Shown here in pieces: positions 1 to 64,000 of a stretch of DNA of 64,000 bases. The notes beneath the pieces are model-generated. The model made no database searches. It worked only from the letters and a program-made list of their open reading frames with translations, and had not been told where the DNA came from. Made by a program: the position numbers and the translations under genes. This DNA comes from Burkholderia pseudomultivorans. Its GTDB lineage: Bacteria; Pseudomonadota; Gammaproteobacteria; Burkholderiales; Burkholderiaceae. Within the stretch, counting starts at the first letter, position 1, and each line of letters opens with the position of its first letter. The stretch covers positions 1 to 64,000 of the forward strand of contig NZ_CP013378.1 of assembly GCF_001718415.1 (NCBI RefSeq), written 5' to 3'.

Positions 1-1575
1 ATGAACGATTTCTGGCAACACTGTTCCGCACTGCTGGAGCGCGAGCTGACGCCCCAGCAGTACGTGACGTGGATCAAACCCTTGGCCCCGGTGGCCTTCG
101 ATGCGTCGGCGAACACGCTGTCCATCGCCGCGCCGAACCGCTTCAAGCTGGACTGGGTCAAGAGCCAGTTTTCGGGTCGGATCTCCGATCTGGCCCGCGA
201 TTTCTGGAACGCGCCGATCGAAGTCCAGTTCGTCCTCGATCCGAAAGCCGGCATGCGCAGCCCGGCAGCCGCCGCGCCGGCCGCCGCGCGCGCGCCGCTG
301 TCGCCGAGCGGCCCGGCCGCCACGGTGGCGGCGATCGCCGCCAACCTGACCGCGAATGCCGCCGCTGCGCCCAGCGCACCGGCCGACGTGCCGATGACGC
401 CGTCGGCCGCGGCCGCCGCGCACCTGAACGCCGACGATGCCGACATCGACCTGCCGAGCCTGCCCGCGCACGAAGCGGCCGCGGGCCGCCGCACATGGCG
501 GCCGGGCTCGGGTGCCGCGCCCGCCGCCGGCGGCGAAGCCGATTCGATGTACGAGCGCTCGAAGCTGAACCCGGTGCTCACGTTCGACAACTTCGTGACC
601 GGCAAGGCGAACCAGCTCGCGCGCGCCGCCGCGATCCAGGTCGCGGACAATCCCGGCATCTCGTACAACCCACTGTTCCTGTACGGCGGCGTCGGCCTCG
701 GCAAGACCCACCTGATCCACGCGATCGGCAACCAGCTGCTGCTCGACAAGGCCGGCGCGCGGATCCGCTACATCCACGCGGAACAGTACGTGTCCGATGT
801 CGTGAAGGCGTACCAGCGCAAGGCGTTCGACGATTTCAAGCGCTACTATCATTCGCTCGACCTGCTGCTGATCGACGATATCCAGTTCTTCTCCGGCAAG
901 TCGCGCACGCAGGAGGAATTCTTCTACGCGTTCGAGGCGCTGGTCGCGAACAAGGCGCAGGTGATCATCACCAGCGATACCTACCCGAAGGAAATTTCAG
1001 GGATCGATGACCGGCTGATCTCGCGCTTCGATTCGGGCCTGACCGTCGCGATCGAGCCGCCCGAGCTGGAAATGCGCGTCGCGATCCTGATGCGCAAGGC
1101 GCAGTCGGAAGGCGTGAACCTGTCGGAAGACGTCGCGTTCTTCGTCGCGAAGCACCTGCGCTCGAACGTGCGCGAGCTCGAGGGCGCGCTGCGCAAGATC
1201 CTCGCGTATTCGAAGTTCCACGGCCGCGAGATCTCGATCGAGCTGACCAAGGAAGCGCTGAAGGACCTGCTGACCGTGCAGAACCGGCAGATTTCGGTCG
1301 AGAACATCCAGAAGACCGTCGCCGACTTCTACAACATCAAGGTCGCCGACATGTATTCGAAGAAGCGTCCGGCGAACATCGCGCGGCCGCGGCAGATCGC
1401 GATGTACCTGGCGAAGGAGCTGACGCAGAAGAGCCTGCCGGAAATCGGCGAGCTGTTCGGCGGGCGCGATCACACGACCGTGCTGCACGCGGTGCGCAAG
1501 ATCGCCGACGAACGCAGCAAGGACGCGCAGCTCAACCACGAGCTGCACGTGCTCGAACAGACGCTGAAGGGCTGA
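1..1575 (+). CDS. dnaA: Chromosomal replication initiator DnaA
   Basis: AAA+ initiator that binds DnaA boxes and melts the origin. The 524-residue protein shows the four usual parts: an N-terminal oligomerisation domain (about 1-80), an unusually long Ala/Pro-rich linker (about 85-185), an AAA+ core with Walker A GGVGLGKT at 229-236 and the Walker B run LLLIDDIQF near 290, and a C-terminal DNA-binding domain with the signature [12 protein letters not shown]. It is longer than E. coli DnaA (467 residues), mostly because of the linker. The ATG is the first base of the window, so its promoter and anything upstream cannot be seen. It is followed by dnaN and gyrB on the same strand. Repeats with DnaA-box-like sequences lie about 33 kb away, not next to the visible end of this gene. 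Confidence 0.98.
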
Positions 1576-1744
1576 GCGCGCGGCGCGCTTGAGAATTCGG
1601 CGTCCGCCCCAATTTAAGGGGGGCGGTTCGGTTTTGAGGCACAATACAGGTTTGACCGCTCCGGCGGCGGCGGGCCCAGAGCCCGGCCGGCGGGGCGTTG
1701 CGAGGCTGCTGCGCTGCAGGCCGTTATCTCAACGAAGGAACTCT

Positions 1745-2851
1745 ATGCAACTGGTCAAGACCGAACGAGACACCCTCCTCAGGCCGCTGCAAACGGTCAG
1801 CGGCATCGTCGAACGCCGTCATACGTTGCCGATCCTCGCCAACCTGCTGATCACCAAGAACGGCCCGGACGTGTCTTTCCTGTCGACCGACCTGGAACTG
1901 CAGATCACGACGCGCGCCGATTTCGGCGTCGGCGGCGACCAGGTTGCGACCACCGTCGCGGCGCGCAAGCTGCTCGACATCCTGCGCGCGATGCCTGACG
2001 GCCAGGTCACGCTGTCGCTCGCCGACAAGCGCCTGACCGTTCAATCGGGCAAGAGCCGCTTCGCACTGCAGACGCTCGCGGCCGACGAGTTCCCGACCGT
2101 CGCGCAGGCGAAGGATTTCGGCGCGAGCCTGACGGTTCCGCAGAAGTCGTTCCGCCAGCTGCTCGGCATGGTGCACTTCGCGATGGCGCAGCAGGACATC
2201 CGCTACTACCTGAACGGCATGCTGCTCGTCGTCGACGGCGACCAGCTGATGGCCGTGGCCACCGACGGCCACCGCCTCGCGTTCTCGTCGATGAAGCTCG
2301 AAGGCGGCACGTTCGGCCGCCAGGAAGTGATCGTCCCGCGCAAGACCATTCTCGAACTGCAGCGCCTGCTCGAGGACATCGACGACACCGTCACGATCGA
2401 CATCGCGCAGACCCAGGCCAAGTTCACGTTCGGCCAGGTCGAGCTGGTGTCGAAGCTGGTCGAGGGCAAGTTCCCCGACTTCCAGCGCGTGATCCCGAAG
2501 GCGCACAAGAACACGTTCGAGATCGGCCGCGAAGAACTGCAGCGTTCGCTGCAGCGCGCGGCGATTCTCACGTCGGACAAGTTCAAGGGCGTGCGCTGCA
2601 TCGTCGCACCGGGCCAGCTGAAGATCATGTCGACCAACGCCGACCAGGAAGAGGCGCAGGAAGAACTCGAAATCGCGTACCAGGGCGATACGGTCGACAT
2701 CGGCTTCAACGTCACCTATCTGCTCGACGTGCTCGCGAACCTGAAGGTCGACACCGTGCAGGTGAGCCTCGGCGACGCCAGCTCGAGCGCGCTGATCACG
2801 GTGCCCGAGAACGACGAGTTCAAGTATGTCGTGATGCCGATGCGCATCTGA
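1745..2851 (+). CDS. dnaN: DNA polymerase III beta sliding clamp
   Basis: Ring-shaped processivity clamp that tethers DNA polymerase III to DNA. The 368-residue length is typical of the family. The N-terminus MQLVKTERDTLLRPLQTVSG and the C-terminal run ending YVVMPMRI are characteristic of proteobacterial beta clamps. The open frame continues upstream, but the ATG at 1745 is preceded by AAGGAA at about 9 bp and gives the conserved N-terminus. The 169-bp gap after dnaA contains a CCGCCCC/GGGGGCGG hairpin near 1605-1626 without a clear T-run, so it may be a weak terminator or an mRNA structure. Its place between dnaA and gyrB is the common bacterial order. Confidence 0.98.
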   Translation: MQLVKTERDTLLRPLQTVSGIVERRHTLPILANLLITKNGPDVSFLSTDLELQITTRADFGVGGDQVATTVAARKLLDILRAMPDGQVTLSLADKRLTVQSGKSRFALQTLAADEFPTVAQAKDFGASLTVPQKSFRQLLGMVHFAMAQQDIRYYLNGMLLVVDGDQLMAVATDGHRLAFSSMKLEGGTFGRQEVIVPRKTILELQRLLEDIDDTVTIDIAQTQAKFTFGQVELVSKLVEGKFPDFQRVIPKAHKNTFEIGREELQRSLQRAAILTSDKFKGVRCIVAPGQLKIMSTNADQEEAQEELEIAYQGDTVDIGFNVTYLLDVLANLKVDTVQVSLGDASSSALITVPENDEFKYVVMPMRI

Positions 2852-5518
<2,667 letters not shown>

Positions 5519-5732
5519 ACGCGCTAGCCGCCGAAAGTCATCATTAGTGAAAAACGCCCCGCTCTAGAGGCACGAGTACGGCCGTTGCGTCGAAATTGTG
5601 ACGTGAAGGTAGAGAGTTCTATCCGCCGCCTCTCTAATTTCCAGCATTCAAGCAGCTTGGAACGGAAAATTGTAACGAGCGCAGGGTTGTCCGTTTCCAT
5701 ACGAAGTGCAGACTTATGTTTCACGAACAATG

Positions 5733-5755
5733 AGCCGGCCTTGCGCCGGCTTTTT
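5733..5755 (+). terminator. Intrinsic terminator downstream of gyrB
   Basis: The arms AGCCGGC (5733-5739) and GCCGGCT (5745-5751) flank the loop CTTGC and run into a short T-tract. It lies 215 bp after the gyrB stop, so it probably ends gyrB transcription or marks the end of a lost gene. Confidence 0.7.
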
Positions 5756-5815
5756 GTTTGGCCGCCGTCCCGCCCTTAGCAGCGATATTCGCCTGCCCGA
5801 ATCAATCTACGGTAG

Positions 5816-6055
5816 CTTCGCTCGGCTTGCGACGCTACCGACTCAAAGGGGATAGCTGCGACCGATGACTACCAAGGTCGGTTTCGAGAACAGGTTGAGA
5901 AGGCGAGCCAGAAGGCAGACGATTCAAACGCGGAGCGGGTTTTCCGTGACAGGGCGAAGGCGAACGTGTCCTCGCAACGGAAGGCATTGCTACGCGGAAT
6001 TGGTGCTATCCGCAGTGTTGGCCCAGCCCGGCTAGCAAGTCGAGCCTTGCCGTAA
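5816..6055 (+). pseudogene. Possible gene remnant in the gyrB-downstream gap
   Basis: The 834 bases between gyrB and the next gene contain no convincing intact gene. One stop-free stretch reads as protein-like, charged sequence (GRFREQVEKASQKADDSNAE, then ERVFRDRAKANVSSQRKALL) and ends at a TAA at 6053-6055. It has no ATG start and no ribosome binding site, and its upstream part reads poorly. I take it as a decayed 3' fragment at the edge of the island. From 6056 to 6352 I see nothing recognisable. Confidence 0.25.
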
Positions 6056-6352
6056 TGATGGGTGTTTCAGTCCGGGGGTGACATCGGGGGCATTTGCGCT
6101 CATCAACGTTCCTGAACGAGGTTGCACCGCCGCGAGATTGCGCAGGCGGAGAGGTCGCTGCGGACAGTGCTCAGTTAGCGATATTGACCTGAACTGGTTT
6201 TTCAATCCGGCAAGAAGATATACTTTGCCTGGTAGGAGATTTCTTCGCGGAGGCCCCCTCTTGGTGCTGCGCTCCTCAATTTATAGTCATACTGCATCGC
6301 GGTTTCTCAGTGCTCAATGTCAGATACCGCACGCTCGCACAGTGGTGAACTA

Positions 6353-7099
6353 ATGTCTGTTGATATGTTCGAGGTCCGATTTCGGCGTGAGTTAGAAAAA
6401 TTGCCGAACTTCGTCGCTAACGATCGGCGAGATCCGCGCGTGTGGCCAAGACGAGGATCTGAGGAGGCGAAATTTCCGGCGTGGCGCGCGCTATTCTCAG
6501 CCATGTGCCTATTCGGCCACAGTACGGGCTATCGTTTGTTTTCCTTTGAGAAATTCTACAACTATTGCAAGCGCGCTTATATTGAGCGACATCCTGAACC
6601 ACAACGATTCGCTCCTTATTTCTCAGGCGACCTCGAAGCGGGGATGCGTCAGCGAATCAGCGTGTGGTACGAATCCGGCATGGCCGAAACATATCTATAC
6701 GCATGCTTATCCGAAGCTATCGAGGATAAGTCTAAAGCTGGCGTAGTACTCTACGATCCCCGCGCCGACTGGAAGTTGAAGTCGGACCTCGTGATCGTTA
6801 TCAATAAGCAACCACTCCGCGTTAGCGCCTATGTTGGCGAGTACGGAGACCGCCCAAGCATCGAAGCCCGCCGTGAGGAAATCGAGCGCATGCGTAAAAG
6901 AAACACCAGTGAATCGTCACACTGGCTTAATTCTGAATTAGATGCCATGCCTCTTTTCGAGATCTCGCGCACCGATTCAGATATGCAGATCGTTAACGGC
7001 GTTAGATTATTTTCCTTGCGAGCAGTGAATGAATTACTAGACCGACTATATACCCATGCCGGAATCAGCGGCTGGGTGTTTCCGGTTCATCAACCCTAG
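6353..7099 (+). CDS. Hypothetical protein, accessory island
   Basis: Not recognised. The 248-residue protein has the composition of a soluble, mixed alpha/beta protein, with no signal peptide or membrane segment. An in-frame ATG 12 codons upstream (6317) is possible; I prefer 6353, which has GGTGA about 6 bp before it. A helix with a conserved-looking Glu (GMAETYLYACLSEAIED) is followed by a strand with KSDLVIVI and then LRVSAYVGE. This resembles the start of a PD-(D/E)XK nuclease fold, but the E-x-K pair is missing at the expected place. Codon use is less GC-rich than gyrB. It stands alone between gyrB and an insertion sequence and could be cargo of the defence island, but the function is unknown. 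Confidence 0.7.
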   Translation: MSVDMFEVRFRRELEKLPNFVANDRRDPRVWPRRGSEEAKFPAWRALFSAMCLFGHSTGYRLFSFEKFYNYCKRAYIERHPEPQRFAPYFSGDLEAGMRQRISVWYESGMAETYLYACLSEAIEDKSKAGVVLYDPRADWKLKSDLVIVINKQPLRVSAYVGEYGDRPSIEARREEIERMRKRNTSESSHWLNSELDAMPLFEISRTDSDMQIVNGVRLFSLRAVNELLDRLYTHAGISGWVFPVHQP

Positions 7100-7126
7100 C
7101 AGGCACACACTGATAATGCGATGGCA

Positions 7127-7151
7127 AATGCCCGCCCATTGGGTGGGCATT
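7127..7151 (+). terminator. Hairpin after the orphan gene
   Basis: An 11-bp stem (arms 7127-7137 and 7141-7151, one G-T pair) built around AATGCCC/GGGCATT lies 27 bp after the stop of the 248-residue gene. No T-run follows directly; a run of eight T occurs at about 7212-7219. Its role as a terminator is plausible but unproven. Confidence 0.4.
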
Positions 7152-7285
7152 GAAGAGATGGAGCGGGAACATATCGAGGAACAGTGTCCAGCCCGATAAG
7201 CCCCGTTCGCTGTTTTTTTTCGCCGGACATGGGCCGGCTATCGCTGATTTCAAATCAAACGAATAACACTGACCTGCCCCCGGTT

Positions 7286-8335
7286 TTAGTCCGAACCGCA
7301 GTTAGAGTCCGAGGTTAAAAACTGCTGCTTTGCATCGTGCGCCCGCGCGAACTGCACCGGCGTCAGATAGCCGAGTGAACTATGAGGCCGCTCGGTGTTG
7401 TACTCGATACGCCATTCCTCAATCAGCCGCTTGGCGTGGCGCATTGAGACGAACCAGTGCTCGTTCAGGCATTCATCGCGGAACCGCCCGTTGAAGCTCT
7501 CGATATAGGCATTCTCCACCGGCTTGCCAGGCCGAATGAACGACAGCGTGACACCGGCTTCGTAGGCCCATGCATCCAGCACCTTACCAGCGAACTCCGG
7601 CCCGTTGTCGACCGTGATGGATGCGGGTAAGCCTCGCATCTCCTTGAGCCGCTCGAGCACTTGCTGCACTCGTAGGCCCGGCAGCGAAGTATCGACCTCG
7701 ATGGCCAAGCACTCGCGCGTGTAGTCGTCGACCACGTTCAGGCATCGAAACCGCCGACCATAGGCCAGCCCGTCAGAAACGAAGTCCATCGACCAGCTCT
7801 GATTCGGGCCTGTTGCTAACGGCAGCGGCGTGCGCTCGACAGCCGCAATACGCTTGCGTCGCCGCTTGCGCACGCTCAGCCCCGCCTTGCTGTACAGGCG
7901 CCAGATGCGCTTGTGGTTGGCGAAGCAGCCATCCCGCTGCAACAGCACGTGAATCCGGCGATAGCCGTAGCGGCGCTTCTGCGCGGCGATGGCCATCATC
8001 CGGCCAGTCAGCGCTTCGTCATCAACTCGGCGGCGTGATTCGTAGTGGAACAGCGAGCGCGAAATCCCTACCAGCCCGCAGGCCCGGGTAACACCCATGG
8101 CACGTTCGGTCATCAATATCCGGACCGCTTCGCGCTTGGCCTGCGGGCTTGCTACTTTCGAGCCAGCAGGTCCTTCAGCGCGGCGTTGTCGAGCATCGAT
8201 TCGGCTAACAGTCGCTTGAGCTTGCTGTTCTCCTGCTCCAGTTCCTTCAGGCGCTGAGCTTCGGAGACCGTCATCCCGCCGAACTTCGCTTTCCAGTTGT
8301 AGTAGGTCGCTTCCGAGATGCCGTACTTGCGACAC
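7286..8335 (-). CDS. IS3-family transposase OrfB (DDE integrase)
   Basis: Catalytic part of the transposase, made in vivo as an OrfAB fusion by -1 frameshifting. The frame opens at 8335, but meaningful OrfB sequence begins near 8160 with SKVASPQAKREAVRILMTER. An HTH_21-type region is followed by the rve integrase core: the first Asp in WSMDFVSDGL, the second in TVDNGPEFAGK, and the Glu in ENAYIESFNGRFRDECLNEH. The C-terminal YNTERPHSSLGYLTPVQFA is typical of the IS407 group. No frameshift or stop interrupts it, so the element may still be active. Confidence 0.92.
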   Translation of the reverse strand: MSQVRHLGSDLLQLESEVRRDDGLRSSAPEGTGAGEQQAQATVSRIDARQRRAEGPAGSKVASPQAKREAVRILMTERAMGVTRACGLVGISRSLFHYESRRRVDDEALTGRMMAIAAQKRRYGYRRIHVLLQRDGCFANHKRIWRLYSKAGLSVRKRRRKRIAAVERTPLPLATGPNQSWSMDFVSDGLAYGRRFRCLNVVDDYTRECLAIEVDTSLPGLRVQQVLERLKEMRGLPASITVDNGPEFAGKVLDAWAYEAGVTLSFIRPGKPVENAYIESFNGRFRDECLNEHWFVSMRHAKRLIEEWRIEYNTERPHSSLGYLTPVQFARAHDAKQQFLTSDSNCGSD

Positions 8336-8412
8336 AGCTCCGCCGGCTTCAGGCCAGCCTCGGCTTCCTTCAAGATGCCGATGATCTGTTCTTCGGTGAA
8401 TCGCTTTTTCAT
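8152..8412 (-). CDS. IS3-family transposase OrfA
   Basis: The 86-residue N-terminal transposase part. It has a helix-turn-helix (EEQIIGILKEAEAGLKPAEL, then CRKYGISEATYYNWKAKFGG) that recognises the terminal repeats. A leucine-zipper coiled coil (RLKELEQENSKLKRLLAESM) follows. The frame ends at a TAG inside the OrfB reading frame. The junction carries a CGAAAG run where a -1 frameshift would fuse OrfA to OrfB, as known for IS3 elements. Confidence 0.93.
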   Translation of the reverse strand: MKKRFTEEQIIGILKEAEAGLKPAELCRKYGISEATYYNWKAKFGGMTVSEAQRLKELEQENSKLKRLLAESMLDNAALKDLLARK

Positions 8413-8484
8413 TGCCGTTCCTCTCTGGAACGGACTCTACACCGTCACCGTACTAAACGCGGGGAGCAGGTCAACACCCCTACA

Positions 8485-11400
8485 CTATGCCTGATCGTGT
8501 ATGCGTTTCGCGATCTCCCTCAAAGGTCGGCGCTCAAGCACAAACGTGTCTACGTAGTCCAGCTCCTCGGACCAGTCTTTCCCCAGGATCGCTTTCGCGT
8601 AGTCCTCATCTACGCGCCAGAGCGGATGAACAACAGCGATCCGCGAGACTGTCACTCCTTCGAGGTTAGTCACAGTCAGGCACGGCAAACCGCTATGAGG
8701 AAGGGACTGGTAACGGAGCGTACCCTTACGCATATCTGCTACCGACTGAGCGAGCTCATGAGCCCAGTCTTTCCATCCAACAATCTCGGGAAAAACATCG
8801 TCTCCCTTTCCGAGGCCACACGCATACTCGGGATTCGACATTGCCCGTAGGTATGCGAGACCCAATCGCCAGTCAAGAAGACCGTGATAGCGGCGATTTC
8901 CGTATCGTTGGATACAGCGATAGCAAGACGAACGGCACCTTTCAGTATGGGCGCCTTCCCGGTCGACGCTCAAAATGTCTAGCAATGGCCACGCCGCTGC
9001 GTCGTCCAGGATACTGTGAAGTATCTCGACAATCTTTGGAGGGCGTCCCTGGCTGACCGACTCGCCGAGCCTGCGGCACAACCCGGACCCGTTGATCAAC
9101 GAGTCCGCCATTTGAAGCATCGGAAGGCCAGAGCGCAGTCGAGGCTCGAGCGCGTCAAACTCGTCAGCCGAGACATCGAGCTCGAGTGCCGCCTTCTGAA
9201 CCAAGATCTGCGTCGCGCTAATTGCAGCTGCTCGCGTTGCCAAGTGCGACGAATCGCCGATGCGAGCTACTCTATCCAGAGTCAAGCGTCGATCAAACTC
9301 TCGCAGCTCCAAATACAGCGCCTCCGTCTTTTTTTTGGCTACGAGCCCGAACTGCTGTCGAGAACTCGCGTCGACGTTCCACAAGCCGCGCTGCCGGTCG
9401 AGATAAGAGACCTCAATGGCTTGATCTCCAACAATGGACACGCCTCCGGCGAAAGAATTGCTCTGGGCAAGCGCAACGGTGAACCGCTGGCCTTCATCGT
9501 CATCACCAGCAACGCCGTTATTTAGCTGCATGATCGTCGCATCGGCTCCCCGACGGACGGAAATGCCGCCGCAGTCGACTCGTTCGCCTTCGTGCAAGAC
9601 GGTGGCAACTGTTCTGACAGCCATTCGACCTATGTCGTCAACCTCACTTTTAGGCTTGAAGTCCGTCCGAAACGCTGCGGGCGTAACATAGGTGTGGAAG
9701 TCCTCTGCATCGATTTCACGGTGGCAGTCATCGCAAGCAATGGCGGAAGCCGGCATGTGGTCACTATGTTTCGCCGAGCCACATTCTCGGCAAAACGCGA
9801 TGTAACTCGTCGACTCCTTCCAATTCGAGACCACGCGCGCCTCTAGCCCAACGCCACGCCTTGGCTGCGGATCGGAAAGGGCACCCGTGAAGCCGATAAC
9901 GGTGTGCTTTAGTTTGTCCTTGACAAGGATCGATCCCGGGGCATACTCAAATACCGCCAAGTCCAGATCTCGGTCCATCGTCGACCATTCTGCGTCTTCC
10001 AGAGCATTGTCTTTACGATCGCGAAGTCCAAGATATAGATCGCGAACTCGGGTGGGCATACCATACATCGGAAGCAAGCCCTGCTCCGCAAGGAAGCGCG
10101 CGAGCCCGAATGATGCGGCGGGTGCCTGCGCCTTAAGCGATGCAATTTCCTGAAGCAGTCCATCAACGGTAGCGCTGGCCCTCAAGCGCTCCCGCTGCAA
10201 AGGATCAAAAGTCGCAGTTTCGAGATACTTATCTCGTACCGCGATGGTTTGCAAAAGCGCGTGCCGCAGCTTGTGCGGCCAGTTCGACGTTTCATCGAAA
10301 TAATAGTCGTTGGTCGTGACGTACTCGCCATGCACGTCCGGCGGCACGAGCAAGTCACCCGGATACTCGCGGCCGTGCTCGGCACAGCTATCTCGCAACA
10401 CGGCGAATGCTGCTCTCAACCAGACCTTCCGCATAAGACGCAGCGGTATAGGGTCATGAGTCACAGCGAGAAACGGAGGCGGAGGCGCGTCGCCTGTAAT
10501 GGCCGATGGATGAGCGAAATAGTATGCATCGTGGCTTCGCCCGCGGCAGAACGTAACTACGAATGAGAAGGCTTGACCCCGACGACCCGCACGTCCCACC
10601 CGTTGCTGATAGTTGAATCGTTGGGGCGGCATGTTGCCTTGATAGACGCTCTGAAGTGCACCGATGTCAATGCCGACCTCCATGGTCGTAGTGACGGACA
10701 ACATGTCGATCTCGGTCGCACGTCTCTCGATCTCAGTTTCGTTGCCAACGAATATGCCCTTAAAGCTACGGAGGCGAGCAGCGAAGTCGTCAGTTTGGCC
10801 AGTGAGCTCCTCGACTCGCAATCTGAAGCGACTGACGTCATCGTTCGCTCCACGCACAATGCGGCGCGCCAGGAAGTTTGATGCCCACAGCTCGCTCACT
10901 TTACCGGTATGCTCGGTTGAGAGGGCAGTTGCACACCGCGTGCATCGTTTGAGACCGAGATGCAAATGAACGCGACCGCAATTTCCGCATCGCCAGTACG
11001 GGTCTGTTTCCTCTGCAACCTTCAGATAGAGGTCCCCAATTTCGAAGATGCCGCTCCTATGCCCCTTATCCGAGAGATTTTGAAGAACCCTCGAAAGTCC
11101 ATCGACGAAGCCGGAAGATCCAAAAACCTTCTCGGCAAATTTTACGGTGCGCTTGTGCTTTACATCTCCCCCCGAGACCCACTCGTTCAGGCTGTCGGCA
11201 TTCACGAAGCGATTGTTTCTAACTCGCCAAGCGCTCGCGAAAACACGCAACCATGCGTCTAATTCCTCCACATCGCTGCCACTGGTGCCCGACACCGTCG
11301 GATACGCCAACCCGGTCTCTTCGAGTGCGAAGAACGTATTCGCAAAAATGACGTCATCGACAAGTTCGTATTGCTCTTCGAGGATCTCGCCATTGAGCGA

Positions 11401-14328
11401 TGCCCTCGACGCCTGTGAAAGTTGATGGCTAAACGTGTAGCTTTCCCCATCCTGTTCGAAGAGACGATACCAAGGCAACTTATCGAAACGTTTCAGGCCG
11501 ACTTCGTCGAATGGATGAATGCCCAACTTGATGAACTCCTTCACGAGTTCGCCAAGCGATTGCGACTCGTCATTGCTTTGCAGGAGGTGGCTTAGCTTGA
11601 CCTTCGATCTATCTCGCGCGTCACCGCCCTGCTGCTTGTATTTTCTTGCGAGTCCGACAAGCTCGTCTGATTTATCTTCGGCTATCAGTTGTTGCATGCG
11701 CTGCGAGAATTGCTCTTGCGTCATCCAATCTTTCCGAAGTTGCTCGACGGCACGTTTCGCGACGGTGACAAGAACCTCTCGACGAAGATCCCGCAAATGC
11801 AGCCGTTCGACTTCCAACGCCTGATTCGCAGCGTCCTGCCGGCTATCTGAAAATACGATGCCCTTCGGCTCGGCACCAACTGCATGCAACAGTTCGAACA
11901 GTTCCGTTGCGACAAGTTGAGAGGCTTTGGTGACACCGGTTCTGAACGCACGAATAGGGGACCGGGATCGACTTGTCGCAGGACGGTTCGAATAATCGGT
12001 ACCGCAGTTCGGACAACAGAAAGGCTGTGCCGTTGCCTTTCCCACGGTTTTGCCTTTGCTGGAAGCTGCGGGTGGATTCTGGAAGTACAAGTACCCTCCA
12101 ATGTTCCCGGGGGGTACGTCCCGACCTCGCGTGACAACGCCTGTATCCACATGGAGGTGCGCATGCTCCCATCGATCGTAGTCTTTCTCGGATTTCGCAC
12201 ACTCCTCGCGACGAGGCCAGAACACTGCGAACTCATCGAGCGTCATCCGATCGTAGTACTCCGACGCAGCACGTTCGGGCAAATGCTCCAAGTCCGCCGA
12301 TGCCGGGAGGAGCTCGGTGGCCGGAGTCAAACTGCTCTTCTGACCTCGTTGACCACCTACAAATAAATCACCGCAGGCCTCGCAATACAGAAGCTCGAAG
12401 AGCCTGCTGCCACGCTTGCGCTCAGCAGAAGGGGCGGCATGTGTGAGCCCTCGCTCCACGGTCAGATGTCTGAATCGCGTCTCTTTACCGACAAGATACG
12501 GCGCGGCGAACAGCCCTTCGATGTTTCGAATGAAGGAATGCATTCGAAACGCCGGCGTATCCGGATGCACTCGGACCGGCCATAACCCTGATTCCGGCAG
12601 AGCGCGGGCGAGCATGAGCCCTCGAAGGGCGTCTTCGCCGTTCTGAGTTTGGCTTCCGAAGATTCGCTGAGCGACATGGATGACGGAAAACGCTCGCACA
12701 CCGTCTCCGTCGCGACAAGCATCGGTCAGGATTGCCGCTGCCCTTTCGGCGAGACGCTTGATGCACTCTTCCATCGATCCGGCCTCCACACCCAAGGCGC
12801 GTCCGGCCAGCTTAATTCGCTCGTCGAGCGAGGCGTCCTCTTTGAGTCGCGCGATAAAACCGCTAGCCGGATCGATAGCTTCTCGAAAGAGCGCAGTGAA
12901 CGGTTCAGGATCGACTTTGGCAAGTGCTCCCTTAGGAATCGCCGCCACACCGCGAACAACGCATTCGGCCCAAAAGTCAGGAGACGTAGAGCCGGCATCG
13001 GAGGGGCCGCGGCTAGTTCCGAAAGGCGCGAACAGATCTCTGAGATACGTGCGAGATTGAATACCGGGATCTCCGTCCATCGGCAGAGAGGCCGACGACG
13101 CGAGTATCCTCAGTTTATGGCGGTGCTCCGGAGCGTCGAGCCCCAATCGCTCGATCAGCGCCTTGATGAGAAAAGCTATTTCCGTGCCGGCGGACCCTCT
13201 AATGAGGTGAAGCTCGTCGAAAACAAGATAGAAGAATGCGTCTTCGCTGGACTGCAACCACGTTTTGGTCTGCTCGAAGATTGGGTCTTCAACCTCTCGC
13301 GACAGCATTGCACCCAGCATAGACGCGTTCGTGACCAGGATATCTGGTGGCGCGGCTTGCATGTCCCATCGTGACGACATCTCCCCGCCATCCGCTGAAG
13401 GAAAAATGTATCGCGTCAGATCCGGCACTCGAGTTCCGTTCGCTTCCGCCAGCTCCTTCTGCTTGTCATCATGCGAGCGGGCCGCATTCTGGTTGCGCTC
13501 GATCGCTTGCATCGCTGCACGCAGTTTAGCGCCACGTCGCGAGCGCCGTTCCCTCTCCTGCTTCTCTGCTGCCAGTCTGGGATGGGTTTCGTGCCCGGTA
13601 ACGGGGCTTGCGCTCGTATATTGGCCAAAAAAAATCCTATTCCCAGAAAAGCGTTCATCCATCACCTTTCTGGCTTCTTCCGAATCCAGCGTCCGGCGTA
13701 AGCGAACCATTTGATCTTCGACGAGCGCATTCATCGGATAGAGCACGAGCGCCCGAACTGCAGCGGGCCTGGATTCACCGGCACGCCTTGAAACCCAACG
13801 CGAATTCGGCGTCTTCCACCAATCTGATTGCAAGTAGCTCGACGACGGCGCGGGCCAATTCACAGCCTCGTTCGCGAGCGCCGCCAAAACTGGCAGCATG
13901 AAGCTCTCCGTTTTTCCTGATCCGGTTCCTGACGTCACTATTCCGGGATGGCCGGGCAACAAGCCGCGTCGCAACATTTCGACCTGGTGACGATAGGGCG
14001 CGTAGAACGACTCTCGTCGAATAGGGCCGCTGTGAGGTTTACCCTCGAACAGTCCCGACAATGCCAGTTCCGCAAACGCCACGCGCCCCGCTTTGCTGAG
14101 AGGAGCGAGGGGCCCGTCGTTCCTGTCCGCAAGATCTTCGATCTTTTCGTCATGAGCCTCGTATCGTAGGACGGGCTCGATATATGGTTCAGTCGCAAGC
14201 ACGTTGACAGCCTCTAAGAGCTTGCGTCGCTGCTCTGCGGTAGTCGGATCTGCTATACGAAAGTTGGTCTCTACGTAGGAAATAAAGAAGTTTCTGATAC
14301 GAGCAAAGCCGCCAATCGGATCAAGCAC
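8485..14328 (-). CDS. druE: DruE-like giant helicase with DUF1998-type C-terminus (Druantia)
   Basis: A 1947-residue superfamily 2 helicase. Walker A SGTGSGKTE lies at 133-141, the DEAH-like motif is DELH at 371-374, and helicase motif VI reads QRVGRAGRRGQ. Several zinc-type cysteine pairs are present (YCEACGD, CCPNCGTDY, CGNCG, CRECGS, CDDCH). The extreme C-terminus has CRSSCYRCIQRYGNRRYHGL, as in DUF1998/MrfA-like helicases. This length and architecture match DruE, the hallmark helicase of Druantia anti-phage systems. It is the last gene of druF-druG-druE, 38 bp after druG, and its stop is 8 bp from the IS end. Codon use is clearly less GC-rich than the chromosomal genes, which fits horizontal acquisition. 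An MrfA-type repair helicase is the alternative, but size and partners favour Druantia. Confidence 0.8.
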   Translation of the reverse strand: MLDPIGGFARIRNFFISYVETNFRIADPTTAEQRRKLLEAVNVLATEPYIEPVLRYEAHDEKIEDLADRNDGPLAPLSKAGRVAFAELALSGLFEGKPHSGPIRRESFYAPYRHQVEMLRRGLLPGHPGIVTSGTGSGKTESFMLPVLAALANEAVNWPAPSSSYLQSDWWKTPNSRWVSRRAGESRPAAVRALVLYPMNALVEDQMVRLRRTLDSEEARKVMDERFSGNRIFFGQYTSASPVTGHETHPRLAAEKQERERRSRRGAKLRAAMQAIERNQNAARSHDDKQKELAEANGTRVPDLTRYIFPSADGGEMSSRWDMQAAPPDILVTNASMLGAMLSREVEDPIFEQTKTWLQSSEDAFFYLVFDELHLIRGSAGTEIAFLIKALIERLGLDAPEHRHKLRILASSASLPMDGDPGIQSRTYLRDLFAPFGTSRGPSDAGSTSPDFWAECVVRGVAAIPKGALAKVDPEPFTALFREAIDPASGFIARLKEDASLDERIKLAGRALGVEAGSMEECIKRLAERAAAILTDACRDGDGVRAFSVIHVAQRIFGSQTQNGEDALRGLMLARALPESGLWPVRVHPDTPAFRMHSFIRNIEGLFAAPYLVGKETRFRHLTVERGLTHAAPSAERKRGSRLFELLYCEACGDLFVGGQRGQKSSLTPATELLPASADLEHLPERAASEYYDRMTLDEFAVFWPRREECAKSEKDYDRWEHAHLHVDTGVVTRGRDVPPGNIGGYLYFQNPPAASSKGKTVGKATAQPFCCPNCGTDYSNRPATSRSRSPIRAFRTGVTKASQLVATELFELLHAVGAEPKGIVFSDSRQDAANQALEVERLHLRDLRREVLVTVAKRAVEQLRKDWMTQEQFSQRMQQLIAEDKSDELVGLARKYKQQGGDARDRSKVKLSHLLQSNDESQSLGELVKEFIKLGIHPFDEVGLKRFDKLPWYRLFEQDGESYTFSHQLSQASRASLNGEILEEQYELVDDVIFANTFFALEETGLAYPTVSGTSGSDVEELDAWLRVFASAWRVRNNRFVNADSLNEWVSGGDVKHKRTVKFAEKVFGSSGFVDGLSRVLQNLSDKGHRSGIFEIGDLYLKVAEETDPYWRCGNCGRVHLHLGLKRCTRCATALSTEHTGKVSELWASNFLARRIVRGANDDVSRFRLRVEELTGQTDDFAARLRSFKGIFVGNETEIERRATEIDMLSVTTTMEVGIDIGALQSVYQGNMPPQRFNYQQRVGRAGRRGQAFSFVVTFCRGRSHDAYYFAHPSAITGDAPPPPFLAVTHDPIPLRLMRKVWLRAAFAVLRDSCAEHGREYPGDLLVPPDVHGEYVTTNDYYFDETSNWPHKLRHALLQTIAVRDKYLETATFDPLQRERLRASATVDGLLQEIASLKAQAPAASFGLARFLAEQGLLPMYGMPTRVRDLYLGLRDRKDNALEDAEWSTMDRDLDLAVFEYAPGSILVKDKLKHTVIGFTGALSDPQPRRGVGLEARVVSNWKESTSYIAFCRECGSAKHSDHMPASAIACDDCHREIDAEDFHTYVTPAAFRTDFKPKSEVDDIGRMAVRTVATVLHEGERVDCGGISVRRGADATIMQLNNGVAGDDDEGQRFTVALAQSNSFAGGVSIVGDQAIEVSYLDRQRGLWNVDASSRQQFGLVAKKKTEALYLELREFDRRLTLDRVARIGDSSHLATRAAAISATQILVQKAALELDVSADEFDALEPRLRSGLPMLQMADSLINGSGLCRRLGESVSQGRPPKIVEILHSILDDAAAWPLLDILSVDREGAHTERCRSSCYRCIQRYGNRRYHGLLDWRLGLAYLRAMSNPEYACGLGKGDDVFPEIVGWKDWAHELAQSVADMRKGTLRYQSLPHSGLPCLTVTNLEGVTVSRIAVVHPLWRVDEDYAKAILGKDWSEELDYVDTFVLERRPLREIAKRIHDQA

Positions 14329-14366
14329 GAGGGTTCTCCACGGTTACGCGAATGGTTTGTACAACC

Positions 14367-16508
14367 TTAGTTCTTTGATGCTCTAAACAACGAAGCGATA
14401 GAACTGACGGAAGCGCTGGCGTGCTGACTTAGACGACTAGCCTCCAGACAAGCTCGTGTCGCACGCATTGCGGAATCGATCGTCAGGCCATCGATCGACG
14501 CAATCATCAAAGATGCCCCGACCGACAAGTCACTTATCCAAGGGTCTGGCCGAAGGTCCCGACAATGCTTCGGGCTGAGCAAGACAGCCGCAAGTGCACG
14601 CGAGTCACCGTCGATTGCATTCTTGACGTCCAAGGTGACGCCTGAATTCCGCAAGGCATGTGCTTCGTCGTTGTCGCTATCGCCGATGGTCACGCAAAAG
14701 AGCATCTTTCGTGGCAGATTCCCACGCCGGGCCTGGTCGGCGAGCGCTGGGTACCAATAGCGGGCGGCGGAATTTTCCGCACCGTCAACGATGGCCAAAG
14801 TAGTTGGCGTGGCATCATCTGCATGAGCATCCATGGCTCGCCCCAATGACGTGGGAATGCGAAGGCCAGCGCGCATCCAAAGATCTTCGACGCAAATGAT
14901 GGTGGGATCTGCGACCAACGATGCGCGCGTTCCCGAAGAGAACATCGCCTCGGCGACACGCAGGAAATCATCTACCTGCGGTCCCCTCAGTATGGGTACA
15001 TCGGCAGCGAGCATCAGCGTCACGAAGTGCTCCATCAGCTCCTTGCCGCTGGGTGTCAACAAAGCGCAGTTTTGAATCACATCATGTACGTCTTTGCACG
15101 GGAGCGGTTCTGCCCTGCTGGGCGCGGCAACAGGAAGTATGAAGTGCGACAGCGTTGCCGAAGTGACTGCGGAAACCTTGCTCTTACGATTTTCTATCTC
15201 CTCAAGTTGGCGCTCGGTAGCTGAAATTTTTTCAGTCAGAGTAGATATCGCCCCCTCAAGGCTGATCCTTTTGTTCTCGAGAACGGCAATAGATTCAGAC
15301 AATGAATCACGTTGTTGCGACAGTTCGTTGACGACCTCCTGCGCGCGGTTTTTGCGATCTTCAACCTCGCGTACGATTTCGACTTCGCGCTTCGCACGCA
15401 GATCGCCGAGCTCTTCTTTTAGTTTCTGCTCCTCCTCCGTTCGTCGTTTGGCAAACGCTCGCTGCTGCGCCAGTTCGTCTTCGCGGATACGAAGATCAAG
15501 CTTTGATTTCCATTCATTCTCGGAAGTCTGCAGTTCTTGATTTATTTCTGCCAGCCGTTTGCCACGCAACGCCTCCATATCGTGGTGCAGCTCACGCTGT
15601 AGGCGCGCTTGAATCGCCGCTCGCTCTTGCTCTGCAATGTCCGTGATCTCTTTTTCGATAAGACGCGAGATCACAGGCGATGATTGCAGGGCTTCCGCGA
15701 GTTCTCTAATGCGATCGCGGTTCACCAGCAGTGCTTTGGCGAGTTCGCCGCTACGTAGCGCCTCGTACGCCGAAAGCACATCCGAGGAATTAACGGCGCT
15801 GCGGTTTTGGTGGGTTTCCGCATGCCCCAAAAGCGACTTCACTAGCGCATCAACTCGGGCGTCATACGCGCCTGGCAGTGATTTCAGGACCCTCGTTATG
15901 TAATCCTCGTCGGGCGTCCAGTCGTAGACCGCGGTAGGCTCGGCTTCTGGAGAAAGATCGTATAGCTGGATGTGGCTCTCGGCGTCGGGCATCTCGAGTA
16001 GGCCTTCTGCGCCAAACGGATATACGGCAAGGGGCCCCAGGCTAGACGCAAGGCGCATGAGATTTCCCGAACGAACAAGTTCCGCCTTGATCACTTCGTG
16101 CTGTCGGGTCCGAATGATCCACATGCCATTCTGGCCCGACACGGGCACACCGTCGATTTTCAGAGCGGCTCGCACATCGTCAATCGATCTAAGGTGCGAC
16201 AGATCCAGATAGTTAAAGAGACGCCAATGATGAGCCCCCTTGTAATGAACCTGGGCGTTGCCGTTGTTGCGCGCGACTTGTAACGCGACCCAATCGTTCT
16301 CCCGCAGCAATTTCGTTTCGGCACCGCGAATCTCGACAAGGCCTTTCCTTGGAAAAAGCCTGTCTGGGTTTCGAACTAGCGTCCACTCGGTGCCCGATCG
16401 ACTGGCGGAGATCGCTACAAGGACAATAACGTCCGTACGGCTGACACAGCGCCCGGCATAAATAGGGATGGCGGCTTCGTTCGTTCGCCCCAAGGTCATG
16501 TCACTCAT
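14367..16508 (-). CDS. druG: DruG-like coiled-coil protein with degenerate AAA+-like C-terminus
   Basis: A 713-residue protein of the putative Druantia operon. Residues 1-240 form an N-terminal globular region. About 280-445 is a long charged coiled coil (for example RLQRELHHDMEALRGKRLAE and QRDSLSESIAVLENKRISLE). The C-terminal part looks like a AAA+ domain: VPILRGPQVDDFLRVA at 504-519 lies where a P-loop should be but lacks GxGK[ST], and TLAIVDGAENS at 570-580 resembles a Walker B strand. It probably does not hydrolyse ATP by itself and may act as a scaffold; this is inference. Its ATG overlaps the druF stop by 4 bp (ATGA), indicating translational coupling. The name rests on gene order (M-F-G-E in type II Druantia) and size, not on a recognised domain. 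Confidence 0.65.
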   Translation of the reverse strand: MSDMTLGRTNEAAIPIYAGRCVSRTDVIVLVAISASRSGTEWTLVRNPDRLFPRKGLVEIRGAETKLLRENDWVALQVARNNGNAQVHYKGAHHWRLFNYLDLSHLRSIDDVRAALKIDGVPVSGQNGMWIIRTRQHEVIKAELVRSGNLMRLASSLGPLAVYPFGAEGLLEMPDAESHIQLYDLSPEAEPTAVYDWTPDEDYITRVLKSLPGAYDARVDALVKSLLGHAETHQNRSAVNSSDVLSAYEALRSGELAKALLVNRDRIRELAEALQSSPVISRLIEKEITDIAEQERAAIQARLQRELHHDMEALRGKRLAEINQELQTSENEWKSKLDLRIREDELAQQRAFAKRRTEEEQKLKEELGDLRAKREVEIVREVEDRKNRAQEVVNELSQQRDSLSESIAVLENKRISLEGAISTLTEKISATERQLEEIENRKSKVSAVTSATLSHFILPVAAPSRAEPLPCKDVHDVIQNCALLTPSGKELMEHFVTLMLAADVPILRGPQVDDFLRVAEAMFSSGTRASLVADPTIICVEDLWMRAGLRIPTSLGRAMDAHADDATPTTLAIVDGAENSAARYWYPALADQARRGNLPRKMLFCVTIGDSDNDEAHALRNSGVTLDVKNAIDGDSRALAAVLLSPKHCRDLRPDPWISDLSVGASLMIASIDGLTIDSAMRATRACLEASRLSQHASASVSSIASLFRASKN

Positions 16509-19039
16509 ATTGTTAGTCGTCCATTAAGCCACTGTGTGCGAAAGCGTCCTTCAGATCGCCTTATCAGAGATTCTCTGAATCCGTCTTCCGTGGCCTCTGT
16601 TTTACTTAAAAGAATGCAGCTCGGCAGCAGGCGTGCCAAACCTCTCAAGTCCTCTCTCAATGCGGGGTACACGTAAAGACCATCCATCATTCCCGCGCAT
16701 CGCATAGCTCGACGCCTCAGATCGGCTGCGATGAAATTAGGTAAAGCGCCATCGTTGCTTATTCGTAGAAGTGCGTCGCCCCGTTCTTCGAACAAAGGCA
16801 CCTTCGCGGCAGCATGAGCAGCGGCAATGGCTGCCGTGCGAGAGAGATAGAGAACCCTTCCCGCCGAGCTCGTCACTTCGAAAAGATCGTGGTCCCGCTG
16901 TGCTTTGTGTATGAGGCGAGTCAATGTAGTCGTTCCACGATGTTCCGATCTCTTTAAGAATCGCTTGGCCCCCCAGTCCCAGAAATCTGCAGCTTCATAC
17001 GCAATCGCAATGCGCGGCGTGCTTTGGAATGCGAGCGGCTTCTGCACCGCGCTTTCCGGATCGGGCACGATTGGCCAATCAAGCTGAGCAGCGATATCAG
17101 CAGCCGCAAGGCCAGTTGCACCAATAGTCGGCGGCGCCCACGGTCCTATTCCCAGTCTACGAAAACACGTTCCTCCACGCGCTTCAACGACCAAGCGGAA
17201 TCGATCAACAAGGCGCTCGCATAGCGCGCCTTCGATTTGTACTATCGGATGCTGCGAGGACGGAAGTTCGAGAAGACGTGGAGGAACGAGCGTCCAGCTG
17301 CGTCCACGCCACCCGCCACGTAACCGTGGTTCGATAATTCCACCGTCTCGCAGAATTTGAAGCAAGGACCACGAATTCATCTCATCGCTTGCGCGCGAGA
17401 GCATATGAATGAGGGCAGCTTCCTCCCATCCGGCTGCTCCGCTTGCATACACAGCCTCCAAAAGATCTAAACATTCGAGTGCCCCGTTCTCCCAAAGAAA
17501 CTGTTCGTTCGACTTGATAGGGTGGAGTGGGCGCTTCTCCGACTGCCAATCGTTCAATCTCTCCAGCCGGTACCGACCGCCGTCACAAATGGAATGTGGA
17601 ACGGCTTGGGAGGAGAACGTAAGCCGAAGACTCCAGTCGGAGTGTCTATCTCCATGCTCGGATCCCGGGGATATCGTGAAAGAGCCATCTAGATGGGCGG
17701 CCGACTCGAGTTGTCCGTTCGGAGTCACCTCGAAAGCGCCAGTGGCGTCCTCAGAGCGGATGACATGATGGCGCTTTGAGTCTGATTCAAGGCGAGGCAG
17801 AAATGCTTGCCGCCCCAACCAGCCGACACCGACCCTGATCCCGCCATTCGCAGATGCTCGAAAAACCTGGTCGCTCTTAAACGCAGCGAACCCAGCAGTG
17901 CGTAAGACGTCGATCGCTTTCTGTGCGGCTATCGGCTTGGACGTAAAGATCCAATCCTTTTCTTCGCGCAGATTGCCTAACCGGCCTCCAATCGCACGTC
18001 TATGGCTAGTGGAGACGACCACGATGACCTCGCCCGACACGTCGCGGATTTCGCGATCTAAGGACCAGCGCCCCATTCCAGTGTGTCTAAAAAAAAGTAA
18101 GCCACCCCTGCAGCTGGCCGAAAAATTCGCGCTCTGCGCGGCATTCTCAGCGGTCAGCGCATCATGCAATGTCTGATAGACGCGACCACCATCGTCCTGC
18201 GACGAATCTGCGATATAAATCCGACTCTCGTCTTCCTCATAGAGCATATCAATCTCTACAAGCCTTCGATCTAGTCGGTGCACTTGCGAGCCGACCTCCG
18301 TAATCAATCTCCAGAAACGATGATCAGCAAGCGCGCGCTTTTGCTGAAAATAGGCATGCTCGAACTCGTCGAAAGCCTTAGCCAACCCCCACGAAAGCGT
18401 TTTACCTATGCGAAACCGTTGAAATAGATTGATGGTTGCAAGTGGACTGTCCAGGGCTTGTGGCTGCTCAAGCAGAAAATTCCTGGCCATTCGAGCGTCG
18501 GAACGGTTGGGGAATGACAATCGGCGCGTGTAGCCAATTTGCGTCCAACCACCAGGATCGGGTAAGACCAGTCTTCGGAAACCGTCACCAGCGTTGACGC
18601 GTCGCGCAAGCCATTCCCTCAGCTCCTCCCACATGTCGGCGATGCCTTTGAGCTGCACGAAAGTGTGGTGGGATTCGAGCCATAACGCCAGCCGTTCACG
18701 ATACGCGCCCGCGCTGTGATATTCGCCGTCGAGCAAACTATCGACGAAAAGTGTTGCGGCAAGGTAGACGAAAAAATTCGGTGCCGACGCGCTCGAAAAA
18801 CGTTGCGAGCCGCTTGAAAGCGACTGAACAAATAGATTATCGCGCTGTAATTGCCGCTGGAAAGCAACGGCGACCTCGTCCTCTGCATCTGCTGGAGCGC
18901 CCAGTGCGGCAGCTAAAGTCGCAGGCGTAATTTCAAACGAGCGAATGTCGGTAGATTCGCCCGTAGAGTCGACTCGCAGGAAGTAGTCGACCAGTTCCCT
19001 CTCCCACGCCTCGAACGTGGTTGGTGCGCGCCAAGACAT
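16505..19039 (-). CDS. druF: DruF-like protein, Druantia operon
   Basis: An 844-residue soluble protein with no domain I can name. It starts MSWRAPTTFEAWERELVDYF, is rich in Trp and Arg, and has no signal peptide, membrane segment or Walker motif. It is the first gene of the three-gene minus-strand operon and overlaps druG by 4 bp. Position between a cytosine methyltransferase and druG-druE, together with its length, matches DruF of type II Druantia (druM-druF-druG-druE), where its role is unknown. The ATG at 19039 lacks a strong ribosome binding site. Its upstream region is shared with the divergent RHH-methyltransferase operon, so both may be controlled together. Confidence 0.6.
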   Translation of the reverse strand: MSWRAPTTFEAWERELVDYFLRVDSTGESTDIRSFEITPATLAAALGAPADAEDEVAVAFQRQLQRDNLFVQSLSSGSQRFSSASAPNFFVYLAATLFVDSLLDGEYHSAGAYRERLALWLESHHTFVQLKGIADMWEELREWLARRVNAGDGFRRLVLPDPGGWTQIGYTRRLSFPNRSDARMARNFLLEQPQALDSPLATINLFQRFRIGKTLSWGLAKAFDEFEHAYFQQKRALADHRFWRLITEVGSQVHRLDRRLVEIDMLYEEDESRIYIADSSQDDGGRVYQTLHDALTAENAAQSANFSASCRGGLLFFRHTGMGRWSLDREIRDVSGEVIVVVSTSHRRAIGGRLGNLREEKDWIFTSKPIAAQKAIDVLRTAGFAAFKSDQVFRASANGGIRVGVGWLGRQAFLPRLESDSKRHHVIRSEDATGAFEVTPNGQLESAAHLDGSFTISPGSEHGDRHSDWSLRLTFSSQAVPHSICDGGRYRLERLNDWQSEKRPLHPIKSNEQFLWENGALECLDLLEAVYASGAAGWEEAALIHMLSRASDEMNSWSLLQILRDGGIIEPRLRGGWRGRSWTLVPPRLLELPSSQHPIVQIEGALCERLVDRFRLVVEARGGTCFRRLGIGPWAPPTIGATGLAAADIAAQLDWPIVPDPESAVQKPLAFQSTPRIAIAYEAADFWDWGAKRFLKRSEHRGTTTLTRLIHKAQRDHDLFEVTSSAGRVLYLSRTAAIAAAHAAAKVPLFEERGDALLRISNDGALPNFIAADLRRRAMRCAGMMDGLYVYPALREDLRGLARLLPSCILLSKTEATEDGFRESLIRRSEGRFRTQWLNGRLTI

Positions 19040-19058
19040 GGTCTGTACTTTATCGTTG

Positions 19059-19217
19059 TCAGTGCGCAGGCAATTTACTCACCGGCGTCACCTTTCTGTT
19101 CAATCTAGCTCTAACAAGAGCATTCCCGTACTCGCAAGTGTAAAACCCACCCCCGATAATGTCGACACTGCCCCCAGGGAACTTTAATTGAAAGGAAACG
19201 CGGGCTATCTCTGACAT
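19059..19217 (-). CDS. Possible small protein upstream of druF
   Basis: A 52-codon frame starting ATG at 19217 (MSEIARVSFQLKFPGGSVDI) and ending 19 bp before the druF start. The sequence reads like a small beta-rich protein, but no clear Shine-Dalgarno is visible. The same frame continues upstream to 19469 with less natural composition. It could be a leader peptide, a small component of the defence operon, a remnant, or chance. The stretch 19218-19550 otherwise shows no gene I can support. Confidence 0.3.
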   Translation of the reverse strand: MSEIARVSFQLKFPGGSVDIIGGGFYTCEYGNALVRARLNRKVTPVSKLPAH

Positions 19218-19591
19218 CGCGAAGGCGACCTGCCCAGATCCGGTACGCTGCCAGAATCCGCGCGATTCGCCTTGGCCTGACTCAGCCGCCGACTCCGGTG
19301 GAGTAGCAATGAAACTCAGGCTGCCAACGTCGGACTTAGTGCTGGCTTGTGGAGAGCACCTACAGTAGTGTCTTGGCGCTGGATCGGTACAGCGGCAGCG
19401 GCTGGGCTTGCGGTAGATCGAGCAAACACCGCGGACAGGATAGTGCGCCAACCGATTAGATGACACCACTCACCCCAGCTTCGTCTGCCGACACGCCAAC
19501 AAGCTGGCACAGCGAGAACGAATGTACGGCGCTGGCCGACAGCGCTTGGCTTTGCGGTGACGCAACGCCATATCACGATTTCGCTGACTTT

Positions 19592-19639
19592 TACAATATT
19601 CTCTTTTGCGGTGCGCCAGAATGGCGCCACAATGGCGCC
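19592..19639 (+). promoter_or_regulatory. Promoter and operator-like repeats of the RHH-methyltransferase operon
   Basis: A -10-like TACAAT at 19592-19597 has no good -35 partner. Downstream, AATGGCGCC occurs twice, at 19620-19628 and 19631-19639. The two copies are 11 bp apart start to start, each contains the palindrome GGCGCC, and the second lies directly before the ATG of the RHH gene. Ribbon-helix-helix repressors typically bind short repeats one helical turn apart, so this is a likely autoregulatory operator. Binding is inference. Confidence 0.5.
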
Positions 19640-19640
19640 T

Positions 19641-19850
19641 ATGATGAAAACCGCCAAAGACTCGCGCGCCAAGACGGAGCGCATCACAGTGCGCCTGCCC
19701 AACGACATGCTTGCAGCGATCGACGTCGAGTGTTCTCGGCGCATCGGCAACGTGTCACGCAACACCTGGATACTCGAAGCGGTCCAGGAAAAGTTGTCGC
19801 GCGCTTGCGGCGGTGCAATCCAACAATCAGATGCCGCGAGGGGAAACTAA
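19641..19850 (+). CDS. Ribbon-helix-helix (CopG/Arc-type) DNA-binding protein
   Basis: A 69-residue protein with the RHH pattern TERITVRLPNDMLAAIDVEC followed by two helices (RIGNVSRNTWILEAVQEKLS). In this fold the strand binds the DNA groove and the helices dimerise. In-frame ATGs lie at 19632, 19641 and 19644; 19641 is an arbitrary choice. Its TAA and the methyltransferase ATG share one base (TAATG), so the two are translationally coupled. By position it is the likely regulator of the methyltransferase-nuclease operon, a role similar to the C proteins of restriction systems but with a different fold. It may also affect the divergent druFGE operon. Confidence 0.8.
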   Translation: MMKTAKDSRAKTERITVRLPNDMLAAIDVECSRRIGNVSRNTWILEAVQEKLSRACGGAIQQSDAARGN

Positions 19851-21007
19851 TGGGTCGTTTCTACGAGTTCTTCGCCGGCGGGGGAATGGCCCGCGCCGGC
19901 CTTGGCGAGGGTTGGCAGTGCCTCTTCGCTAACGACTTTGATCACAAGAAAGGCATCACGTATCGCCAAAACTGGGGCGAGGGCGAACTGCTGACCGGCG
20001 ACGTACGCCACGTAAAACCGGAAAACCTCCCCGGCCGCGCGAACCTCATCTGGGGTTCGTTTCCGTGCCAAGACCTGTCGCTGGCCGGCGCGGGCGCGGG
20101 CCTGAAAGGAGATCGCTCGGGTACGTTCTGGCCGTTCTTCGATGTCGTGAAAGGCTTAATCGCGGACAATCGCGCGCCCGACATCATCGCGCTGGAAAAC
20201 GTTGTAGGTACGCTGCATTCGCACGAGGGCAAGGACTTCGCGGCGATCTGTACGGCGCTCGACCGCGCCGGCTACCGGTTCGGCGCGATGGTGATCGACG
20301 CCGCACTGTTCGTGCCACAGTCGCGCCCTCGCCTGTTCGTCATTGGCATCCGCAAGGACCTGCCAATTCCTGACAGGCTCGTCCAGCCAGATGCCTCGCC
20401 GCTATATCACCCGAAAGCATTGCTAACGGCGCTGGACAAACTAACGGCTAAGGCGCGACAGAACTGGATTTGGTGGCACCTGCCCGCACCCGAGAGCCGT
20501 GAAACCGTGTTTGCAGACCTGATCGAGGAGAACCCAACCGGCGTCACGTGGCACACCACGGCGGAAACGCAAAGGCTGCTGGCGATGATGAGCGATGTCA
20601 ACCTGGCCAAGGTCGAGAAAGCAAAGAAGGCGTCGAAGTCCACCGGCCGGCGCATGGTCGGCGCGATCTATCGGCGCACCCGGCGCGACGAGGAAGGCAA
20701 CAAGGTGCAGCGCGCCGAAGTCCGTTTCGACGACGTGGCCGGTTGCCTGCGTACGCCCTCCGGCGGCTCAAGCCGGCAATTGATTATGGTAATTGACGGC
20801 AATAAGGTGCGCACGCGGCTGATTTCCAGCCGAGAAACGGCGCGGCTGATGGGGCTGCGCGACGAATACGTGCTGCCCGAGAACTACAATGAGGCGTACC
20901 ACTTGACCGGCGACGGTGTGGCGGTTCCTGTCGTTCGACACATCGCGAAGAATATCTTCGAGCCGATCTTGGCCATTCAACCGCCGCTGGCAAAGGCTGC
21001 AGCATGA
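19850..21007 (+). CDS. DNA (cytosine-5-)-methyltransferase
   Basis: 385-residue C5 cytosine methyltransferase. Motif I is FYEFFAGGGMARAGL at the N-terminus, motif IV is GSFPCQDLSLAG with the catalytic Cys at 73, motif VI is ENV at 116-118, and motif VIII is QSRPRLFVIG. The C-terminal motifs IX-X are present (VAGCLRTPSGGSSRQ; YHLTGDGVAVPVVRHIAKNI). It is coupled to the RHH gene upstream (TAATG) and to the nuclease gene downstream (ATGA). It may be the modification enzyme of a type II restriction system formed with the next gene, the DruM methylase of type II Druantia, or both; the sequence alone does not decide. The longer frame from 19460 has no supported start. Confidence 0.93.
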   Translation: MGRFYEFFAGGGMARAGLGEGWQCLFANDFDHKKGITYRQNWGEGELLTGDVRHVKPENLPGRANLIWGSFPCQDLSLAGAGAGLKGDRSGTFWPFFDVVKGLIADNRAPDIIALENVVGTLHSHEGKDFAAICTALDRAGYRFGAMVIDAALFVPQSRPRLFVIGIRKDLPIPDRLVQPDASPLYHPKALLTALDKLTAKARQNWIWWHLPAPESRETVFADLIEENPTGVTWHTTAETQRLLAMMSDVNLAKVEKAKKASKSTGRRMVGAIYRRTRRDEEGNKVQRAEVRFDDVAGCLRTPSGGSSRQLIMVIDGNKVRTRLISSRETARLMGLRDEYVLPENYNEAYHLTGDGVAVPVVRHIAKNIFEPILAIQPPLAKAAA

Positions 21008-21861
21008 GCATCGTTCCATGCGAGCAAAACGGTAAGCTACGCACCTTGATCGAAAAGTACGCCGAAGACCTGAAGACCGAGGCCCATAAGATTGGCAATC
21101 ACGGTCTTTCAGAGGTCGAGTTCTACAATAGCGGCGTATTTCGTGGGGCGATTGAGCGGGTCCGTGGTCAGTTCTCCGCGTCGATGCGCGAAAAGCGCGA
21201 GTTCGTGCAGCACATTCTGAATCACATGCAGGACAACGGATTCGTCACCGATTGGGAGTCGGCGGGCGAGGCCAACCGACACGATTACATTGTGCGCTTG
21301 CCGACCGGTCGAACGGCCGCGATCGAGTTGAAGGGCTGCCTGGACGGCAACAACACGAACATTTTCGAACGGCCGCCTCAGGCGGAAGAGTTCGTAATTT
21401 GGAGCGTGTGCACGAACCCGGGCGCAGACCCTCGGCACAACGCTTGGTCGGGCATCCACACACGGTTGAGCGCGGAAATCATCCACCGCGAACAACGCGT
21501 TGACGGCGTGATCCTTTGGGACATGGTGTGCGGGACGGTCGGCCGTCCCTGCCCGAAGGTCGAAGGCGATCCGACTCGCTTGACCGCCGCAGGTCCGTTC
21601 GCGGTACCACCGCCCTGCATCTACGTACTGCCCTCGACGATACCGAGTCCGCGTAACAACCCGCATCCGAAGGCGCAGCGCTTGCAGGACGTTCAACTCT
21701 TAAAAGCGTTCCACGAGTGCTTCAAAGCGAACGACAACGAGGTGAACTACGTCGATTTTGAGGTCGGCTATCAAGGTACCGACACCGTTCGCAAAACGCG
21801 GGTAATGCGCAATGGAGAAATCCAGCGTGAGTCGGAAGCGACCGCGATCCGCCGGGGCTGA
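21004..21861 (+). CDS. Putative type II restriction endonuclease, PD-(D/E)XK fold
   Basis: A 285-residue protein. The stretch HDYIVRLPTGRTAAIELKG supplies the D (94), E (108) and K (110) of a PD-(D/E)XK active site, with spacing D-x13-E-x-K typical of restriction enzymes. I do not recognise the specificity. The gene overlaps the methyltransferase stop by 4 bp and the vsr gene by 50 bp, forming a tight M-R-V cassette. In known systems a Vsr gene beside a C5 methylase repairs T:G mismatches arising from methylcytosine deamination, so the target probably contains a methylated cytosine. Nuclease function is inferred from the motif and the context. Confidence 0.8.
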   Translation: MSIVPCEQNGKLRTLIEKYAEDLKTEAHKIGNHGLSEVEFYNSGVFRGAIERVRGQFSASMREKREFVQHILNHMQDNGFVTDWESAGEANRHDYIVRLPTGRTAAIELKGCLDGNNTNIFERPPQAEEFVIWSVCTNPGADPRHNAWSGIHTRLSAEIIHREQRVDGVILWDMVCGTVGRPCPKVEGDPTRLTAAGPFAVPPPCIYVLPSTIPSPRNNPHPKAQRLQDVQLLKAFHECFKANDNEVNYVDFEVGYQGTDTVRKTRVMRNGEIQRESEATAIRRG

Positions 21862-22267
21862 CGAAACGCCCGCAGTCTTACGGTCCCGCACCATGCGTGC
21901 CGTGAAATCGAAGGACACCGGCGCCGAGATGATCGTGCGCCGGTTCCTCCACGCCGCCGGTCTGCGGTACCGCCTCCACGACCGACGCTTGCCGGGGAAG
22001 CCTGACCTGGTGTTCCCGCGCCGCCGTATCGCTCTGTTTGTTCACGGATGTTTCTGGCATCAGCACCCGAACTGCCCGGCGGCCGCCCGCCCGAAATCGA
22101 ATTCCGACTATTGGACCCGAAAACTGGACGGCAATGTTGTACGCGACGCTCGTCACCTCGACGCGCTAAAAGCGGCAGGCTGGACTGTTTTGATCATCTG
22201 GGAATGCGAAACCCGCGACCAGAAGGCACTTAACGCAGTGCTGAAGCGGATAGCCCCATCAGTCTGA
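21812..22267 (+). CDS. vsr: Very short patch repair endonuclease Vsr
   Basis: A 151-residue Vsr protein that nicks next to T in T:G mismatches produced by deamination of 5-methylcytosine. Seen here are the N-terminal RSRTMRAVKSKDTGAEMIVR, the catalytic Asp in LPGKPDLVFP (D65), and the signature FVHGCFWHQHPNCP with the metal/His residues. The ATG at 21812 lies inside the nuclease gene (50-bp overlap); a later in-frame start at codon 28 (TMRAVKSKD) would shorten the tail before the conserved core. It closes the RHH-M-R-V operon and protects the genome from the mutagenic effect of the methylase. Confidence 0.95.
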   Translation: MEKSSVSRKRPRSAGADETPAVLRSRTMRAVKSKDTGAEMIVRRFLHAAGLRYRLHDRRLPGKPDLVFPRRRIALFVHGCFWHQHPNCPAAARPKSNSDYWTRKLDGNVVRDARHLDALKAAGWTVLIIWECETRDQKALNAVLKRIAPSV

Positions 22268-22341
22268 TGCTAATTGTCCGCTCGGCCGTCTCATTGACCG
22301 ACGCCACTCCGCCGTCACCGGAACCTCTGTGTGGCCGCAAC

Positions 22342-23049
22342 TCATTTCCGGTTGCCGGATCCCGCGATCCTTAGCCTGTCTCGATATCGGCTGTCCCGCA
22401 TTCGGATCGAATCGAACCATTCCTCCCGCTCTTCACCGTTTAAGTATGCAGCGGTCGACGTCCGACAACGGTCGATAAAAGCATCTTGCTCGATCGAGCT
22501 GAGACTCTCCCAATACCGATCCCACACATTCACATACCAATACTGCGCATCGCCCTGCAGATTGAATGTCAATGGCCCGAGCTCGTACCAAGCAATCCAC
22601 GGCGGTGGCGGATTGAATACGAACGCGGACACCGAGCGAACAAGCTCGACATCGTTCGTCAGCAAACTGACTTGCTTGCCAGAATGGCGGTCGACAGCGG
22701 AAAAGAAGGTGTGAAGCAATCCGTCTCGTACGAACTGGCGGGGGCCTACTCGTTCCCTGCCCTTGATCACGAGATTGACGTAGATGGGAAACTGCTCGAC
22801 CTCGACATCCTGCGTCACGTAGAAGGCGCTCACCCCAAGTTCTCCAATCCATGCCGCGCCGGGATAGTCGGGAAACGACTCCGATCGAAGTGCCTCCGGC
22901 GTCTCCGCGAACACCGCGCGCACATACGCCAGATCCGTCTCAAAAATCCGCTCGATTGCCTGCTGTCGATGCTTGGACAGATCGTGCGATGCACGCCGGA
23001 GTCGGCGCGCATCCACGAAAACGTCAAACAGCCTCTTCAAGGTCGACAT
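22342..23049 (-). CDS. Hypothetical protein, accessory island
   Basis: Not recognised. 235 residues, starting MSTLKRLFDVFVDARRLRRA, preceded by GAGGAG about 6 bp before the ATG. It is soluble in appearance, rich in Trp/Tyr, with the proline run FNPPPPWIAWYELGPL and a C-terminal helix containing EEREEWFDSIRMRDSRYRDR. No signal peptide or catalytic motif is evident. It is convergent with the vsr operon and transcribed away from the SymE-like gene. It may be a contact-system immunity or other cargo protein of the island, but nothing in the sequence shows this. Confidence 0.75.
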   Translation of the reverse strand: MSTLKRLFDVFVDARRLRRASHDLSKHRQQAIERIFETDLAYVRAVFAETPEALRSESFPDYPGAAWIGELGVSAFYVTQDVEVEQFPIYVNLVIKGRERVGPRQFVRDGLLHTFFSAVDRHSGKQVSLLTNDVELVRSVSAFVFNPPPPWIAWYELGPLTFNLQGDAQYWYVNVWDRYWESLSSIEQDAFIDRCRTSTAAYLNGEEREEWFDSIRMRDSRYRDRLRIAGSGNRK

Positions 23050-23312
23050 ATCAACTCCTCAACCGACGATCTCCTCAGCGGCATGCAAAGTCATATCCTC
23101 TACTTCATCGCCGAACCATTGGACATGTACGAAAATCTCTCCACGTCTGATGCATTTCTTCTCTACGTATCTACCGTCTGGCTATTCGACAAGTAAATCG
23201 ATTTATGAGATGCGCCACGAACTAAACTATCCGAAGCATCCCGATAGAGGAGATAGCTGCGCGAGAAATCGTGAATTCGATGGAAGGCTGAAGAGATCAG
23301 AGCAGTAAAAGC

Positions 23313-23346
23313 GCGGGCCGCATGGGCTGCCACCCATACGACCCGC
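23313..23346 (+). promoter_or_regulatory. Hairpin in the leader of the SymE-like gene
   Basis: GCGGG (23313-23317) pairs with CCCGC (23342-23346) and ATGGG (23322-23326) with CCCAT (23333-23337) around CTGCCA, forming an imperfect stem just upstream of the Shine-Dalgarno AGGAG (23368-23372). It could control translation of the toxin-like gene or belong to a counter-transcribed RNA. This is a structural observation only. Confidence 0.45.
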
Positions 23347-23378
23347 TGACCACCACCAACTCACTACAGGAGTCGGAA

Positions 23379-23675
23379 ATGGCTAACGCCAATAGTAAAT
23401 CACGTCCCAAGAAGCGCAAACCGGTCGACATGACCGAGACGTTTGCGGAGGTCCTGCGCAGCGAGCCGGACCTTCCTCAGCCGGGCTGGCCGTACCTGCC
23501 GTGGATGCGCATCATCGATCTGCACTGCAAGATATTTGGATTCGAACCGGGCGAGCGGGTCTACCTCGACATCAACCATGTCACGCGGAAAATCACGATT
23601 TCGCCTGACTACAGCCAGCTAGCGCTGCGAGAGCAGCCGTACTATGACGAGGATCGACCAGATCCGTTTGCATAA
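23379..23675 (+). CDS. SymE-like type I toxin family protein
   Basis: A 98-residue protein. Residues about 45-80 (LPWMRIIDLHCKIFGFEPGE then RVYLDINHVTRKITISPD) match the AbrB-like swapped-hairpin core of SymE. There the short helix after W-(L/M)-x-x-x-G-F is followed by G-(Q/E)-R-V-x-(V/L). SymE of E. coli is an SOS-induced RNA-associated toxin controlled by the antisense RNA SymR. Paralogues are common in Burkholderia and often sit next to accessory genes. Start chosen at 23379 because AGGAG lies 6 bp upstream. A perfect terminator stem begins at the stop codon. Toxicity and antisense control here are inference. Confidence 0.7.
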   Translation: MANANSKSRPKKRKPVDMTETFAEVLRSEPDLPQPGWPYLPWMRIIDLHCKIFGFEPGERVYLDINHVTRKITISPDYSQLALREQPYYDEDRPDPFA

Positions 23676-23710
23676 CCAACAAGGGCCGCTTCATGCGGCC
23701 CTTGTTGGTT
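23674..23710 (+). terminator. Terminator after the SymE-like gene
   Basis: A perfect 16-bp inverted repeat (23674-23689 and 23695-23710) with loop TTCAT, containing AAGGGCCGC/GCGGCCCTT and overlapping the stop codon. The T-tail is short (TT), so it could work as a bidirectional element. From 23711 to 23850 no gene or signal is seen. Confidence 0.75.
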
Positions 23711-23850
23711 GTAGAGGTTCGGGGGATCTCAGTGTGCCCTTCGTGGCTTCGGATAGCGCTCTGGCTATTTATCAACCACCGTCAACGACTGTCACGGCGC
23801 GCAACTTTCCGTCATCGTGTGTTGCGCCCTTTTCCGCCCCACAAATGCAA

Positions 23851-23878
23851 AAACCCCCGCCTGTTCGGGCGGGGGTTT
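23851..23878 (-). terminator. Terminator of the rRNA operon
   Basis: An 11-bp stem AAACCCCCGCC/GGCGGGGGTTT (23851-23861, 23868-23878). Read on the minus strand it is followed by a T-run, 12 bp beyond the 5S gene. It is a typical strong intrinsic terminator for rRNA transcription coming from the right. Confidence 0.9.
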
Positions 23879-23889
23879 CTGGCTTAGGG

Positions 23890-24002
23890 AGCCTGACGAT
23901 TACCTACTTTCACACGGGAATCCGCACTATCATCGGCGTGGAGTCGTTTCACGGTCCTGTTCGGGATGGGAAGGGGTGGGACCGACTCGCTATGGTCATC
24001 AG
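23890..24002 (-). rRNA. rrf: 5S ribosomal RNA
   Basis: About 113 nt on the minus strand. Conserved 5S elements are present, including CCCATCCCGAACAGGACCGT and the 3' part ending near ATCGTCAGGC. Ends are estimated to within a few bases. It is the last gene of the rRNA operon, about 115 nt after 23S. Confidence 0.93.
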
Positions 24003-24117
24003 GCAAAGAGGGTTGTTGCGTTGCTTCGCAGCGCAACCAATCTTGGAAGAAGCAGTAATCTTGGGTTGTGCGTATCGCACACGAGAATCAACAAGTGCTG
24101 CAAGGCAGACTTGTTAT

Positions 24118-26998
<2,881 letters not shown>

Positions 26999-27181
26999 CT
27001 ATAACGAGTCTGTCTCATCGACAGTCGCTACAGGTTGAGTTCTCGCGTTGTGCCGTATTCCAATTAGAGTCGAACATGAAGTTCGAATCATCTTGAGATA
27101 CATCGATACAATCACAACCCGGATAGTTTCCACGTCCATCTCAAAGACGCTTCCGCTATCCAAATTACTTACTTCTTCCAG

Positions 27182-27196
27182 ATTGTTAAAGAACGA
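27182..27196 (-). promoter_or_regulatory. boxA antitermination site in the 16S-23S spacer
   Basis: On the minus strand the sequence GTTCTTTAACAATCTGGAAG is the familiar spacer boxA region where NusB/NusE-dependent antitermination complexes bind. It lies between tRNA-Ala and 23S, about 185 bp before the 23S 5' end. Confidence 0.75.
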
Positions 27197-27290
27197 CAGC
27201 CGATACAGTTGTCTGCATCACTCTGACTGGCTCAATCGCCAATGACAAAGACTCGAACCACGCTTCGTTCGAACGCTTGTCATTGAAGAT

Positions 27291-27366
27291 TGGTGGAGGC
27301 AGACGGGATCGAACCGACGACCCCCTGCTTGCAAAGCAGGTGCTCTCCCAGCTGAGCTATGCCCCC
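27291..27366 (-). tRNA. tRNA-Ala (anticodon TGC)
   Basis: 76 nt including encoded CCA. It starts GGGGGCATAGCTCAGCTGG; the anticodon stem-loop CCTGC-TTTGCAA-GCAGG gives TGC, and the T-loop GGTTCGATCC is present. It sits in the 16S-23S spacer, the usual place in proteobacteria. Confidence 0.97.
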
Positions 27367-27400
27367 ATACAGAGACACCTCAGGTTTCCACGTCAGACAA

Positions 27401-27477
27401 TGGTGGGTCTGGTTGGATTCGAACCAACGACCCCCGCCTTATCAAGACGGTGCTCTAACCGACTGAGCTACAGACCC
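27401..27477 (-). tRNA. tRNA-Ile (anticodon GAT)
   Basis: 77 nt including CCA. It starts GGGTCTGTAGCTCAGTCGG, the anticodon loop TTGATAA gives GAT, and the T-loop GGTTCGAATCC is present. It is the first tRNA in the 16S-23S spacer, 34 nt before tRNA-Ala. Confidence 0.97.
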
Positions 27478-27538
27478 CTGAGTCTGTCTTGATTTACAGC
27501 CGATAAGCGTGAGCGCTCAACCTGGCGAGCTAGCTCTG

Positions 27539-29074
<1,536 letters not shown>

Positions 29075-29240
29075 ACCTGTTACTGTTTTCGGTTCTTTCG
29101 AACCGGTCGCTCACTCAAAGCTGACAGGTTATGAATCACTTCATAAACCTGACTTACTTTAGTGTGAGACTCTTGATACTTTTGCTATCCCGATCCGAGG
29201 ATCGGGTCTCGCTCACATCAAGCGCCCACACTTATCGGCT

Positions 29241-29258
29241 GTTAGTTTTTAAAGAGCA
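29241..29258 (-). promoter_or_regulatory. Leader boxA of the rRNA operon
   Basis: The minus strand reads TGCTCTTTAAAAACTAAC, matching the boxA antitermination consensus TGCTCTTTAA. It is in the transcribed leader about 170 bp before 16S. Confidence 0.85.
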
Positions 29259-29476
29259 TTCTGCGAGAGGCATCGGGCCTTCCAGCAGCGCTGCGTTTTC
29301 AGCAGCAGAGAAGCGAGATTATGAACCGTGTTTCGCAGCGCGTCAACAACTTTTTGCTACATCGTTGCGACTGCGGGGTTCTTCTTCCTTCGTCGCCAGG
29401 GCGCTCCACACTGCAGCACACCGCCGACTCCGCTTCCCCTTCCGCGCCGCGTTGCCGTCAGCGCGAAAGAGGCGTG

Positions 29477-29505
29477 ATTCTAGGCACCCCACTCCAATCG
29501 CGCAA
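29477..29505 (-). promoter_or_regulatory. rRNA operon promoter
   Basis: On the minus strand TTGCGC (29505-29500) and TAGAAT (29482-29477) are separated by exactly 17 bp. A T-rich stretch (ATATATTTTTTCC) just upstream could act as an UP element. A GC-rich stretch follows the -10, as in stringently controlled stable-RNA promoters. The transcript would have a leader of about 400 nt before 16S. Confidence 0.75.
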
Positions 29506-29520
29506 GGGGTTTCGGAAAAA

Positions 29521-29560
29521 ATATATGGCCCCGCACGCTGCCGCGTGCGGGGCCATATAT
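29521..29560 (-). terminator. Terminator after cytochrome b561 gene
   Basis: A perfect 18-bp inverted repeat with arms ATATATGGCCCCGCACGC (29521-29538) and its complement (29543-29560), loop TGCC, followed on the minus strand by TTTTTT. It ends the catalase-cytochrome operon. The T-run doubles as the AT-rich region upstream of the rRNA promoter. Confidence 0.88.
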
Positions 29561-29596
29561 ATATAAAGAGAGAAACCGGCGCACCCGGCAGCACCT

Positions 29597-30130
29597 TCAC
29601 CTCCCCACCATCGACCTGACCACCCCATCCCGCCGAATCAACCCGTGATAAAGCGCAGCCGCAAAGTGCGCAAGAAACGTCGCGAAGAACAGATAAGCCA
29701 GCACCCGATGCGCGATCCTGAGCCACGCGAACGCGACCGGATCCGCCGAAACGATCGCCGGCAGCTGCACTCCGCCGCCGAGCGTCACCGGATACCCGCC
29801 CGCCGACAGCATCGCCCACCCGATCAACGGCATCGCAACCATCAGCACATACAGCACCAGATGCGACCCATGCGCAGCGACCTTCTGCCATCCCGGCAGG
29901 TCCGCAGGCAATGCCGGCGTTTTCGAGCCGAGCCGCACCACGATCCGCACGCACACCAGCACCAGCACGGCCACTCCCAGCGGCTTGTGAATCCCCACAA
30001 GAAACGTATGCCGCTCCGACACCGACGCCACCATCCCCACCCCGACAAACAGCATCGTCAGGATCATCGCCGCCATCACCCAGTGCAGCACCCTCGCCGG
30101 CAGGCCAAACGTCGTCACCGTCTTCATCAC
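29597..30130 (-). CDS. Cytochrome b561 family protein
   Basis: A 177-residue membrane cytochrome with four predicted transmembrane helices. Probable heme-ligand His residues are seen in ARVLHWVMA, GIHKPLGV, AAHGSHLVLY and RIAHRVLAYL, the usual pattern of the CybB family, which shuttles electrons from quinol. It overlaps the upstream catalase-like gene by 4 bp, so the two are one operon expressed from the ECF promoter at 31262-31290. Together they probably form a membrane-linked peroxide-reducing unit; this is inferred from the pairing. Downstream is a strong terminator. Confidence 0.93.
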   Translation of the reverse strand: MMKTVTTFGLPARVLHWVMAAMILTMLFVGVGMVASVSERHTFLVGIHKPLGVAVLVLVCVRIVVRLGSKTPALPADLPGWQKVAAHGSHLVLYVLMVAMPLIGWAMLSAGGYPVTLGGGVQLPAIVSADPVAFAWLRIAHRVLAYLFFATFLAHFAAALYHGLIRRDGVVRSMVGR

Positions 30131-31221
30131 CGCCCCTCCTCGCTCACGCTGGCCGCCTTCGCCACGCCAGCCTCTTCACTCGTGCGTCGCAGATACGAAT
30201 CCGCATAAGCAGCCGACCTGGCCGCCAGCAACGGATCGCCCGACACCTGAATCCCCTGCGGCAACACCGTCGGGTCGTAATTGACATCCCGGCACGGCCC
30301 GCTGTCCTGCGGCGCCACCCGGTCGAGCACGAGCGTCCCCGCATCTATCGTCGTGCGCTGCGCGGGCCATACCTTCGTTGCGTCGTCCACCGGGTCGCCG
30401 GGCTCCGCCAGGGTGACCAGCAGCTTCCATTTCTGCGCACCGTCCGCGATGCGCCGCGTCAGATCCGCCTGCAGCACGTTCGGATCCGCGGCCGTCGCGA
30501 CGTCGCCGGCGCCGGCCGTCTGCTCCGGCACGACGCGCCACCTCACCGCGTGCCGCTTGCCCGACGCGTCGACGAAGTAGAACGCGTTCAACCCGTAATA
30601 ACTCTCGGTCACGTAACTCGCGCTCGGCTTCGCCGCTTTTATCCACTGCAGAAACGCCGCCGCCTCCGGATGCGCGCCAAAGAACGCCTTCACCTTCACC
30701 GGATCGGGCTTCCCCGTCCTGGGATCGGGCCGCGTCGCCACCGTCTGCTGATAAAACGCCTGCGGCGTCGCCACCGGAAACACCGGCATCGCATTCATCC
30801 CGGTCCGCCACTGTTCGCCGTCGGGGGCGGTCAGCTTCAGCGCGAGGCTGCGGATCGGCACGCTGCTGTCGGGCGCATACGGATTCCCGCCCGGCAACGC
30901 GAACCGCCCGACCACCGGCGTGCGCCCCGCCTTGAAGAACGGCGCGACCGAATACGCGCTCGCGGCCCCGTTGCCTTCGAAATACCCGGTCACGCACACG
31001 CCTTTCGCATGATTGCGCCGAAACCCGGGATGCAGCCCGGCGTTGGTCTGCAACGCATCGACGAGCCGGTGCGGCGTCAGACGCGTCGGCGCAAGCCAGC
31101 CGCCGACATAGCCGAACGCCGCCGCCATGCCCGCCATCGCGCCGCCGATCACGGCCCAGCGCCACCACTCGCGCGCCGGCGTCTGCCGCGGCGAGGGCGA
31201 AGAAGAGGAAGATCGCTTCAT
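30127..31221 (-). CDS. Catalase-like peroxidase (SrpA family), membrane anchored
   Basis: A 364-residue heme protein of the small catalase-related family. An N-terminal hydrophobic segment (WAVIGGAMAGMAAAFGYVGG) anchors or exports it. Catalase-fold features include the distal His in FRRNHAKGVCVTGYFEGNG, FALPGGNPY, and the proximal Tyr in the heme-binding ARSAAYADSYLRR. Start chosen at ATG 31221 with GGGAG 9-10 bp upstream; a GTG three codons earlier is possible. It lacks the length of a full catalase, so peroxidase rather than catalase activity is expected. It is the first gene of the operon with cytochrome b561, divergent from an ECF sigma gene that shares its promoter motif. Confidence 0.92.
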   Translation of the reverse strand: MKRSSSSSPSPRQTPAREWWRWAVIGGAMAGMAAAFGYVGGWLAPTRLTPHRLVDALQTNAGLHPGFRRNHAKGVCVTGYFEGNGAASAYSVAPFFKAGRTPVVGRFALPGGNPYAPDSSVPIRSLALKLTAPDGEQWRTGMNAMPVFPVATPQAFYQQTVATRPDPRTGKPDPVKVKAFFGAHPEAAAFLQWIKAAKPSASYVTESYYGLNAFYFVDASGKRHAVRWRVVPEQTAGAGDVATAADPNVLQADLTRRIADGAQKWKLLVTLAEPGDPVDDATKVWPAQRTTIDAGTLVLDRVAPQDSGPCRDVNYDPTVLPQGIQVSGDPLLAARSAAYADSYLRRTSEEAGVAKAASVSEEGR

Positions 31222-31261
31222 GAAATGCACTCCCGATCGTCAGATCAATGTCGAACGCGCG

Positions 31262-31290
31262 TAGGACGCCGCGCCGGCCGCTTTATTCCA
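31262..31290 (-). promoter_or_regulatory. ECF-type promoter of the catalase operon
   Basis: On the minus strand TGGAATAA (31290-31283) and CGTCCTA (31268-31262) are 14 bp apart. They are identical in sequence and spacing to the divergent promoter at 31314-31342. The GGAATAA / CGTC pattern is typical of ECF sigma targets. Confidence 0.82.
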
Positions 31291-31313
31291 CGAAAAAATT
31301 TTTCGTATGCTGA

Positions 31314-31342
31314 TGGAATAAGCGGCGCCGACCGGCGTCCTA
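31314..31342 (+). promoter_or_regulatory. ECF-type promoter of the sigma/anti-sigma operon
   Basis: TGGAATAA (31314-31321) and CGTCCTA (31336-31342), 14 bp apart, 37 bp before the sigma ATG. Being the same as the catalase promoter, it indicates autoregulation. Between the two promoters lies the palindrome CGAAAAAATTTTTCG (31291-31305, central T unpaired). Confidence 0.82.
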
Positions 31343-31378
31343 CGCGGCATCTCGACCTTTTCGGTAACCGGCCCGGCC

Positions 31379-31897
31379 ATGCCCTCCACCGCCCCCGACG
31401 ACGACGCGTTACGCGAACTCATCCCGAGGCTGCGACGCTTCGCGCTCTGGCTGGCGCGCGACGTGCACGCGGCCGACGATCTCGTGCAGTCGACGCTCGA
31501 GCGCGCGCTGTTGCGCTGGGCGAGCCGCCGCGACGACGCATCGCTGCGCAGCTGGCTCTTCACGATCCTTTATCGTCAGTTCCTCGACGGCAAACGCAGC
31601 GCGAAACGCTACGCATGGCTGCTCGGCCGCATCCGCGACGACGACGAACCGCACTGGCCGTCCGCCGAACGCGAGGTGGCCGCGCGCGCGACGCTCGAAG
31701 CGTTCGGCCGCCTGCCCAACGAGCAGCGCAGCCTGCTGCTGCTGATCGCGGTCGAGGGCTTTACCTATCAGGAAGCCGCCGATCTGCTCGAGGTGCCGAT
31801 CGGCACCGTGATGTCGCGCCTGTCCCGTGCGCGCCAGGCGCTGCGCCTGCTCAGCGACGGCGAGCTTCCCGCTCCTTCCCTGCGATTGATGAAATGA
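31379..31897 (+). CDS. ECF-family RNA polymerase sigma factor
   Basis: A 172-residue sigma-70 group 4 factor. Region 2 is FALWLARDVHAADDLVQSTL plus LRSWLFTILYRQFLDGKR; region 4 is LPNEQRSLLLLIAVEGFTYQ then EAADLLEVPIGTVMSRLSRA. It reads the GGAATAA/CGTC promoters at this locus, controlling the catalase-cytochrome operon and itself. The pairing of an ECF factor with SrpA-like catalase and cytochrome b561 is a recurring arrangement in proteobacteria, probably for oxidative stress. No ribosome binding site is obvious before the ATG at 31379. It overlaps the anti-sigma gene by 4 bp. Confidence 0.93.
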   Translation: MPSTAPDDDALRELIPRLRRFALWLARDVHAADDLVQSTLERALLRWASRRDDASLRSWLFTILYRQFLDGKRSAKRYAWLLGRIRDDDEPHWPSAEREVAARATLEAFGRLPNEQRSLLLLIAVEGFTYQEAADLLEVPIGTVMSRLSRARQALRLLSDGELPAPSLRLMK

Positions 31898-32649
31898 ACA
31901 TCCCTCCCGACGAACACGACCTCCACGCCTACGTCGACGGCCAGCTCGACGACGACGCGCGCGCCGCGGTCGAGCGCTATCTCGCGCTGCATCCGGAAAG
32001 CGCGGAACAGGTGAAACGCTGGCAGCAGGATGCGCAGCGCTTGCGGGCCGCGCTGGCGAGCATGCAGATGCCGGAGGACAACCCCGCGCTCGATCCGGCG
32101 GCGATTCGTGCGCGGCGCGCGGAACGCACGCGGATGCGGTTCGCGATGGCCGCATCCTTCGTGTTCTGCATCGGGCTGGGGACGTTCGGCGGATGGCAGG
32201 CGCGCGGCTGGAACGCGCCGGCGGCCGTCGCGCCGATGAGCGATGCGGTCGAGGCGTACAAGATGCTGGTCGTCGATCGCGCCGCGAAGGTCGATTTCCG
32301 GCCGACGAGTGCGGCGGAATTGCAGACCTGGCTCACCCGACGCGTCGGCGCATCGGCGATGCTGCCGGATTTGAGCGCCGCGGGATTCAGGCCGATTGGC
32401 GCGCGACTGTTCGCGACCGAACGCGGGGCCGCCGCGATGGTGCTGTATCAGGACGACGCGGGGCGCACGCTGAGCTTCTATCTCCGCCCGCCCGAATCCG
32501 CGCATCGGTTGCTGGCGGCCGGCGAACGCGTCGACGGCGCCCTGCTCGCGCGGTATGGATCGTTGCGCGGGCTCAACTATGCAGTGGTCGGGCCCGCGGA
32601 TAGTCTCGCGGAAAAGGCCGTCGCGCGTGTGCTCGACGAGCAGACGTAG
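31894..32649 (+). CDS. Transmembrane anti-sigma factor
   Basis: 251 residues. The cytoplasmic N-terminus (DEHDLHAYVDGQLDDDARAA then VERYLALHPES) has the H-x-x-x-x-x-D pattern of anti-sigma domains but lacks the HxxxCxxC zinc motif. One transmembrane helix follows at about 80-97 (FAMAASFVFCIGLGTFGG), then a periplasmic sensor part of about 150 residues. The ATG overlaps the sigma stop (ATGA), coupling the two. It should hold the sigma factor inactive until a signal, probably oxidative, is sensed outside the membrane; the signal is inference. It is the last gene before the origin-like repeats. Confidence 0.9.
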   Translation: MNIPPDEHDLHAYVDGQLDDDARAAVERYLALHPESAEQVKRWQQDAQRLRAALASMQMPEDNPALDPAAIRARRAERTRMRFAMAASFVFCIGLGTFGGWQARGWNAPAAVAPMSDAVEAYKMLVVDRAAKVDFRPTSAAELQTWLTRRVGASAMLPDLSAAGFRPIGARLFATERGAAAMVLYQDDAGRTLSFYLRPPESAHRLLAAGERVDGALLARYGSLRGLNYAVVGPADSLAEKAVARVLDEQT

Positions 32650-32727
32650 GTGACAGGATGCGCGGCCGCGTCGGGGCCCGTGAGGCGATTGTGCGCGCCT
32701 CAGGCGACGGGGCTCACCATCGAAACG

Positions 32728-33442
32728 CACAGCGTTTGGAGTGAATTGGGTGGCCTGTTATCCACATCAGGGGAACCGGGTCGCGCTCCGGTCGAAGGCC
32801 GGCGCCCTCACCTTTGGCGTGCACAGCATTTCGATTCGTTTTTGGCGGTGGATGTCCACACCGAAAACGTCGGCTCGATGCTATCGTTCGCAGCCGATCA
32901 CGTTCAGGGGTCGAAGCTCACAGCGTTTCCGGTCGTTTGAGGTTGGGAATATCCACAACGTTTCCTTCCTTTTCTGCCTCGTTCGCGCCCTCTCACTCAT
33001 CAGGCGCACAGCGTTTCGAGTGAGTTGATCGCCACGATATCCACATCGAAACCGTCGAGGCCATCGATCGCCACGAGTCGAATGAACGCTCGCTGCCAGT
33101 CCGCGAAAAGCCCCGAAACACGGGCCTCACGGCGCAACGAAGCCACTCGCGGACGGAAGGCTCACCCTGCAAATGCACAGCATCGCGAGTGGTTTTCGAA
33201 TCGATTTATCCACATTTTTTCCAACAGGTCATTTCGTTCGAAGACCTGAATTTGCGCGACCGGTCTGCATCGTCGAACCCATACAGCGCTCTCCGCGAAT
33301 CGCGCCGGCCACGACACAGCGTTTTCGACCGGTTTGCGCGCGCTTTTCCACACCCGCCCGGCACACGCGAAAGCGTCTCACCGACGTCCCGAAACAGCGC
33401 GGTTCACAGCATTCACGCAGTTTTCCGTGCCGGACGTCCACA
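32728..33442 (+). repeat. Seven composite repeats: CACAGC motif plus a DnaA-box-like sequence 29-30 bp downstream
   Basis: Units start at 32728, 32822, 32919, 33007, 33176, 33315 and 33405. Each begins CACAGC(G/A)T, with the first 20 bases approximating CACAGCGTTTCGAGTGGTTT. A box-like 9-mer follows at a fixed distance: 30 bp in the first five units and 29 bp in the last two. The 9-mers are TTATCCACA (32758, 33206), ATATCCACA (32949, 33037), TTTTCCACA (33344), ATGTCCACA (32852) and ACGTCCACA (33434). All are on the plus strand, mostly 85-97 bp apart. The ten bases before the 9-mer are not conserved. The fixed spacing indicates that a second protein, or a second DnaA contact, recognises the first motif. 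Confidence 0.85.
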
Positions 33443-33469
33443 GCTCGTTCGTCGCTTCGCCACTGCACG

Positions 33470-34186
33470 TCATGTCGCCGTCTCGTCGTCGATCAAACCG
33501 CTGCGCTTCAACGTCTCCCGCAGGCAGTCCGGACAGACGCGCTCGCCGGCACGCCAGACCTGGGCGAAATCCTCGTCGCGCTCGACCCTGAACGTCGATC
33601 CGTCGATCTCGATACCGTCTCCCAGCACCTCACGCAAGAACGCTTCATCGAACCAGTAGCGCGGTTCATGCGTCAACGCGCCATGGATCACCTGCACGAC
33701 ATGGCAATCGCGCACGACGCCGATCGACAGAATCGCCTTTTCGATATCGGGTGACGTTCGCGTCGGCAGGATCAATCCGTGCAGTTCGCAACGCACGAAG
33801 TCGTGCGGCCATTGCGCGTCCGCCGCGACGAGCGAGGTATCGAATGCCTGCTCGATCGACGTCGGCTTGTCGGGCGCCTCGCCGGAACGCACCAGCAGTT
33901 CGTCGACGCACGCCGAGCACGCATGAGTTTTCAAGCGCTCCAGCGCCGCGATCTGCGGAAAAGCCGTCACGTGCGCGACCTTGTCGACGAAGGTCGCTTC
34001 GACCTGAAGCGCGTCGAACTCGGTACGCAGTACCCACATGCGCCGACTGTATTTCGGACGATCGAGCGAAACCTTCACGAGTTCGCCCGGCACGAACTGC
34101 CCGCGCGGTCGAATACGGCCGGCAACGCCCGTCGATATCTCCGTCGCCCGTCCGGCTCCATGACGACGGCAGATGATCGGTCCCAT
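33470..34186 (-). CDS. Hypothetical protein inside the origin-like region
   Basis: 238 residues, not recognised. Start taken at ATG 34186 with GGAAGG 5 bp upstream; a start six codons earlier is possible. Two CxxC pairs (HACSACVDEL and VCPDCLRETL) suggest a zinc site. No signal peptide or membrane helix. GC content and codon use match the chromosome, so it appears native. It stops 27 bp from the last composite repeat and lies between the two DnaA-box clusters. A role in replication control is only a guess from position. Confidence 0.75.
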   Translation of the reverse strand: MGPIICRRHGAGRATEISTGVAGRIRPRGQFVPGELVKVSLDRPKYSRRMWVLRTEFDALQVEATFVDKVAHVTAFPQIAALERLKTHACSACVDELLVRSGEAPDKPTSIEQAFDTSLVAADAQWPHDFVRCELHGLILPTRTSPDIEKAILSIGVVRDCHVVQVIHGALTHEPRYWFDEAFLREVLGDGIEIDGSTFRVERDEDFAQVWRAGERVCPDCLRETLKRSGLIDDETAT

Positions 34187-34249
34187 CACGGCCTTCCGGT
34201 GCAAGCACGGCTTGCGTTGCGCTGCAGTCTTTTCGATTTCATCGCGTAT

Positions 34250-34576
34250 TCAATGCCGTTCGATCACGTACTGCCCCGGGCCGCGCCATGCAATCGAACG
34301 GTACGCGCGTCGAACGACGCCGAGCTCGCGGTAATGCTCGACGAGCGCCTGCGGGCTCCAGTCGCGGACGGCAGAAAACAACGCGCCGAGTTCGATCAGT
34401 GCGGCAACCAGCGCGCGACGGTCGTCATCGTCGGCGACCGCGCGTTCCCAGCGATCGGCCTGTGGCGTGAAGCCGAGCCGCATCAATGCGTCGGACACAG
34501 CTGCAACGTTGGTCACGACCACAGCAACCAGTCCGGCAATGTCCCTTACTAGCACTTCATCGGCAGGTGCCTTCAT
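34250..34576 (-). CDS. Small hypothetical protein inside the origin-like region
   Basis: 108 residues from ATG 34576 (MKAPADEVLVRDIAGLVAVV), with GAGG about 7 bp upstream. The open frame extends to 34705, but that start would place the coding region over a DnaA-box-like site and has no ribosome binding site. It is probably helical and cytoplasmic, with no recognised domain. It runs towards the 238-residue gene (63-bp gap) and is probably co-transcribed with it. Confidence 0.65.
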   Translation of the reverse strand: MKAPADEVLVRDIAGLVAVVVTNVAAVSDALMRLGFTPQADRWERAVADDDDRRALVAALIELGALFSAVRDWSPQALVEHYRELGVVRRAYRSIAWRGPGQYVIERH

Positions 34577-34697
34577 GAATCGCCTCGCACTTGGCAGCAA
34601 TGCTCGCGATTCTACAAACGTTCCGGCGAAGCCGGTCCATACGACGGGATGTGGCGGACGTCTTCTTCCTGCCCGCATCACAGTCGCGAGACTGTGC

Positions 34698-34984
34698 TTA
34701 TCCAAAGGTGTTAACAGAGAACGTATATATACGTAGTAACAGTTAACAAGACCTGTGCGTCACAGTGGATAACCTCGTTAACCGGCTGAAAAATCAATGC
34801 GATGCGAAACGCACAACCTGGCTCGACTCGCGTGCACAGCTTGCGGATGCGTCGAACAACTTTTCCGTGAATTTCGGGGCCGCACAGATATCCTCAATCG
34901 TTCCACTGTGAATCCAGAAGCTTGCGAGACGGTTATCCATAGGCGCGTGTGGATAACTCCGTCGCACACAGCGGCGACGCTGTG
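34698..34984. promoter_or_regulatory. Right DnaA-box cluster with AT-rich unwinding-like element
   Basis: DnaA-box-like sites: TTATCCAAA 34698-34706 (+), TTATCCACT 34764-34772 (-), TTATCCATA 34933-34941 (+) and a perfect TTATCCACA 34948-34956 (-). Between the first two is an AT-rich stretch with GTTAAC at 34710, 34742 and 34777 and the palindrome ACGTATATATACGT at 34721-34734. A CACAGCG-GCGA-CGCTGTG palindrome spans 34967-34984. Read on the minus strand, its CACAGC lies 28 bp before the perfect box, echoing the left-array unit. The AT-rich block resembles a DNA unwinding element in otherwise GC-rich DNA. Confidence 0.65.
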
Positions 34985-35037
34985 CATCGCATCGCACGCC
35001 ATCCGTTCGCGCGCCTGAAGAATTTTCACGAAGGGGC

Positions 35038-35066
35038 TTGCGCTCCCCGGAAACCCTCTCTATAAT
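35038..35066 (+). promoter_or_regulatory. Sigma-70 promoter of tRNA-Val
   Basis: TTGCGC (35038-35043), 17-bp spacer, TATAAT (35061-35066), 12 bp before the tRNA. A near-consensus stable-RNA promoter. Confidence 0.88.
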
Positions 35067-35078
35067 TCGCGGCTTCTT

Positions 35079-35155
35079 AGGCTCGTAGCTCAGTTGGTTA
35101 GAGCACCACCTTGACATGGTGGGGGTCGTTGGTTCGAATCCAATCGAGCCTACCA
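35079..35155 (+). tRNA. tRNA-Val (anticodon GAC)
   Basis: 77 nt with encoded CCA. The acceptor stem AGGCTCG/CGAGCCT is fully paired; the anticodon arm CCACC-TTGACAT-GGTGG gives GAC; T-loop GGTTCGAATCC. It is a single-gene transcript with its own promoter and terminator. Confidence 0.97.
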
Positions 35156-35220
35156 ACGAACAATTGAAGGGGTCGGCAGCATGCATTGCCTACAGGCAAT
35201 CCAGCTCGCCAAATGATCGA

Positions 35221-35256
35221 ACGCCACGCGGCAACTTCGCGTGGCGTTTTTCTTTT
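35221..35256 (+). terminator. Terminator of tRNA-Val
   Basis: A perfect 10-bp stem ACGCCACGCG (35221-35230) / CGCGTGGCGT (35238-35247), followed by TTTTCTTTT. Confidence 0.92.
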
Positions 35257-35374
35257 CTGCCGTACGCAACGCGTTTCGCGGCATGTCTCGCGCATCGAAG
35301 TCCCGCATTCACGTACGCAAGCAAACGCGAGCGGAAGGGCGCCGACGCCGTGCAGGCACACGGCGTGCGACGCA

Positions 35375-36244
35375 TCAATGCAGATGCTTCAGCTTGTCCG
35401 GATTGCGCACGACGTAGATCGCGACGATCTTGCCGTCCTCGATCTCCAGCGCGGTCGTCTGCAGCTCGCCGTCGGCTTCCAGCGTGACGAAGCCCGGCAG
35501 TCCGTTGACGAAACCGGCGCGCACGAGCTTCGACGCGTGCGTCGCGAACAGTTCGGCCAGGTGCGTGTGCACCTTCATCACGCGCTCGAAGCCGAACACC
35601 GGCACGCCCGCGGCCGACCGCTTGCCGCCGCCGTCCGCATGCAGGCTCACGTCCTCGGCCAGCATCGCGCCGAGCGCACGCATGTCGCCGCTGCGCGACG
35701 CCGTATAGAACGCTTCCGCCAGCTCGATGCCGCGCTGCTTCTCGACCCTAAACCGCGGCCGCGCATCGCGCACGTGGGTGCGGGCCCGCGCGGCGAGCTG
35801 CCGGCATGCGGCCGGCTCGCGCTGGATCGTCGCGGCCACTTCGTCGAATTCCAGACCGAACACGTCGTGCAGCAGGAACGCCGCGCGTTCGAGCGGCGAC
35901 AGCCGTTCGAGCGCGAGCATCAGCGGCAGCGTGACGTCCTCCGTTTCGTCCTCGTCGACGACGGGCTCCGGCAGCCACGGGCCGACATAGGTTTCGCGCC
36001 GATGCCGCGCGGACTTCAGCTGGTCGAGGCACATCCGCATCACCATCCGGCGCAGGAACGCCTCGGGCACGCGGATTTCGTCGCGGTCGACCTCCATCCA
36101 GCGGATGAACGCCTCCTGCACCATGTCCTCGGCATCGGCGACGGAGCCGAGCATCCGGTACGCGACGCGGACCAGCATGCGGCGCAGCGGATCGAAGCTC
36201 GCCGCCGCGTCGGCATGCACGCCGACTGGATCGGAGCTCGTCAT
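35375..36244 (-). CDS. ECF41-like sigma factor with SnoaL-type C-terminal extension
   Basis: 289 residues. Sigma region 2 is RRMLVRVAYRMLGSVADAED then MVQEAFIRWMEVD, and region 4 is LSPLERAAFLLHDVFGLEFD then EVAATIQREPAACRQLAARA. A C-terminal domain of about 110 residues (EAFYTASRSGDMRALGAMLA to NPDKLKHLH) resembles SnoaL/NTF2 folds. ECF41 factors are controlled by such a fused extension instead of a separate anti-sigma. The start ATG at 36244 shares a base with the stop of the carboxymuconolactone-decarboxylase-like gene (TGATG). An ECF41 factor next to such a gene is the known arrangement. The open frame continues upstream of 36244 in another reading frame of that gene and is not used. Confidence 0.9.
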   Translation of the reverse strand: MTSSDPVGVHADAAASFDPLRRMLVRVAYRMLGSVADAEDMVQEAFIRWMEVDRDEIRVPEAFLRRMVMRMCLDQLKSARHRRETYVGPWLPEPVVDEDETEDVTLPLMLALERLSPLERAAFLLHDVFGLEFDEVAATIQREPAACRQLAARARTHVRDARPRFRVEKQRGIELAEAFYTASRSGDMRALGAMLAEDVSLHADGGGKRSAAGVPVFGFERVMKVHTHLAELFATHASKLVRAGFVNGLPGFVTLEADGELQTTALEIEDGKIVAIYVVRNPDKLKHLH

Positions 36245-36717
36245 CAGGCCACCATCTTCGCGGCGGCGGCCTTCGCGTCGGCCGGATCGACCCATAGCCC
36301 GAAACCGACCGCCAGACGATTCCAGCCGTTGATCACGTTGATCATCAGCGTGAGCTTCACCTGTTCCTCCTGCGTAAAGTGGTCGTTCAGCGCGGCATAC
36401 GCCGCTTCGTGCGCATGGCCTTCCGACAGTCGCGTGAGCGCGTCGGTCCAGCCGAGCGCCACGCGTTCGCGATCGGTGTAGCAGGGCGCTTCGCGCCACG
36501 CGGCGAGCAGGTTGATGCGTTGCTCGGTTTCGCCTTGCGCGCGCGCCTCGACGGTGTGCATGTTAAGGCAGTTCGCGCACGCGTTGATCTGCGACGCGCG
36601 GATCTTGACCAGTTCGATCAGCGTCGGCTCGAGGCTGCCGGCAACCGTGACGGACAGGCCCATCCAGTCCTTCATCAAGGCGGGAGCGGCGGCAAACGGG
36701 TTGAGTTTCGCAGTCAT
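36244..36717 (-). CDS. Carboxymuconolactone decarboxylase / AhpD-like protein
   Basis: 157 residues with the AhpD-type site CANCLNMHT (C-x-x-C-x-x-x-H) preceded by LVKIRASQINA. Members act as alkylhydroperoxidase-like reductants or decarboxylases; the CxxC favours a redox role. A strong AGGAGAAGGA lies upstream of the ATG at 36717. It is co-transcribed with the downstream ECF41-like sigma and is its likely main target, given the promoter match 37 bp upstream. Confidence 0.93.
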   Translation of the reverse strand: MTAKLNPFAAAPALMKDWMGLSVTVAGSLEPTLIELVKIRASQINACANCLNMHTVEARAQGETEQRINLLAAWREAPCYTDRERVALGWTDALTRLSEGHAHEAAYAALNDHFTQEEQVKLTLMINVINGWNRLAVGFGLWVDPADAKAAAAKMVA

Positions 36718-36753
36718 GGTTCCTTCTCCTTTCGTGTGGGTTCCGATGACATG

Positions 36754-36781
36754 ACGAGATAGCGCCCCGCGAATGTGACAT
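36754..36781 (-). promoter_or_regulatory. ECF41-type promoter
   Basis: On the minus strand TGTCACA (36781-36775), a 17-bp spacer, then CGTC (36757-36754). This is close to the published ECF41 target pattern TGTCACA...CGTC and supports autoregulation of the two-gene operon. From 36782 to 37220 I see no gene; the region must hold the egtB promoter, which I could not pick out. Confidence 0.75.
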
Positions 36782-37220
36782 CGCGGCAAAAAATTTTCGA
36801 TAAGGCGAGGGCGGGCGGCGGCGTCCCATCCGGGCGTTGCATGATCGTCACACCGCGTCGCGGGCGCAGTCGGCATCCGGGACGCGCGGCGCGCACGTCG
36901 CGAACGGCCGCGCAGCCCCATCGGTACGCGCATCGCGGCGGATGGCGAGGCCCCGGCTGCACGCGATATCGGACACCGCACAAGCTTTCATTTTTCTTTC
37001 GAAGCGGTTTCATCCGCAATCGGATTCGCGACGTTCACATTTCTGGACCATACTGTTCTGCACGGGCGGATGAAGTGACGCCGCATTCGCGGCCCGGCGC
37101 GCGCGCCGGCTGCCCGACGACGCAGCAACGAAGGTCGCACGTCAGCCGCGCGCATCGAGCGCGAGGCTTTCCTTTTTCCGGCAACGCAACGCAGCGAATC
37201 GCGACGTGGACGGCAAACCG

Positions 37221-38462
37221 ATGAGCCTCCTTGCATCCCAGCTTCAGCGCCGTTACCAGGACGTGCGCGCCCATAGCGTCGCGTTGACGGCGACGCTGTC
37301 CGCCGAAGACCAGGCCGTGCAGTCGATGCCCGACGCGAGTCCGTCGAAATGGCATCTCGCGCATACGACGTGGTTCTTCGAAACCGTCGTGCTGATGCGC
37401 CGCGTCCCCGGCTACACGCCGTTCGACGACGCATTCCAGTTCCTCTTCAATTCCTATTACGAAGCGCTCGGCCCGCGCCATCCGCGTCCGCAGCGCGGGC
37501 TGCTCACGCGCCCGTCGCTCGACGAGGTGCATGCGTATCGCCAGCACGTCGACGACGCGATGCTGCGTGCGCTCGCCTGCGACGATCCGGCCCTGCTCGA
37601 CGCGATCGCGCCCGAGGTCGAGCTCGGCCTGCATCACGAACAGCAGCATCAGGAACTGATCGTCACCGACATGCTGCACGCGTTCTCGTGCAACCCGCTG
37701 CGGCCGGCCTTCTGGCCGCGCAACGGCGCGCACGGGCAGGGCGAGGCGGGCGATGGAGGCGAGATGCGCTGGCTGCGCCAGCCGGGCGGACTCGTCGAGA
37801 TCGGCCACGACGGCGACGCGTTCTCGTTCGACAACGAACGGCCGCGCCATACGGCGCTGGTGCGACCGTACGAGATCGCGGATCGCCTGGTGACGAATGC
37901 CGAATTCGCCGCGTTCATCGCGGACGGCGGCTATGCGCGCCCCGAATACTGGTTGTCCGACGGCTGGGCGACGGTGCAAAGGGAAGGGTGGCAAGGGCCC
38001 GCATACTGGATCACCGACGACGACACGCTGGTCGCCGGCGCGGCCTCGTCTGCGCCGCAGCACGCATGGCGCGCCTTCGGCCTGCACGGCGCCGAACCGC
38101 TCGCGCCCGATGCGCCGGTCTGCCACGTGAGCTTTTACGAGGCGGCCGCGTATGCGGAATGGGCCGGCGCGCGGCTGCCGACCGAATTCGAATGGGAGGC
38201 TGCGTTCCAGGCGGACGGCATCCGCCAGATGCTCGGGCACGTGTGGCAGTGGACGCGTTCGTCATACGAGCCATATCCGGGCTTTCGGCCGCTCGCGGGT
38301 GTCGCGGCCGAATACAACGGCAAGTTCATGGTCGGCCAGCAGGTCCTGCGCGGCAGCAGCATCGCGACGCCGCCCGGGCATGCGCGGCCGACGTACCGCA
38401 ATTTCTTTCCGCCGGCCGCGCGCTGGCAATTCACGGGAGTGCGACTTGCGCGAGACGTCTGA
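37221..38462 (+). CDS. egtB: Ergothioneine biosynthesis sulfoxide synthase EgtB
   Basis: 413 residues (ATG 37221; an in-frame GTG lies 5 codons earlier). It is an iron enzyme joining trimethylhistidine (hercynine) to a thiol with oxygen. The N-terminal DinB-like domain has the iron ligands: a His in WHLAHTT (45/48) and HEQQHQE (H139, H143). The C-terminal FGE-sulfatase domain follows (WLSDGWATVQREGWQGPAYW; CHVSFYEAAAYAEWAGARLP; GHVWQWTRSSY). It is followed by egtD with a 17-bp overlap. No egtA, egtC or egtE is nearby, so the thiol donor and the C-S lyase are not defined here. Confidence 0.94.
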   Translation: MSLLASQLQRRYQDVRAHSVALTATLSAEDQAVQSMPDASPSKWHLAHTTWFFETVVLMRRVPGYTPFDDAFQFLFNSYYEALGPRHPRPQRGLLTRPSLDEVHAYRQHVDDAMLRALACDDPALLDAIAPEVELGLHHEQQHQELIVTDMLHAFSCNPLRPAFWPRNGAHGQGEAGDGGEMRWLRQPGGLVEIGHDGDAFSFDNERPRHTALVRPYEIADRLVTNAEFAAFIADGGYARPEYWLSDGWATVQREGWQGPAYWITDDDTLVAGAASSAPQHAWRAFGLHGAEPLAPDAPVCHVSFYEAAAYAEWAGARLPTEFEWEAAFQADGIRQMLGHVWQWTRSSYEPYPGFRPLAGVAAEYNGKFMVGQQVLRGSSIATPPGHARPTYRNFFPPAARWQFTGVRLARDV

Positions 38463-39459
38463 CCTGACGGCCACGAGCGGTGGCCTGCAACCCGCCCGCG
38501 ATTCGCGGCCGAGCGCGTTCGAGCGCGACCTGATCGACGGACTGTCGCGCACGCCGCGCAGTATTCCGCCGAAATACTTCTACGATGCGGCCGGTTCCGA
38601 GCTGTTCGACCGCATCTGCGAACTGCCCGAGTACTACCCGACGCGCACCGAGCTCGGGATCCTGCGCGATCGCGCGGCGGACATCGTGCGGCGCGTCGGT
38701 CCGCACGCGGACATCGTCGAGTTCGGCGCGGGCTCGCTCGAGAAGATCCGCGTGCTGCTCGACGCGTTCGCGGGCAACTACGCGAACGCGCCGGCGCGCT
38801 ACGTGCCGGTCGACATCTCGGCCGACTACCTGCACGGCGCGGCCGCACGCCTGCGCGCGGCGTATCCGTGGCTCGACGTCGCGCCGCTCGCGGCCGACTA
38901 TACGAAGGCCGAGCAGCTGGCCGAGCTGTCCGCATCGCCGCGGCGGCGCATCGGCTTCTTCCCCGGCTCGACGATCGGCAATTTCTCGCCGGAGGAGGCC
39001 GATGCGTTCCTGCGCGACGCGGCGCGGCTGCTGCGCGGCGGCGGATTGCTGGTCGGCGCGGATCTCGTGAAGGACATGCGCACGCTGCACGACGCGTACA
39101 ACGATGCGCAGGGCGTGACCGCGCAGTTCAACCTGAACCTGCTCGCGCGCGCGAACGCCGAACTCGGCGCGGACTTCGACCTCGATGCGTTCTCGCATTG
39201 CGCGTTCTACGCCCCCGAGCAGCAGCGCATCGAGATGCATCTCGTCAGCGATGTCGCGCAGAGCGTACGCGTGGGCGGTCACACGTTCCGGTTCGAGGCC
39301 GGCGAGCGCATCCATACGGAGAACTCGTACAAGTTCACGATCGACGGTTTTCACGCGATCGCGCGCCGCGCGGGGTTCGAGCCCGACACCGTGTGGACCG
39401 ACTCCGATCAGCTGTTCAGCGTGCACTGGCTGCGCAGCGTCGACGATATCCGCGCGTAA
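38446..39459 (+). CDS. egtD: L-histidine N-alpha-methyltransferase EgtD
   Basis: 337 residues. An SAM-dependent enzyme that makes hercynine from histidine for EgtB. It shows PPKYFYDAAGSELFDRICEL near the start, the SAM site DIVEFGAGSLEKI, FFPGSTIGNFSPEEA, and the C-terminal ENSYKFTIDGFHAIARRAGF. No ATG is in place; TTG at 38446 with GGGAG about 8 bp before it fits best and lies inside the egtB 3' end. The overlap means egtB and egtD are translated together. The 294 bases after it contain no supported gene. Confidence 0.92.
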   Translation: MRETSDLTATSGGLQPARDSRPSAFERDLIDGLSRTPRSIPPKYFYDAAGSELFDRICELPEYYPTRTELGILRDRAADIVRRVGPHADIVEFGAGSLEKIRVLLDAFAGNYANAPARYVPVDISADYLHGAAARLRAAYPWLDVAPLAADYTKAEQLAELSASPRRRIGFFPGSTIGNFSPEEADAFLRDAARLLRGGGLLVGADLVKDMRTLHDAYNDAQGVTAQFNLNLLARANAELGADFDLDAFSHCAFYAPEQQRIEMHLVSDVAQSVRVGGHTFRFEAGERIHTENSYKFTIDGFHAIARRAGFEPDTVWTDSDQLFSVHWLRSVDDIRA

Positions 39460-39753
39460 CCCCTTCCGACGCGAGCCGCCCGCGCACGATGCGGGCGGTT
39501 CGCCGCCGGTTCGCACCGGTGCCGCCGCGCGCCTCATCGCGCGGTTTCATGCCGAAAATCCCCTTTTTACCGATTCGATGCCGCGTTGCAACGGCGTGTA
39601 GAAGTCCGCCTCTTCCTTGTCCGGCAAGGCTTTGCGGGCGGCCGTAAACGTCCGTTACGGGACTCGCAGACCGGTTTCACCTGTGTCAGGGCCCAGTGCC
39701 TAGACTCCGAACCGTATTCACATGACGCACGACACGTGCAGGGAGTCCGCGAG

Positions 39754-40056
39754 ATGAGCAAGAAACTTATTCTCGGTGCAGTTCTCGGTGTAGCGGCGCT
39801 GGCAGCTTCGGGCGTCGCATCGGCCCACGTTGACCTGTCGGTCGGCATCGGCGTGCCCGCCTATGCGGCGCCGGCACCCGTCTACGTGGCCCCGCCGCCG
39901 CCGGTCGCGTACGCCCCGGTCGGCTACCGCTACGACGGCTGGCGCGGCGACGACTGGCGTGCGCGCGAATGGCGCGAACACGAGTGGCGCCGTCGCGAAT
40001 GGCGCGAGCACGAGTGGCGCGATCGCGGCGGCTGGCACGGCGGCCGCTGGGACTGA
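39754..40056 (+). CDS. Small exported protein with Trp-Arg-Glu repeats
   Basis: 100 residues: a signal peptide (MSKKLILGAVLGVAALAASG, cleavage probably after ASA), then a proline-rich segment VYVAPPPPVAYAPVG. The tail is built of W-R-x-x-E-W-R units (REWREHEWRRREWREHEWRD). GGGAG precedes the ATG. It resembles the small PXPV-repeat exported proteins common in Burkholderia, whose role is unknown. It is the first of three unrelated-looking small secreted proteins on the same strand. Confidence 0.82.
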   Translation: MSKKLILGAVLGVAALAASGVASAHVDLSVGIGVPAYAAPAPVYVAPPPPVAYAPVGYRYDGWRGDDWRAREWREHEWRRREWREHEWRDRGGWHGGRWD

Positions 40057-40093
40057 CCGGCTCGCATGATCACGACAAGAGGAGAGTGATCGC

Positions 40094-40348
40094 ATGAGGT
40101 CCATTCGATCCATCAGGCTGGGCGCGGCTGCCGCCGTCGTTGCGCTCGCAACGATCGGCAGCGCGCACGCGGCGGGCTGCATGAAGGGCGCGGTGGTCGG
40201 CGGTGTGGCCGGCCATTACGCGGGACACCACGCCGTCGTCGGCGCGGTCGGCGGCTGCATCGTCGGCCATCACATGGCGAAGAAGCACGCGGAAGAGCAG
40301 GCCGCGCAGCGCAAGGCCGCTGCGCAGGGCATGCAGCCGGCGCAGTAA
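40094..40348 (+). CDS. Small exported glycine-zipper-like protein
   Basis: 84 residues: signal peptide MRSIRSIRLGAAAAVVALAT ending near SAHA, then GAVVGGVAGHYAGHHAVVGA, a Gly/His-rich segment like a glycine zipper, and a charged tail. GAGGAG precedes the ATG by about 8 bp. It follows the Trp-repeat gene by 37 bp and is probably in the same transcript. Function unknown, probably periplasmic or envelope. Confidence 0.8.
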   Translation: MRSIRSIRLGAAAAVVALATIGSAHAAGCMKGAVVGGVAGHYAGHHAVVGAVGGCIVGHHMAKKHAEEQAAQRKAAAQGMQPAQ

Positions 40349-40538
40349 CGCGCCATCGGGGCGGCGCTGCGGCGCCGCTCCCGCCGGCTTCTCCCGCTTT
40401 GGTCGCGCGCGACGAAACAGGGATTGATCTGATGAGTGCGAGTCGCGTGCGTCGTTACGATCATTTACACGGTCGTACGGCACGAATTACGCGCGTTCTT
40501 AGAATGCAATCACCCCAACGCGCTCCAGGGAGCACAAG

Positions 40539-40901
40539 ATGAAACACCAACGATACCTGTCCGTGCTGGCGGCCGCACTGCTCGCGCTCGGCACGGCGTC
40601 AGCCCATGCCGCTGCCGGCGGCAATGGCGGTGGCAACGGCGGCGGTCATGGCGCAGGCGGCTCCGGCGGCAACGCGGGCGGCATGTCCGGCGGCCACATG
40701 AGCGGCGCCGCGCTCAGCAACTCCAACGGCTTCAAGGCCGGCGACCGCGACAAGGGCCTGTCGCGCGCGGCCGACCGCTCCGATTCGATCGCCGATCGCG
40801 CCGGCGCGCAGCCGGGCCGCGCGCGCTCGCACGGCCATACCGCGCATGCGTCGACGTCCACGCATCACGGGCGTCACCACGCGTTCGGTCGCACGCTATA
40901 A
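40539..40901 (+). CDS. Small exported Gly/His-rich protein
   Basis: 120 residues: signal peptide MKHQRYLSVLAAALLALGTA, cleavage after AHA, then a low-complexity Gly/Asn run and a His/Arg-rich tail (SHGHTAHASTSTHHGRHHAF). Low complexity and lack of a fold suggest a structural or metal-binding envelope protein; this is inference. It is separated by 190 bp from the preceding small gene and followed by a clear terminator. Confidence 0.78.
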   Translation: MKHQRYLSVLAAALLALGTASAHAAAGGNGGGNGGGHGAGGSGGNAGGMSGGHMSGAALSNSNGFKAGDRDKGLSRAADRSDSIADRAGAQPGRARSHGHTAHASTSTHHGRHHAFGRTL

Positions 40902-40927
40902 GCACGCACTCAGGCAAAGACGACGGA

Positions 40928-40951
40928 AGGGCGCTGCGGCGCCCTTTTTTC
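40928..40951 (+). terminator. Terminator after the small exported proteins
   Basis: Stem AGGGCGC/GCGCCCT (40928-40934, 40939-40945) with loop TGCG and a run of six T. Confidence 0.9.
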
Positions 40952-41113
40952 ATTTCCACGGAGACTCGCACGCGGCGCGCCACGAGCCGCATCGATTTGC
41001 AACCGGCCGTAACCGGATGTCGGATACGCAACGAATACGAACGGCTTTCACGCGAATTTCAGGCTGGAAAAGTGCCGCTGCGCACCGCTTCCTGCTTCCC
41101 GCCGGTCGATAAA

Positions 41114-41136
41114 AAAGGCGGCTCGTCGCCGCCTTT
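41114..41136 (-). terminator. Terminator after the type III restriction genes
   Basis: Stem AAAGGCGGC (41114-41122) / GCCGCCTTT (41128-41136), followed on the minus strand by T residues. It lies 4 bp beyond the res stop. Between this and the plus-strand terminator at 40928-40951 there is no gene. Confidence 0.88.
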
Positions 41137-41140
41137 CGTC

Positions 41141-44100
41141 CTAGCGCCCCGCGCCCGTCATCGCCGCAGGGTCGAACAATGCCCCGGCATTCCCGACCCG
41201 CACGAACCGCGCCGCGTCTTCACCGTCCGCCAGCGCGCGGAAATGCGCTTCGCCGCAGGCGAGCTTCGCACGCTCGTGCTCGCTCGGCACATGGCCGTCC
41301 GCGTTCGGCGTATCGACGACGAAGTACAGCCGTTCGCCGCCCTCCTGCTCGGCGAGCACCGCCCAGTCCGGGTGATAGCTGCCGAGCGGCGTCGCGATGC
41401 GGAACCACGCAGGCAGCTTCGCGTAAAGCTTCACGCCGTCGTGCGCCTCGAGCGCATCGGCGAACGCGCGCTCCGCGTCCGTCTCGCACACCACGGCTTC
41501 GTGGATCGACTTGCGCGCATCGAGCCGCAGGTTGCGCAGATAGCCGGTCAGCGCCTCGCTCTCGAACGATTCGAGCGCATGCAAGTGGCGCTCGCCGAGC
41601 TTGCGGTACGCGATGCCCGCGACGAGCGCGAGCCGCTTGCAGCGGTTGATCGCATCGGCGGCGAGCGCGATGAACTGCTGCGGATTCACGCGGAAGTCGT
41701 CGAGCCGGCCGCTGTCCGCGAGGATCGTTGCGAGCGAGCGGCGCGTGAGCTGCGTGCGGTCCTGCAGCTCGGTGAGCAGGTCGGGCAGCGGCAGCTCGCC
41801 TTCGTCGATCAGCACGGTGCCGGCGCCCGCGACCTCGATCGCCTCGACGCCGGCCTTGCCGATGTCGATCTCGGCCTTGCGCCACTGCAGCCGCGCGCGC
41901 GCGATCTCCGGCGCGTCGCGCAGCGCGGCCGTGCAGTCGCGCACGAGCTTCGCATTGTCGAATTCCACGCTGTACACGGTGCGGTGACGGATGCGATCCC
42001 ACAGCGCGCGGAAGTCGTCGCCGAACACGACGGCCTTGCCGGATGCATCGCGCCGCAGCGCGATCGCGCGGCGCTCGTCGGCGTTGCGCACCGCGAAGCG
42101 GCCCGACAGCTTGCGCAGCGTCGCGACGATCGGTGCGCGCAGCGTCTCGAATGCTTCCGGCAGCACGAGCGCGCTTTGCCGCAACGCGTCCTTCAGCCGG
42201 TCGAGCACCTTGCCCTGCGCGTCGACGTAGCCTTGTTCGTGCAGATGCGTCCACAGCACGCGCGACAACTCGATACCGAGCGCATGCGCGGGCCCGTCGC
42301 CTTCCTGCACGGGCAGCGCCGCGAACTGGTGTTCCTCGACGATGCCGAAACGGATGCCCGTGTCGGCCTCGATTTCCTTCTGCAGGTTCTCCGCGAACGA
42401 TTCGTAGCGCTCGGTCGCGATCACGGTGAGCGTGTTGACGCCCGGGTCGCGCACGCGTTCGCCGTCCTGGTCGACCGCGAGACGCAGCCCGCGGCCGAGC
42501 GTCTGGCGACGCTCGCGCTCGGTCTGGATGTCGCGCAGTGTGCAGATCTGGAACACGTTCGGGTTGTCCCAGCCTTCCTTCAGCGCCGAGTGCGAGAAGA
42601 TGAACTTCAGCGGCGTGTCGAACGACAGCAGCGCTTCCTTCTCGCGCATGATCAGCCCGTACGCGCGCTCCGCGTTCTCGCGGGCCGCCGCGCTGCTTTC
42701 GCTGGTGTCGGTCCAGCCGCCCTTGCGGTCGATCGAGAAGTAGCCGTTGTGTGCGCGCTCGACCTCGCGCGCGATGTCGACGCCGTCGAACAGCGCGCGA
42801 TAGGCCGGCACGCGCGCCGCGCGCGCATATTCCTCTTCGAAGATCAGCGCGTAGTCGCCCTTCACCGGCATCCCGTTCTCGTCGTAGCGGCGATAGCGCT
42901 CGACCGAATCGACGAAGAACAGCGACAGCACCTTCACGCCGCGTTCGGCGAGGCGCAGTTCCTTGTCGAGATGCTCGCGGATCGTGCGGCGGATCATCTC
43001 GCGCTGCACGGCGAGCGTGTCGATGTCGCCGAACGCCTCGCCGAGCGACAGGAACGCCTCGCCTTCCGGATGCCGCAGCTCGACGTATTCGGCGCCCTTT
43101 ACCGCATGCACCTCGCCGATCCGCAGCCCCGCGTACAGCGCGCGCTTGGTCAACCGTTCGAGATCGTCGCCGTCGGTCGCCGACACGATCTGGCGCTTCA
43201 CGCCGGCGCTCGTCGCGACGTCGAGTTCGACGCGCGCGCTGATCGAACCGCGCCGGTTCGACACGCCGACGAGCCGCACGTACGGCTTGTTGTGCGCATC
43301 CTCGACGATCGCCGACGCGATCTCGATCTGCTTGACGAGCTTGCGCTCGTACGCGTCGACCGCGTCGAGCCGGTACACCATGTGGTGACGGTCGACGTGC
43401 GTGGCCGAGTAGCGCAGCGTGCAGAGCGGGTCCATCGCGGCCAGCGCTTCGCGCCCGCGACCTTCGAGCCCGCCGTCGACGCTTTGCGGCTCGTCGACGA
43501 TCACGATCGGCCGCGTCGCGCGGATCAGGTCGATCGGCTTCTCGCCGCCGGTCTTCTCGCTGTCCTTGTAGAGGTTGTTGACCTCGCGCTTGTTGATCGC
43601 GGCGACGGTCATCACCATGATCTGGATCGCCGCGCTCGCGGCGAAGTGGCGCACCTGGCCGAGCTTCGCGGAGTCGTACAGGAAGTAGTCGTACGGCACG
43701 CCTGCGTACAGCGCGCGGAAATGGTCCTCGGTGATCGCGAGCGTCTTGTGCACGCCTTCCTTGATCGCGATCGACGGCACGACGATCACGAACTTCGTGA
43801 AGCCGTAGCGCCGGTTCAACTCGAAGATCGTGCGCAGGTAGACGTAGGTCTTGCCGGTGCCGGTCTCCATCTCGACGGTGAAGTCGCGCGAGCCGGGCAG
43901 GCCGGACGGCGGCAGGCCGCCGCGCAGCTGCACGTCGGCGAGATTGCGCGCGAGCGCGTCCTCGGTCAGCGACAGCCGGTTGCCGACGCCCTGTTCCGAC
44001 ACCGCGAAGCCGAGCGAGCCCTGCGCGGCGGCCGTCGTGCCCGGCGCGGCATTGGCGAGCACGCTGAAGTCGCCGCGATACGATTCCTGGCCGCGAAACA

Positions 44101-44164
44101 GGTCGCAGACGGCGTCGATCGCGTCGCGCTGGTAGTCGAGGTCCGCTTCGAAATGCAGCCGCAT
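41141..44164 (-). CDS. res: Type III restriction subunit Res (helicase/nuclease)
   Basis: 1007 residues. ATP-dependent DNA sliding/cleavage subunit that works with Mod. The SF2 helicase core has Walker A METGTGKTYV, motif II VIVDEPQSVDG (DEPQ) and motif VI TLGRGLRLAVDQ. The C-terminal nuclease domain has the PD of YHPDWAVLAEQ and then LYFVVDTPNADG, where family members usually have an E-T-K type motif. Here the catalytic Lys is replaced by Pro (codons 41314-41303). Cleavage may therefore be lost although the frame is intact. The start ATG overlaps the mod stop (TGATG). A much longer open frame runs upstream in the same phase but is a shadow of mod. Confidence 0.9.
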   Translation of the reverse strand: MRLHFEADLDYQRDAIDAVCDLFRGQESYRGDFSVLANAAPGTTAAAQGSLGFAVSEQGVGNRLSLTEDALARNLADVQLRGGLPPSGLPGSRDFTVEMETGTGKTYVYLRTIFELNRRYGFTKFVIVVPSIAIKEGVHKTLAITEDHFRALYAGVPYDYFLYDSAKLGQVRHFAASAAIQIMVMTVAAINKREVNNLYKDSEKTGGEKPIDLIRATRPIVIVDEPQSVDGGLEGRGREALAAMDPLCTLRYSATHVDRHHMVYRLDAVDAYERKLVKQIEIASAIVEDAHNKPYVRLVGVSNRRGSISARVELDVATSAGVKRQIVSATDGDDLERLTKRALYAGLRIGEVHAVKGAEYVELRHPEGEAFLSLGEAFGDIDTLAVQREMIRRTIREHLDKELRLAERGVKVLSLFFVDSVERYRRYDENGMPVKGDYALIFEEEYARAARVPAYRALFDGVDIAREVERAHNGYFSIDRKGGWTDTSESSAAARENAERAYGLIMREKEALLSFDTPLKFIFSHSALKEGWDNPNVFQICTLRDIQTERERRQTLGRGLRLAVDQDGERVRDPGVNTLTVIATERYESFAENLQKEIEADTGIRFGIVEEHQFAALPVQEGDGPAHALGIELSRVLWTHLHEQGYVDAQGKVLDRLKDALRQSALVLPEAFETLRAPIVATLRKLSGRFAVRNADERRAIALRRDASGKAVVFGDDFRALWDRIRHRTVYSVEFDNAKLVRDCTAALRDAPEIARARLQWRKAEIDIGKAGVEAIEVAGAGTVLIDEGELPLPDLLTELQDRTQLTRRSLATILADSGRLDDFRVNPQQFIALAADAINRCKRLALVAGIAYRKLGERHLHALESFESEALTGYLRNLRLDARKSIHEAVVCETDAERAFADALEAHDGVKLYAKLPAWFRIATPLGSYHPDWAVLAEQEGGERLYFVVDTPNADGHVPSEHERAKLACGEAHFRALADGEDAARFVRVGNAGALFDPAAMTGAGR

Positions 44165-46182
44165 CACAGGCTCCGCACGCGCTTCACGCCGTGCTGTTCG
44201 AGCAGCGCGGCGAGATTGAGCTTCGCGACGTCGTCGACGAAGCCGCTGTCGCGGAACAGGCACGTGACGTCGCGCGTCGCGCCGGTCGCGTCGAGCAGCG
44301 CGACGATGCCGTCGGCGAGCGGCTCGGCGTCGTCGCGCGACACGCGCGCGTCGAAGCACGCGACGATCGAGCGGCCGATCAGGTGCACGGTCTTGCCGGC
44401 CACCGCGTGATGCTCGACCGGCGTGCACAGGTCGAGGCCGAGCTTGAGCGTCAGCTCGGCGAGCAGGTCGTCGTCGGTGCGGCCGGTCTTCACGTGCTCG
44501 ACGGACGCGAACAGCGCGTGGTCGAAGTCGTCGCGGCGCGGATCCCACTCGATCACGTTGGTCGTGTCGAGCCGGTACACGCGAAAACCGAGGTCGCCAT
44601 AGCTTTCCGGATAGTCGCGCGCGACCTGCTGCGCGGCGCGGCGCAGCCGTTCCTTGGTCACTTCCGCGAGCGTCAGCGGCTTTTTCAGCTTCGCGCAGAA
44701 GTCGGCCGCGCCCTGTTGCGTCTTGTCGCGGCGGTCGAGCGCCTCGGGCAGTTGCACCATGATGTAGCGGCGCGCGCCGCCGTCGGTCGCGTTGACCTGC
44801 ATCACCGCGTGGCCGGTCGAGCCGGAGCCCGCGAAGCAGTCGAGCACGATGTCGTCGCCGCGCGTGCACCAGCCGATCACGGCCGCCGCGAAGTCGACCG
44901 GCTTCGGCTGCTCGAACGGAATGCCGAGCGTCTTCAGCAGCGCGTCGTCCGAGCCGCCGAACGGCAGCACCGACGGCACGTTCTCGTACATGTTCTCGTC
45001 GAGGTAGTAGATGCGCTGCGGCTGCGTGGTCTCGTCCGCGCCGAATTCGATCTGGCCGCGTTCGAGCAGCGCCTGCATCGTCGCCGGCGGATTGCGCCAG
45101 CCGCGTGCCGGCATCGCGCACGGCTTGCCGGTGACCGGGTGGATCAGCGGCGTGAAATATTCTTCCGGCGCCTTCTTCTTGTTCGGCCACGCCATCGAGA
45201 CGAGGCGGTACACGCGCCCGTCTTCCGACAGCCGGTCGTACATCGCCTCGCCGCCCGACAGGTTGGTCTGCGCCTTCATCCACGCGCGGAACGCCTTCGC
45301 GGCATCCTTCGGCGTGCCGCTGCGGTACATCGCGTCGCGCGCGGCGTCGAGCATGCGCTGCGCGTTGCGCTTCGGGCGCTTCAGCGGCGCGCGTTCGAGC
45401 AGCGTCTCGGCATTGCGCGCGAACAGCACCAGCGATTCGTGCTGGTACGCGATGCCGCGTGCGTCGCCCTTCGGGTTGCGCTTGTCCCACACCGCGACGC
45501 CGAGCTCGTTCTCCTCGCCGAAGATCTCGCGCAGCATCAGCACCAGCGCGTGCACTTCGTGCTCGTCGATGTGCACGACGATCAGCCCTTCGTCGGACAG
45601 CAGCGCGTGCGCGAGCTTCAGGCGCGGGTACATCATGTTCAGCCAGTCGGTATGAAACCGGCCGTTCGCCTCGGTGTTGGTGCTGCGCTTCACGCCGCCT
45701 TCGGTCTGCCCCGTCATCGCGAGGTAGTGGCGGATGCTGTCGCTGAAGTCGTCCGGGTACACGAAGTCGCTGCCGGTGTTGTACGGCGGATCGATGTAGA
45801 CCAGCTTCACCTTGCCCGCGTAGCTCTTGTGCAGCAGCTTCATCACGTCGAGGTTGTCGCCCTCGATCACGAGGTGGCGCGTGTCGTCCCATGCGACGCT
45901 GTCTTCGGGGCAGGGCCGCAGCGTGCCCGTCGACGGCGTGAGCGCGGCCTGGCGCGCGTCGCGCTTGCCGTGCCAGTGGAAGCCATAGCGTTCTTCGGCA
46001 TCGCCGACCGTGCGGTCGCCCACCAGCGCCTTCAGCACGTCGACGTCGACCGACGCGCCTTGCGGGCCTTCGGTCACGAGTTCGGGGAACAGCGCCTTCA
46101 GGCGCGCGACGTTGTCGGCGGTGAAATCGGTCGACATCGCCTGCGGGCTGGCCGCATCGAGTTTCTGCATCGTCTTTTCCAT
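44164..46182 (-). CDS. mod: Type III restriction-modification DNA adenine methyltransferase Mod
   Basis: 672 residues. An N6-adenine methyltransferase of the beta class: catalytic DPPY at 131-134 comes before the SAM motif (VLDCFAGSGSTGHAVM), with a target-recognition region between them. Mod methylates one strand of an asymmetric site and guides Res. The start is either 46182 or an ATG 4 codons later; neither has a strong Shine-Dalgarno. No simple-sequence repeat that could cause phase variation is visible in the 5' end. GC content is like the chromosome, unlike the Druantia island, so this system may be older in the lineage. Confidence 0.93.
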   Translation of the reverse strand: MEKTMQKLDAASPQAMSTDFTADNVARLKALFPELVTEGPQGASVDVDVLKALVGDRTVGDAEERYGFHWHGKRDARQAALTPSTGTLRPCPEDSVAWDDTRHLVIEGDNLDVMKLLHKSYAGKVKLVYIDPPYNTGSDFVYPDDFSDSIRHYLAMTGQTEGGVKRSTNTEANGRFHTDWLNMMYPRLKLAHALLSDEGLIVVHIDEHEVHALVLMLREIFGEENELGVAVWDKRNPKGDARGIAYQHESLVLFARNAETLLERAPLKRPKRNAQRMLDAARDAMYRSGTPKDAAKAFRAWMKAQTNLSGGEAMYDRLSEDGRVYRLVSMAWPNKKKAPEEYFTPLIHPVTGKPCAMPARGWRNPPATMQALLERGQIEFGADETTQPQRIYYLDENMYENVPSVLPFGGSDDALLKTLGIPFEQPKPVDFAAAVIGWCTRGDDIVLDCFAGSGSTGHAVMQVNATDGGARRYIMVQLPEALDRRDKTQQGAADFCAKLKKPLTLAEVTKERLRRAAQQVARDYPESYGDLGFRVYRLDTTNVIEWDPRRDDFDHALFASVEHVKTGRTDDDLLAELTLKLGLDLCTPVEHHAVAGKTVHLIGRSIVACFDARVSRDDAEPLADGIVALLDATGATRDVTCLFRDSGFVDDVAKLNLAALLEQHGVKRVRSL

Positions 46183-46512
46183 CGGAGCCCGGCCGCGCGC
46201 GCCAGGACGTCGGGCGCTGTCTCGGCACCGGCGGCAACGGCCACCCGGGCAAACCCGAAACGCTAGCGAGTCGGTCGGCGCAGGTCAAGCGTCGATGTGA
46301 GCGGATGGGCGCCGGGCGTGCGTGCATCGGGCGGGATCGCCCGCCGGACGGGCCGCGCGCGGCATCGGGCCGGTTGTCGCAGCGCCCGCGCGGCGGGCGC
46401 GTTCGGATGCGCCGAAATCGACGAAAAAAAGGGCACGGTCGGCGCGATGCCGGCGTGCCCGCATGGAGAAGCCCGAAATGGAAGGGGGCGCAGCCGGGCC
46501 CGGCGGGATCCG

Positions 46513-46556
46513 GGATGCCGGCCCCCGGATGGCCGGCCCCCGGATGGCCGGACCCT
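46513..46556 (+). repeat. 15-bp tandem repeat downstream of the porin
   Basis: Three near-copies of GGATGGCCGGCCCCC (46513, 46527, 46542; the first is one base short). They lie immediately after the porin stop (minus strand) in the 378-bp gap between mod and the porin. Each copy can fold on itself through GGCCGGCC. No gene is seen in this gap (46183-46560). Confidence 0.75.
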
Positions 46557-46560
46557 GCGC

Positions 46561-47691
46561 TCAGAACCGCGTGCGGATGCCCGACGTCAGTTCCAGCTGG
46601 TTCTTCGCGCCGAACGTCGACGCTACCGTATAGCCGCCGTGCAGCCGCATGTAGTCCCCGGCCAGGTACAGCTCGGTGCGCTTGCTCAGGTGATAGAACA
46701 CCGACCCGTAGATCGTCTCCTTGAAGCCGTTGCCGACGCCGTTGGTCAGGCTGAACGCGCCGAGGTTCGCGTTCGGTGTGAAGCCGTCTGCGTTGTACGC
46801 GGCGTTCTTGACGCGCATCTGCTGGTAGCCGAGCTCGTAGTCGAGCGGGCCCTTCGGCGCGATCTTCATCGACACGGTCCACGAATCGTCGTGGCGCTGG
46901 CCGAGCGAGCCCTGGTCGCCGTTGTAGCGGAAATAGCCGGCGTTCAGGCGCACGATGCTGAACGTGTAGTTGCCGCCGACCGAGAAGGTCTGGTTCCTGT
47001 AGCCGCCGTTGTTCACGTGGTTGTAGAAGCCCGACACGTTGAACGGGCCGCCGTTGTAGCCGAGCGCGAGCTGGTACGCGGAGCCGGTCGCGAACGCGGT
47101 CGAGTTGCTGAACTGGTAGCCGGCGCTTGCGAAGATGCCGTTGCTGAACAGCTTCTTCCACGCGATGCCGTTGTTGTAGCGCGTGCCGGTCGGGCCGGCC
47201 GCGTAGAAGATCATCTGCTTGAAGTTGTTCGAGTTGGTCCAGCCGCCTTCCTCGGTGCTCAGCTTCGCGGAGCCGTACGCGTCGCCGTAGATCGCCGACG
47301 CGTCGCGCGCGATCGTGTTCTGGAAGCCGGCCGTCAGCTTGCCGAAGCGCTCGTCCTCGACGCCGACCCACGCGTCGCGATCGAAGATCTGACCTTCGTC
47401 TTCCATCTGGCCGTTCGCGACCACGAATTCGCTTTCGAGGCGGAAGATGATCTTCGTGCCGCCGCCGATGTCCTCGGCGCCCTTCAGGCCCCAGCGGCTG
47501 CCGCTGAACCACGGTTCGCCTTCGTTGCCCATGCCGATCACATGGTTGCCGTTGGCGTCGGCGTGGGTCCGATAGGTCGGAAAGCTCAGGTCCATCAGGC
47601 CGTAGAGCTGCACGCTCGACTGCGCGTGCGCCTGGGTGCCGGCGCACAGGCCTGCCGCCGCGATGGAAAGGGCAAGGGTTTTTCGTTTCAA
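46561..47691 (-). CDS. Gram-negative porin
   Basis: 376 residues, outer-membrane trimeric porin (porin_4 type). The signal peptide KRKTLALSIAAAGLCAGTQA is followed by QSSVQLYGLMDL, and the last residue is Phe (RTRF), as required for outer-membrane assembly. The start is TTG at 47691: a perfect GGAGGAG lies 6 bp upstream and no ATG fits. Typical porin strand signatures appear (SRWGLKGAEDIGGGTKIIFR; FGKLTAGFQNT). It lies downstream of a two-component system and an ABC transporter on the same strand and could be the outer-membrane route for the same substrate; this is inference. Confidence 0.94.
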   Translation of the reverse strand: MKRKTLALSIAAAGLCAGTQAHAQSSVQLYGLMDLSFPTYRTHADANGNHVIGMGNEGEPWFSGSRWGLKGAEDIGGGTKIIFRLESEFVVANGQMEDEGQIFDRDAWVGVEDERFGKLTAGFQNTIARDASAIYGDAYGSAKLSTEEGGWTNSNNFKQMIFYAAGPTGTRYNNGIAWKKLFSNGIFASAGYQFSNSTAFATGSAYQLALGYNGGPFNVSGFYNHVNNGGYRNQTFSVGGNYTFSIVRLNAGYFRYNGDQGSLGQRHDDSWTVSMKIAPKGPLDYELGYQQMRVKNAAYNADGFTPNANLGAFSLTNGVGNGFKETIYGSVFYHLSKRTELYLAGDYMRLHGGYTVASTFGAKNQLELTSGIRTRF

Positions 47692-47991
47692 GATCGTCTC
47701 CTCCGAGCTGCCGCATTGAAATTCGTCTATTGGCAGTACGTAACGTATGCCGACGCCTGCCGGCCACAGCGAGATGACCGACGCGTGACATCGTAGAGGG
47801 TGCAATCCTTCACGCCGCTTTCCCGGATGCAACGATCGGATCGGTGAAAACACCGAACGACAGGCGTTCACGGATCGGCGTGGCGTCGATCGGGCGGCAG
47901 CCGGCGTTCTGCAATACGAATCGATTCGAAAGGTTTGCGCCGACCGCCCGCCGAGATCGCCGGCAATGGGTCGGGCAGCGCGCGCCGCCCG

Positions 47992-48669
47992 TCAGGCCGT
48001 CCCGCTCTTCGCGCGCAGGATGTAGCCGAGCCCGCGCAGCGTGATGATCTCGGCCGTGCTCTGGGCCAGATGCTTGCGCAGCCGGTGGATGTAGATGTCG
48101 ATCGCGTCCGCGCTCGGCTCGTCGTCGAGTGCGAACACGCTGTCCATCAGCCGCGCCTTCGAGACCGTCTTGTTCTGCTGCAGCATCAGCGTTTCGAGGA
48201 TCGCGTGCTCGCGGCGGCGCAGCGCGAGCGGCGCGTCGCCGCAGCGGAATTCGCGCGTGCCGAACGCATAGACGAGATCGCCGCACGCGAGCTGCGTCGC
48301 GCCGACGCCCGCCTGTCGGCGGATCAGCGCGCGAATCCGCGCGACCAGCTCGCGCGACTCGAACGGCTTCACCACATAGTCGTCGGCGCCCGCACCGAAG
48401 CAGTCGACCTTGTCGTCGACCGAGCCGTGCGCGGTCAGCATCAGCACCGGCACGTTGTCGTTGCGGCGGCGCAGCCGCGCGAGCACTTCCTTGCCGCTGA
48501 TGCCCGGCAGCCGCATGTCGAGCAGCACCGCGTCGTAGCGCTCGGTCTTCAGCACCGTGTCGGCGCGCTCGCCGTCGCCGACGCAGTCGACCGCGAAATC
48601 CTCGCCGCGCAGCAGGTTCACGATCCAGTGCGCGAGTTCGGCGTTGTCTTCGACCAGCAAGAGTTTCAT
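47992..48669 (-). CDS. OmpR-family response regulator (TctD-like)
   Basis: 225 residues. Receiver domain with phospho-acceptor D51 (VLLDMRLPG), conserved Thr in VLMLTAHG and Lys in VVKPF, then a winged-helix DNA-binding domain (LALRRREHAILETLMLQQNK; IDIYIHRLRKHL; LRGLGYILRA). It starts 12 bp after its kinase gene, so it is translated from the same mRNA. The 300 bp to the porin start probably hold the porin promoter and possibly the regulator's binding sites. Confidence 0.95.
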   Translation of the reverse strand: MKLLLVEDNAELAHWIVNLLRGEDFAVDCVGDGERADTVLKTERYDAVLLDMRLPGISGKEVLARLRRRNDNVPVLMLTAHGSVDDKVDCFGAGADDYVVKPFESRELVARIRALIRRQAGVGATQLACGDLVYAFGTREFRCGDAPLALRRREHAILETLMLQQNKTVSKARLMDSVFALDDEPSADAIDIYIHRLRKHLAQSTAEIITLRGLGYILRAKSGTA

Positions 48670-48681
48670 GACGCACTTCCT

Positions 48682-50049
48682 TCAATCGTACGCAGGCAGC
48701 CGCACGGTCACGACGATCCCGCGATTGCCGGGCCCCGGCGCGAGCGACGCGCTGCCGCCGTGCGCCTGCGCGATCTCGCGGACGATCGCGAGCCCGAGGC
48801 CCGAGCCCTCGGTGTCGGCCGACACGCGGTAGAAGCGCTTGAACACGTGCGGGCGCGCTTCGGCCGGAATACCGGGACCATTGTCGATCACGTCGAGCAC
48901 GACCGTGTCGCCGTCGCGCCGCGCAGCGACCGTCACGCAGCCGCCGGGCTGCGTGTAGCGCACCGCATTGTCGACGAGATTCATCACGAGCGCGCCGAGC
49001 AGGCTGTCGCTGCCCGCGACGTCGAGCCGCTCGCCGAGGTCAGCGCCCAGATCGATGTTGCGCCGCTGCGCGAGCACGATCGTCTCCTCCAGCACGCTCG
49101 ACACGAGCGCCGCGAGGTCGACGCGCTGCGTCAGCAGCGTCGACGGCGTCGCCTCCGCATGCGCGAGCAGCAGCAGCTTGTCGGTCACGTCGGCCATCTT
49201 GCGGCTGCTGCGCTGCATGCTGTCGAGCACCGACGCGAGTTCCGGATCGTCGTGATCGCGCTGCTGCGCATACTGGATCTGCGTGTCGAGCACCGCGATC
49301 GGCGTGCGCAGCTGGTGCGCGGCATCGGCGATGAAGCGGCGCTGCGTGGCCGTATGCGTGTTGAGCCGCGCGATGCACTGGTTGATCGCGTCGACGATCG
49401 GCCGCAGCTCGTGCTGCAGCCGCTCGGGGCGGATCGGCTCCAGCTCCATCGGCCCGCGGTCGGCCACGTCGTCCTTCAGCTTCATCAGCGGACGCAGCTC
49501 CAGTGTCAGCCCGAGATAGACGAGCACCACCGCGAGCATCAGCATCAGCGACAGCCGCAGCAGCTGCGGCCGCCAGATCGTGTTGACCATCGCGTGGTGC
49601 GAGCGCGTCGTCTTCGCGACGACGACCGTCACCGTCTCGATCTGCCCTTCGTCGTACAGCTGGCGATCGTAGGCCACCGCGCGCAGCGGCACGCCGTCGA
49701 GCGTCGTGTCGTACGGCGTCGGCTCGACGCCGTGCCGCGCGGGCACCTCGAGCGCCGGATTGCCGGCGAGCAGCCGGCCGTGGCCGTCGATCACCTTGTA
49801 GAACACCGAGTCGCGCGACGGCGACTCGAAGATTTCCAGCGCGGCGGGCGGCACGTCAGCGACCGGCAGACCGTTGCGCCATTCGACGTCCTCGCCGATC
49901 GTGCGCGCGGACGCGACGAGCGCACTGTCCTGCACGAGCGTGGCGGTGCGCCGCGCGGTGTCGTACGACATCGCGCCCGCGATCAGCACGAACGCCGCCA
50001 GCGGCAGCAGCAGCCACCACAGCAGCCGCCCGCGCAGGCTGTGCGTCAT
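48682..50049 (-). CDS. Sensor histidine kinase (TctE-like)
   Basis: 455 residues, ATG 50049 with AGGAG upstream. Two transmembrane helices (about 9-27 and 162-180) enclose a periplasmic domain of the 2CSK_N type (RRTATLVQDSALVASARTIG). A HAMP-like linker and HisKA with phospho-accepting H245 (ADAAHQLRTPI) follow. The HATPase has N, G1 and G2 boxes (LVMNLVDNAVRYTQPGG; DNGPGIP; GSGLGLAIV). 2CSK_N kinases usually sense small carboxylates or other transported solutes. It lies 85 bp after the ABC permease, so the transporter may be its target or its co-sensor. Confidence 0.94.
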   Translation of the reverse strand: MTHSLRGRLLWWLLLPLAAFVLIAGAMSYDTARRTATLVQDSALVASARTIGEDVEWRNGLPVADVPPAALEIFESPSRDSVFYKVIDGHGRLLAGNPALEVPARHGVEPTPYDTTLDGVPLRAVAYDRQLYDEGQIETVTVVVAKTTRSHHAMVNTIWRPQLLRLSLMLMLAVVLVYLGLTLELRPLMKLKDDVADRGPMELEPIRPERLQHELRPIVDAINQCIARLNTHTATQRRFIADAAHQLRTPIAVLDTQIQYAQQRDHDDPELASVLDSMQRSSRKMADVTDKLLLLAHAEATPSTLLTQRVDLAALVSSVLEETIVLAQRRNIDLGADLGERLDVAGSDSLLGALVMNLVDNAVRYTQPGGCVTVAARRDGDTVVLDVIDNGPGIPAEARPHVFKRFYRVSADTEGSGLGLAIVREIAQAHGGSASLAPGPGNRGIVVTVRLPAYD

Positions 50050-50134
50050 CTTTCGTTGCTCCTCGTCCAATGCCGAACCGCGCCGGGGGTGCCGGCGCGG
50101 TCGGGGCGTCACGTCGTGCGGCCGGGCGCGGCGC

Positions 50135-50992
50135 TCAGAACGCGGCGGGACGCCACTTCAGCAGCCGCTTCTCCAGCCAGGTCAGCAGGTAGTCGGCGGC
50201 CAGCGCGACCACGGCCAGCACGATCATCGCCGCGAACACGCCGCTCGCGTTGAACGCGCCCTGGGCGGTGGAGATTAGCAGGCCGATGCCCTGCTTGGAA
50301 CCCAGGAATTCGCCGACCACCGCACCGACCAGCGCGAAGCCGAAGCTGACATGCAGGCTCGCGAGAATCCAGCTCAGCGCGGACGGGATCACGACCGCCG
50401 TGGTGATCTGCCGGCGCGACGCACCGAGGATCTGCGCGTTCGCGATCAGGTAGCGGTCCGCCTCGCGCACGCCCTGGAACGCGTTGCCGAACACGACGAA
50501 GAACACCATCACGACGGCCAGCGCGATCTTCGACGCCATGCCGAGGCCGAGCGCGATCACGAACACCGAGCCGAGCACGACGCGCGGAATCGAGTTCGCG
50601 ATCTGGATGTAGAGGCCGAACACGTCGGCCATCAGCTTGTTGCGGCCGAGCACGATCCCGCAGATCACGCCGGCGACCGAGCCGATCACGAAGCCGATCG
50701 CGGTTTCCTCGAGCGTGACCCACACCTGCGTGAGCAGCGGGCCCTGCGACGTGCCGTTGACGAACCAGTCCTGGATCTGCTCGAAGATCAGCGACGGCAT
50801 CGAGAAGAAGAACGGATCGATCCACTTGAGCCGCGCGGCGAGCTCCCAGCCGCCGAGCACGACGACGAGCACGGCGATCCGCAGCGTGACGATCAGGTTG
50901 CGCCGGCGGCGCAGCCGGCGTTGCGCGGCGCGCTCGTCGTCCTCGAGCGTCGTCGCCGGAAGGGCGGTGGTGGGAAGCGTCATGTCGGTCAT
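50135..50992 (-). CDS. ABC transporter permease (nitrate/sulfonate/taurine type)
   Basis: 285 residues with about six transmembrane helices and the EAA loop EADRYLIANAQILGASRRQI that contacts the ATPase. Family SsuC/TauC/ThiX. It probably starts at 50992 (MTDMTLPTT), with a second ATG three codons later. It follows the ATPase by 24 bp. Substrate is not evident from sequence. Confidence 0.93.
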   Translation of the reverse strand: MTDMTLPTTALPATTLEDDERAAQRRLRRRRNLIVTLRIAVLVVVLGGWELAARLKWIDPFFFSMPSLIFEQIQDWFVNGTSQGPLLTQVWVTLEETAIGFVIGSVAGVICGIVLGRNKLMADVFGLYIQIANSIPRVVLGSVFVIALGLGMASKIALAVVMVFFVVFGNAFQGVREADRYLIANAQILGASRRQITTAVVIPSALSWILASLHVSFGFALVGAVVGEFLGSKQGIGLLISTAQGAFNASGVFAAMIVLAVVALAADYLLTWLEKRLLKWRPAAF

Positions 50993-51016
50993 GCTCCTGT
51001 CCTTGCGGTCTTGCCG

Positions 51017-51814
51017 TCAGCCGATCTGCACTTCTTCGCGCAGGTCGTGCCAGATGTCCTTGGAAATCTCGATGAAGCGTGCGTCGTAGCGCACCTCCGA
51101 CATGACGCGCGGGCGCGGCAGGTCGATCGGGTAGACGCGCTTGAGCGTCGCCGGGCGCGCGGTCAGCACGAACACGCGGTCGGCCAGCGCGATCGCTTCC
51201 TCGAGATCGTGCGTGACGAACACGACCGACCCCTTGTTCGCGGACCACAGCTGCAGCAGCTCGTCCTGCATCAGCGTGCGCGTCTGCATGTCGAGCGCGG
51301 AGAACGGCTCGTCCATCAGCAGGATTTCCGGCTGGTTGATGAAGGTCTGCGCGAGCGCGACGCGCTTGCGCATCCCGCCCGACAGCTGGTGCGGGTAGTG
51401 CTTCGTGAACTTGTCGAGGCCGACCTTGCGGATCCATTCCTCGGCCTGCGCATACGCGACGTCCTTCGAGCGGCCGCGGAACAGCGGGCCCGCCGCGACG
51501 TTGTCGATCACGTTGCGCCACGGGAACACCGCGTCGGCCTGGAACACGAAGCCGATGCGCGGATCGATGCCGTCGACCGGGCGGCCCATCACGCGCACTT
51601 CGCCCGACACGGGCTTGAGCAGCCCGGTGATCAGGTTCAGCGTCGTCGACTTGCCGCAGCCGGTCGGCCCGACGATCGCGATGAACTCGCCGCGCGCGAC
51701 GCTCATGCTGAAGTCGCGCAGCGCGACGGTGGCCTTGCCTTCCGGCGAGATGAAGCGGCACGACACGTTGCGAAACTCGATCGCCGGTGTGCTCGGGGAG
51801 ACTGCCTGGTTCAT
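51017..51814 (-). CDS. ABC transporter ATP-binding protein (SsuB/TauB type)
   Basis: 265 residues: Walker A GPTGCGKSTT, Q-loop FQADAVFPW, signature LSGGMRKRVALAQ, Walker B ILLMDEPFSALD, H-loop FVTHDLEEAI. It energises the permease encoded next. It is one of three consecutive genes (binding protein, ATPase, permease), about 115 bp after the binding-protein gene. Confidence 0.95.
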   Translation of the reverse strand: MNQAVSPSTPAIEFRNVSCRFISPEGKATVALRDFSMSVARGEFIAIVGPTGCGKSTTLNLITGLLKPVSGEVRVMGRPVDGIDPRIGFVFQADAVFPWRNVIDNVAAGPLFRGRSKDVAYAQAEEWIRKVGLDKFTKHYPHQLSGGMRKRVALAQTFINQPEILLMDEPFSALDMQTRTLMQDELLQLWSANKGSVVFVTHDLEEAIALADRVFVLTARPATLKRVYPIDLPRPRVMSEVRYDARFIEISKDIWHDLREEVQIG

Positions 51815-51929
51815 CGCATTCGTCCTGCGGGTGAAAAGGGCGCCGCGTCGTGCAACGGCGCCGGGCCGGTCAGCCGGACCGGGACGGGACGCGCGACGCG
51901 GCGGGATCGCCGCCGCCGGCGCGTGATGC

Positions 51930-52934
51930 TTATTTCGCGTTCACGAAATCGTTCGTGTAGGTGCGGGCGAGGTCGATGTGCTTGCCCTTCACCGACGGGT
52001 TGAACGCCGAAAGCACCTTCAGCACCGTCGCCGGGCCGTCGGCCGGCATCTTGCCGTCGGCGGTGTACATCGGCAGCGACGCCTTCAGCGCCGACACGTA
52101 CAGCGCCTTGTCCTTCTGGTAGTCGGCCGGCATCTTCGCGGCGATCTCGTCGGCGCTGTGCGTGTGGATGAACTGCATCGTCTTCGCGAACGCGTGCGCG
52201 AGCCTGGTCGCCTGCTGCTTGTGCGAATCGGCCCATGCCGACTGCACGTACAGGCTCGCGGCCGGGTAGGTGCCGCCGAGCGCGGCGCGCGTGCCTTCCA
52301 CGGTGCGCATGTCGACCAGCACCTTCGCGTCGCCCATCTTCTCGAGCGCGGACACGGTCGGCTCGGTCGTCATCCCCGCGTCGATGCGGCCCTGCTTGAT
52401 CGCGGCGATGAAGCTCGCGTCGGCGCCGACCGGCAGCATCGTGTACTGCGTCGACGGCACGCCGTGCTGCAGCGCGAGGTACTGCGTGAGGAAGCTGGTC
52501 GACGAGCCGAGGCCCGTCACGCCGAGCGTCTTGCCCTTCGAGTCGGCCATCGACTTGAAGGTCGGCGCAGCCTTCGTCGACACCATCTCGACTTCGCCCG
52601 GCACCTGGCCGAACACCGCGATCGCCTTCACGTCCTTGCCCTTGCTCTGCAGGTCGATCGTGTGGTCGTAGAAGCCGACCACGCCCTGCACGGCGCCCGC
52701 CAGCAGTTCGTTCTCCGCGTCGACGCCGGCCGGCTGCGACAGCAGCTCGACGTCGAGCCCTTCGGCCTTGAAGTAGCCGAGTTCCTGCGTCAGGCGGGCG
52801 GGCAGATAGATCAGCTTCGCGATCCCGCCGACCATGATCGTGATCTTGCCGCCGTCGTCGGCGAGGGCGGGGTGCGCGGCGAGCGCGCAGCTCAGGCTGG
52901 CTGCAACGGCGAGGGTGCGCAGAATGGGTCGCAT
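51930..52934 (-). CDS. ABC transporter substrate-binding protein (NMT1/TauA-like)
   Basis: 334 residues, signal peptide MRPILRTLAVAASLSCALAA cleaved after ALA. The mature part has the NitT/TauT binding fold (GGIAKLIYLPARLTQELGYF; GLDVELLSQPAGVDAENELL; GVTGLGSSTSFLTQYLALQH). The ATG at 52934 (GGAGACG upstream) is preferred over an earlier in-frame ATG that would precede the signal peptide with unlikely sequence. The ligand could be a sulfonate, pyrimidine precursor or other small solute; the sequence does not tell. Confidence 0.93.
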   Translation of the reverse strand: MRPILRTLAVAASLSCALAAHPALADDGGKITIMVGGIAKLIYLPARLTQELGYFKAEGLDVELLSQPAGVDAENELLAGAVQGVVGFYDHTIDLQSKGKDVKAIAVFGQVPGEVEMVSTKAAPTFKSMADSKGKTLGVTGLGSSTSFLTQYLALQHGVPSTQYTMLPVGADASFIAAIKQGRIDAGMTTEPTVSALEKMGDAKVLVDMRTVEGTRAALGGTYPAASLYVQSAWADSHKQQATRLAHAFAKTMQFIHTHSADEIAAKMPADYQKDKALYVSALKASLPMYTADGKMPADGPATVLKVLSAFNPSVKGKHIDLARTYTNDFVNAK

Positions 52935-53107
52935 CGGGTCGTCTCCGTTCGTTGTATTCGTGTGGCGCGATGCTTGCTGCATCGTCGCGACGAGTATAGG
53001 GACGCGAAACCTTCCGCAACCTTTCGCGGGGGGGTGAATCCTTTAGGGGTTTTCCAGCAATCGGGGGCCGGAGCGCGCACGGGCCGCCCGGCAAGCTGCG
53101 CGGGCGC

Positions 53108-53890
53108 CTAGCGCCACCCGACCAACACCCGCCCCATCTCGTCCAGCCCCATGTCGAACAAGCGCGACACGAACGGCACCAGGTTCGGCACCATCAGCTG
53201 CACGAGCAACAGCCCGACCAGCATCGTCACCGGGAAGCCGATCTGGAACACGCCGATCTGCGGCGCGGCGCGGTTCAGAATCCCGAGCGCCAGGTTCGCG
53301 ATCAAGAGCGCCGCGACGACCGGCAGCGCGAGCAGCAGCCCCATCCCGAACACGGTCGCGCCGAACGCGGCAAGCGTGCGCCAGCCGGGCGCGTGCAGCA
53401 GCGCGGCCGACACCGGCAGCGACTGGAACGACGCGGCGAGCGCCGCGAACACCTGCAGGTGGCCGTCGACGGCGAGGAACGCGAGCATCGCGACCGCGTT
53501 CAGGAAACGGCCCATCACCGGCGTCGCGCCGCTCGAATGCGGATCGAAGAAGGTCGCGAAGCCGAGCCCCATCGACAGCCCGATGAAGTCGCCGGCCGCC
53601 TCGACGGCCGCGAACACGAGCTGCATCGTGAAGCCCATCGCCGCGCCGATCAGGAACTGCGTGACGACGATCCAGATCCCTTCCGCGGAAAACACCGTGA
53701 CGGGCGGCATCGCGCCGAGCGTCGGCGCGACGATCAGCGCCATGAACGCCGCGACGCCGATCTTCACGCGCACGGGCACGGACGGGTGGCCGACTACCGG
53801 CGCCGTCGCGACGAGCGCGAGCATCCGCACGAACGGCCACAGGAAGGCCGTCAGCCAGCCGTTGAGCTGCGCGTAGGTAACCGAGAACAT
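53108..53890 (-). CDS. fliR: Flagellar export apparatus protein FliR
   Basis: 260 residues with six or more transmembrane helices. It starts MFSVTYAQLNGWLTAFLWPF and ends LDEMGRVLVGWR. It is part of the membrane export gate of the flagellar type III system with FliP and FliQ. It is the last gene of the fliL-M-N-O-P-Q-R row, 29 bp after fliQ. Confidence 0.95.
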   Translation of the reverse strand: MFSVTYAQLNGWLTAFLWPFVRMLALVATAPVVGHPSVPVRVKIGVAAFMALIVAPTLGAMPPVTVFSAEGIWIVVTQFLIGAAMGFTMQLVFAAVEAAGDFIGLSMGLGFATFFDPHSSGATPVMGRFLNAVAMLAFLAVDGHLQVFAALAASFQSLPVSAALLHAPGWRTLAAFGATVFGMGLLLALPVVAALLIANLALGILNRAAPQIGVFQIGFPVTMLVGLLLVQLMVPNLVPFVSRLFDMGLDEMGRVLVGWR

Positions 53891-53919
53891 GGCGGAAGCA
53901 GCAAGGTCGAACGCGCCGC

Positions 53920-54192
53920 TCAGCCCGCGCCGAGCGTCGCGACGTGCAGCAGCGTCTGCCGCAGGTAGTCGAGCATCGTCGTCAGCATCCACGGGCCGGC
54001 GATCACCAGCGTCGCGGCGACCGCGAGCAGCTTCGGGATGAACGACAGCGTCGCTTCGTTGATCTGCGTCGCGGCCTGGAACAGGCTCACGACGAGGCCG
54101 ACCGCGAGCGCGACCAGCAGCAGCGGGGCGGCGAGCAGCAGGCCGACCATCATCGCCTGGTGCGCGAGCGTCATCACTTGTTCGGGCGTCAT
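53920..54192 (-). CDS. fliQ: Flagellar export apparatus protein FliQ
   Basis: 90 residues, two transmembrane helices, starting MTPEQVMTLAHQAMMVGLLL. A core subunit of the flagellar export gate. 16 bp after fliP and 29 bp before fliR, in one operon. Confidence 0.96.
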   Translation of the reverse strand: MTPEQVMTLAHQAMMVGLLLAAPLLLVALAVGLVVSLFQAATQINEATLSFIPKLLAVAATLVIAGPWMLTTMLDYLRQTLLHVATLGAG

Positions 54193-54208
54193 CGCGGGCC
54201 TCCGTCGC

Positions 54209-54970
54209 TTACGTGAAACTCTGCGCGAGCGAGCCGATCAGCAGCTGCCAGCCGTCGACCAGCACGAACAGCATCAGCTTGAACGGCAGCGACACGGTGG
54301 ACGGCGACACCATCATCATCCCCATCGACATCAGCACGCTCGCGACGACCATGTCGATGATCAGGAACGGGATGAAGATCGTGAAGCCGATCTGGAAGCC
54401 CGTCTTCAGCTCGCTCGTGACGAACGCGGGCACCAGCAGCGACAGCGGCACGTCCTCGGGGCCCTGCATCGGCGCGGCCTTCGAGATCTTCGCGAACAGC
54501 GCGAGATCGGTCTCGCGGGTCTGCTTCAGCATGAAGCCCTTGAACGGCGCGAGCCCGCGCTGCACGGCCTGCTCCATCGGCACGCTGCCGTCGGAGAACG
54601 GCTTGTAGCCGTCGGTGTATGCGCGGTCGAGCACCGGCGACATCACGAAGAAGGTGAGGAACAGCGCGAGGCCGACGAGCACCTGGTTCGGCGGCGTCGT
54701 CGCGGTGCCGAGCGCCTGGCGCAGCAGCGACAGCACGATGATGATGCGCGTGAAGCTCGTCATCATCAGCACCATCGCCGGCAGGAACGACAGCATCGTG
54801 AGCAGCAGCATCGTCTGCACGCTCAGCGAATACGTGGTGCCGCCGTGCGGGCCCGGGCTCGCGTTGAACGCGGGCAGGCCGGCCGCCTGCGCGCACGCCA
54901 GCGCAGGGGCGAGGCCGAGGATCAGCGCGGGCGCGAAGCGCGCCGCGCGGCGCAGGAAAGCGTGGTTCAT
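54209..54970 (-). CDS. fliP: Flagellar export apparatus protein FliP
   Basis: 253 residues. It carries a cleavable signal peptide ([20 protein letters not shown]), an unusual FliP trait known in enterics. Conserved blocks are [40 protein letters not shown] and [20 protein letters not shown]. It forms the pentameric core of the export gate. 42 bp after fliO. Confidence 0.96.
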
Positions 54971-55012
54971 CGGGTTACGGCAGAAAGAGGGAAGGGCGAC
55001 GGCGCGCGCATG

Positions 55013-55597
55013 TCAGCGCTCCTTGCCGCGCCCGAGGCGCTTCGCGGCTTCGCCGGCGAGCGCGTCGCGAAAGCGCGCGCCGAACGACGCGCCGTTGACG
55101 GACAGCTCGCCGCTGCCGGACGCAGCGCGTCCGGACGGCGCGACGCCGGCGGGGGCGTCCACCGGCGCGGCCGCCGCGGAACCGGCCGGCAGCGTATGCA
55201 GCAGCCGCACGTTACCGGGCGCGACGCCGAGCACGAGCCATGTATCGCCGATCTCGACGATCGTCGCGCTTTCCTTCGCGCCGACCGCGACGCTCGACAC
55301 GAGCTTCAGCGGGCCGCCGCGTCGCGCGGGCTGGAAGCCGAAGCGGCGCGCGAGCCACGCGCAGCCGAACACGAGGCCGATCACGACCGCGAGCCCGACG
55401 AGCGTCTGCAGCACCGCGCCGACGCCGAGCGACGGCGCGGCCGAACCGACCACCACGCCCGAGGCGATCGCGCCGGCGTGATTGACCGCGTTCATGTCGG
55501 CGGCGACGGCCGGCGCAGCGGCAAGCGACGCGACGACGGCGGCCGACGCCGCCGCGCACGCGGCGCGCACACCGCGGCCGGACCACGCCGGTTTCAT
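55013..55597 (-). CDS. fliO: Flagellar biosynthesis protein FliO
   Basis: 194 residues. An N-terminal hydrophobic leader and a single membrane helix (LQTLVGLAVVIGLVFGCAWL) are followed by a cytoplasmic domain (LKLVSSVAVGAKESATIVEI; WLVLGVAPGNVRLLHTL). It assists FliP assembly. FliO is poorly conserved, so position (4-bp overlap with fliN, before fliP) supports the call. Confidence 0.92.
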   Translation of the reverse strand: MKPAWSGRGVRAACAAASAAVVASLAAAPAVAADMNAVNHAGAIASGVVVGSAAPSLGVGAVLQTLVGLAVVIGLVFGCAWLARRFGFQPARRGGPLKLVSSVAVGAKESATIVEIGDTWLVLGVAPGNVRLLHTLPAGSAAAAPVDAPAGVAPSGRAASGSGELSVNGASFGARFRDALAGEAAKRLGRGKER

Positions 55598-56067
55598 CGG
55601 TTCAGCTTCCGGATGCGTTCGGCCGGCGTGATGATGTCGGTCAGCCGGATCCCGAACTTGTCGTTGACGACCACCACTTCGCCCTGCGCGATCAGGCAGC
55701 CGTTGACGAGCACGTCCATCGGCTCGCCGGCCAGGCCGTCGAGCTCGACGACCGAGCCCTGCGCGAGCTGCAGCAGGTTGCGGATCGCGATCTTCGTGCG
55801 GCCGAGCTCCACGGTCATCTTGACCGGGATGTCGAGAATCATCTCGATGTCGTTGTGCGTCGAACTCGCCGCGGCCTTCGACAGCGGCTGGAACACGCCG
55901 GCGCCGGTCGCGCCCGGCTGCACCGGCTGCTGGTTCTGCTCGGCGAGCGCGGCGGCCCAGTCGTCCATCGGATCGGCCTCGGCCGCCGGTGCGGCCGCGG
56001 AGTCCGCCAGCGCCGCGTCGGCGAGCGCCTGCGGGTCGAGTTCGGGCGTCGGGTTCAGCTCACTCAT
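55594..56067 (-). CDS. fliN: Flagellar motor switch protein FliN
   Basis: 157 residues. The variable acidic N-terminus is followed by the conserved SpoA (C-ring) domain: MILDIPVKMTVELGRTKIAI, LLQLAQGSVVELDGLAGEPM and VVVNDKFGIRLTDII. It forms the bottom of the C-ring with FliM. The ATG at 56067, with AAGGAAGG upstream, overlaps fliM by 8 bp. Confidence 0.95.
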   Translation of the reverse strand: MSELNPTPELDPQALADAALADSAAAPAAEADPMDDWAAALAEQNQQPVQPGATGAGVFQPLSKAAASSTHNDIEMILDIPVKMTVELGRTKIAIRNLLQLAQGSVVELDGLAGEPMDVLVNGCLIAQGEVVVVNDKFGIRLTDIITPAERIRKLNR

Positions 56068-57058
56068 ATCCACCTTCCTTCATCGTGTCGCTCGCGCTGA
56101 TCATCTTCTGCACGCGCAACGCATATTGACCATTGAAAATCCCGTAGCCGCATTCCATCACCGGCACGCCGTCGACCTTCGCGGTGATCGTGTCGGCGAT
56201 CTCGAGCGGCAGCACGTCGCCCGCGCGCAGGTTCAGGATCTTCTCGAAGGTCGTCGGGATCTCGGCGAGATCCGCGCTCAGCTCGACCTCGGCGGCCTGT
56301 ACCTGCTGCGACAGCACGCGCACCCAGCGGCGGTCGACTTCGAGCGCCTCGCCCTGGATCGGCGAGCTCAGCACGTCGCGGATCGGCTCGATCATCGAGT
56401 ACGGCATGCAGATGTGCAGCGTGCCGCCGGTCGGCCCGAATTCGATCGAGAACTGCGTGACGATCACGATCTCGTTCGGCGTCGCGACGTTCGCGAACTG
56501 CGTGTGCATCTCCGAGCGCACGAACTCGAACTGCAGCGGCCGCACGCTCTTCCATGCGGTCGTGTAGTGCTCGAACACGAGGTTCAGCAGCCGGCCGATG
56601 ATGCGCTGCTCGGTGGCCGTGAAGTCGCGGCCCTCGACGCGCGTGTGAAAGCGCCCGTCGCCGCCGAACAGGTTGTCGACCACGAAGAACACGAGGTTCG
56701 GGTCGAACACGAACAGCGACGTGCCGCGCAGCGGCTTCACGTGCACCAGGTTCAGGTTGGTCGGGATCGGCAGGTTGCGCGTGAACTCGCTGTACTTCAG
56801 CACCTTCACCTGGCTGACGGAGATTTCCGCCGTGCGCCGCATGAAGTTGAAGATGCCGATCCGCAGCAGCCGCGCGAAGCGGTCGTTGATGATCTCGAGG
56901 CCGGGCATCCGGCCGCGGACGATCCGCTCCTGCGTCGCGATGTTGTACGGGCGTACGCCCGACGTGTCGCGCTCTTCGTCGACCGAGTCGGTTTCGCCCG
57001 TGACGCCCTTGAGGAGTGCATCGACCTCCTCCTGGGACATGAATTCTTCGTGGCCCAT
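56060..57058 (-). CDS. fliM: Flagellar motor switch protein FliM
   Basis: 332 residues. The N-terminal CheY-binding segment is MSQEEVDALLKGVTGE. The middle domain (LEIINDRFARLLRIGIFNFM) is followed by a C-terminal SpoA domain. It controls the direction of motor rotation. ATG 57058 has AAGGAG 7 bp upstream. 22 bp after fliL. Confidence 0.97.
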   Translation of the reverse strand: MGHEEFMSQEEVDALLKGVTGETDSVDEERDTSGVRPYNIATQERIVRGRMPGLEIINDRFARLLRIGIFNFMRRTAEISVSQVKVLKYSEFTRNLPIPTNLNLVHVKPLRGTSLFVFDPNLVFFVVDNLFGGDGRFHTRVEGRDFTATEQRIIGRLLNLVFEHYTTAWKSVRPLQFEFVRSEMHTQFANVATPNEIVIVTQFSIEFGPTGGTLHICMPYSMIEPIRDVLSSPIQGEALEVDRRWVRVLSQQVQAAEVELSADLAEIPTTFEKILNLRAGDVLPLEIADTITAKVDGVPVMECGYGIFNGQYALRVQKMISASDTMKEGGYE

Positions 57059-57080
57059 GCGCGCTCCTTTCGCGGCCGCG

Positions 57081-57584
57081 TTACTGGACGACGAACTCGG
57101 TAAACAGCACGTCGTCGACCTTCGCGCGCTGATTGCCCGGCTGCGTCGGCTGCTCGATCAGGTCGCGCAGCTGCTGCGCGAGCGCGTGCTTGCCGTCCGG
57201 CGTCGCGATCTCCTCGGGGTGCTTGTTCGACAGCGCGAGCAGGATCCGGCTGCGGATTTCCGGCATGCGCGCGGTCAGCTGCTCCTGCGCCTTCGGGTCG
57301 GTCAGCTTCAGCGACAGGCCGACGCGCAGGTAGTGCTGGACGCCGTCGTCCGACTGCAGGTTCACGGTCAGCGGATCGAGCGGGAAGAACACCGGCGCGG
57401 CCAGCGGCGGCGGCTCGGCCGGCGCGCCCGCATGGGACGCGCCCTGCTTGTTCAGGAACACGTACATGCCGGCCGCGGCGGCCGCGGCCGCGCCCAGCGC
57501 GATGACGGCGATCAGGGCGATGCGCTTGAACTTGCCGGACGATGCCGGCTTGTCGGCGGGCGGATTTGCGGTCGTGGAGGCCAT
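57081..57584 (-). CDS. fliL: Flagellar basal body-associated protein FliL
   Basis: 167 residues: short cytoplasmic start, one transmembrane helix (IALIAVIALGAAAAAAAGMYVF) and a periplasmic domain (FFPLDPLTVNLQSDDGVQHY; GLSLKLTDPKAQEQLTARMP) that surrounds the stator. ATG 57584 is preferred over an earlier in-frame ATG at 57617. It is the first gene of the row; the 234 bp upstream must hold the operon promoter, which I could not identify. Confidence 0.94.
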   Translation of the reverse strand: MASTTANPPADKPASSGKFKRIALIAVIALGAAAAAAAGMYVFLNKQGASHAGAPAEPPPLAAPVFFPLDPLTVNLQSDDGVQHYLRVGLSLKLTDPKAQEQLTARMPEIRSRILLALSNKHPEEIATPDGKHALAQQLRDLIEQPTQPGNQRAKVDDVLFTEFVVQ

Positions 57585-57818
57585 GTGAATGCGTGCGTGA
57601 TGTCTCGTAGCATGCATTGTTCGGCATCCGGGCCGCGCCCGATGGGCGGAAAAGAGGGGGGATTTGCGGCTATCTCAGCCGATTGTCGGGCGGCTGAAGG
57701 GGCGATGCAGGGAGACGGGGACGGATGCGCGGCACGCCGAAGCGCCGCGCGACGGCGCGGCCGGCAGGGTGATCGCGGCGGCTGCGCGGCTGGCCCAGCC
57801 GGCACGCCGCACGCCGGG

Positions 57819-58541
57819 TCAGATCGGCAGCAGCGTCAGCAGCGGCGCGATCAGCACCATCGCGACGCCCGCGATCATCATCGTCAGGCTCGACACGACG
57901 CCTTCCTCGCTGCCGATCTCGCGCGCCTTCGCGGTGCCCACGCCATGCGCGGCTGCGCCGAACAGCGCGCCGCGCGCGAGCCGCGTGCGCATCGGCACGA
58001 GCGCCAGCACGAGTTCGCCGAGCAGCATCCCGCAGATCCCGGTCGCGATCACGAACAGCGCGGTGAGATCCCTCGGCGCATGGATCTTGTCGGACACGGC
58101 GAGCGCGAACGGCGTCGACACCGAGCGCGTCATCAGCGAGCGCTGCAGCTCCGGCGACAGGTGCAGCAGCTTCGCGAGCAGCAGCGACCCGCACACGCCC
58201 GCGCCGATCCCGACCGCGACGCCGACCGACAGCGACAGCCAGTGTCGGCGGATCAGCTCGCGATACTCGTAGATCGGCACCGCGAACGCGATCGTCGCGG
58301 GGCCGAGCAGCCACATCAGCCAGCGCGTGTCGCGGAAGTAGACCGAATACGGGATGCCGGTCAGCAACACCAGCAGCACCAGCACGCCCGGCACGAACAC
58401 GAGCGGCGAGAACAGCAGCGTCTTGCGGTACGCGTAGAGGCGCTTCGACGCGAAGTACAGCACGACCGTCAGCACGAAGCAGCCGAAGGAAATCGCGGCG
58501 TTCGCCTGGTCGGCGAACAGGTTCGACAGCGCGGCAAGCAT
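57819..58541 (-). CDS. lrgB: LrgB/CidB family membrane protein
   Basis: 240 residues with about six transmembrane helices, including GMLLGELVLALVPMRTRLAR and HGVGTAKAREIGSEEGVVSS, which is diagnostic for LrgB (YohK). It acts with the LrgA-like partner in holin-like control of murein hydrolase activity or in export of small carboxylates. 34 bp after lrgA. Confidence 0.94.
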   Translation of the reverse strand: MLAALSNLFADQANAAISFGCFVLTVVLYFASKRLYAYRKTLLFSPLVFVPGVLVLLVLLTGIPYSVYFRDTRWLMWLLGPATIAFAVPIYEYRELIRRHWLSLSVGVAVGIGAGVCGSLLLAKLLHLSPELQRSLMTRSVSTPFALAVSDKIHAPRDLTALFVIATGICGMLLGELVLALVPMRTRLARGALFGAAAHGVGTAKAREIGSEEGVVSSLTMMIAGVAMVLIAPLLTLLPI

Positions 58542-58575
58542 GAAAGGCTCCGGTGCGATTCGGGGAGGGCGGCGC

Positions 58576-59034
58576 TCAGGCGCGCGCGCGGCGGCGTTCG
58601 GCGTACACGCGCTGCACGGCGAGCCGGCGTTCGAGCTTCGCCGCGAGATCGACCGCGACGGCCACCGCGACCATCACGAACGCGGTGCCGGCGAGCATCA
58701 CCAGCGCGATGCGCCAGCCGTCCTCGCGGAACAGCCCGCCGTACTGGACGGCCGCGACGGCCGCCGGCACGAAGAACAGCAGCATGTCGGACAGCAGCCA
58801 GTTCGCGCCGTCCTTGACCCACGCGGGCGCGACGCGGCCCGAGAACAGCAGCACGAGGAGCACCGCGAGGCCGATCACGCCGGACGGGATCGGCAGCCCG
58901 AGCTGCCGCACGGCCCAGTCGACCGCCATCCAGAGCGCGCCGAGCGCGGCGGCCTGCAGCGCAATGCGCGCGGTACGCGCGACCCCGGTCGGGACGGCGG
59001 CGCGGGCGGCGGCAATGGCGATCGGCTTGTTCAT
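58576..59034 (-). CDS. lrgA: LrgA/CidA family holin-like protein
   Basis: 152 residues with four hydrophobic helices and the LrgA signature LPIPSGVIGLAVLLVLLFSG. An Arg-rich tail (LERRLAVQRVYAERRRARA) follows. It is divergent from a LysR regulator (138-bp gap), an arrangement also seen with CidR-cidAB, so expression is likely controlled by it. A longer frame continues upstream but overlaps the regulator. Confidence 0.93.
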   Translation of the reverse strand: MNKPIAIAAARAAVPTGVARTARIALQAAALGALWMAVDWAVRQLGLPIPSGVIGLAVLLVLLFSGRVAPAWVKDGANWLLSDMLLFFVPAAVAAVQYGGLFREDGWRIALVMLAGTAFVMVAVAVAVDLAAKLERRLAVQRVYAERRRARA

Positions 59035-59172
59035 GGCGAGGCTCCATACAGATATTTCTTCAATGGCGCAAGTATAGGTTTCCCCCATCCATAAATAAAA
59101 TGACTTGTCTCTATCCTTGTCATTCCAATTCGGAATTTTTGTAAGTCGCTGCACCAATCTGGGGAGTCGTCG

Positions 59173-60099
59173 ATGGAATTGCGCGCGCTGCGGTACTTCG
59201 TCGAGGTGGTTCGTCAGCAGAGCTTCACTGCGGCGGCCGACCGGCTGTTCGTCACGCAGCCGACCATCAGCAAGATGGTGAAGGCGCTCGAGGACGAGGT
59301 CGGCTCGCCGCTGCTGCTGCGCGACGGACGGCAGATGGTGCTCACCGACGCCGGGCGGATCGTGTTCCAGCGCGGCCAGGACGTGCTCGCCGCGCAGGCG
59401 CAGCTGCAGTCGGAGCTGAACGATCTCGGCACGCTCGGGCGCGGCGAGCTGACGATCGGCATTCCGCCGCTCGGCGGGTCGCTGTTTACGCCGATCATCG
59501 CCGCGTACAAGCAGCGCTATCCGAACATCGAGCTGAAGCTGTTCGAGCAGGGCGCACGGATGATCGAGGCCGCGCTGACCTCGGGCGAGCTGGAACTGGG
59601 CGGGCTGCTGGAGCCGGTCGATCCCGGCACCTTCGAGCGGCTGCCGATGGTGCGCGCGCCGCTGTGGCTGGTCGCGCCGCGCGAGTCGCGCTGGGAGGAC
59701 CACGCGGCCGTGCCGCTTGCCGATCTCGCGCGCGAGTCGTTCGTGTTCTACGCGGAAAGCCTCGCGCTGCACGACGCGGTGCTCGACGCGTGCCGGCAGG
59801 CCGGCTTCACGCCGTCGATCGTGAGCCGCAGCGGGCACTGGGACTTCATGGCCGCGCTCGTGCATGCGGGCGTCGGCATCGCGCTGCTGCCCGAGCCGTA
59901 CTGCCGGCGGCTCGATGCGGGGCAGTTCACCTGCCGGCCGATCGTCGAGCCGGAGATCACGTGGGCGATCGCGCTCGGCTGGCTGAAGAAGGGCTATCTG
60001 TCGCACGCGGCGCGCGCGTGGCTCGAGGTCGCACGCGCGACGCTGCCGGTCGCGCCCGGCGACGATCTCGCGTTCGGCGGCCTGCGGGCGAGGGAGTAG
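59173..60099 (+). CDS. LysR-family transcriptional regulator (CidR-like)
   Basis: 308 residues: N-terminal winged helix (MELRALRYFVEVVRQQSFTA then AADRLFVTQPTISKMVKALE) and a periplasmic-binding-like effector domain (LTIGIPPLGGSLFTPIIAAY). GGGAG precedes the ATG. It is divergent from lrgAB; the AT-rich 138-bp gap is the probable binding region. The effector is unknown; CidR in Gram-positives responds to overflow carbon metabolism, but transfer of that to this protein is inference. Confidence 0.93.
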   Translation: MELRALRYFVEVVRQQSFTAAADRLFVTQPTISKMVKALEDEVGSPLLLRDGRQMVLTDAGRIVFQRGQDVLAAQAQLQSELNDLGTLGRGELTIGIPPLGGSLFTPIIAAYKQRYPNIELKLFEQGARMIEAALTSGELELGGLLEPVDPGTFERLPMVRAPLWLVAPRESRWEDHAAVPLADLARESFVFYAESLALHDAVLDACRQAGFTPSIVSRSGHWDFMAALVHAGVGIALLPEPYCRRLDAGQFTCRPIVEPEITWAIALGWLKKGYLSHAARAWLEVARATLPVAPGDDLAFGGLRARE

Positions 60100-60138
60100 C
60101 GGCGGGCGCGGACGCGAAGGCCGTCCGCGCGCCCGCGC

Positions 60139-61701
60139 TCAATGCCCCATCGCCGGCCCTGCGCCCTTCTTCGGCTTGGTGATCCAGACGAGCGCCGCGA
60201 GCGCGACGAACACGACCGCCGACAGGTGGAAGAAGTCGTTGGTCGCCATCATGAAGCCCTGCTGCGTGACGAGCTGGTTGAGCTGCGCGTTGGCCGTCTG
60301 TCCGAGGATGCCGAGCTGCGCGAGCGCGCCCTGGTAGTCGGTCGTGTTCTGCGCGTAGACGCTCACCGACTCCGACAGCCGCGCATGGTGGTAGATCGCG
60401 TCGTTTTCCCAGAAGGTCGAGCTGACCGCCGTGCCGATCGCGCCCGACAGCGTGCGCAGGAAGTTCGACAGCCCCGACGCGCTCGCGAGCCGCTCGTCGG
60501 GAATGCTCGACAGCGTGATCGTCGTCATCGGCACGAAGAAGCACGCGACGCCGATGCCCTGCACGAGCCGCGGCAGGATCACGTGGTTGAACGGCACGTC
60601 GAGCGTAAACGTCGCGTTCCACAGCGACACGCCCGCAAACACGACGAACGCGAAGCTCGCGACCATCCGCAGGTCGAGCCGGTGCATGTTGCGGCCGATC
60701 AGCGGCGACAGCACCAGCGCGAGCAGGCCGACCGGCGCGGTCGCGAGGCCGGCCTTGCCGGCCGTGTAGCCCATCACGGTCTGCAGCCACAGCGGGAAGA
60801 TCACGACCGAGCCGAAAAACGCCATGAAGCCGAACGAGATGATCAGCGCGCCGAGCGCGAAGTTGCGATCCTTGAACAGCGACAGGTCGACCACCGGCTC
60901 CTTCTCGGTCGCCTCCCACACCAGCATGAACGCGAGCGACACGACCGCGATCAGCGCGAGCGCGACGATGAACGACGAGTTGAACCAGTCGCGGTCCTTG
61001 CCGAGGTCGAGCATCATCTGCAGGCACGACACACCGATCACCAGCAGCGCGAGGCCGATCGCGTCGATCCGCTGCTTCGTCGTCTTCGTCTCGCGGCCGC
61101 GCAACAGGAAGAACGCGCAGGTCGCCGAGAAGATGCCGATCGGCAGGTTGATATAGAAGATCCACGGCCACGTGTAGTTGTCGCTGATCCAGCCGCCGAG
61201 CAGCGGGCCGAAGATCGGCGCGACGATCACCGTCATCGCCCATAGCCCCAGCGCGAGCCCGCGCTTGGCGGGCGGGTAGCTGCGCATCAGGATCGTCTGC
61301 GACAGCGGCACCATCGGCCCCGACACGAGGCCCTGCAGCAGCCGGAACGCGATCAGCGTCTCGAAATTGGACGCGAGGCCGCACAGCGCGGACGCGATCG
61401 TGAACGCGAGCACCGACAGCGTGAACAGCCGCACCTCGCCGACCCGCCGCGCGAGCCAGCCGGTCAGCGGCACCGCGATCGCCGATGCGACCGAGTACGA
61501 CGAGATCACCCACGTGCCTTCGCTGGTCGCGACGCCGAGGCTGCCGGAGATGGTCGGCACCGCGACGTTCGCGATCGACGTATCGAGCACTTCCATGAAG
61601 GTGCCGAGCGCAAGCCCGACGGTGAGCAGCGCGAGCGCGCCGCCGGTCAGCGGCGCGGGTTCGGCGGCGGGGGAGGCGGCGGATGCCGTGGTGGCGGACA
61701 T
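60139..61701 (-). CDS. DHA2-family drug efflux MFS transporter (EmrB-like)
   Basis: 520 residues with about 14 transmembrane helices. DHA2 markers include LDTSIANVAVPTISGSLGVA at the start of helix 1, the motif C-type WAMTVIVAPIFGPLLGGWIS, and NYTWPWIFYINLPIGIFSAT. It exports drugs or aromatic compounds with protons. AGGAG precedes ATG 61701. A MarR gene lies upstream on the same strand. No EmrA-type membrane fusion protein is adjacent, although EmrB pumps usually have one. Confidence 0.94.
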   Translation of the reverse strand: MSATTASAASPAAEPAPLTGGALALLTVGLALGTFMEVLDTSIANVAVPTISGSLGVATSEGTWVISSYSVASAIAVPLTGWLARRVGEVRLFTLSVLAFTIASALCGLASNFETLIAFRLLQGLVSGPMVPLSQTILMRSYPPAKRGLALGLWAMTVIVAPIFGPLLGGWISDNYTWPWIFYINLPIGIFSATCAFFLLRGRETKTTKQRIDAIGLALLVIGVSCLQMMLDLGKDRDWFNSSFIVALALIAVVSLAFMLVWEATEKEPVVDLSLFKDRNFALGALIISFGFMAFFGSVVIFPLWLQTVMGYTAGKAGLATAPVGLLALVLSPLIGRNMHRLDLRMVASFAFVVFAGVSLWNATFTLDVPFNHVILPRLVQGIGVACFFVPMTTITLSSIPDERLASASGLSNFLRTLSGAIGTAVSSTFWENDAIYHHARLSESVSVYAQNTTDYQGALAQLGILGQTANAQLNQLVTQQGFMMATNDFFHLSAVVFVALAALVWITKPKKGAGPAMGH

Positions 61702-61838
61702 CGGATTCTCCTAGGCGCGGCGCGCGCGACGCGCCGACGCAAGACACCGGCCCGCGGTGCTGCGCGGCCCGGGCGGATGGAACAGGACAGGGATCGAATC
61801 GAGCACGTGACGCGTCATCTTCTGCCCAGACAGATAAA

Positions 61839-61852
61839 TAAGCGAATGCTTA
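61839..61852. promoter_or_regulatory. Probable MarR operator before the efflux gene
   Basis: Inverted repeat TAAGC-GAAT-GCTTA, in the gap between marR and the efflux gene. It shares the GCTTA core with the site upstream of marR at 62429-62442. Confidence 0.5.
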
Positions 61853-61874
61853 ACCTAGACATCGCGCCTCCGCG

Positions 61875-62366
61875 TCAGTCGTCCGCTTCGTCGGGACGCG
61901 GACAGCCGTCGGCCAGACCGGGCCCGTTGCCGATGAAGCGCTGCAGCAGGCTCGTCAGCGTCGCGAGCTCGTCCGCCGAGAAGCCGGCAAGCTGCGCGTT
62001 CAGCGCGGTCGCGATCAGCGACGGCAGCGCCGCGGCGGCTTCCGCGCCGCGCGCGGTCAGCGTCAGCTCGATCATCCGGCGGTCCTGCTCGCTGCGCGAG
62101 CGCGCGACCAGCCCCTTGCGTTCGAGACGGTCGAGCATTCGCGTCATCGAGCCGCTGTCGTACGACATCTTGCGCGACAGCTCGAACGGCGTGCGCGCAT
62201 GACCGCGCGACAGCAGCAGGATCACGCCGATCTGCTGCGCGGTGAGATCGAACGGCGCGAGCGCACGGTCCATCCGCTCGACGAGCACCTGCCTGGCCTT
62301 CGTCAGGTAGTAGCCGAGGCTCGTTTCCAGCGCGATGTTGTCGGGATCGTAGAGGCCGCCGGTCAT
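61875..62366 (-). CDS. MarR-family transcriptional regulator
   Basis: 163 residues from ATG 62366 (a GTG lies 4 codons earlier). The MarR winged helix is PFDLTAQQIGVILLLSRGHA, then RTPFELSRKMSYDSGSMTRM and LDRLERKGLVARSRSEQDRR. It probably represses itself and the downstream efflux gene (173-bp gap) until a phenolic or drug ligand binds. Palindromes with GCTTA cores lie before both genes. Confidence 0.93.
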   Translation of the reverse strand: MTGGLYDPDNIALETSLGYYLTKARQVLVERMDRALAPFDLTAQQIGVILLLSRGHARTPFELSRKMSYDSGSMTRMLDRLERKGLVARSRSEQDRRMIELTLTARGAEAAAALPSLIATALNAQLAGFSADELATLTSLLQRFIGNGPGLADGCPRPDEADD

Positions 62367-62428
62367 TCGATTGCGCACGACGCAACAGTGCGTTTCAGGT
62401 CAAAACGCGCCCAGTATCTTGAAAAATG

Positions 62429-62442
62429 ATTGCTTAGTCAAT
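62429..62442. promoter_or_regulatory. Probable MarR operator upstream of marR
   Basis: ATTG-CTTAGT-CAAT, an AT-rich palindrome of the size MarR dimers bind, 63 bp before the marR ATG in otherwise GC-rich DNA. Confidence 0.55.
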
Positions 62443-62540
62443 ATTATTTCAGGCAACCAGTTACGACGTGCATGCTGCACTGCCGGAGACTATGTTCTGA
62501 CCGATTCGCCCGCGCTGCCGGGCACCCGAGGATGTTCGCG

Positions 62541-62822
62541 ATGCTGTTCCTGAAAAATGCCGCCGGCGCGCTGCGCCGCAACCTGACCGATACCGCTCAT
62601 CATGTGTTCTCCGGGCCGCACCGCGGCTGGAAGATCGCGCTGTACGTGACGATGCTGGTGGTGCCGGGCGGCTCGCTCGCCGCGCTCGGGATCGCGTGGT
62701 TCGATCATCGCCGGCAGCGCAACGCGAAAGGCGCGGCGCGCCGCGGCACGACCCGGCCGGGCGCGACGGAACCGTCGTCATGGCGTGCGGCCGCCGAGCC
62801 GGTGCCCGCACGCTGCCACTGA
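62541..62822 (+). CDS. Small membrane protein, hypothetical
   Basis: 93 residues from ATG 62541 (GAGGA about 8 bp upstream; an ATG three codons earlier is too close to that site). One transmembrane helix (WKIALYVTMLVVPGGSLAAL) lies in the middle and a basic tail follows. No family recognised. It is divergent from marR and separate from the efflux protein that follows. Confidence 0.6.
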   Translation: MLFLKNAAGALRRNLTDTAHHVFSGPHRGWKIALYVTMLVVPGGSLAALGIAWFDHRRQRNAKGAARRGTTRPGATEPSSWRAAAEPVPARCH

Positions 62823-63061
62823 CGCGGCGCGGCCGGGCCGCGTCGTTTTCCCCTTTCCTGTCCGCCTCACCGGCTGCGTCGCCGCGCAAGCGATCCGTAA
62901 TGCCCGGTAAACCGGCCTGACGCGCCGGTAACACATTCCGCTCGCCGCGCACCGTACCCTAACGGGTGCGCAGCCCTTCCGCCGTCAGTTACCATTTGTC
63001 CGCCAGCGGCAACGACCGCATCGCGCAGCGCCGCCCGCTGCGCCCAGACAGGAAAATCACG

Positions 63062-64000
63062 ATGCCGTACGCCTCACTCCCGCGCGCCGTTCGCCCGCTG
63101 AGCGCCGCCGTCGCCGTTGCGACGGCCGTGCTGCTCGCCGGCTGCGCCGTCGGCCCCGACTATCATCGTCCCGACACGTCGATTCCCGCCGCCTTCAAGG
63201 AAGCGCCCGCCGGCTGGAAAGTCGCGCAGCCGGCCGACCGCGCCGATCGCGGCCCGTGGTGGACGGTCTACAACGATCCGCAGCTGAACGCGCTCATCGA
63301 CAAGCTCAACGCGTCGAACCAGACCATCGCGCAATCGGCGGCCGCGTACCGGCAGGCGCGCGCGCTCGTCACCGAGGCGCGCGCCGCGTATTTCCCGACC
63401 GTCGGGCTGAGCGCGTCGGGTTCGCGCTCGCGCACGCCGCGGGCGTCTTCTTCGTCGTCGTCGACCTTCGGCGGCTCGTCGAGCACGATCGGCAACAGCT
63501 ACAGCGTCGGCCTCGATGCGAGCTGGGAGCCCGATCTGTGGGGCAAGGTGAGCCGCACCGTCAGCGCGCAGCGCGCCGGCGAAGCGGCCGCCGCCGCCGA
63601 TCTCGCGAACGCGCGGCTGTCGCAGCAGGCGCTGCTCGCGCAGACCTACTTCCAGCTGCGCACCTCCGACGCGCTGCAAAAGCTGCTCGACGATACCGTG
63701 CAGTCGTACCAGCAGTCGCTGAAGCTCACCGAAAACCAGTACGCGCAGGGCGTCGCCGCGCGCGTGGACGTGATCCAGGCGCAGACCCAGCTGCAGAGCG
63801 CGCAGGCGGCGTCGATCGACAACGGCGTCGCGCGCGCGCAGTACGAGCATGCGATCGCGACGCTGATCGGCGAACCGGCGTCGACCTTCTCGCTGCCGCC
63901 GATGCCGCTCGCGGCCGAACCGCCGGTCACGCCGGTCGACGTGCCGTCCGCGCTGCTCGAGCGCCGTCCCGACATCGCCGCGGCCGAGCGCCGCGCGGCG
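63062..64000 (+). CDS. RND efflux outer-membrane lipoprotein, NodT/OprM family (partial, cut by window end)
   Basis: 313 codons are visible; the gene continues past the window. The lipoprotein signal has lipobox VLLAGC followed by AVGPDYHRPDT, the hallmark of OprM/NodT proteins. OEP repeats follow (GPWWTVYNDPQLNALIDKLN; NQTIAQSAAAYRQARALVTE; LRTSDALQKLLDDTVQSYQQ; YAQGVAARVDVIQAQTQLQS; LLERRPDIAAAERRAA). It forms the outer-membrane channel of a tripartite pump. Its partner pump is not in the window; the DHA2 transporter nearby is a possible partner. Confidence 0.94.
   Translation, partial: MPYASLPRAVRPLSAAVAVATAVLLAGCAVGPDYHRPDTSIPAAFKEAPAGWKVAQPADRADRGPWWTVYNDPQLNALIDKLNASNQTIAQSAAAYRQARALVTEARAAYFPTVGLSASGSRSRTPRASSSSSSTFGGSSSTIGNSYSVGLDASWEPDLWGKVSRTVSAQRAGEAAAAADLANARLSQQALLAQTYFQLRTSDALQKLLDDTVQSYQQSLKLTENQYAQGVAARVDVIQAQTQLQSAQAASIDNGVARAQYEHAIATLIGEPASTFSLPPMPLAAEPPVTPVDVPSALLERRPDIAAAERRAA

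Follow-up and report, generated by a model that had tools for sequence, protein, structure and literature searches.

A repeated three-part unit with a CACAG methylation motif and a DnaA-box-like sequence in two chromosome 1 arrays of Burkholderia pseudomultivorans

In Escherichia coli, datA, DARS1 and DARS2 are clusters of DnaA boxes that lie outside oriC, at conserved distances, and take part in the control of initiation. The distance of crtS, a site on Vibrio chromosome 1, from oriC scales with the sizes of the chromosomes. Where several chromosomes have to be timed, the mechanism is known for Vibrio, which uses crtS, and for Agrobacterium, in which it works by methylation, and other timers are still to be identified, according to a 2026 survey (PMC13342612). 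For multi-chromosome Burkholderia, the question of coupling was posed in 2016 and left open by Du et al. (PMC4948915), who also left the origin of chromosome 1 (c1) open, mentioning a DnaA-box cluster near nucleotide 1 and a skew minimum. In the case of B. cenocepacia, the type III enzyme BCAL3494 places m6A at the fourth base of CACAG on just the forward strand, BCAM0992 methylates GTWWAC, and the origins are rich in CACAG, which is also contained in the 7-mer of Du et al. (PMC7364216). In this study, we describe a locus of B. pseudomultivorans in which CACAG and a DnaA-box-like sequence recur together at fixed spacing, along with a third motif, at some distance from the likely origin.

Architecture of the unit

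The window, that is, the whole stretch of DNA analysed, covers the first 64000 bases of contig G000:C2, which is 4.85 Mb long and begins at dnaA. This contig is longer than chromosome 1 of relatives (3.3-3.9 Mb), and the GC skew of stretches sampled between 1.0 and 3.25 Mb flips sign several times; the contig may include a fused second replicon, or may be misassembled. From the start, dnaA-dnaN-gyrB (recognised by eye) are followed by an island and by an rRNA operon on the minus strand (23.9-29.1 kb), and cytochrome b561 and catalase-like genes lie between this operon and an ECF sigma factor gene. The island (5500-23000, gyrB to rRNA operon), which carries a C5 DNA methylase, a Vsr endonuclease, a 1947-aa DEAD helicase and an IS3-like transposase (also recognised by eye), is perhaps a defence island. 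The array under study, array 1, stands behind an anti-sigma-like gene whose product has an NCBIfam match below the curated cut-off and no Pfam match, and is 100% identical over 251 residues to a protein in a B. pseudomultivorans record (L188), which places the host in the Burkholderia cepacia complex. The array is followed by two ORFs that match no family, by an AT-rich element (about 34.7 kb) and by a tRNA-Val gene (35.1 kb).

31379..31897, plus strand: ECF sigma factor gene, upstream of array 1
31894..32649, plus strand: anti-sigma-like gene, upstream of array 1; served to find homologous regions in relatives
32650..33469: stretch with array 1, between the end of the anti-sigma-like gene (32649) and a convergent ORF
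32728..32766, plus strand: unit 1, beginning CACAGCGTTTGG; box TTATCCACA at +30; CTCACC at -15
32822..32860, plus strand: unit 2, beginning CACAGCATTTCG; box ATGTCCACA at +30; CTCACC at -15
32919..32957, plus strand: unit 3, beginning CACAGCGTTTCC; box ATATCCACA at +30; without CTCACC
33007..33045, plus strand: unit 4, beginning CACAGCGTTTCGAGT; box ATATCCACA at +30; CTCACT at -15
33176..33214, plus strand: unit 5, beginning CACAGCATCGCGAGT; box TTATCCACA at +30; CTCACC at -15
33315..33352, plus strand: unit 6, beginning CACAGCGTTTTCGA; box TTTTCCACA at +29; without CTCACC
33405..33442, plus strand: unit 7 (weak), beginning CACAGCATTC; box ACGTCCACA at +29, 3 mismatches; without CTCACC

The original prediction had listed seven CACAGC units, each followed at fixed distance by a box-like 9-mer, and both its start positions (32728 to 33405) and its spacings (30 bp in five units, 29 bp in those at 33315 and 33405) proved exact. 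The boxes differ from TTATCCACA at 0, 2, 1, 1, 0, 1 and 3 positions in units 1 to 7, those of units 2 and 7 being weak. Between 32650 and 33469, CACAG stands 29/30 bp ahead of a box with no more than one mismatch five times, and other spacings from 10 to 60 bp yield no such pair; 2000 dinucleotide shuffles of the intergenic stretch gave 0 pairs at 29/30 bp. All eight CACAG between 32701 and 33500 are on the plus strand, and the 800-base windows richest in one-strand CACAG within the 464 kb around the origin lie at array 1 and at two origin-like elements, A and B, described below.

The unit has a third part, overlooked at first: CTCACC, located 15 bp before CACAG. It is exact in units 1, 2 and 5, reads CTCACT in unit 4 and is absent in units 3, 6 and 7. 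Among units whose CACAG is 29/30 bp away from a box with no more than one mismatch, CTCACC stands exactly at -15 in 73 of 129 array-1 units, with 8 more at -14, and in 79 of the 85 units taken from the second array (see below) of 10 genomes. The full unit is thus CTCACC, 15 bp, CACAGCGTTTCGAGT, 29/30 bp, (T/A)TATCCACA. Across 30 homologous regions the CACAG motif reads TGCACAGCGTTTCGAGTGGTTT and the box (T/A)T(A/G)TCCACA, a consensus (W-T-R-T-C-C-A-C-A) that fits DnaA boxes. The earlier idea of a fixed composite site stands in that at least two recognition parts are present and conserved in relatives, but CACAG does not have to be a separate protein site, given that an m6A methyltransferase of Burkholderia is known to target it (PMC7364216). 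The further proposal that both parts face the same side of the DNA is not supported: 29/30 bp amounts to a non-integral number of turns between like parts (34 or 35 bp from CACA to CACA).

Second array, origin-like elements and distribution among relatives

Frequent recurrence of the unit elsewhere in the chromosome had been named beforehand as grounds for rejecting the interpretation. This objection applies in part: the unit does recur, in a second array at a distance from dnaA of about 250 kb, assuming a circular contig, and otherwise in a few stray matches. Array 2, which the original prediction missed (C2 4597495-4599423), comprises 12 of the 21 matches of the unit model in the own genome (E<=1), three of the 12 being partial; six others are in array 1, one is in element A and two are isolated, and all 21 are on C2, the chromosome 1 contig. 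Nine own array-2 units have a box of at most one mismatch, and eight of these boxes are ATATCCACA, one base off the consensus, so that strong binding of DnaA is not assured. The array is flanked by an ior-type gene on one side and by a glutathione S-transferase-like gene on the other (both recognised by eye). At 17 loci, made up of second arrays, solitary hits and a single hit in an outgroup, both strands together hold 111 boxes, with CACA at -30 in 75 cases and at -29 in 18. In genome G077, array 2 (L239:5071-6570) contains 13 CACAG units in 1500 bases with a period of 88-93 bp, and 11 of these have a box; such a regular tandem repeat of 88-89 bp offers a chance to watch the turnover of units. 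At the end of array 2, an AT-rich palindrome-like sequence, ATAACTAGTTAT, is found at L168:14695-14745 and near record position 786310 of L180.

Both isolated matches are on C2, at 2161285 and 1372034. The former, with counterparts in five further genomes, was considered as a third, solitary unit and rejected, as it is without CTCACC in all six and in G000, the only one translated, lies inside a long, aminotransferase-like open frame. Single CACAG-29-box units at like positions were seen at G000:C2:108739 (minus strand), G016:C2:109145 and G017:C1:111459; that of G000 is located between two parS sites. This unit is possibly a further member outside the arrays.

Of the two origin-like elements, A stands beside array 1.

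34690..34984, minus strand: origin-like element A, with box-like sites, an AT-rich block, TTGTTAACTGTTACTACGTA, GTWWAC and one CACAG unit
C2:81470-81730 and 84544, outside the window: further origin-like sites, with element B at 81689

Element A has DnaA-box-like sites at 34698(+), 34764(-), 34933(+) and 34948(-), TTGTTAACTGTTACTACGTA at 34730-34749(-), GTWWAC at 34710, 34742 and 34777, and one CACAG-28-box unit at 34948-34984(-). Element B (C2:81689, plus strand) lies behind an mnmC-like gene. In an alignment of 25 copies from 11 genomes, a 20-base element, TTGTTAACTnnTACTACGTA, is preceded by a DnaA box and followed by an AT-rich run, and in both A and B we take the repeats beside it to be trio-like. 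With up to two mismatches, this 20-mer is present in 61/61 genus genomes (twice in 54, three times in 3 and once in 4). A and B are usually in opposite orientation and tens of kb apart; in G006, G034, G076, G030 and G033 there is instead a pair of copies 2.86 kb apart, with a third, more distant copy in the first three of these. GTWWAC occurs 62 times in the 464 kb, three times in element A and four times in element B.

Cumulative GC skew, computed over fetched stretches of 120-464 kb, reaches its lowest point 2.5-3.2 kb right of element B (which is at about 81.7 kb in the own genome) in 8/8 genomes. This agrees with Du et al., who mention the skew minimum (PMC4948915). oriC is therefore probably near element B, where the skew turns, and array 1 is about 49 kb away from the likely origin; that the array itself might be an origin, as the original prediction had entertained, is not supported. 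Array 2 keeps its place relative to the origin, at 336 +/- 22 kb from element B in 13 genomes that have both on one contig (484 kb in G001 and 840 kb in G008), distances that are measured from approximate array midpoints. Array 1 is kept behind the anti-sigma-like gene in relatives.

In order to follow array 1 across relatives, 30 homologous regions (own included) were found with the anti-sigma-like protein and read with the box, allowing up to one mismatch, as the only anchor. CACAG precedes 129 of the 133 plus-strand boxes at -29 (67) or -30 (62), as expected if the spacing is conserved in related genomes, with two further CACAG at other offsets up to 60 bp upstream; of the four minus-strand boxes, one has CACAG at -30. 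Units are present in 29/30 regions, the exception being a 4.3 kb contig (L014). When 40 named loci were searched with a unit model (E<=0.05), 31 had at least three hits, all of them titled Burkholderia, and Burkholderia sp. Ac-20379 (L221) had a single weak one. The eight loci without a hit at this threshold are a 4.3 kb contig of B. multivorans (L212), Burkholderia sp. lig30 (L217, with a protein 75% identical), a record titled Enterobacterales (L220) and five Pseudomonas records.

Genome-wide searches delimit the distribution further. With a three-part model (E<=0.01, stricter filters), 36 of 41 genus genomes have 12-23 matches, G006 has one weak match, and none was found in G014, G030, G033 and G034, G014 being the most contaminated and fragmented among the genomes without matches. 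With a two-part model, 120 family genomes from 25 genera gave ten Burkholderia with 12-16 matches, each at both places (which are on separate contigs in draft genomes), a single match in each of two genomes outside Burkholderia, and no match in G006. A laxer search (E<=1) returned 23 matches in G062, three each in G033, G069 and G082 (two of those in G082 near its origin-like element), one each in G006 (at element B) and G030, and none in G034, G076, G067 and G080. No array was seen in the 1500 bases beside the ior gene in G006, G034, G076, G030, G033, G067, G080, G082 and G069, a distance that misses farther arrays such as that of G025, where array 2 begins 3.3 kb away. Some Burkholderia genomes have the same kind of origin elements but neither array and, going by the titles of the matching records, the arrays are lineage-limited and mark the cepacia group.

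Possible roles of the arrays

The window also encodes a candidate for the enzyme that would methylate CACAG.

41141..44164, minus strand: type III Res subunit, partner of Mod
44164..46182, minus strand: type III Mod (N6_N4_Mtase), candidate CACAG methyltransferase, fitting the description of BCAL3494

This pair lies 8-13 kb from array 1, between the two origin-like elements, and fits the published description of BCAL3494/BCAL3493, of which it may be the orthologue. Its region is syntenic in G006 too.

We propose, with a probability of roughly 0.45, that array 1 is one of two lineage-limited, non-origin arrays of DnaA boxes on the main chromosome, which act as a control locus in the manner of datA/DARS. 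Within the unit, the 9-mer would be a DnaA box, CACAG an m6A site and CTCACC the site of a partner, together with which the arrays would bind DnaA. Since methylation is on one strand only and all the CACAG of the array are on the plus strand, replication of the array would leave one sister methylated and the other with unmethylated CACAG; the changed methylation could alter binding and so adjust the DnaA available or active at oriC. Several observations argue for such a role: the three-part geometry is kept while the linkers diverge, there are two arrays at conserved places, and these clusters of DnaA boxes are outside oriC as placed by GC skew and sequence. On the other hand, CTCACC is exact in only 3/7 units of the window and in little more than half of the array-1 units (73/129), there are genomes with the same origin elements but neither array, and initiation at c1 is also ParA-dependent (PMC4948915).

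CTCACC might instead be bound by RepA, the initiator of chromosome 2, so that the arrays would hold or remodel RepA and DnaA in a methylation-dependent manner and the passage of the c1 fork would license chromosome 2; we regard this as unlikely, although worth serious attention. A shade more doubtful is that the two c1 arrays form a replication-coupling device outside Vibrio, made of a RepA half-site, a one-strand m6A site and a DnaA box, in which the splitting of the sisters signals to chromosome 2. CTCACC is the second half of the chromosome 2 iteron ctCCCGAAAAacCTCACCTtt given by Du et al. (PMC4948915), and the match of this half to the unit in a position weight matrix was reached by 0/1000 column shuffles for both arrays; however, it is only 6 bp long and was compared after the iteron had been read. 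The other half, CCCGAAAA, is unmatched (P 0.31 and 0.36 in column shuffles for the two arrays), and the whole iteron reaches only P 0.063 (array 1) and 0.010 (array 2), with a matrix from 29 sites at six loci that are not all chromosome 2 origins. TTTCGAG of the unit was tried as the counterpart of that other half and set aside, the similarity being not significant in column shuffles.

The iteron pattern CCCGAAAANNCTCACC, with up to one mismatch, has 20-35 matches in each of 10 genomes, for six of which the positions are listed, and controls have 0-3. A crtS-like site should be present wherever the same chromosome 2 iterons occur, yet G006, G034, G076, G067 and G082 have this iteron pattern without the array, with at most three weak matches of the unit each and none beside the ior gene. 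The composition speaks in favour (PMC6090056, PMC11711613): crtS of Vibrio acts via the chromosome 2 initiator and contains a putative DnaA box along with GATC sites for methylation (PMC6090056), and the arrays, to which all unit matches in the own genome but three belong and which like those three are on chromosome 1, combine DnaA boxes with CACAG, known as a methylation site from PMC7364216. Outside chromosome 1, six iteron-bearing loci, not all of which are chromosome 2 origins, have three boxes, none with CACAG within 60 bp. Hi-C data of B. cepacia, in which the ori of Chr2 makes contacts with much of Chr1 (PMC13342612), and the remark of Du et al. that an analogous mechanism is worth exploring (PMC4948915) also favour a link between the chromosomes. 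Against it, the distance of array 2 from oriC does not scale with chromosome sizes, as (L1-L2)/2 would require (r -0.43, P 0.15, 13 genomes). This comparison uses approximate array midpoints and takes chromosome 2 by size except in G016, G017 and G025, where the listed iterons identify it; G020, whose chromosome 2 is not clear, G000, whose C2 seems to carry more than a single replicon, and G081, in which array 2 was not located, were left out, and G001 and G008 are listed but outside the correlation.

That array 1 and element A (34.7-35.0 kb) together form an origin, whether the true oriC or a second, auxiliary one, is improbable. With 5 boxes in 1 kb, against 4 in element A, array 1 is the densest cluster of DnaA boxes across 464 kb of own sequence, element A has a box followed by the 20-mer and an AT-rich block, as does element B, and that 20-mer is found throughout the genus, mostly twice; the minus-strand rRNA operon suits an origin to its right, A and B alike. 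Nevertheless, the skew minimum lies 2.5-3.2 kb right of element B in all eight genomes, the distance between array 1 and element A varies (about 1.3 kb in G000 and about 9 kb in G081), and G067 and G080 have both elements with no match to the array model. Between A and B the skew is low (-0.005 to -0.013 in seven genomes), but so it is (-0.008) in the 60 kb to the left of B in G006, where A is missing; the idea that A and B are origins of equal activity, prompted by this flat skew, lacks support for the same reason.

Just as improbable is that the units are operators of a transcription factor or nucleoid protein with no part in replication, or that turnover maintains them as a tandem repeat: the regular repeat of G077 implies that unequal exchange does spread units, but in most of the genomes looked at the linkers have diverged while motifs and spacing are kept, and CACAG, GTWWAC and DnaA boxes also mark the origin elements.

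Comparison with known systems

DnaA boxes and the 7-mer are already known at the c1 origin region, and Du et al. may already have drawn some boxes of the array in their S1 Fig map. A search of open-access papers, supplementary files excluded, turned up neither the three-part unit nor its fixed spacing nor the paired arrays. Array 1 represents a small, exact and deletable DNA target in a group with several chromosomes. Even if it only tunes DnaA, a one-strand methylation site and a DnaA box at fixed spacing would constitute a form of initiation control absent from the papers searched.

The oriC region of B. cenocepacia chromosome 1 resembles the present locus in its DnaA boxes, its AT-rich block and the 7-mer CTGTGCA (PMC4948915), whose reverse complement, TGCACAG, is the core of many units. 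Unlike here, 7-, 9- and 10-mers of unknown significance are reported there, and the covered parts of that paper name neither a three-part unit nor a second array. With the BCAL3494 system the locus shares the enrichment of CACAG at origins together with DnaA boxes; however, in that system CACAG is described within the 7-mer and where DnaA boxes have their 3' end (PMC7364216), whereas in the arrays it stands 29/30 bp before the box. Like crtS, the arrays lie on chromosome 1 and combine methylation sites with DnaA boxes, and they may carry a site for the chromosome 2 initiator. As compared with crtS, we find arrays of 7 and 9-12 units rather than one short site, CACAG rather than GATC, absence from genomes with the same chromosome 2 iterons, and no size scaling. 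From datA and DARS the arrays differ in being built of a three-part unit with a putative m6A site; they have in common with them the clustering of DnaA boxes outside oriC at conserved distances and, as we propose, a role in the control of initiation.
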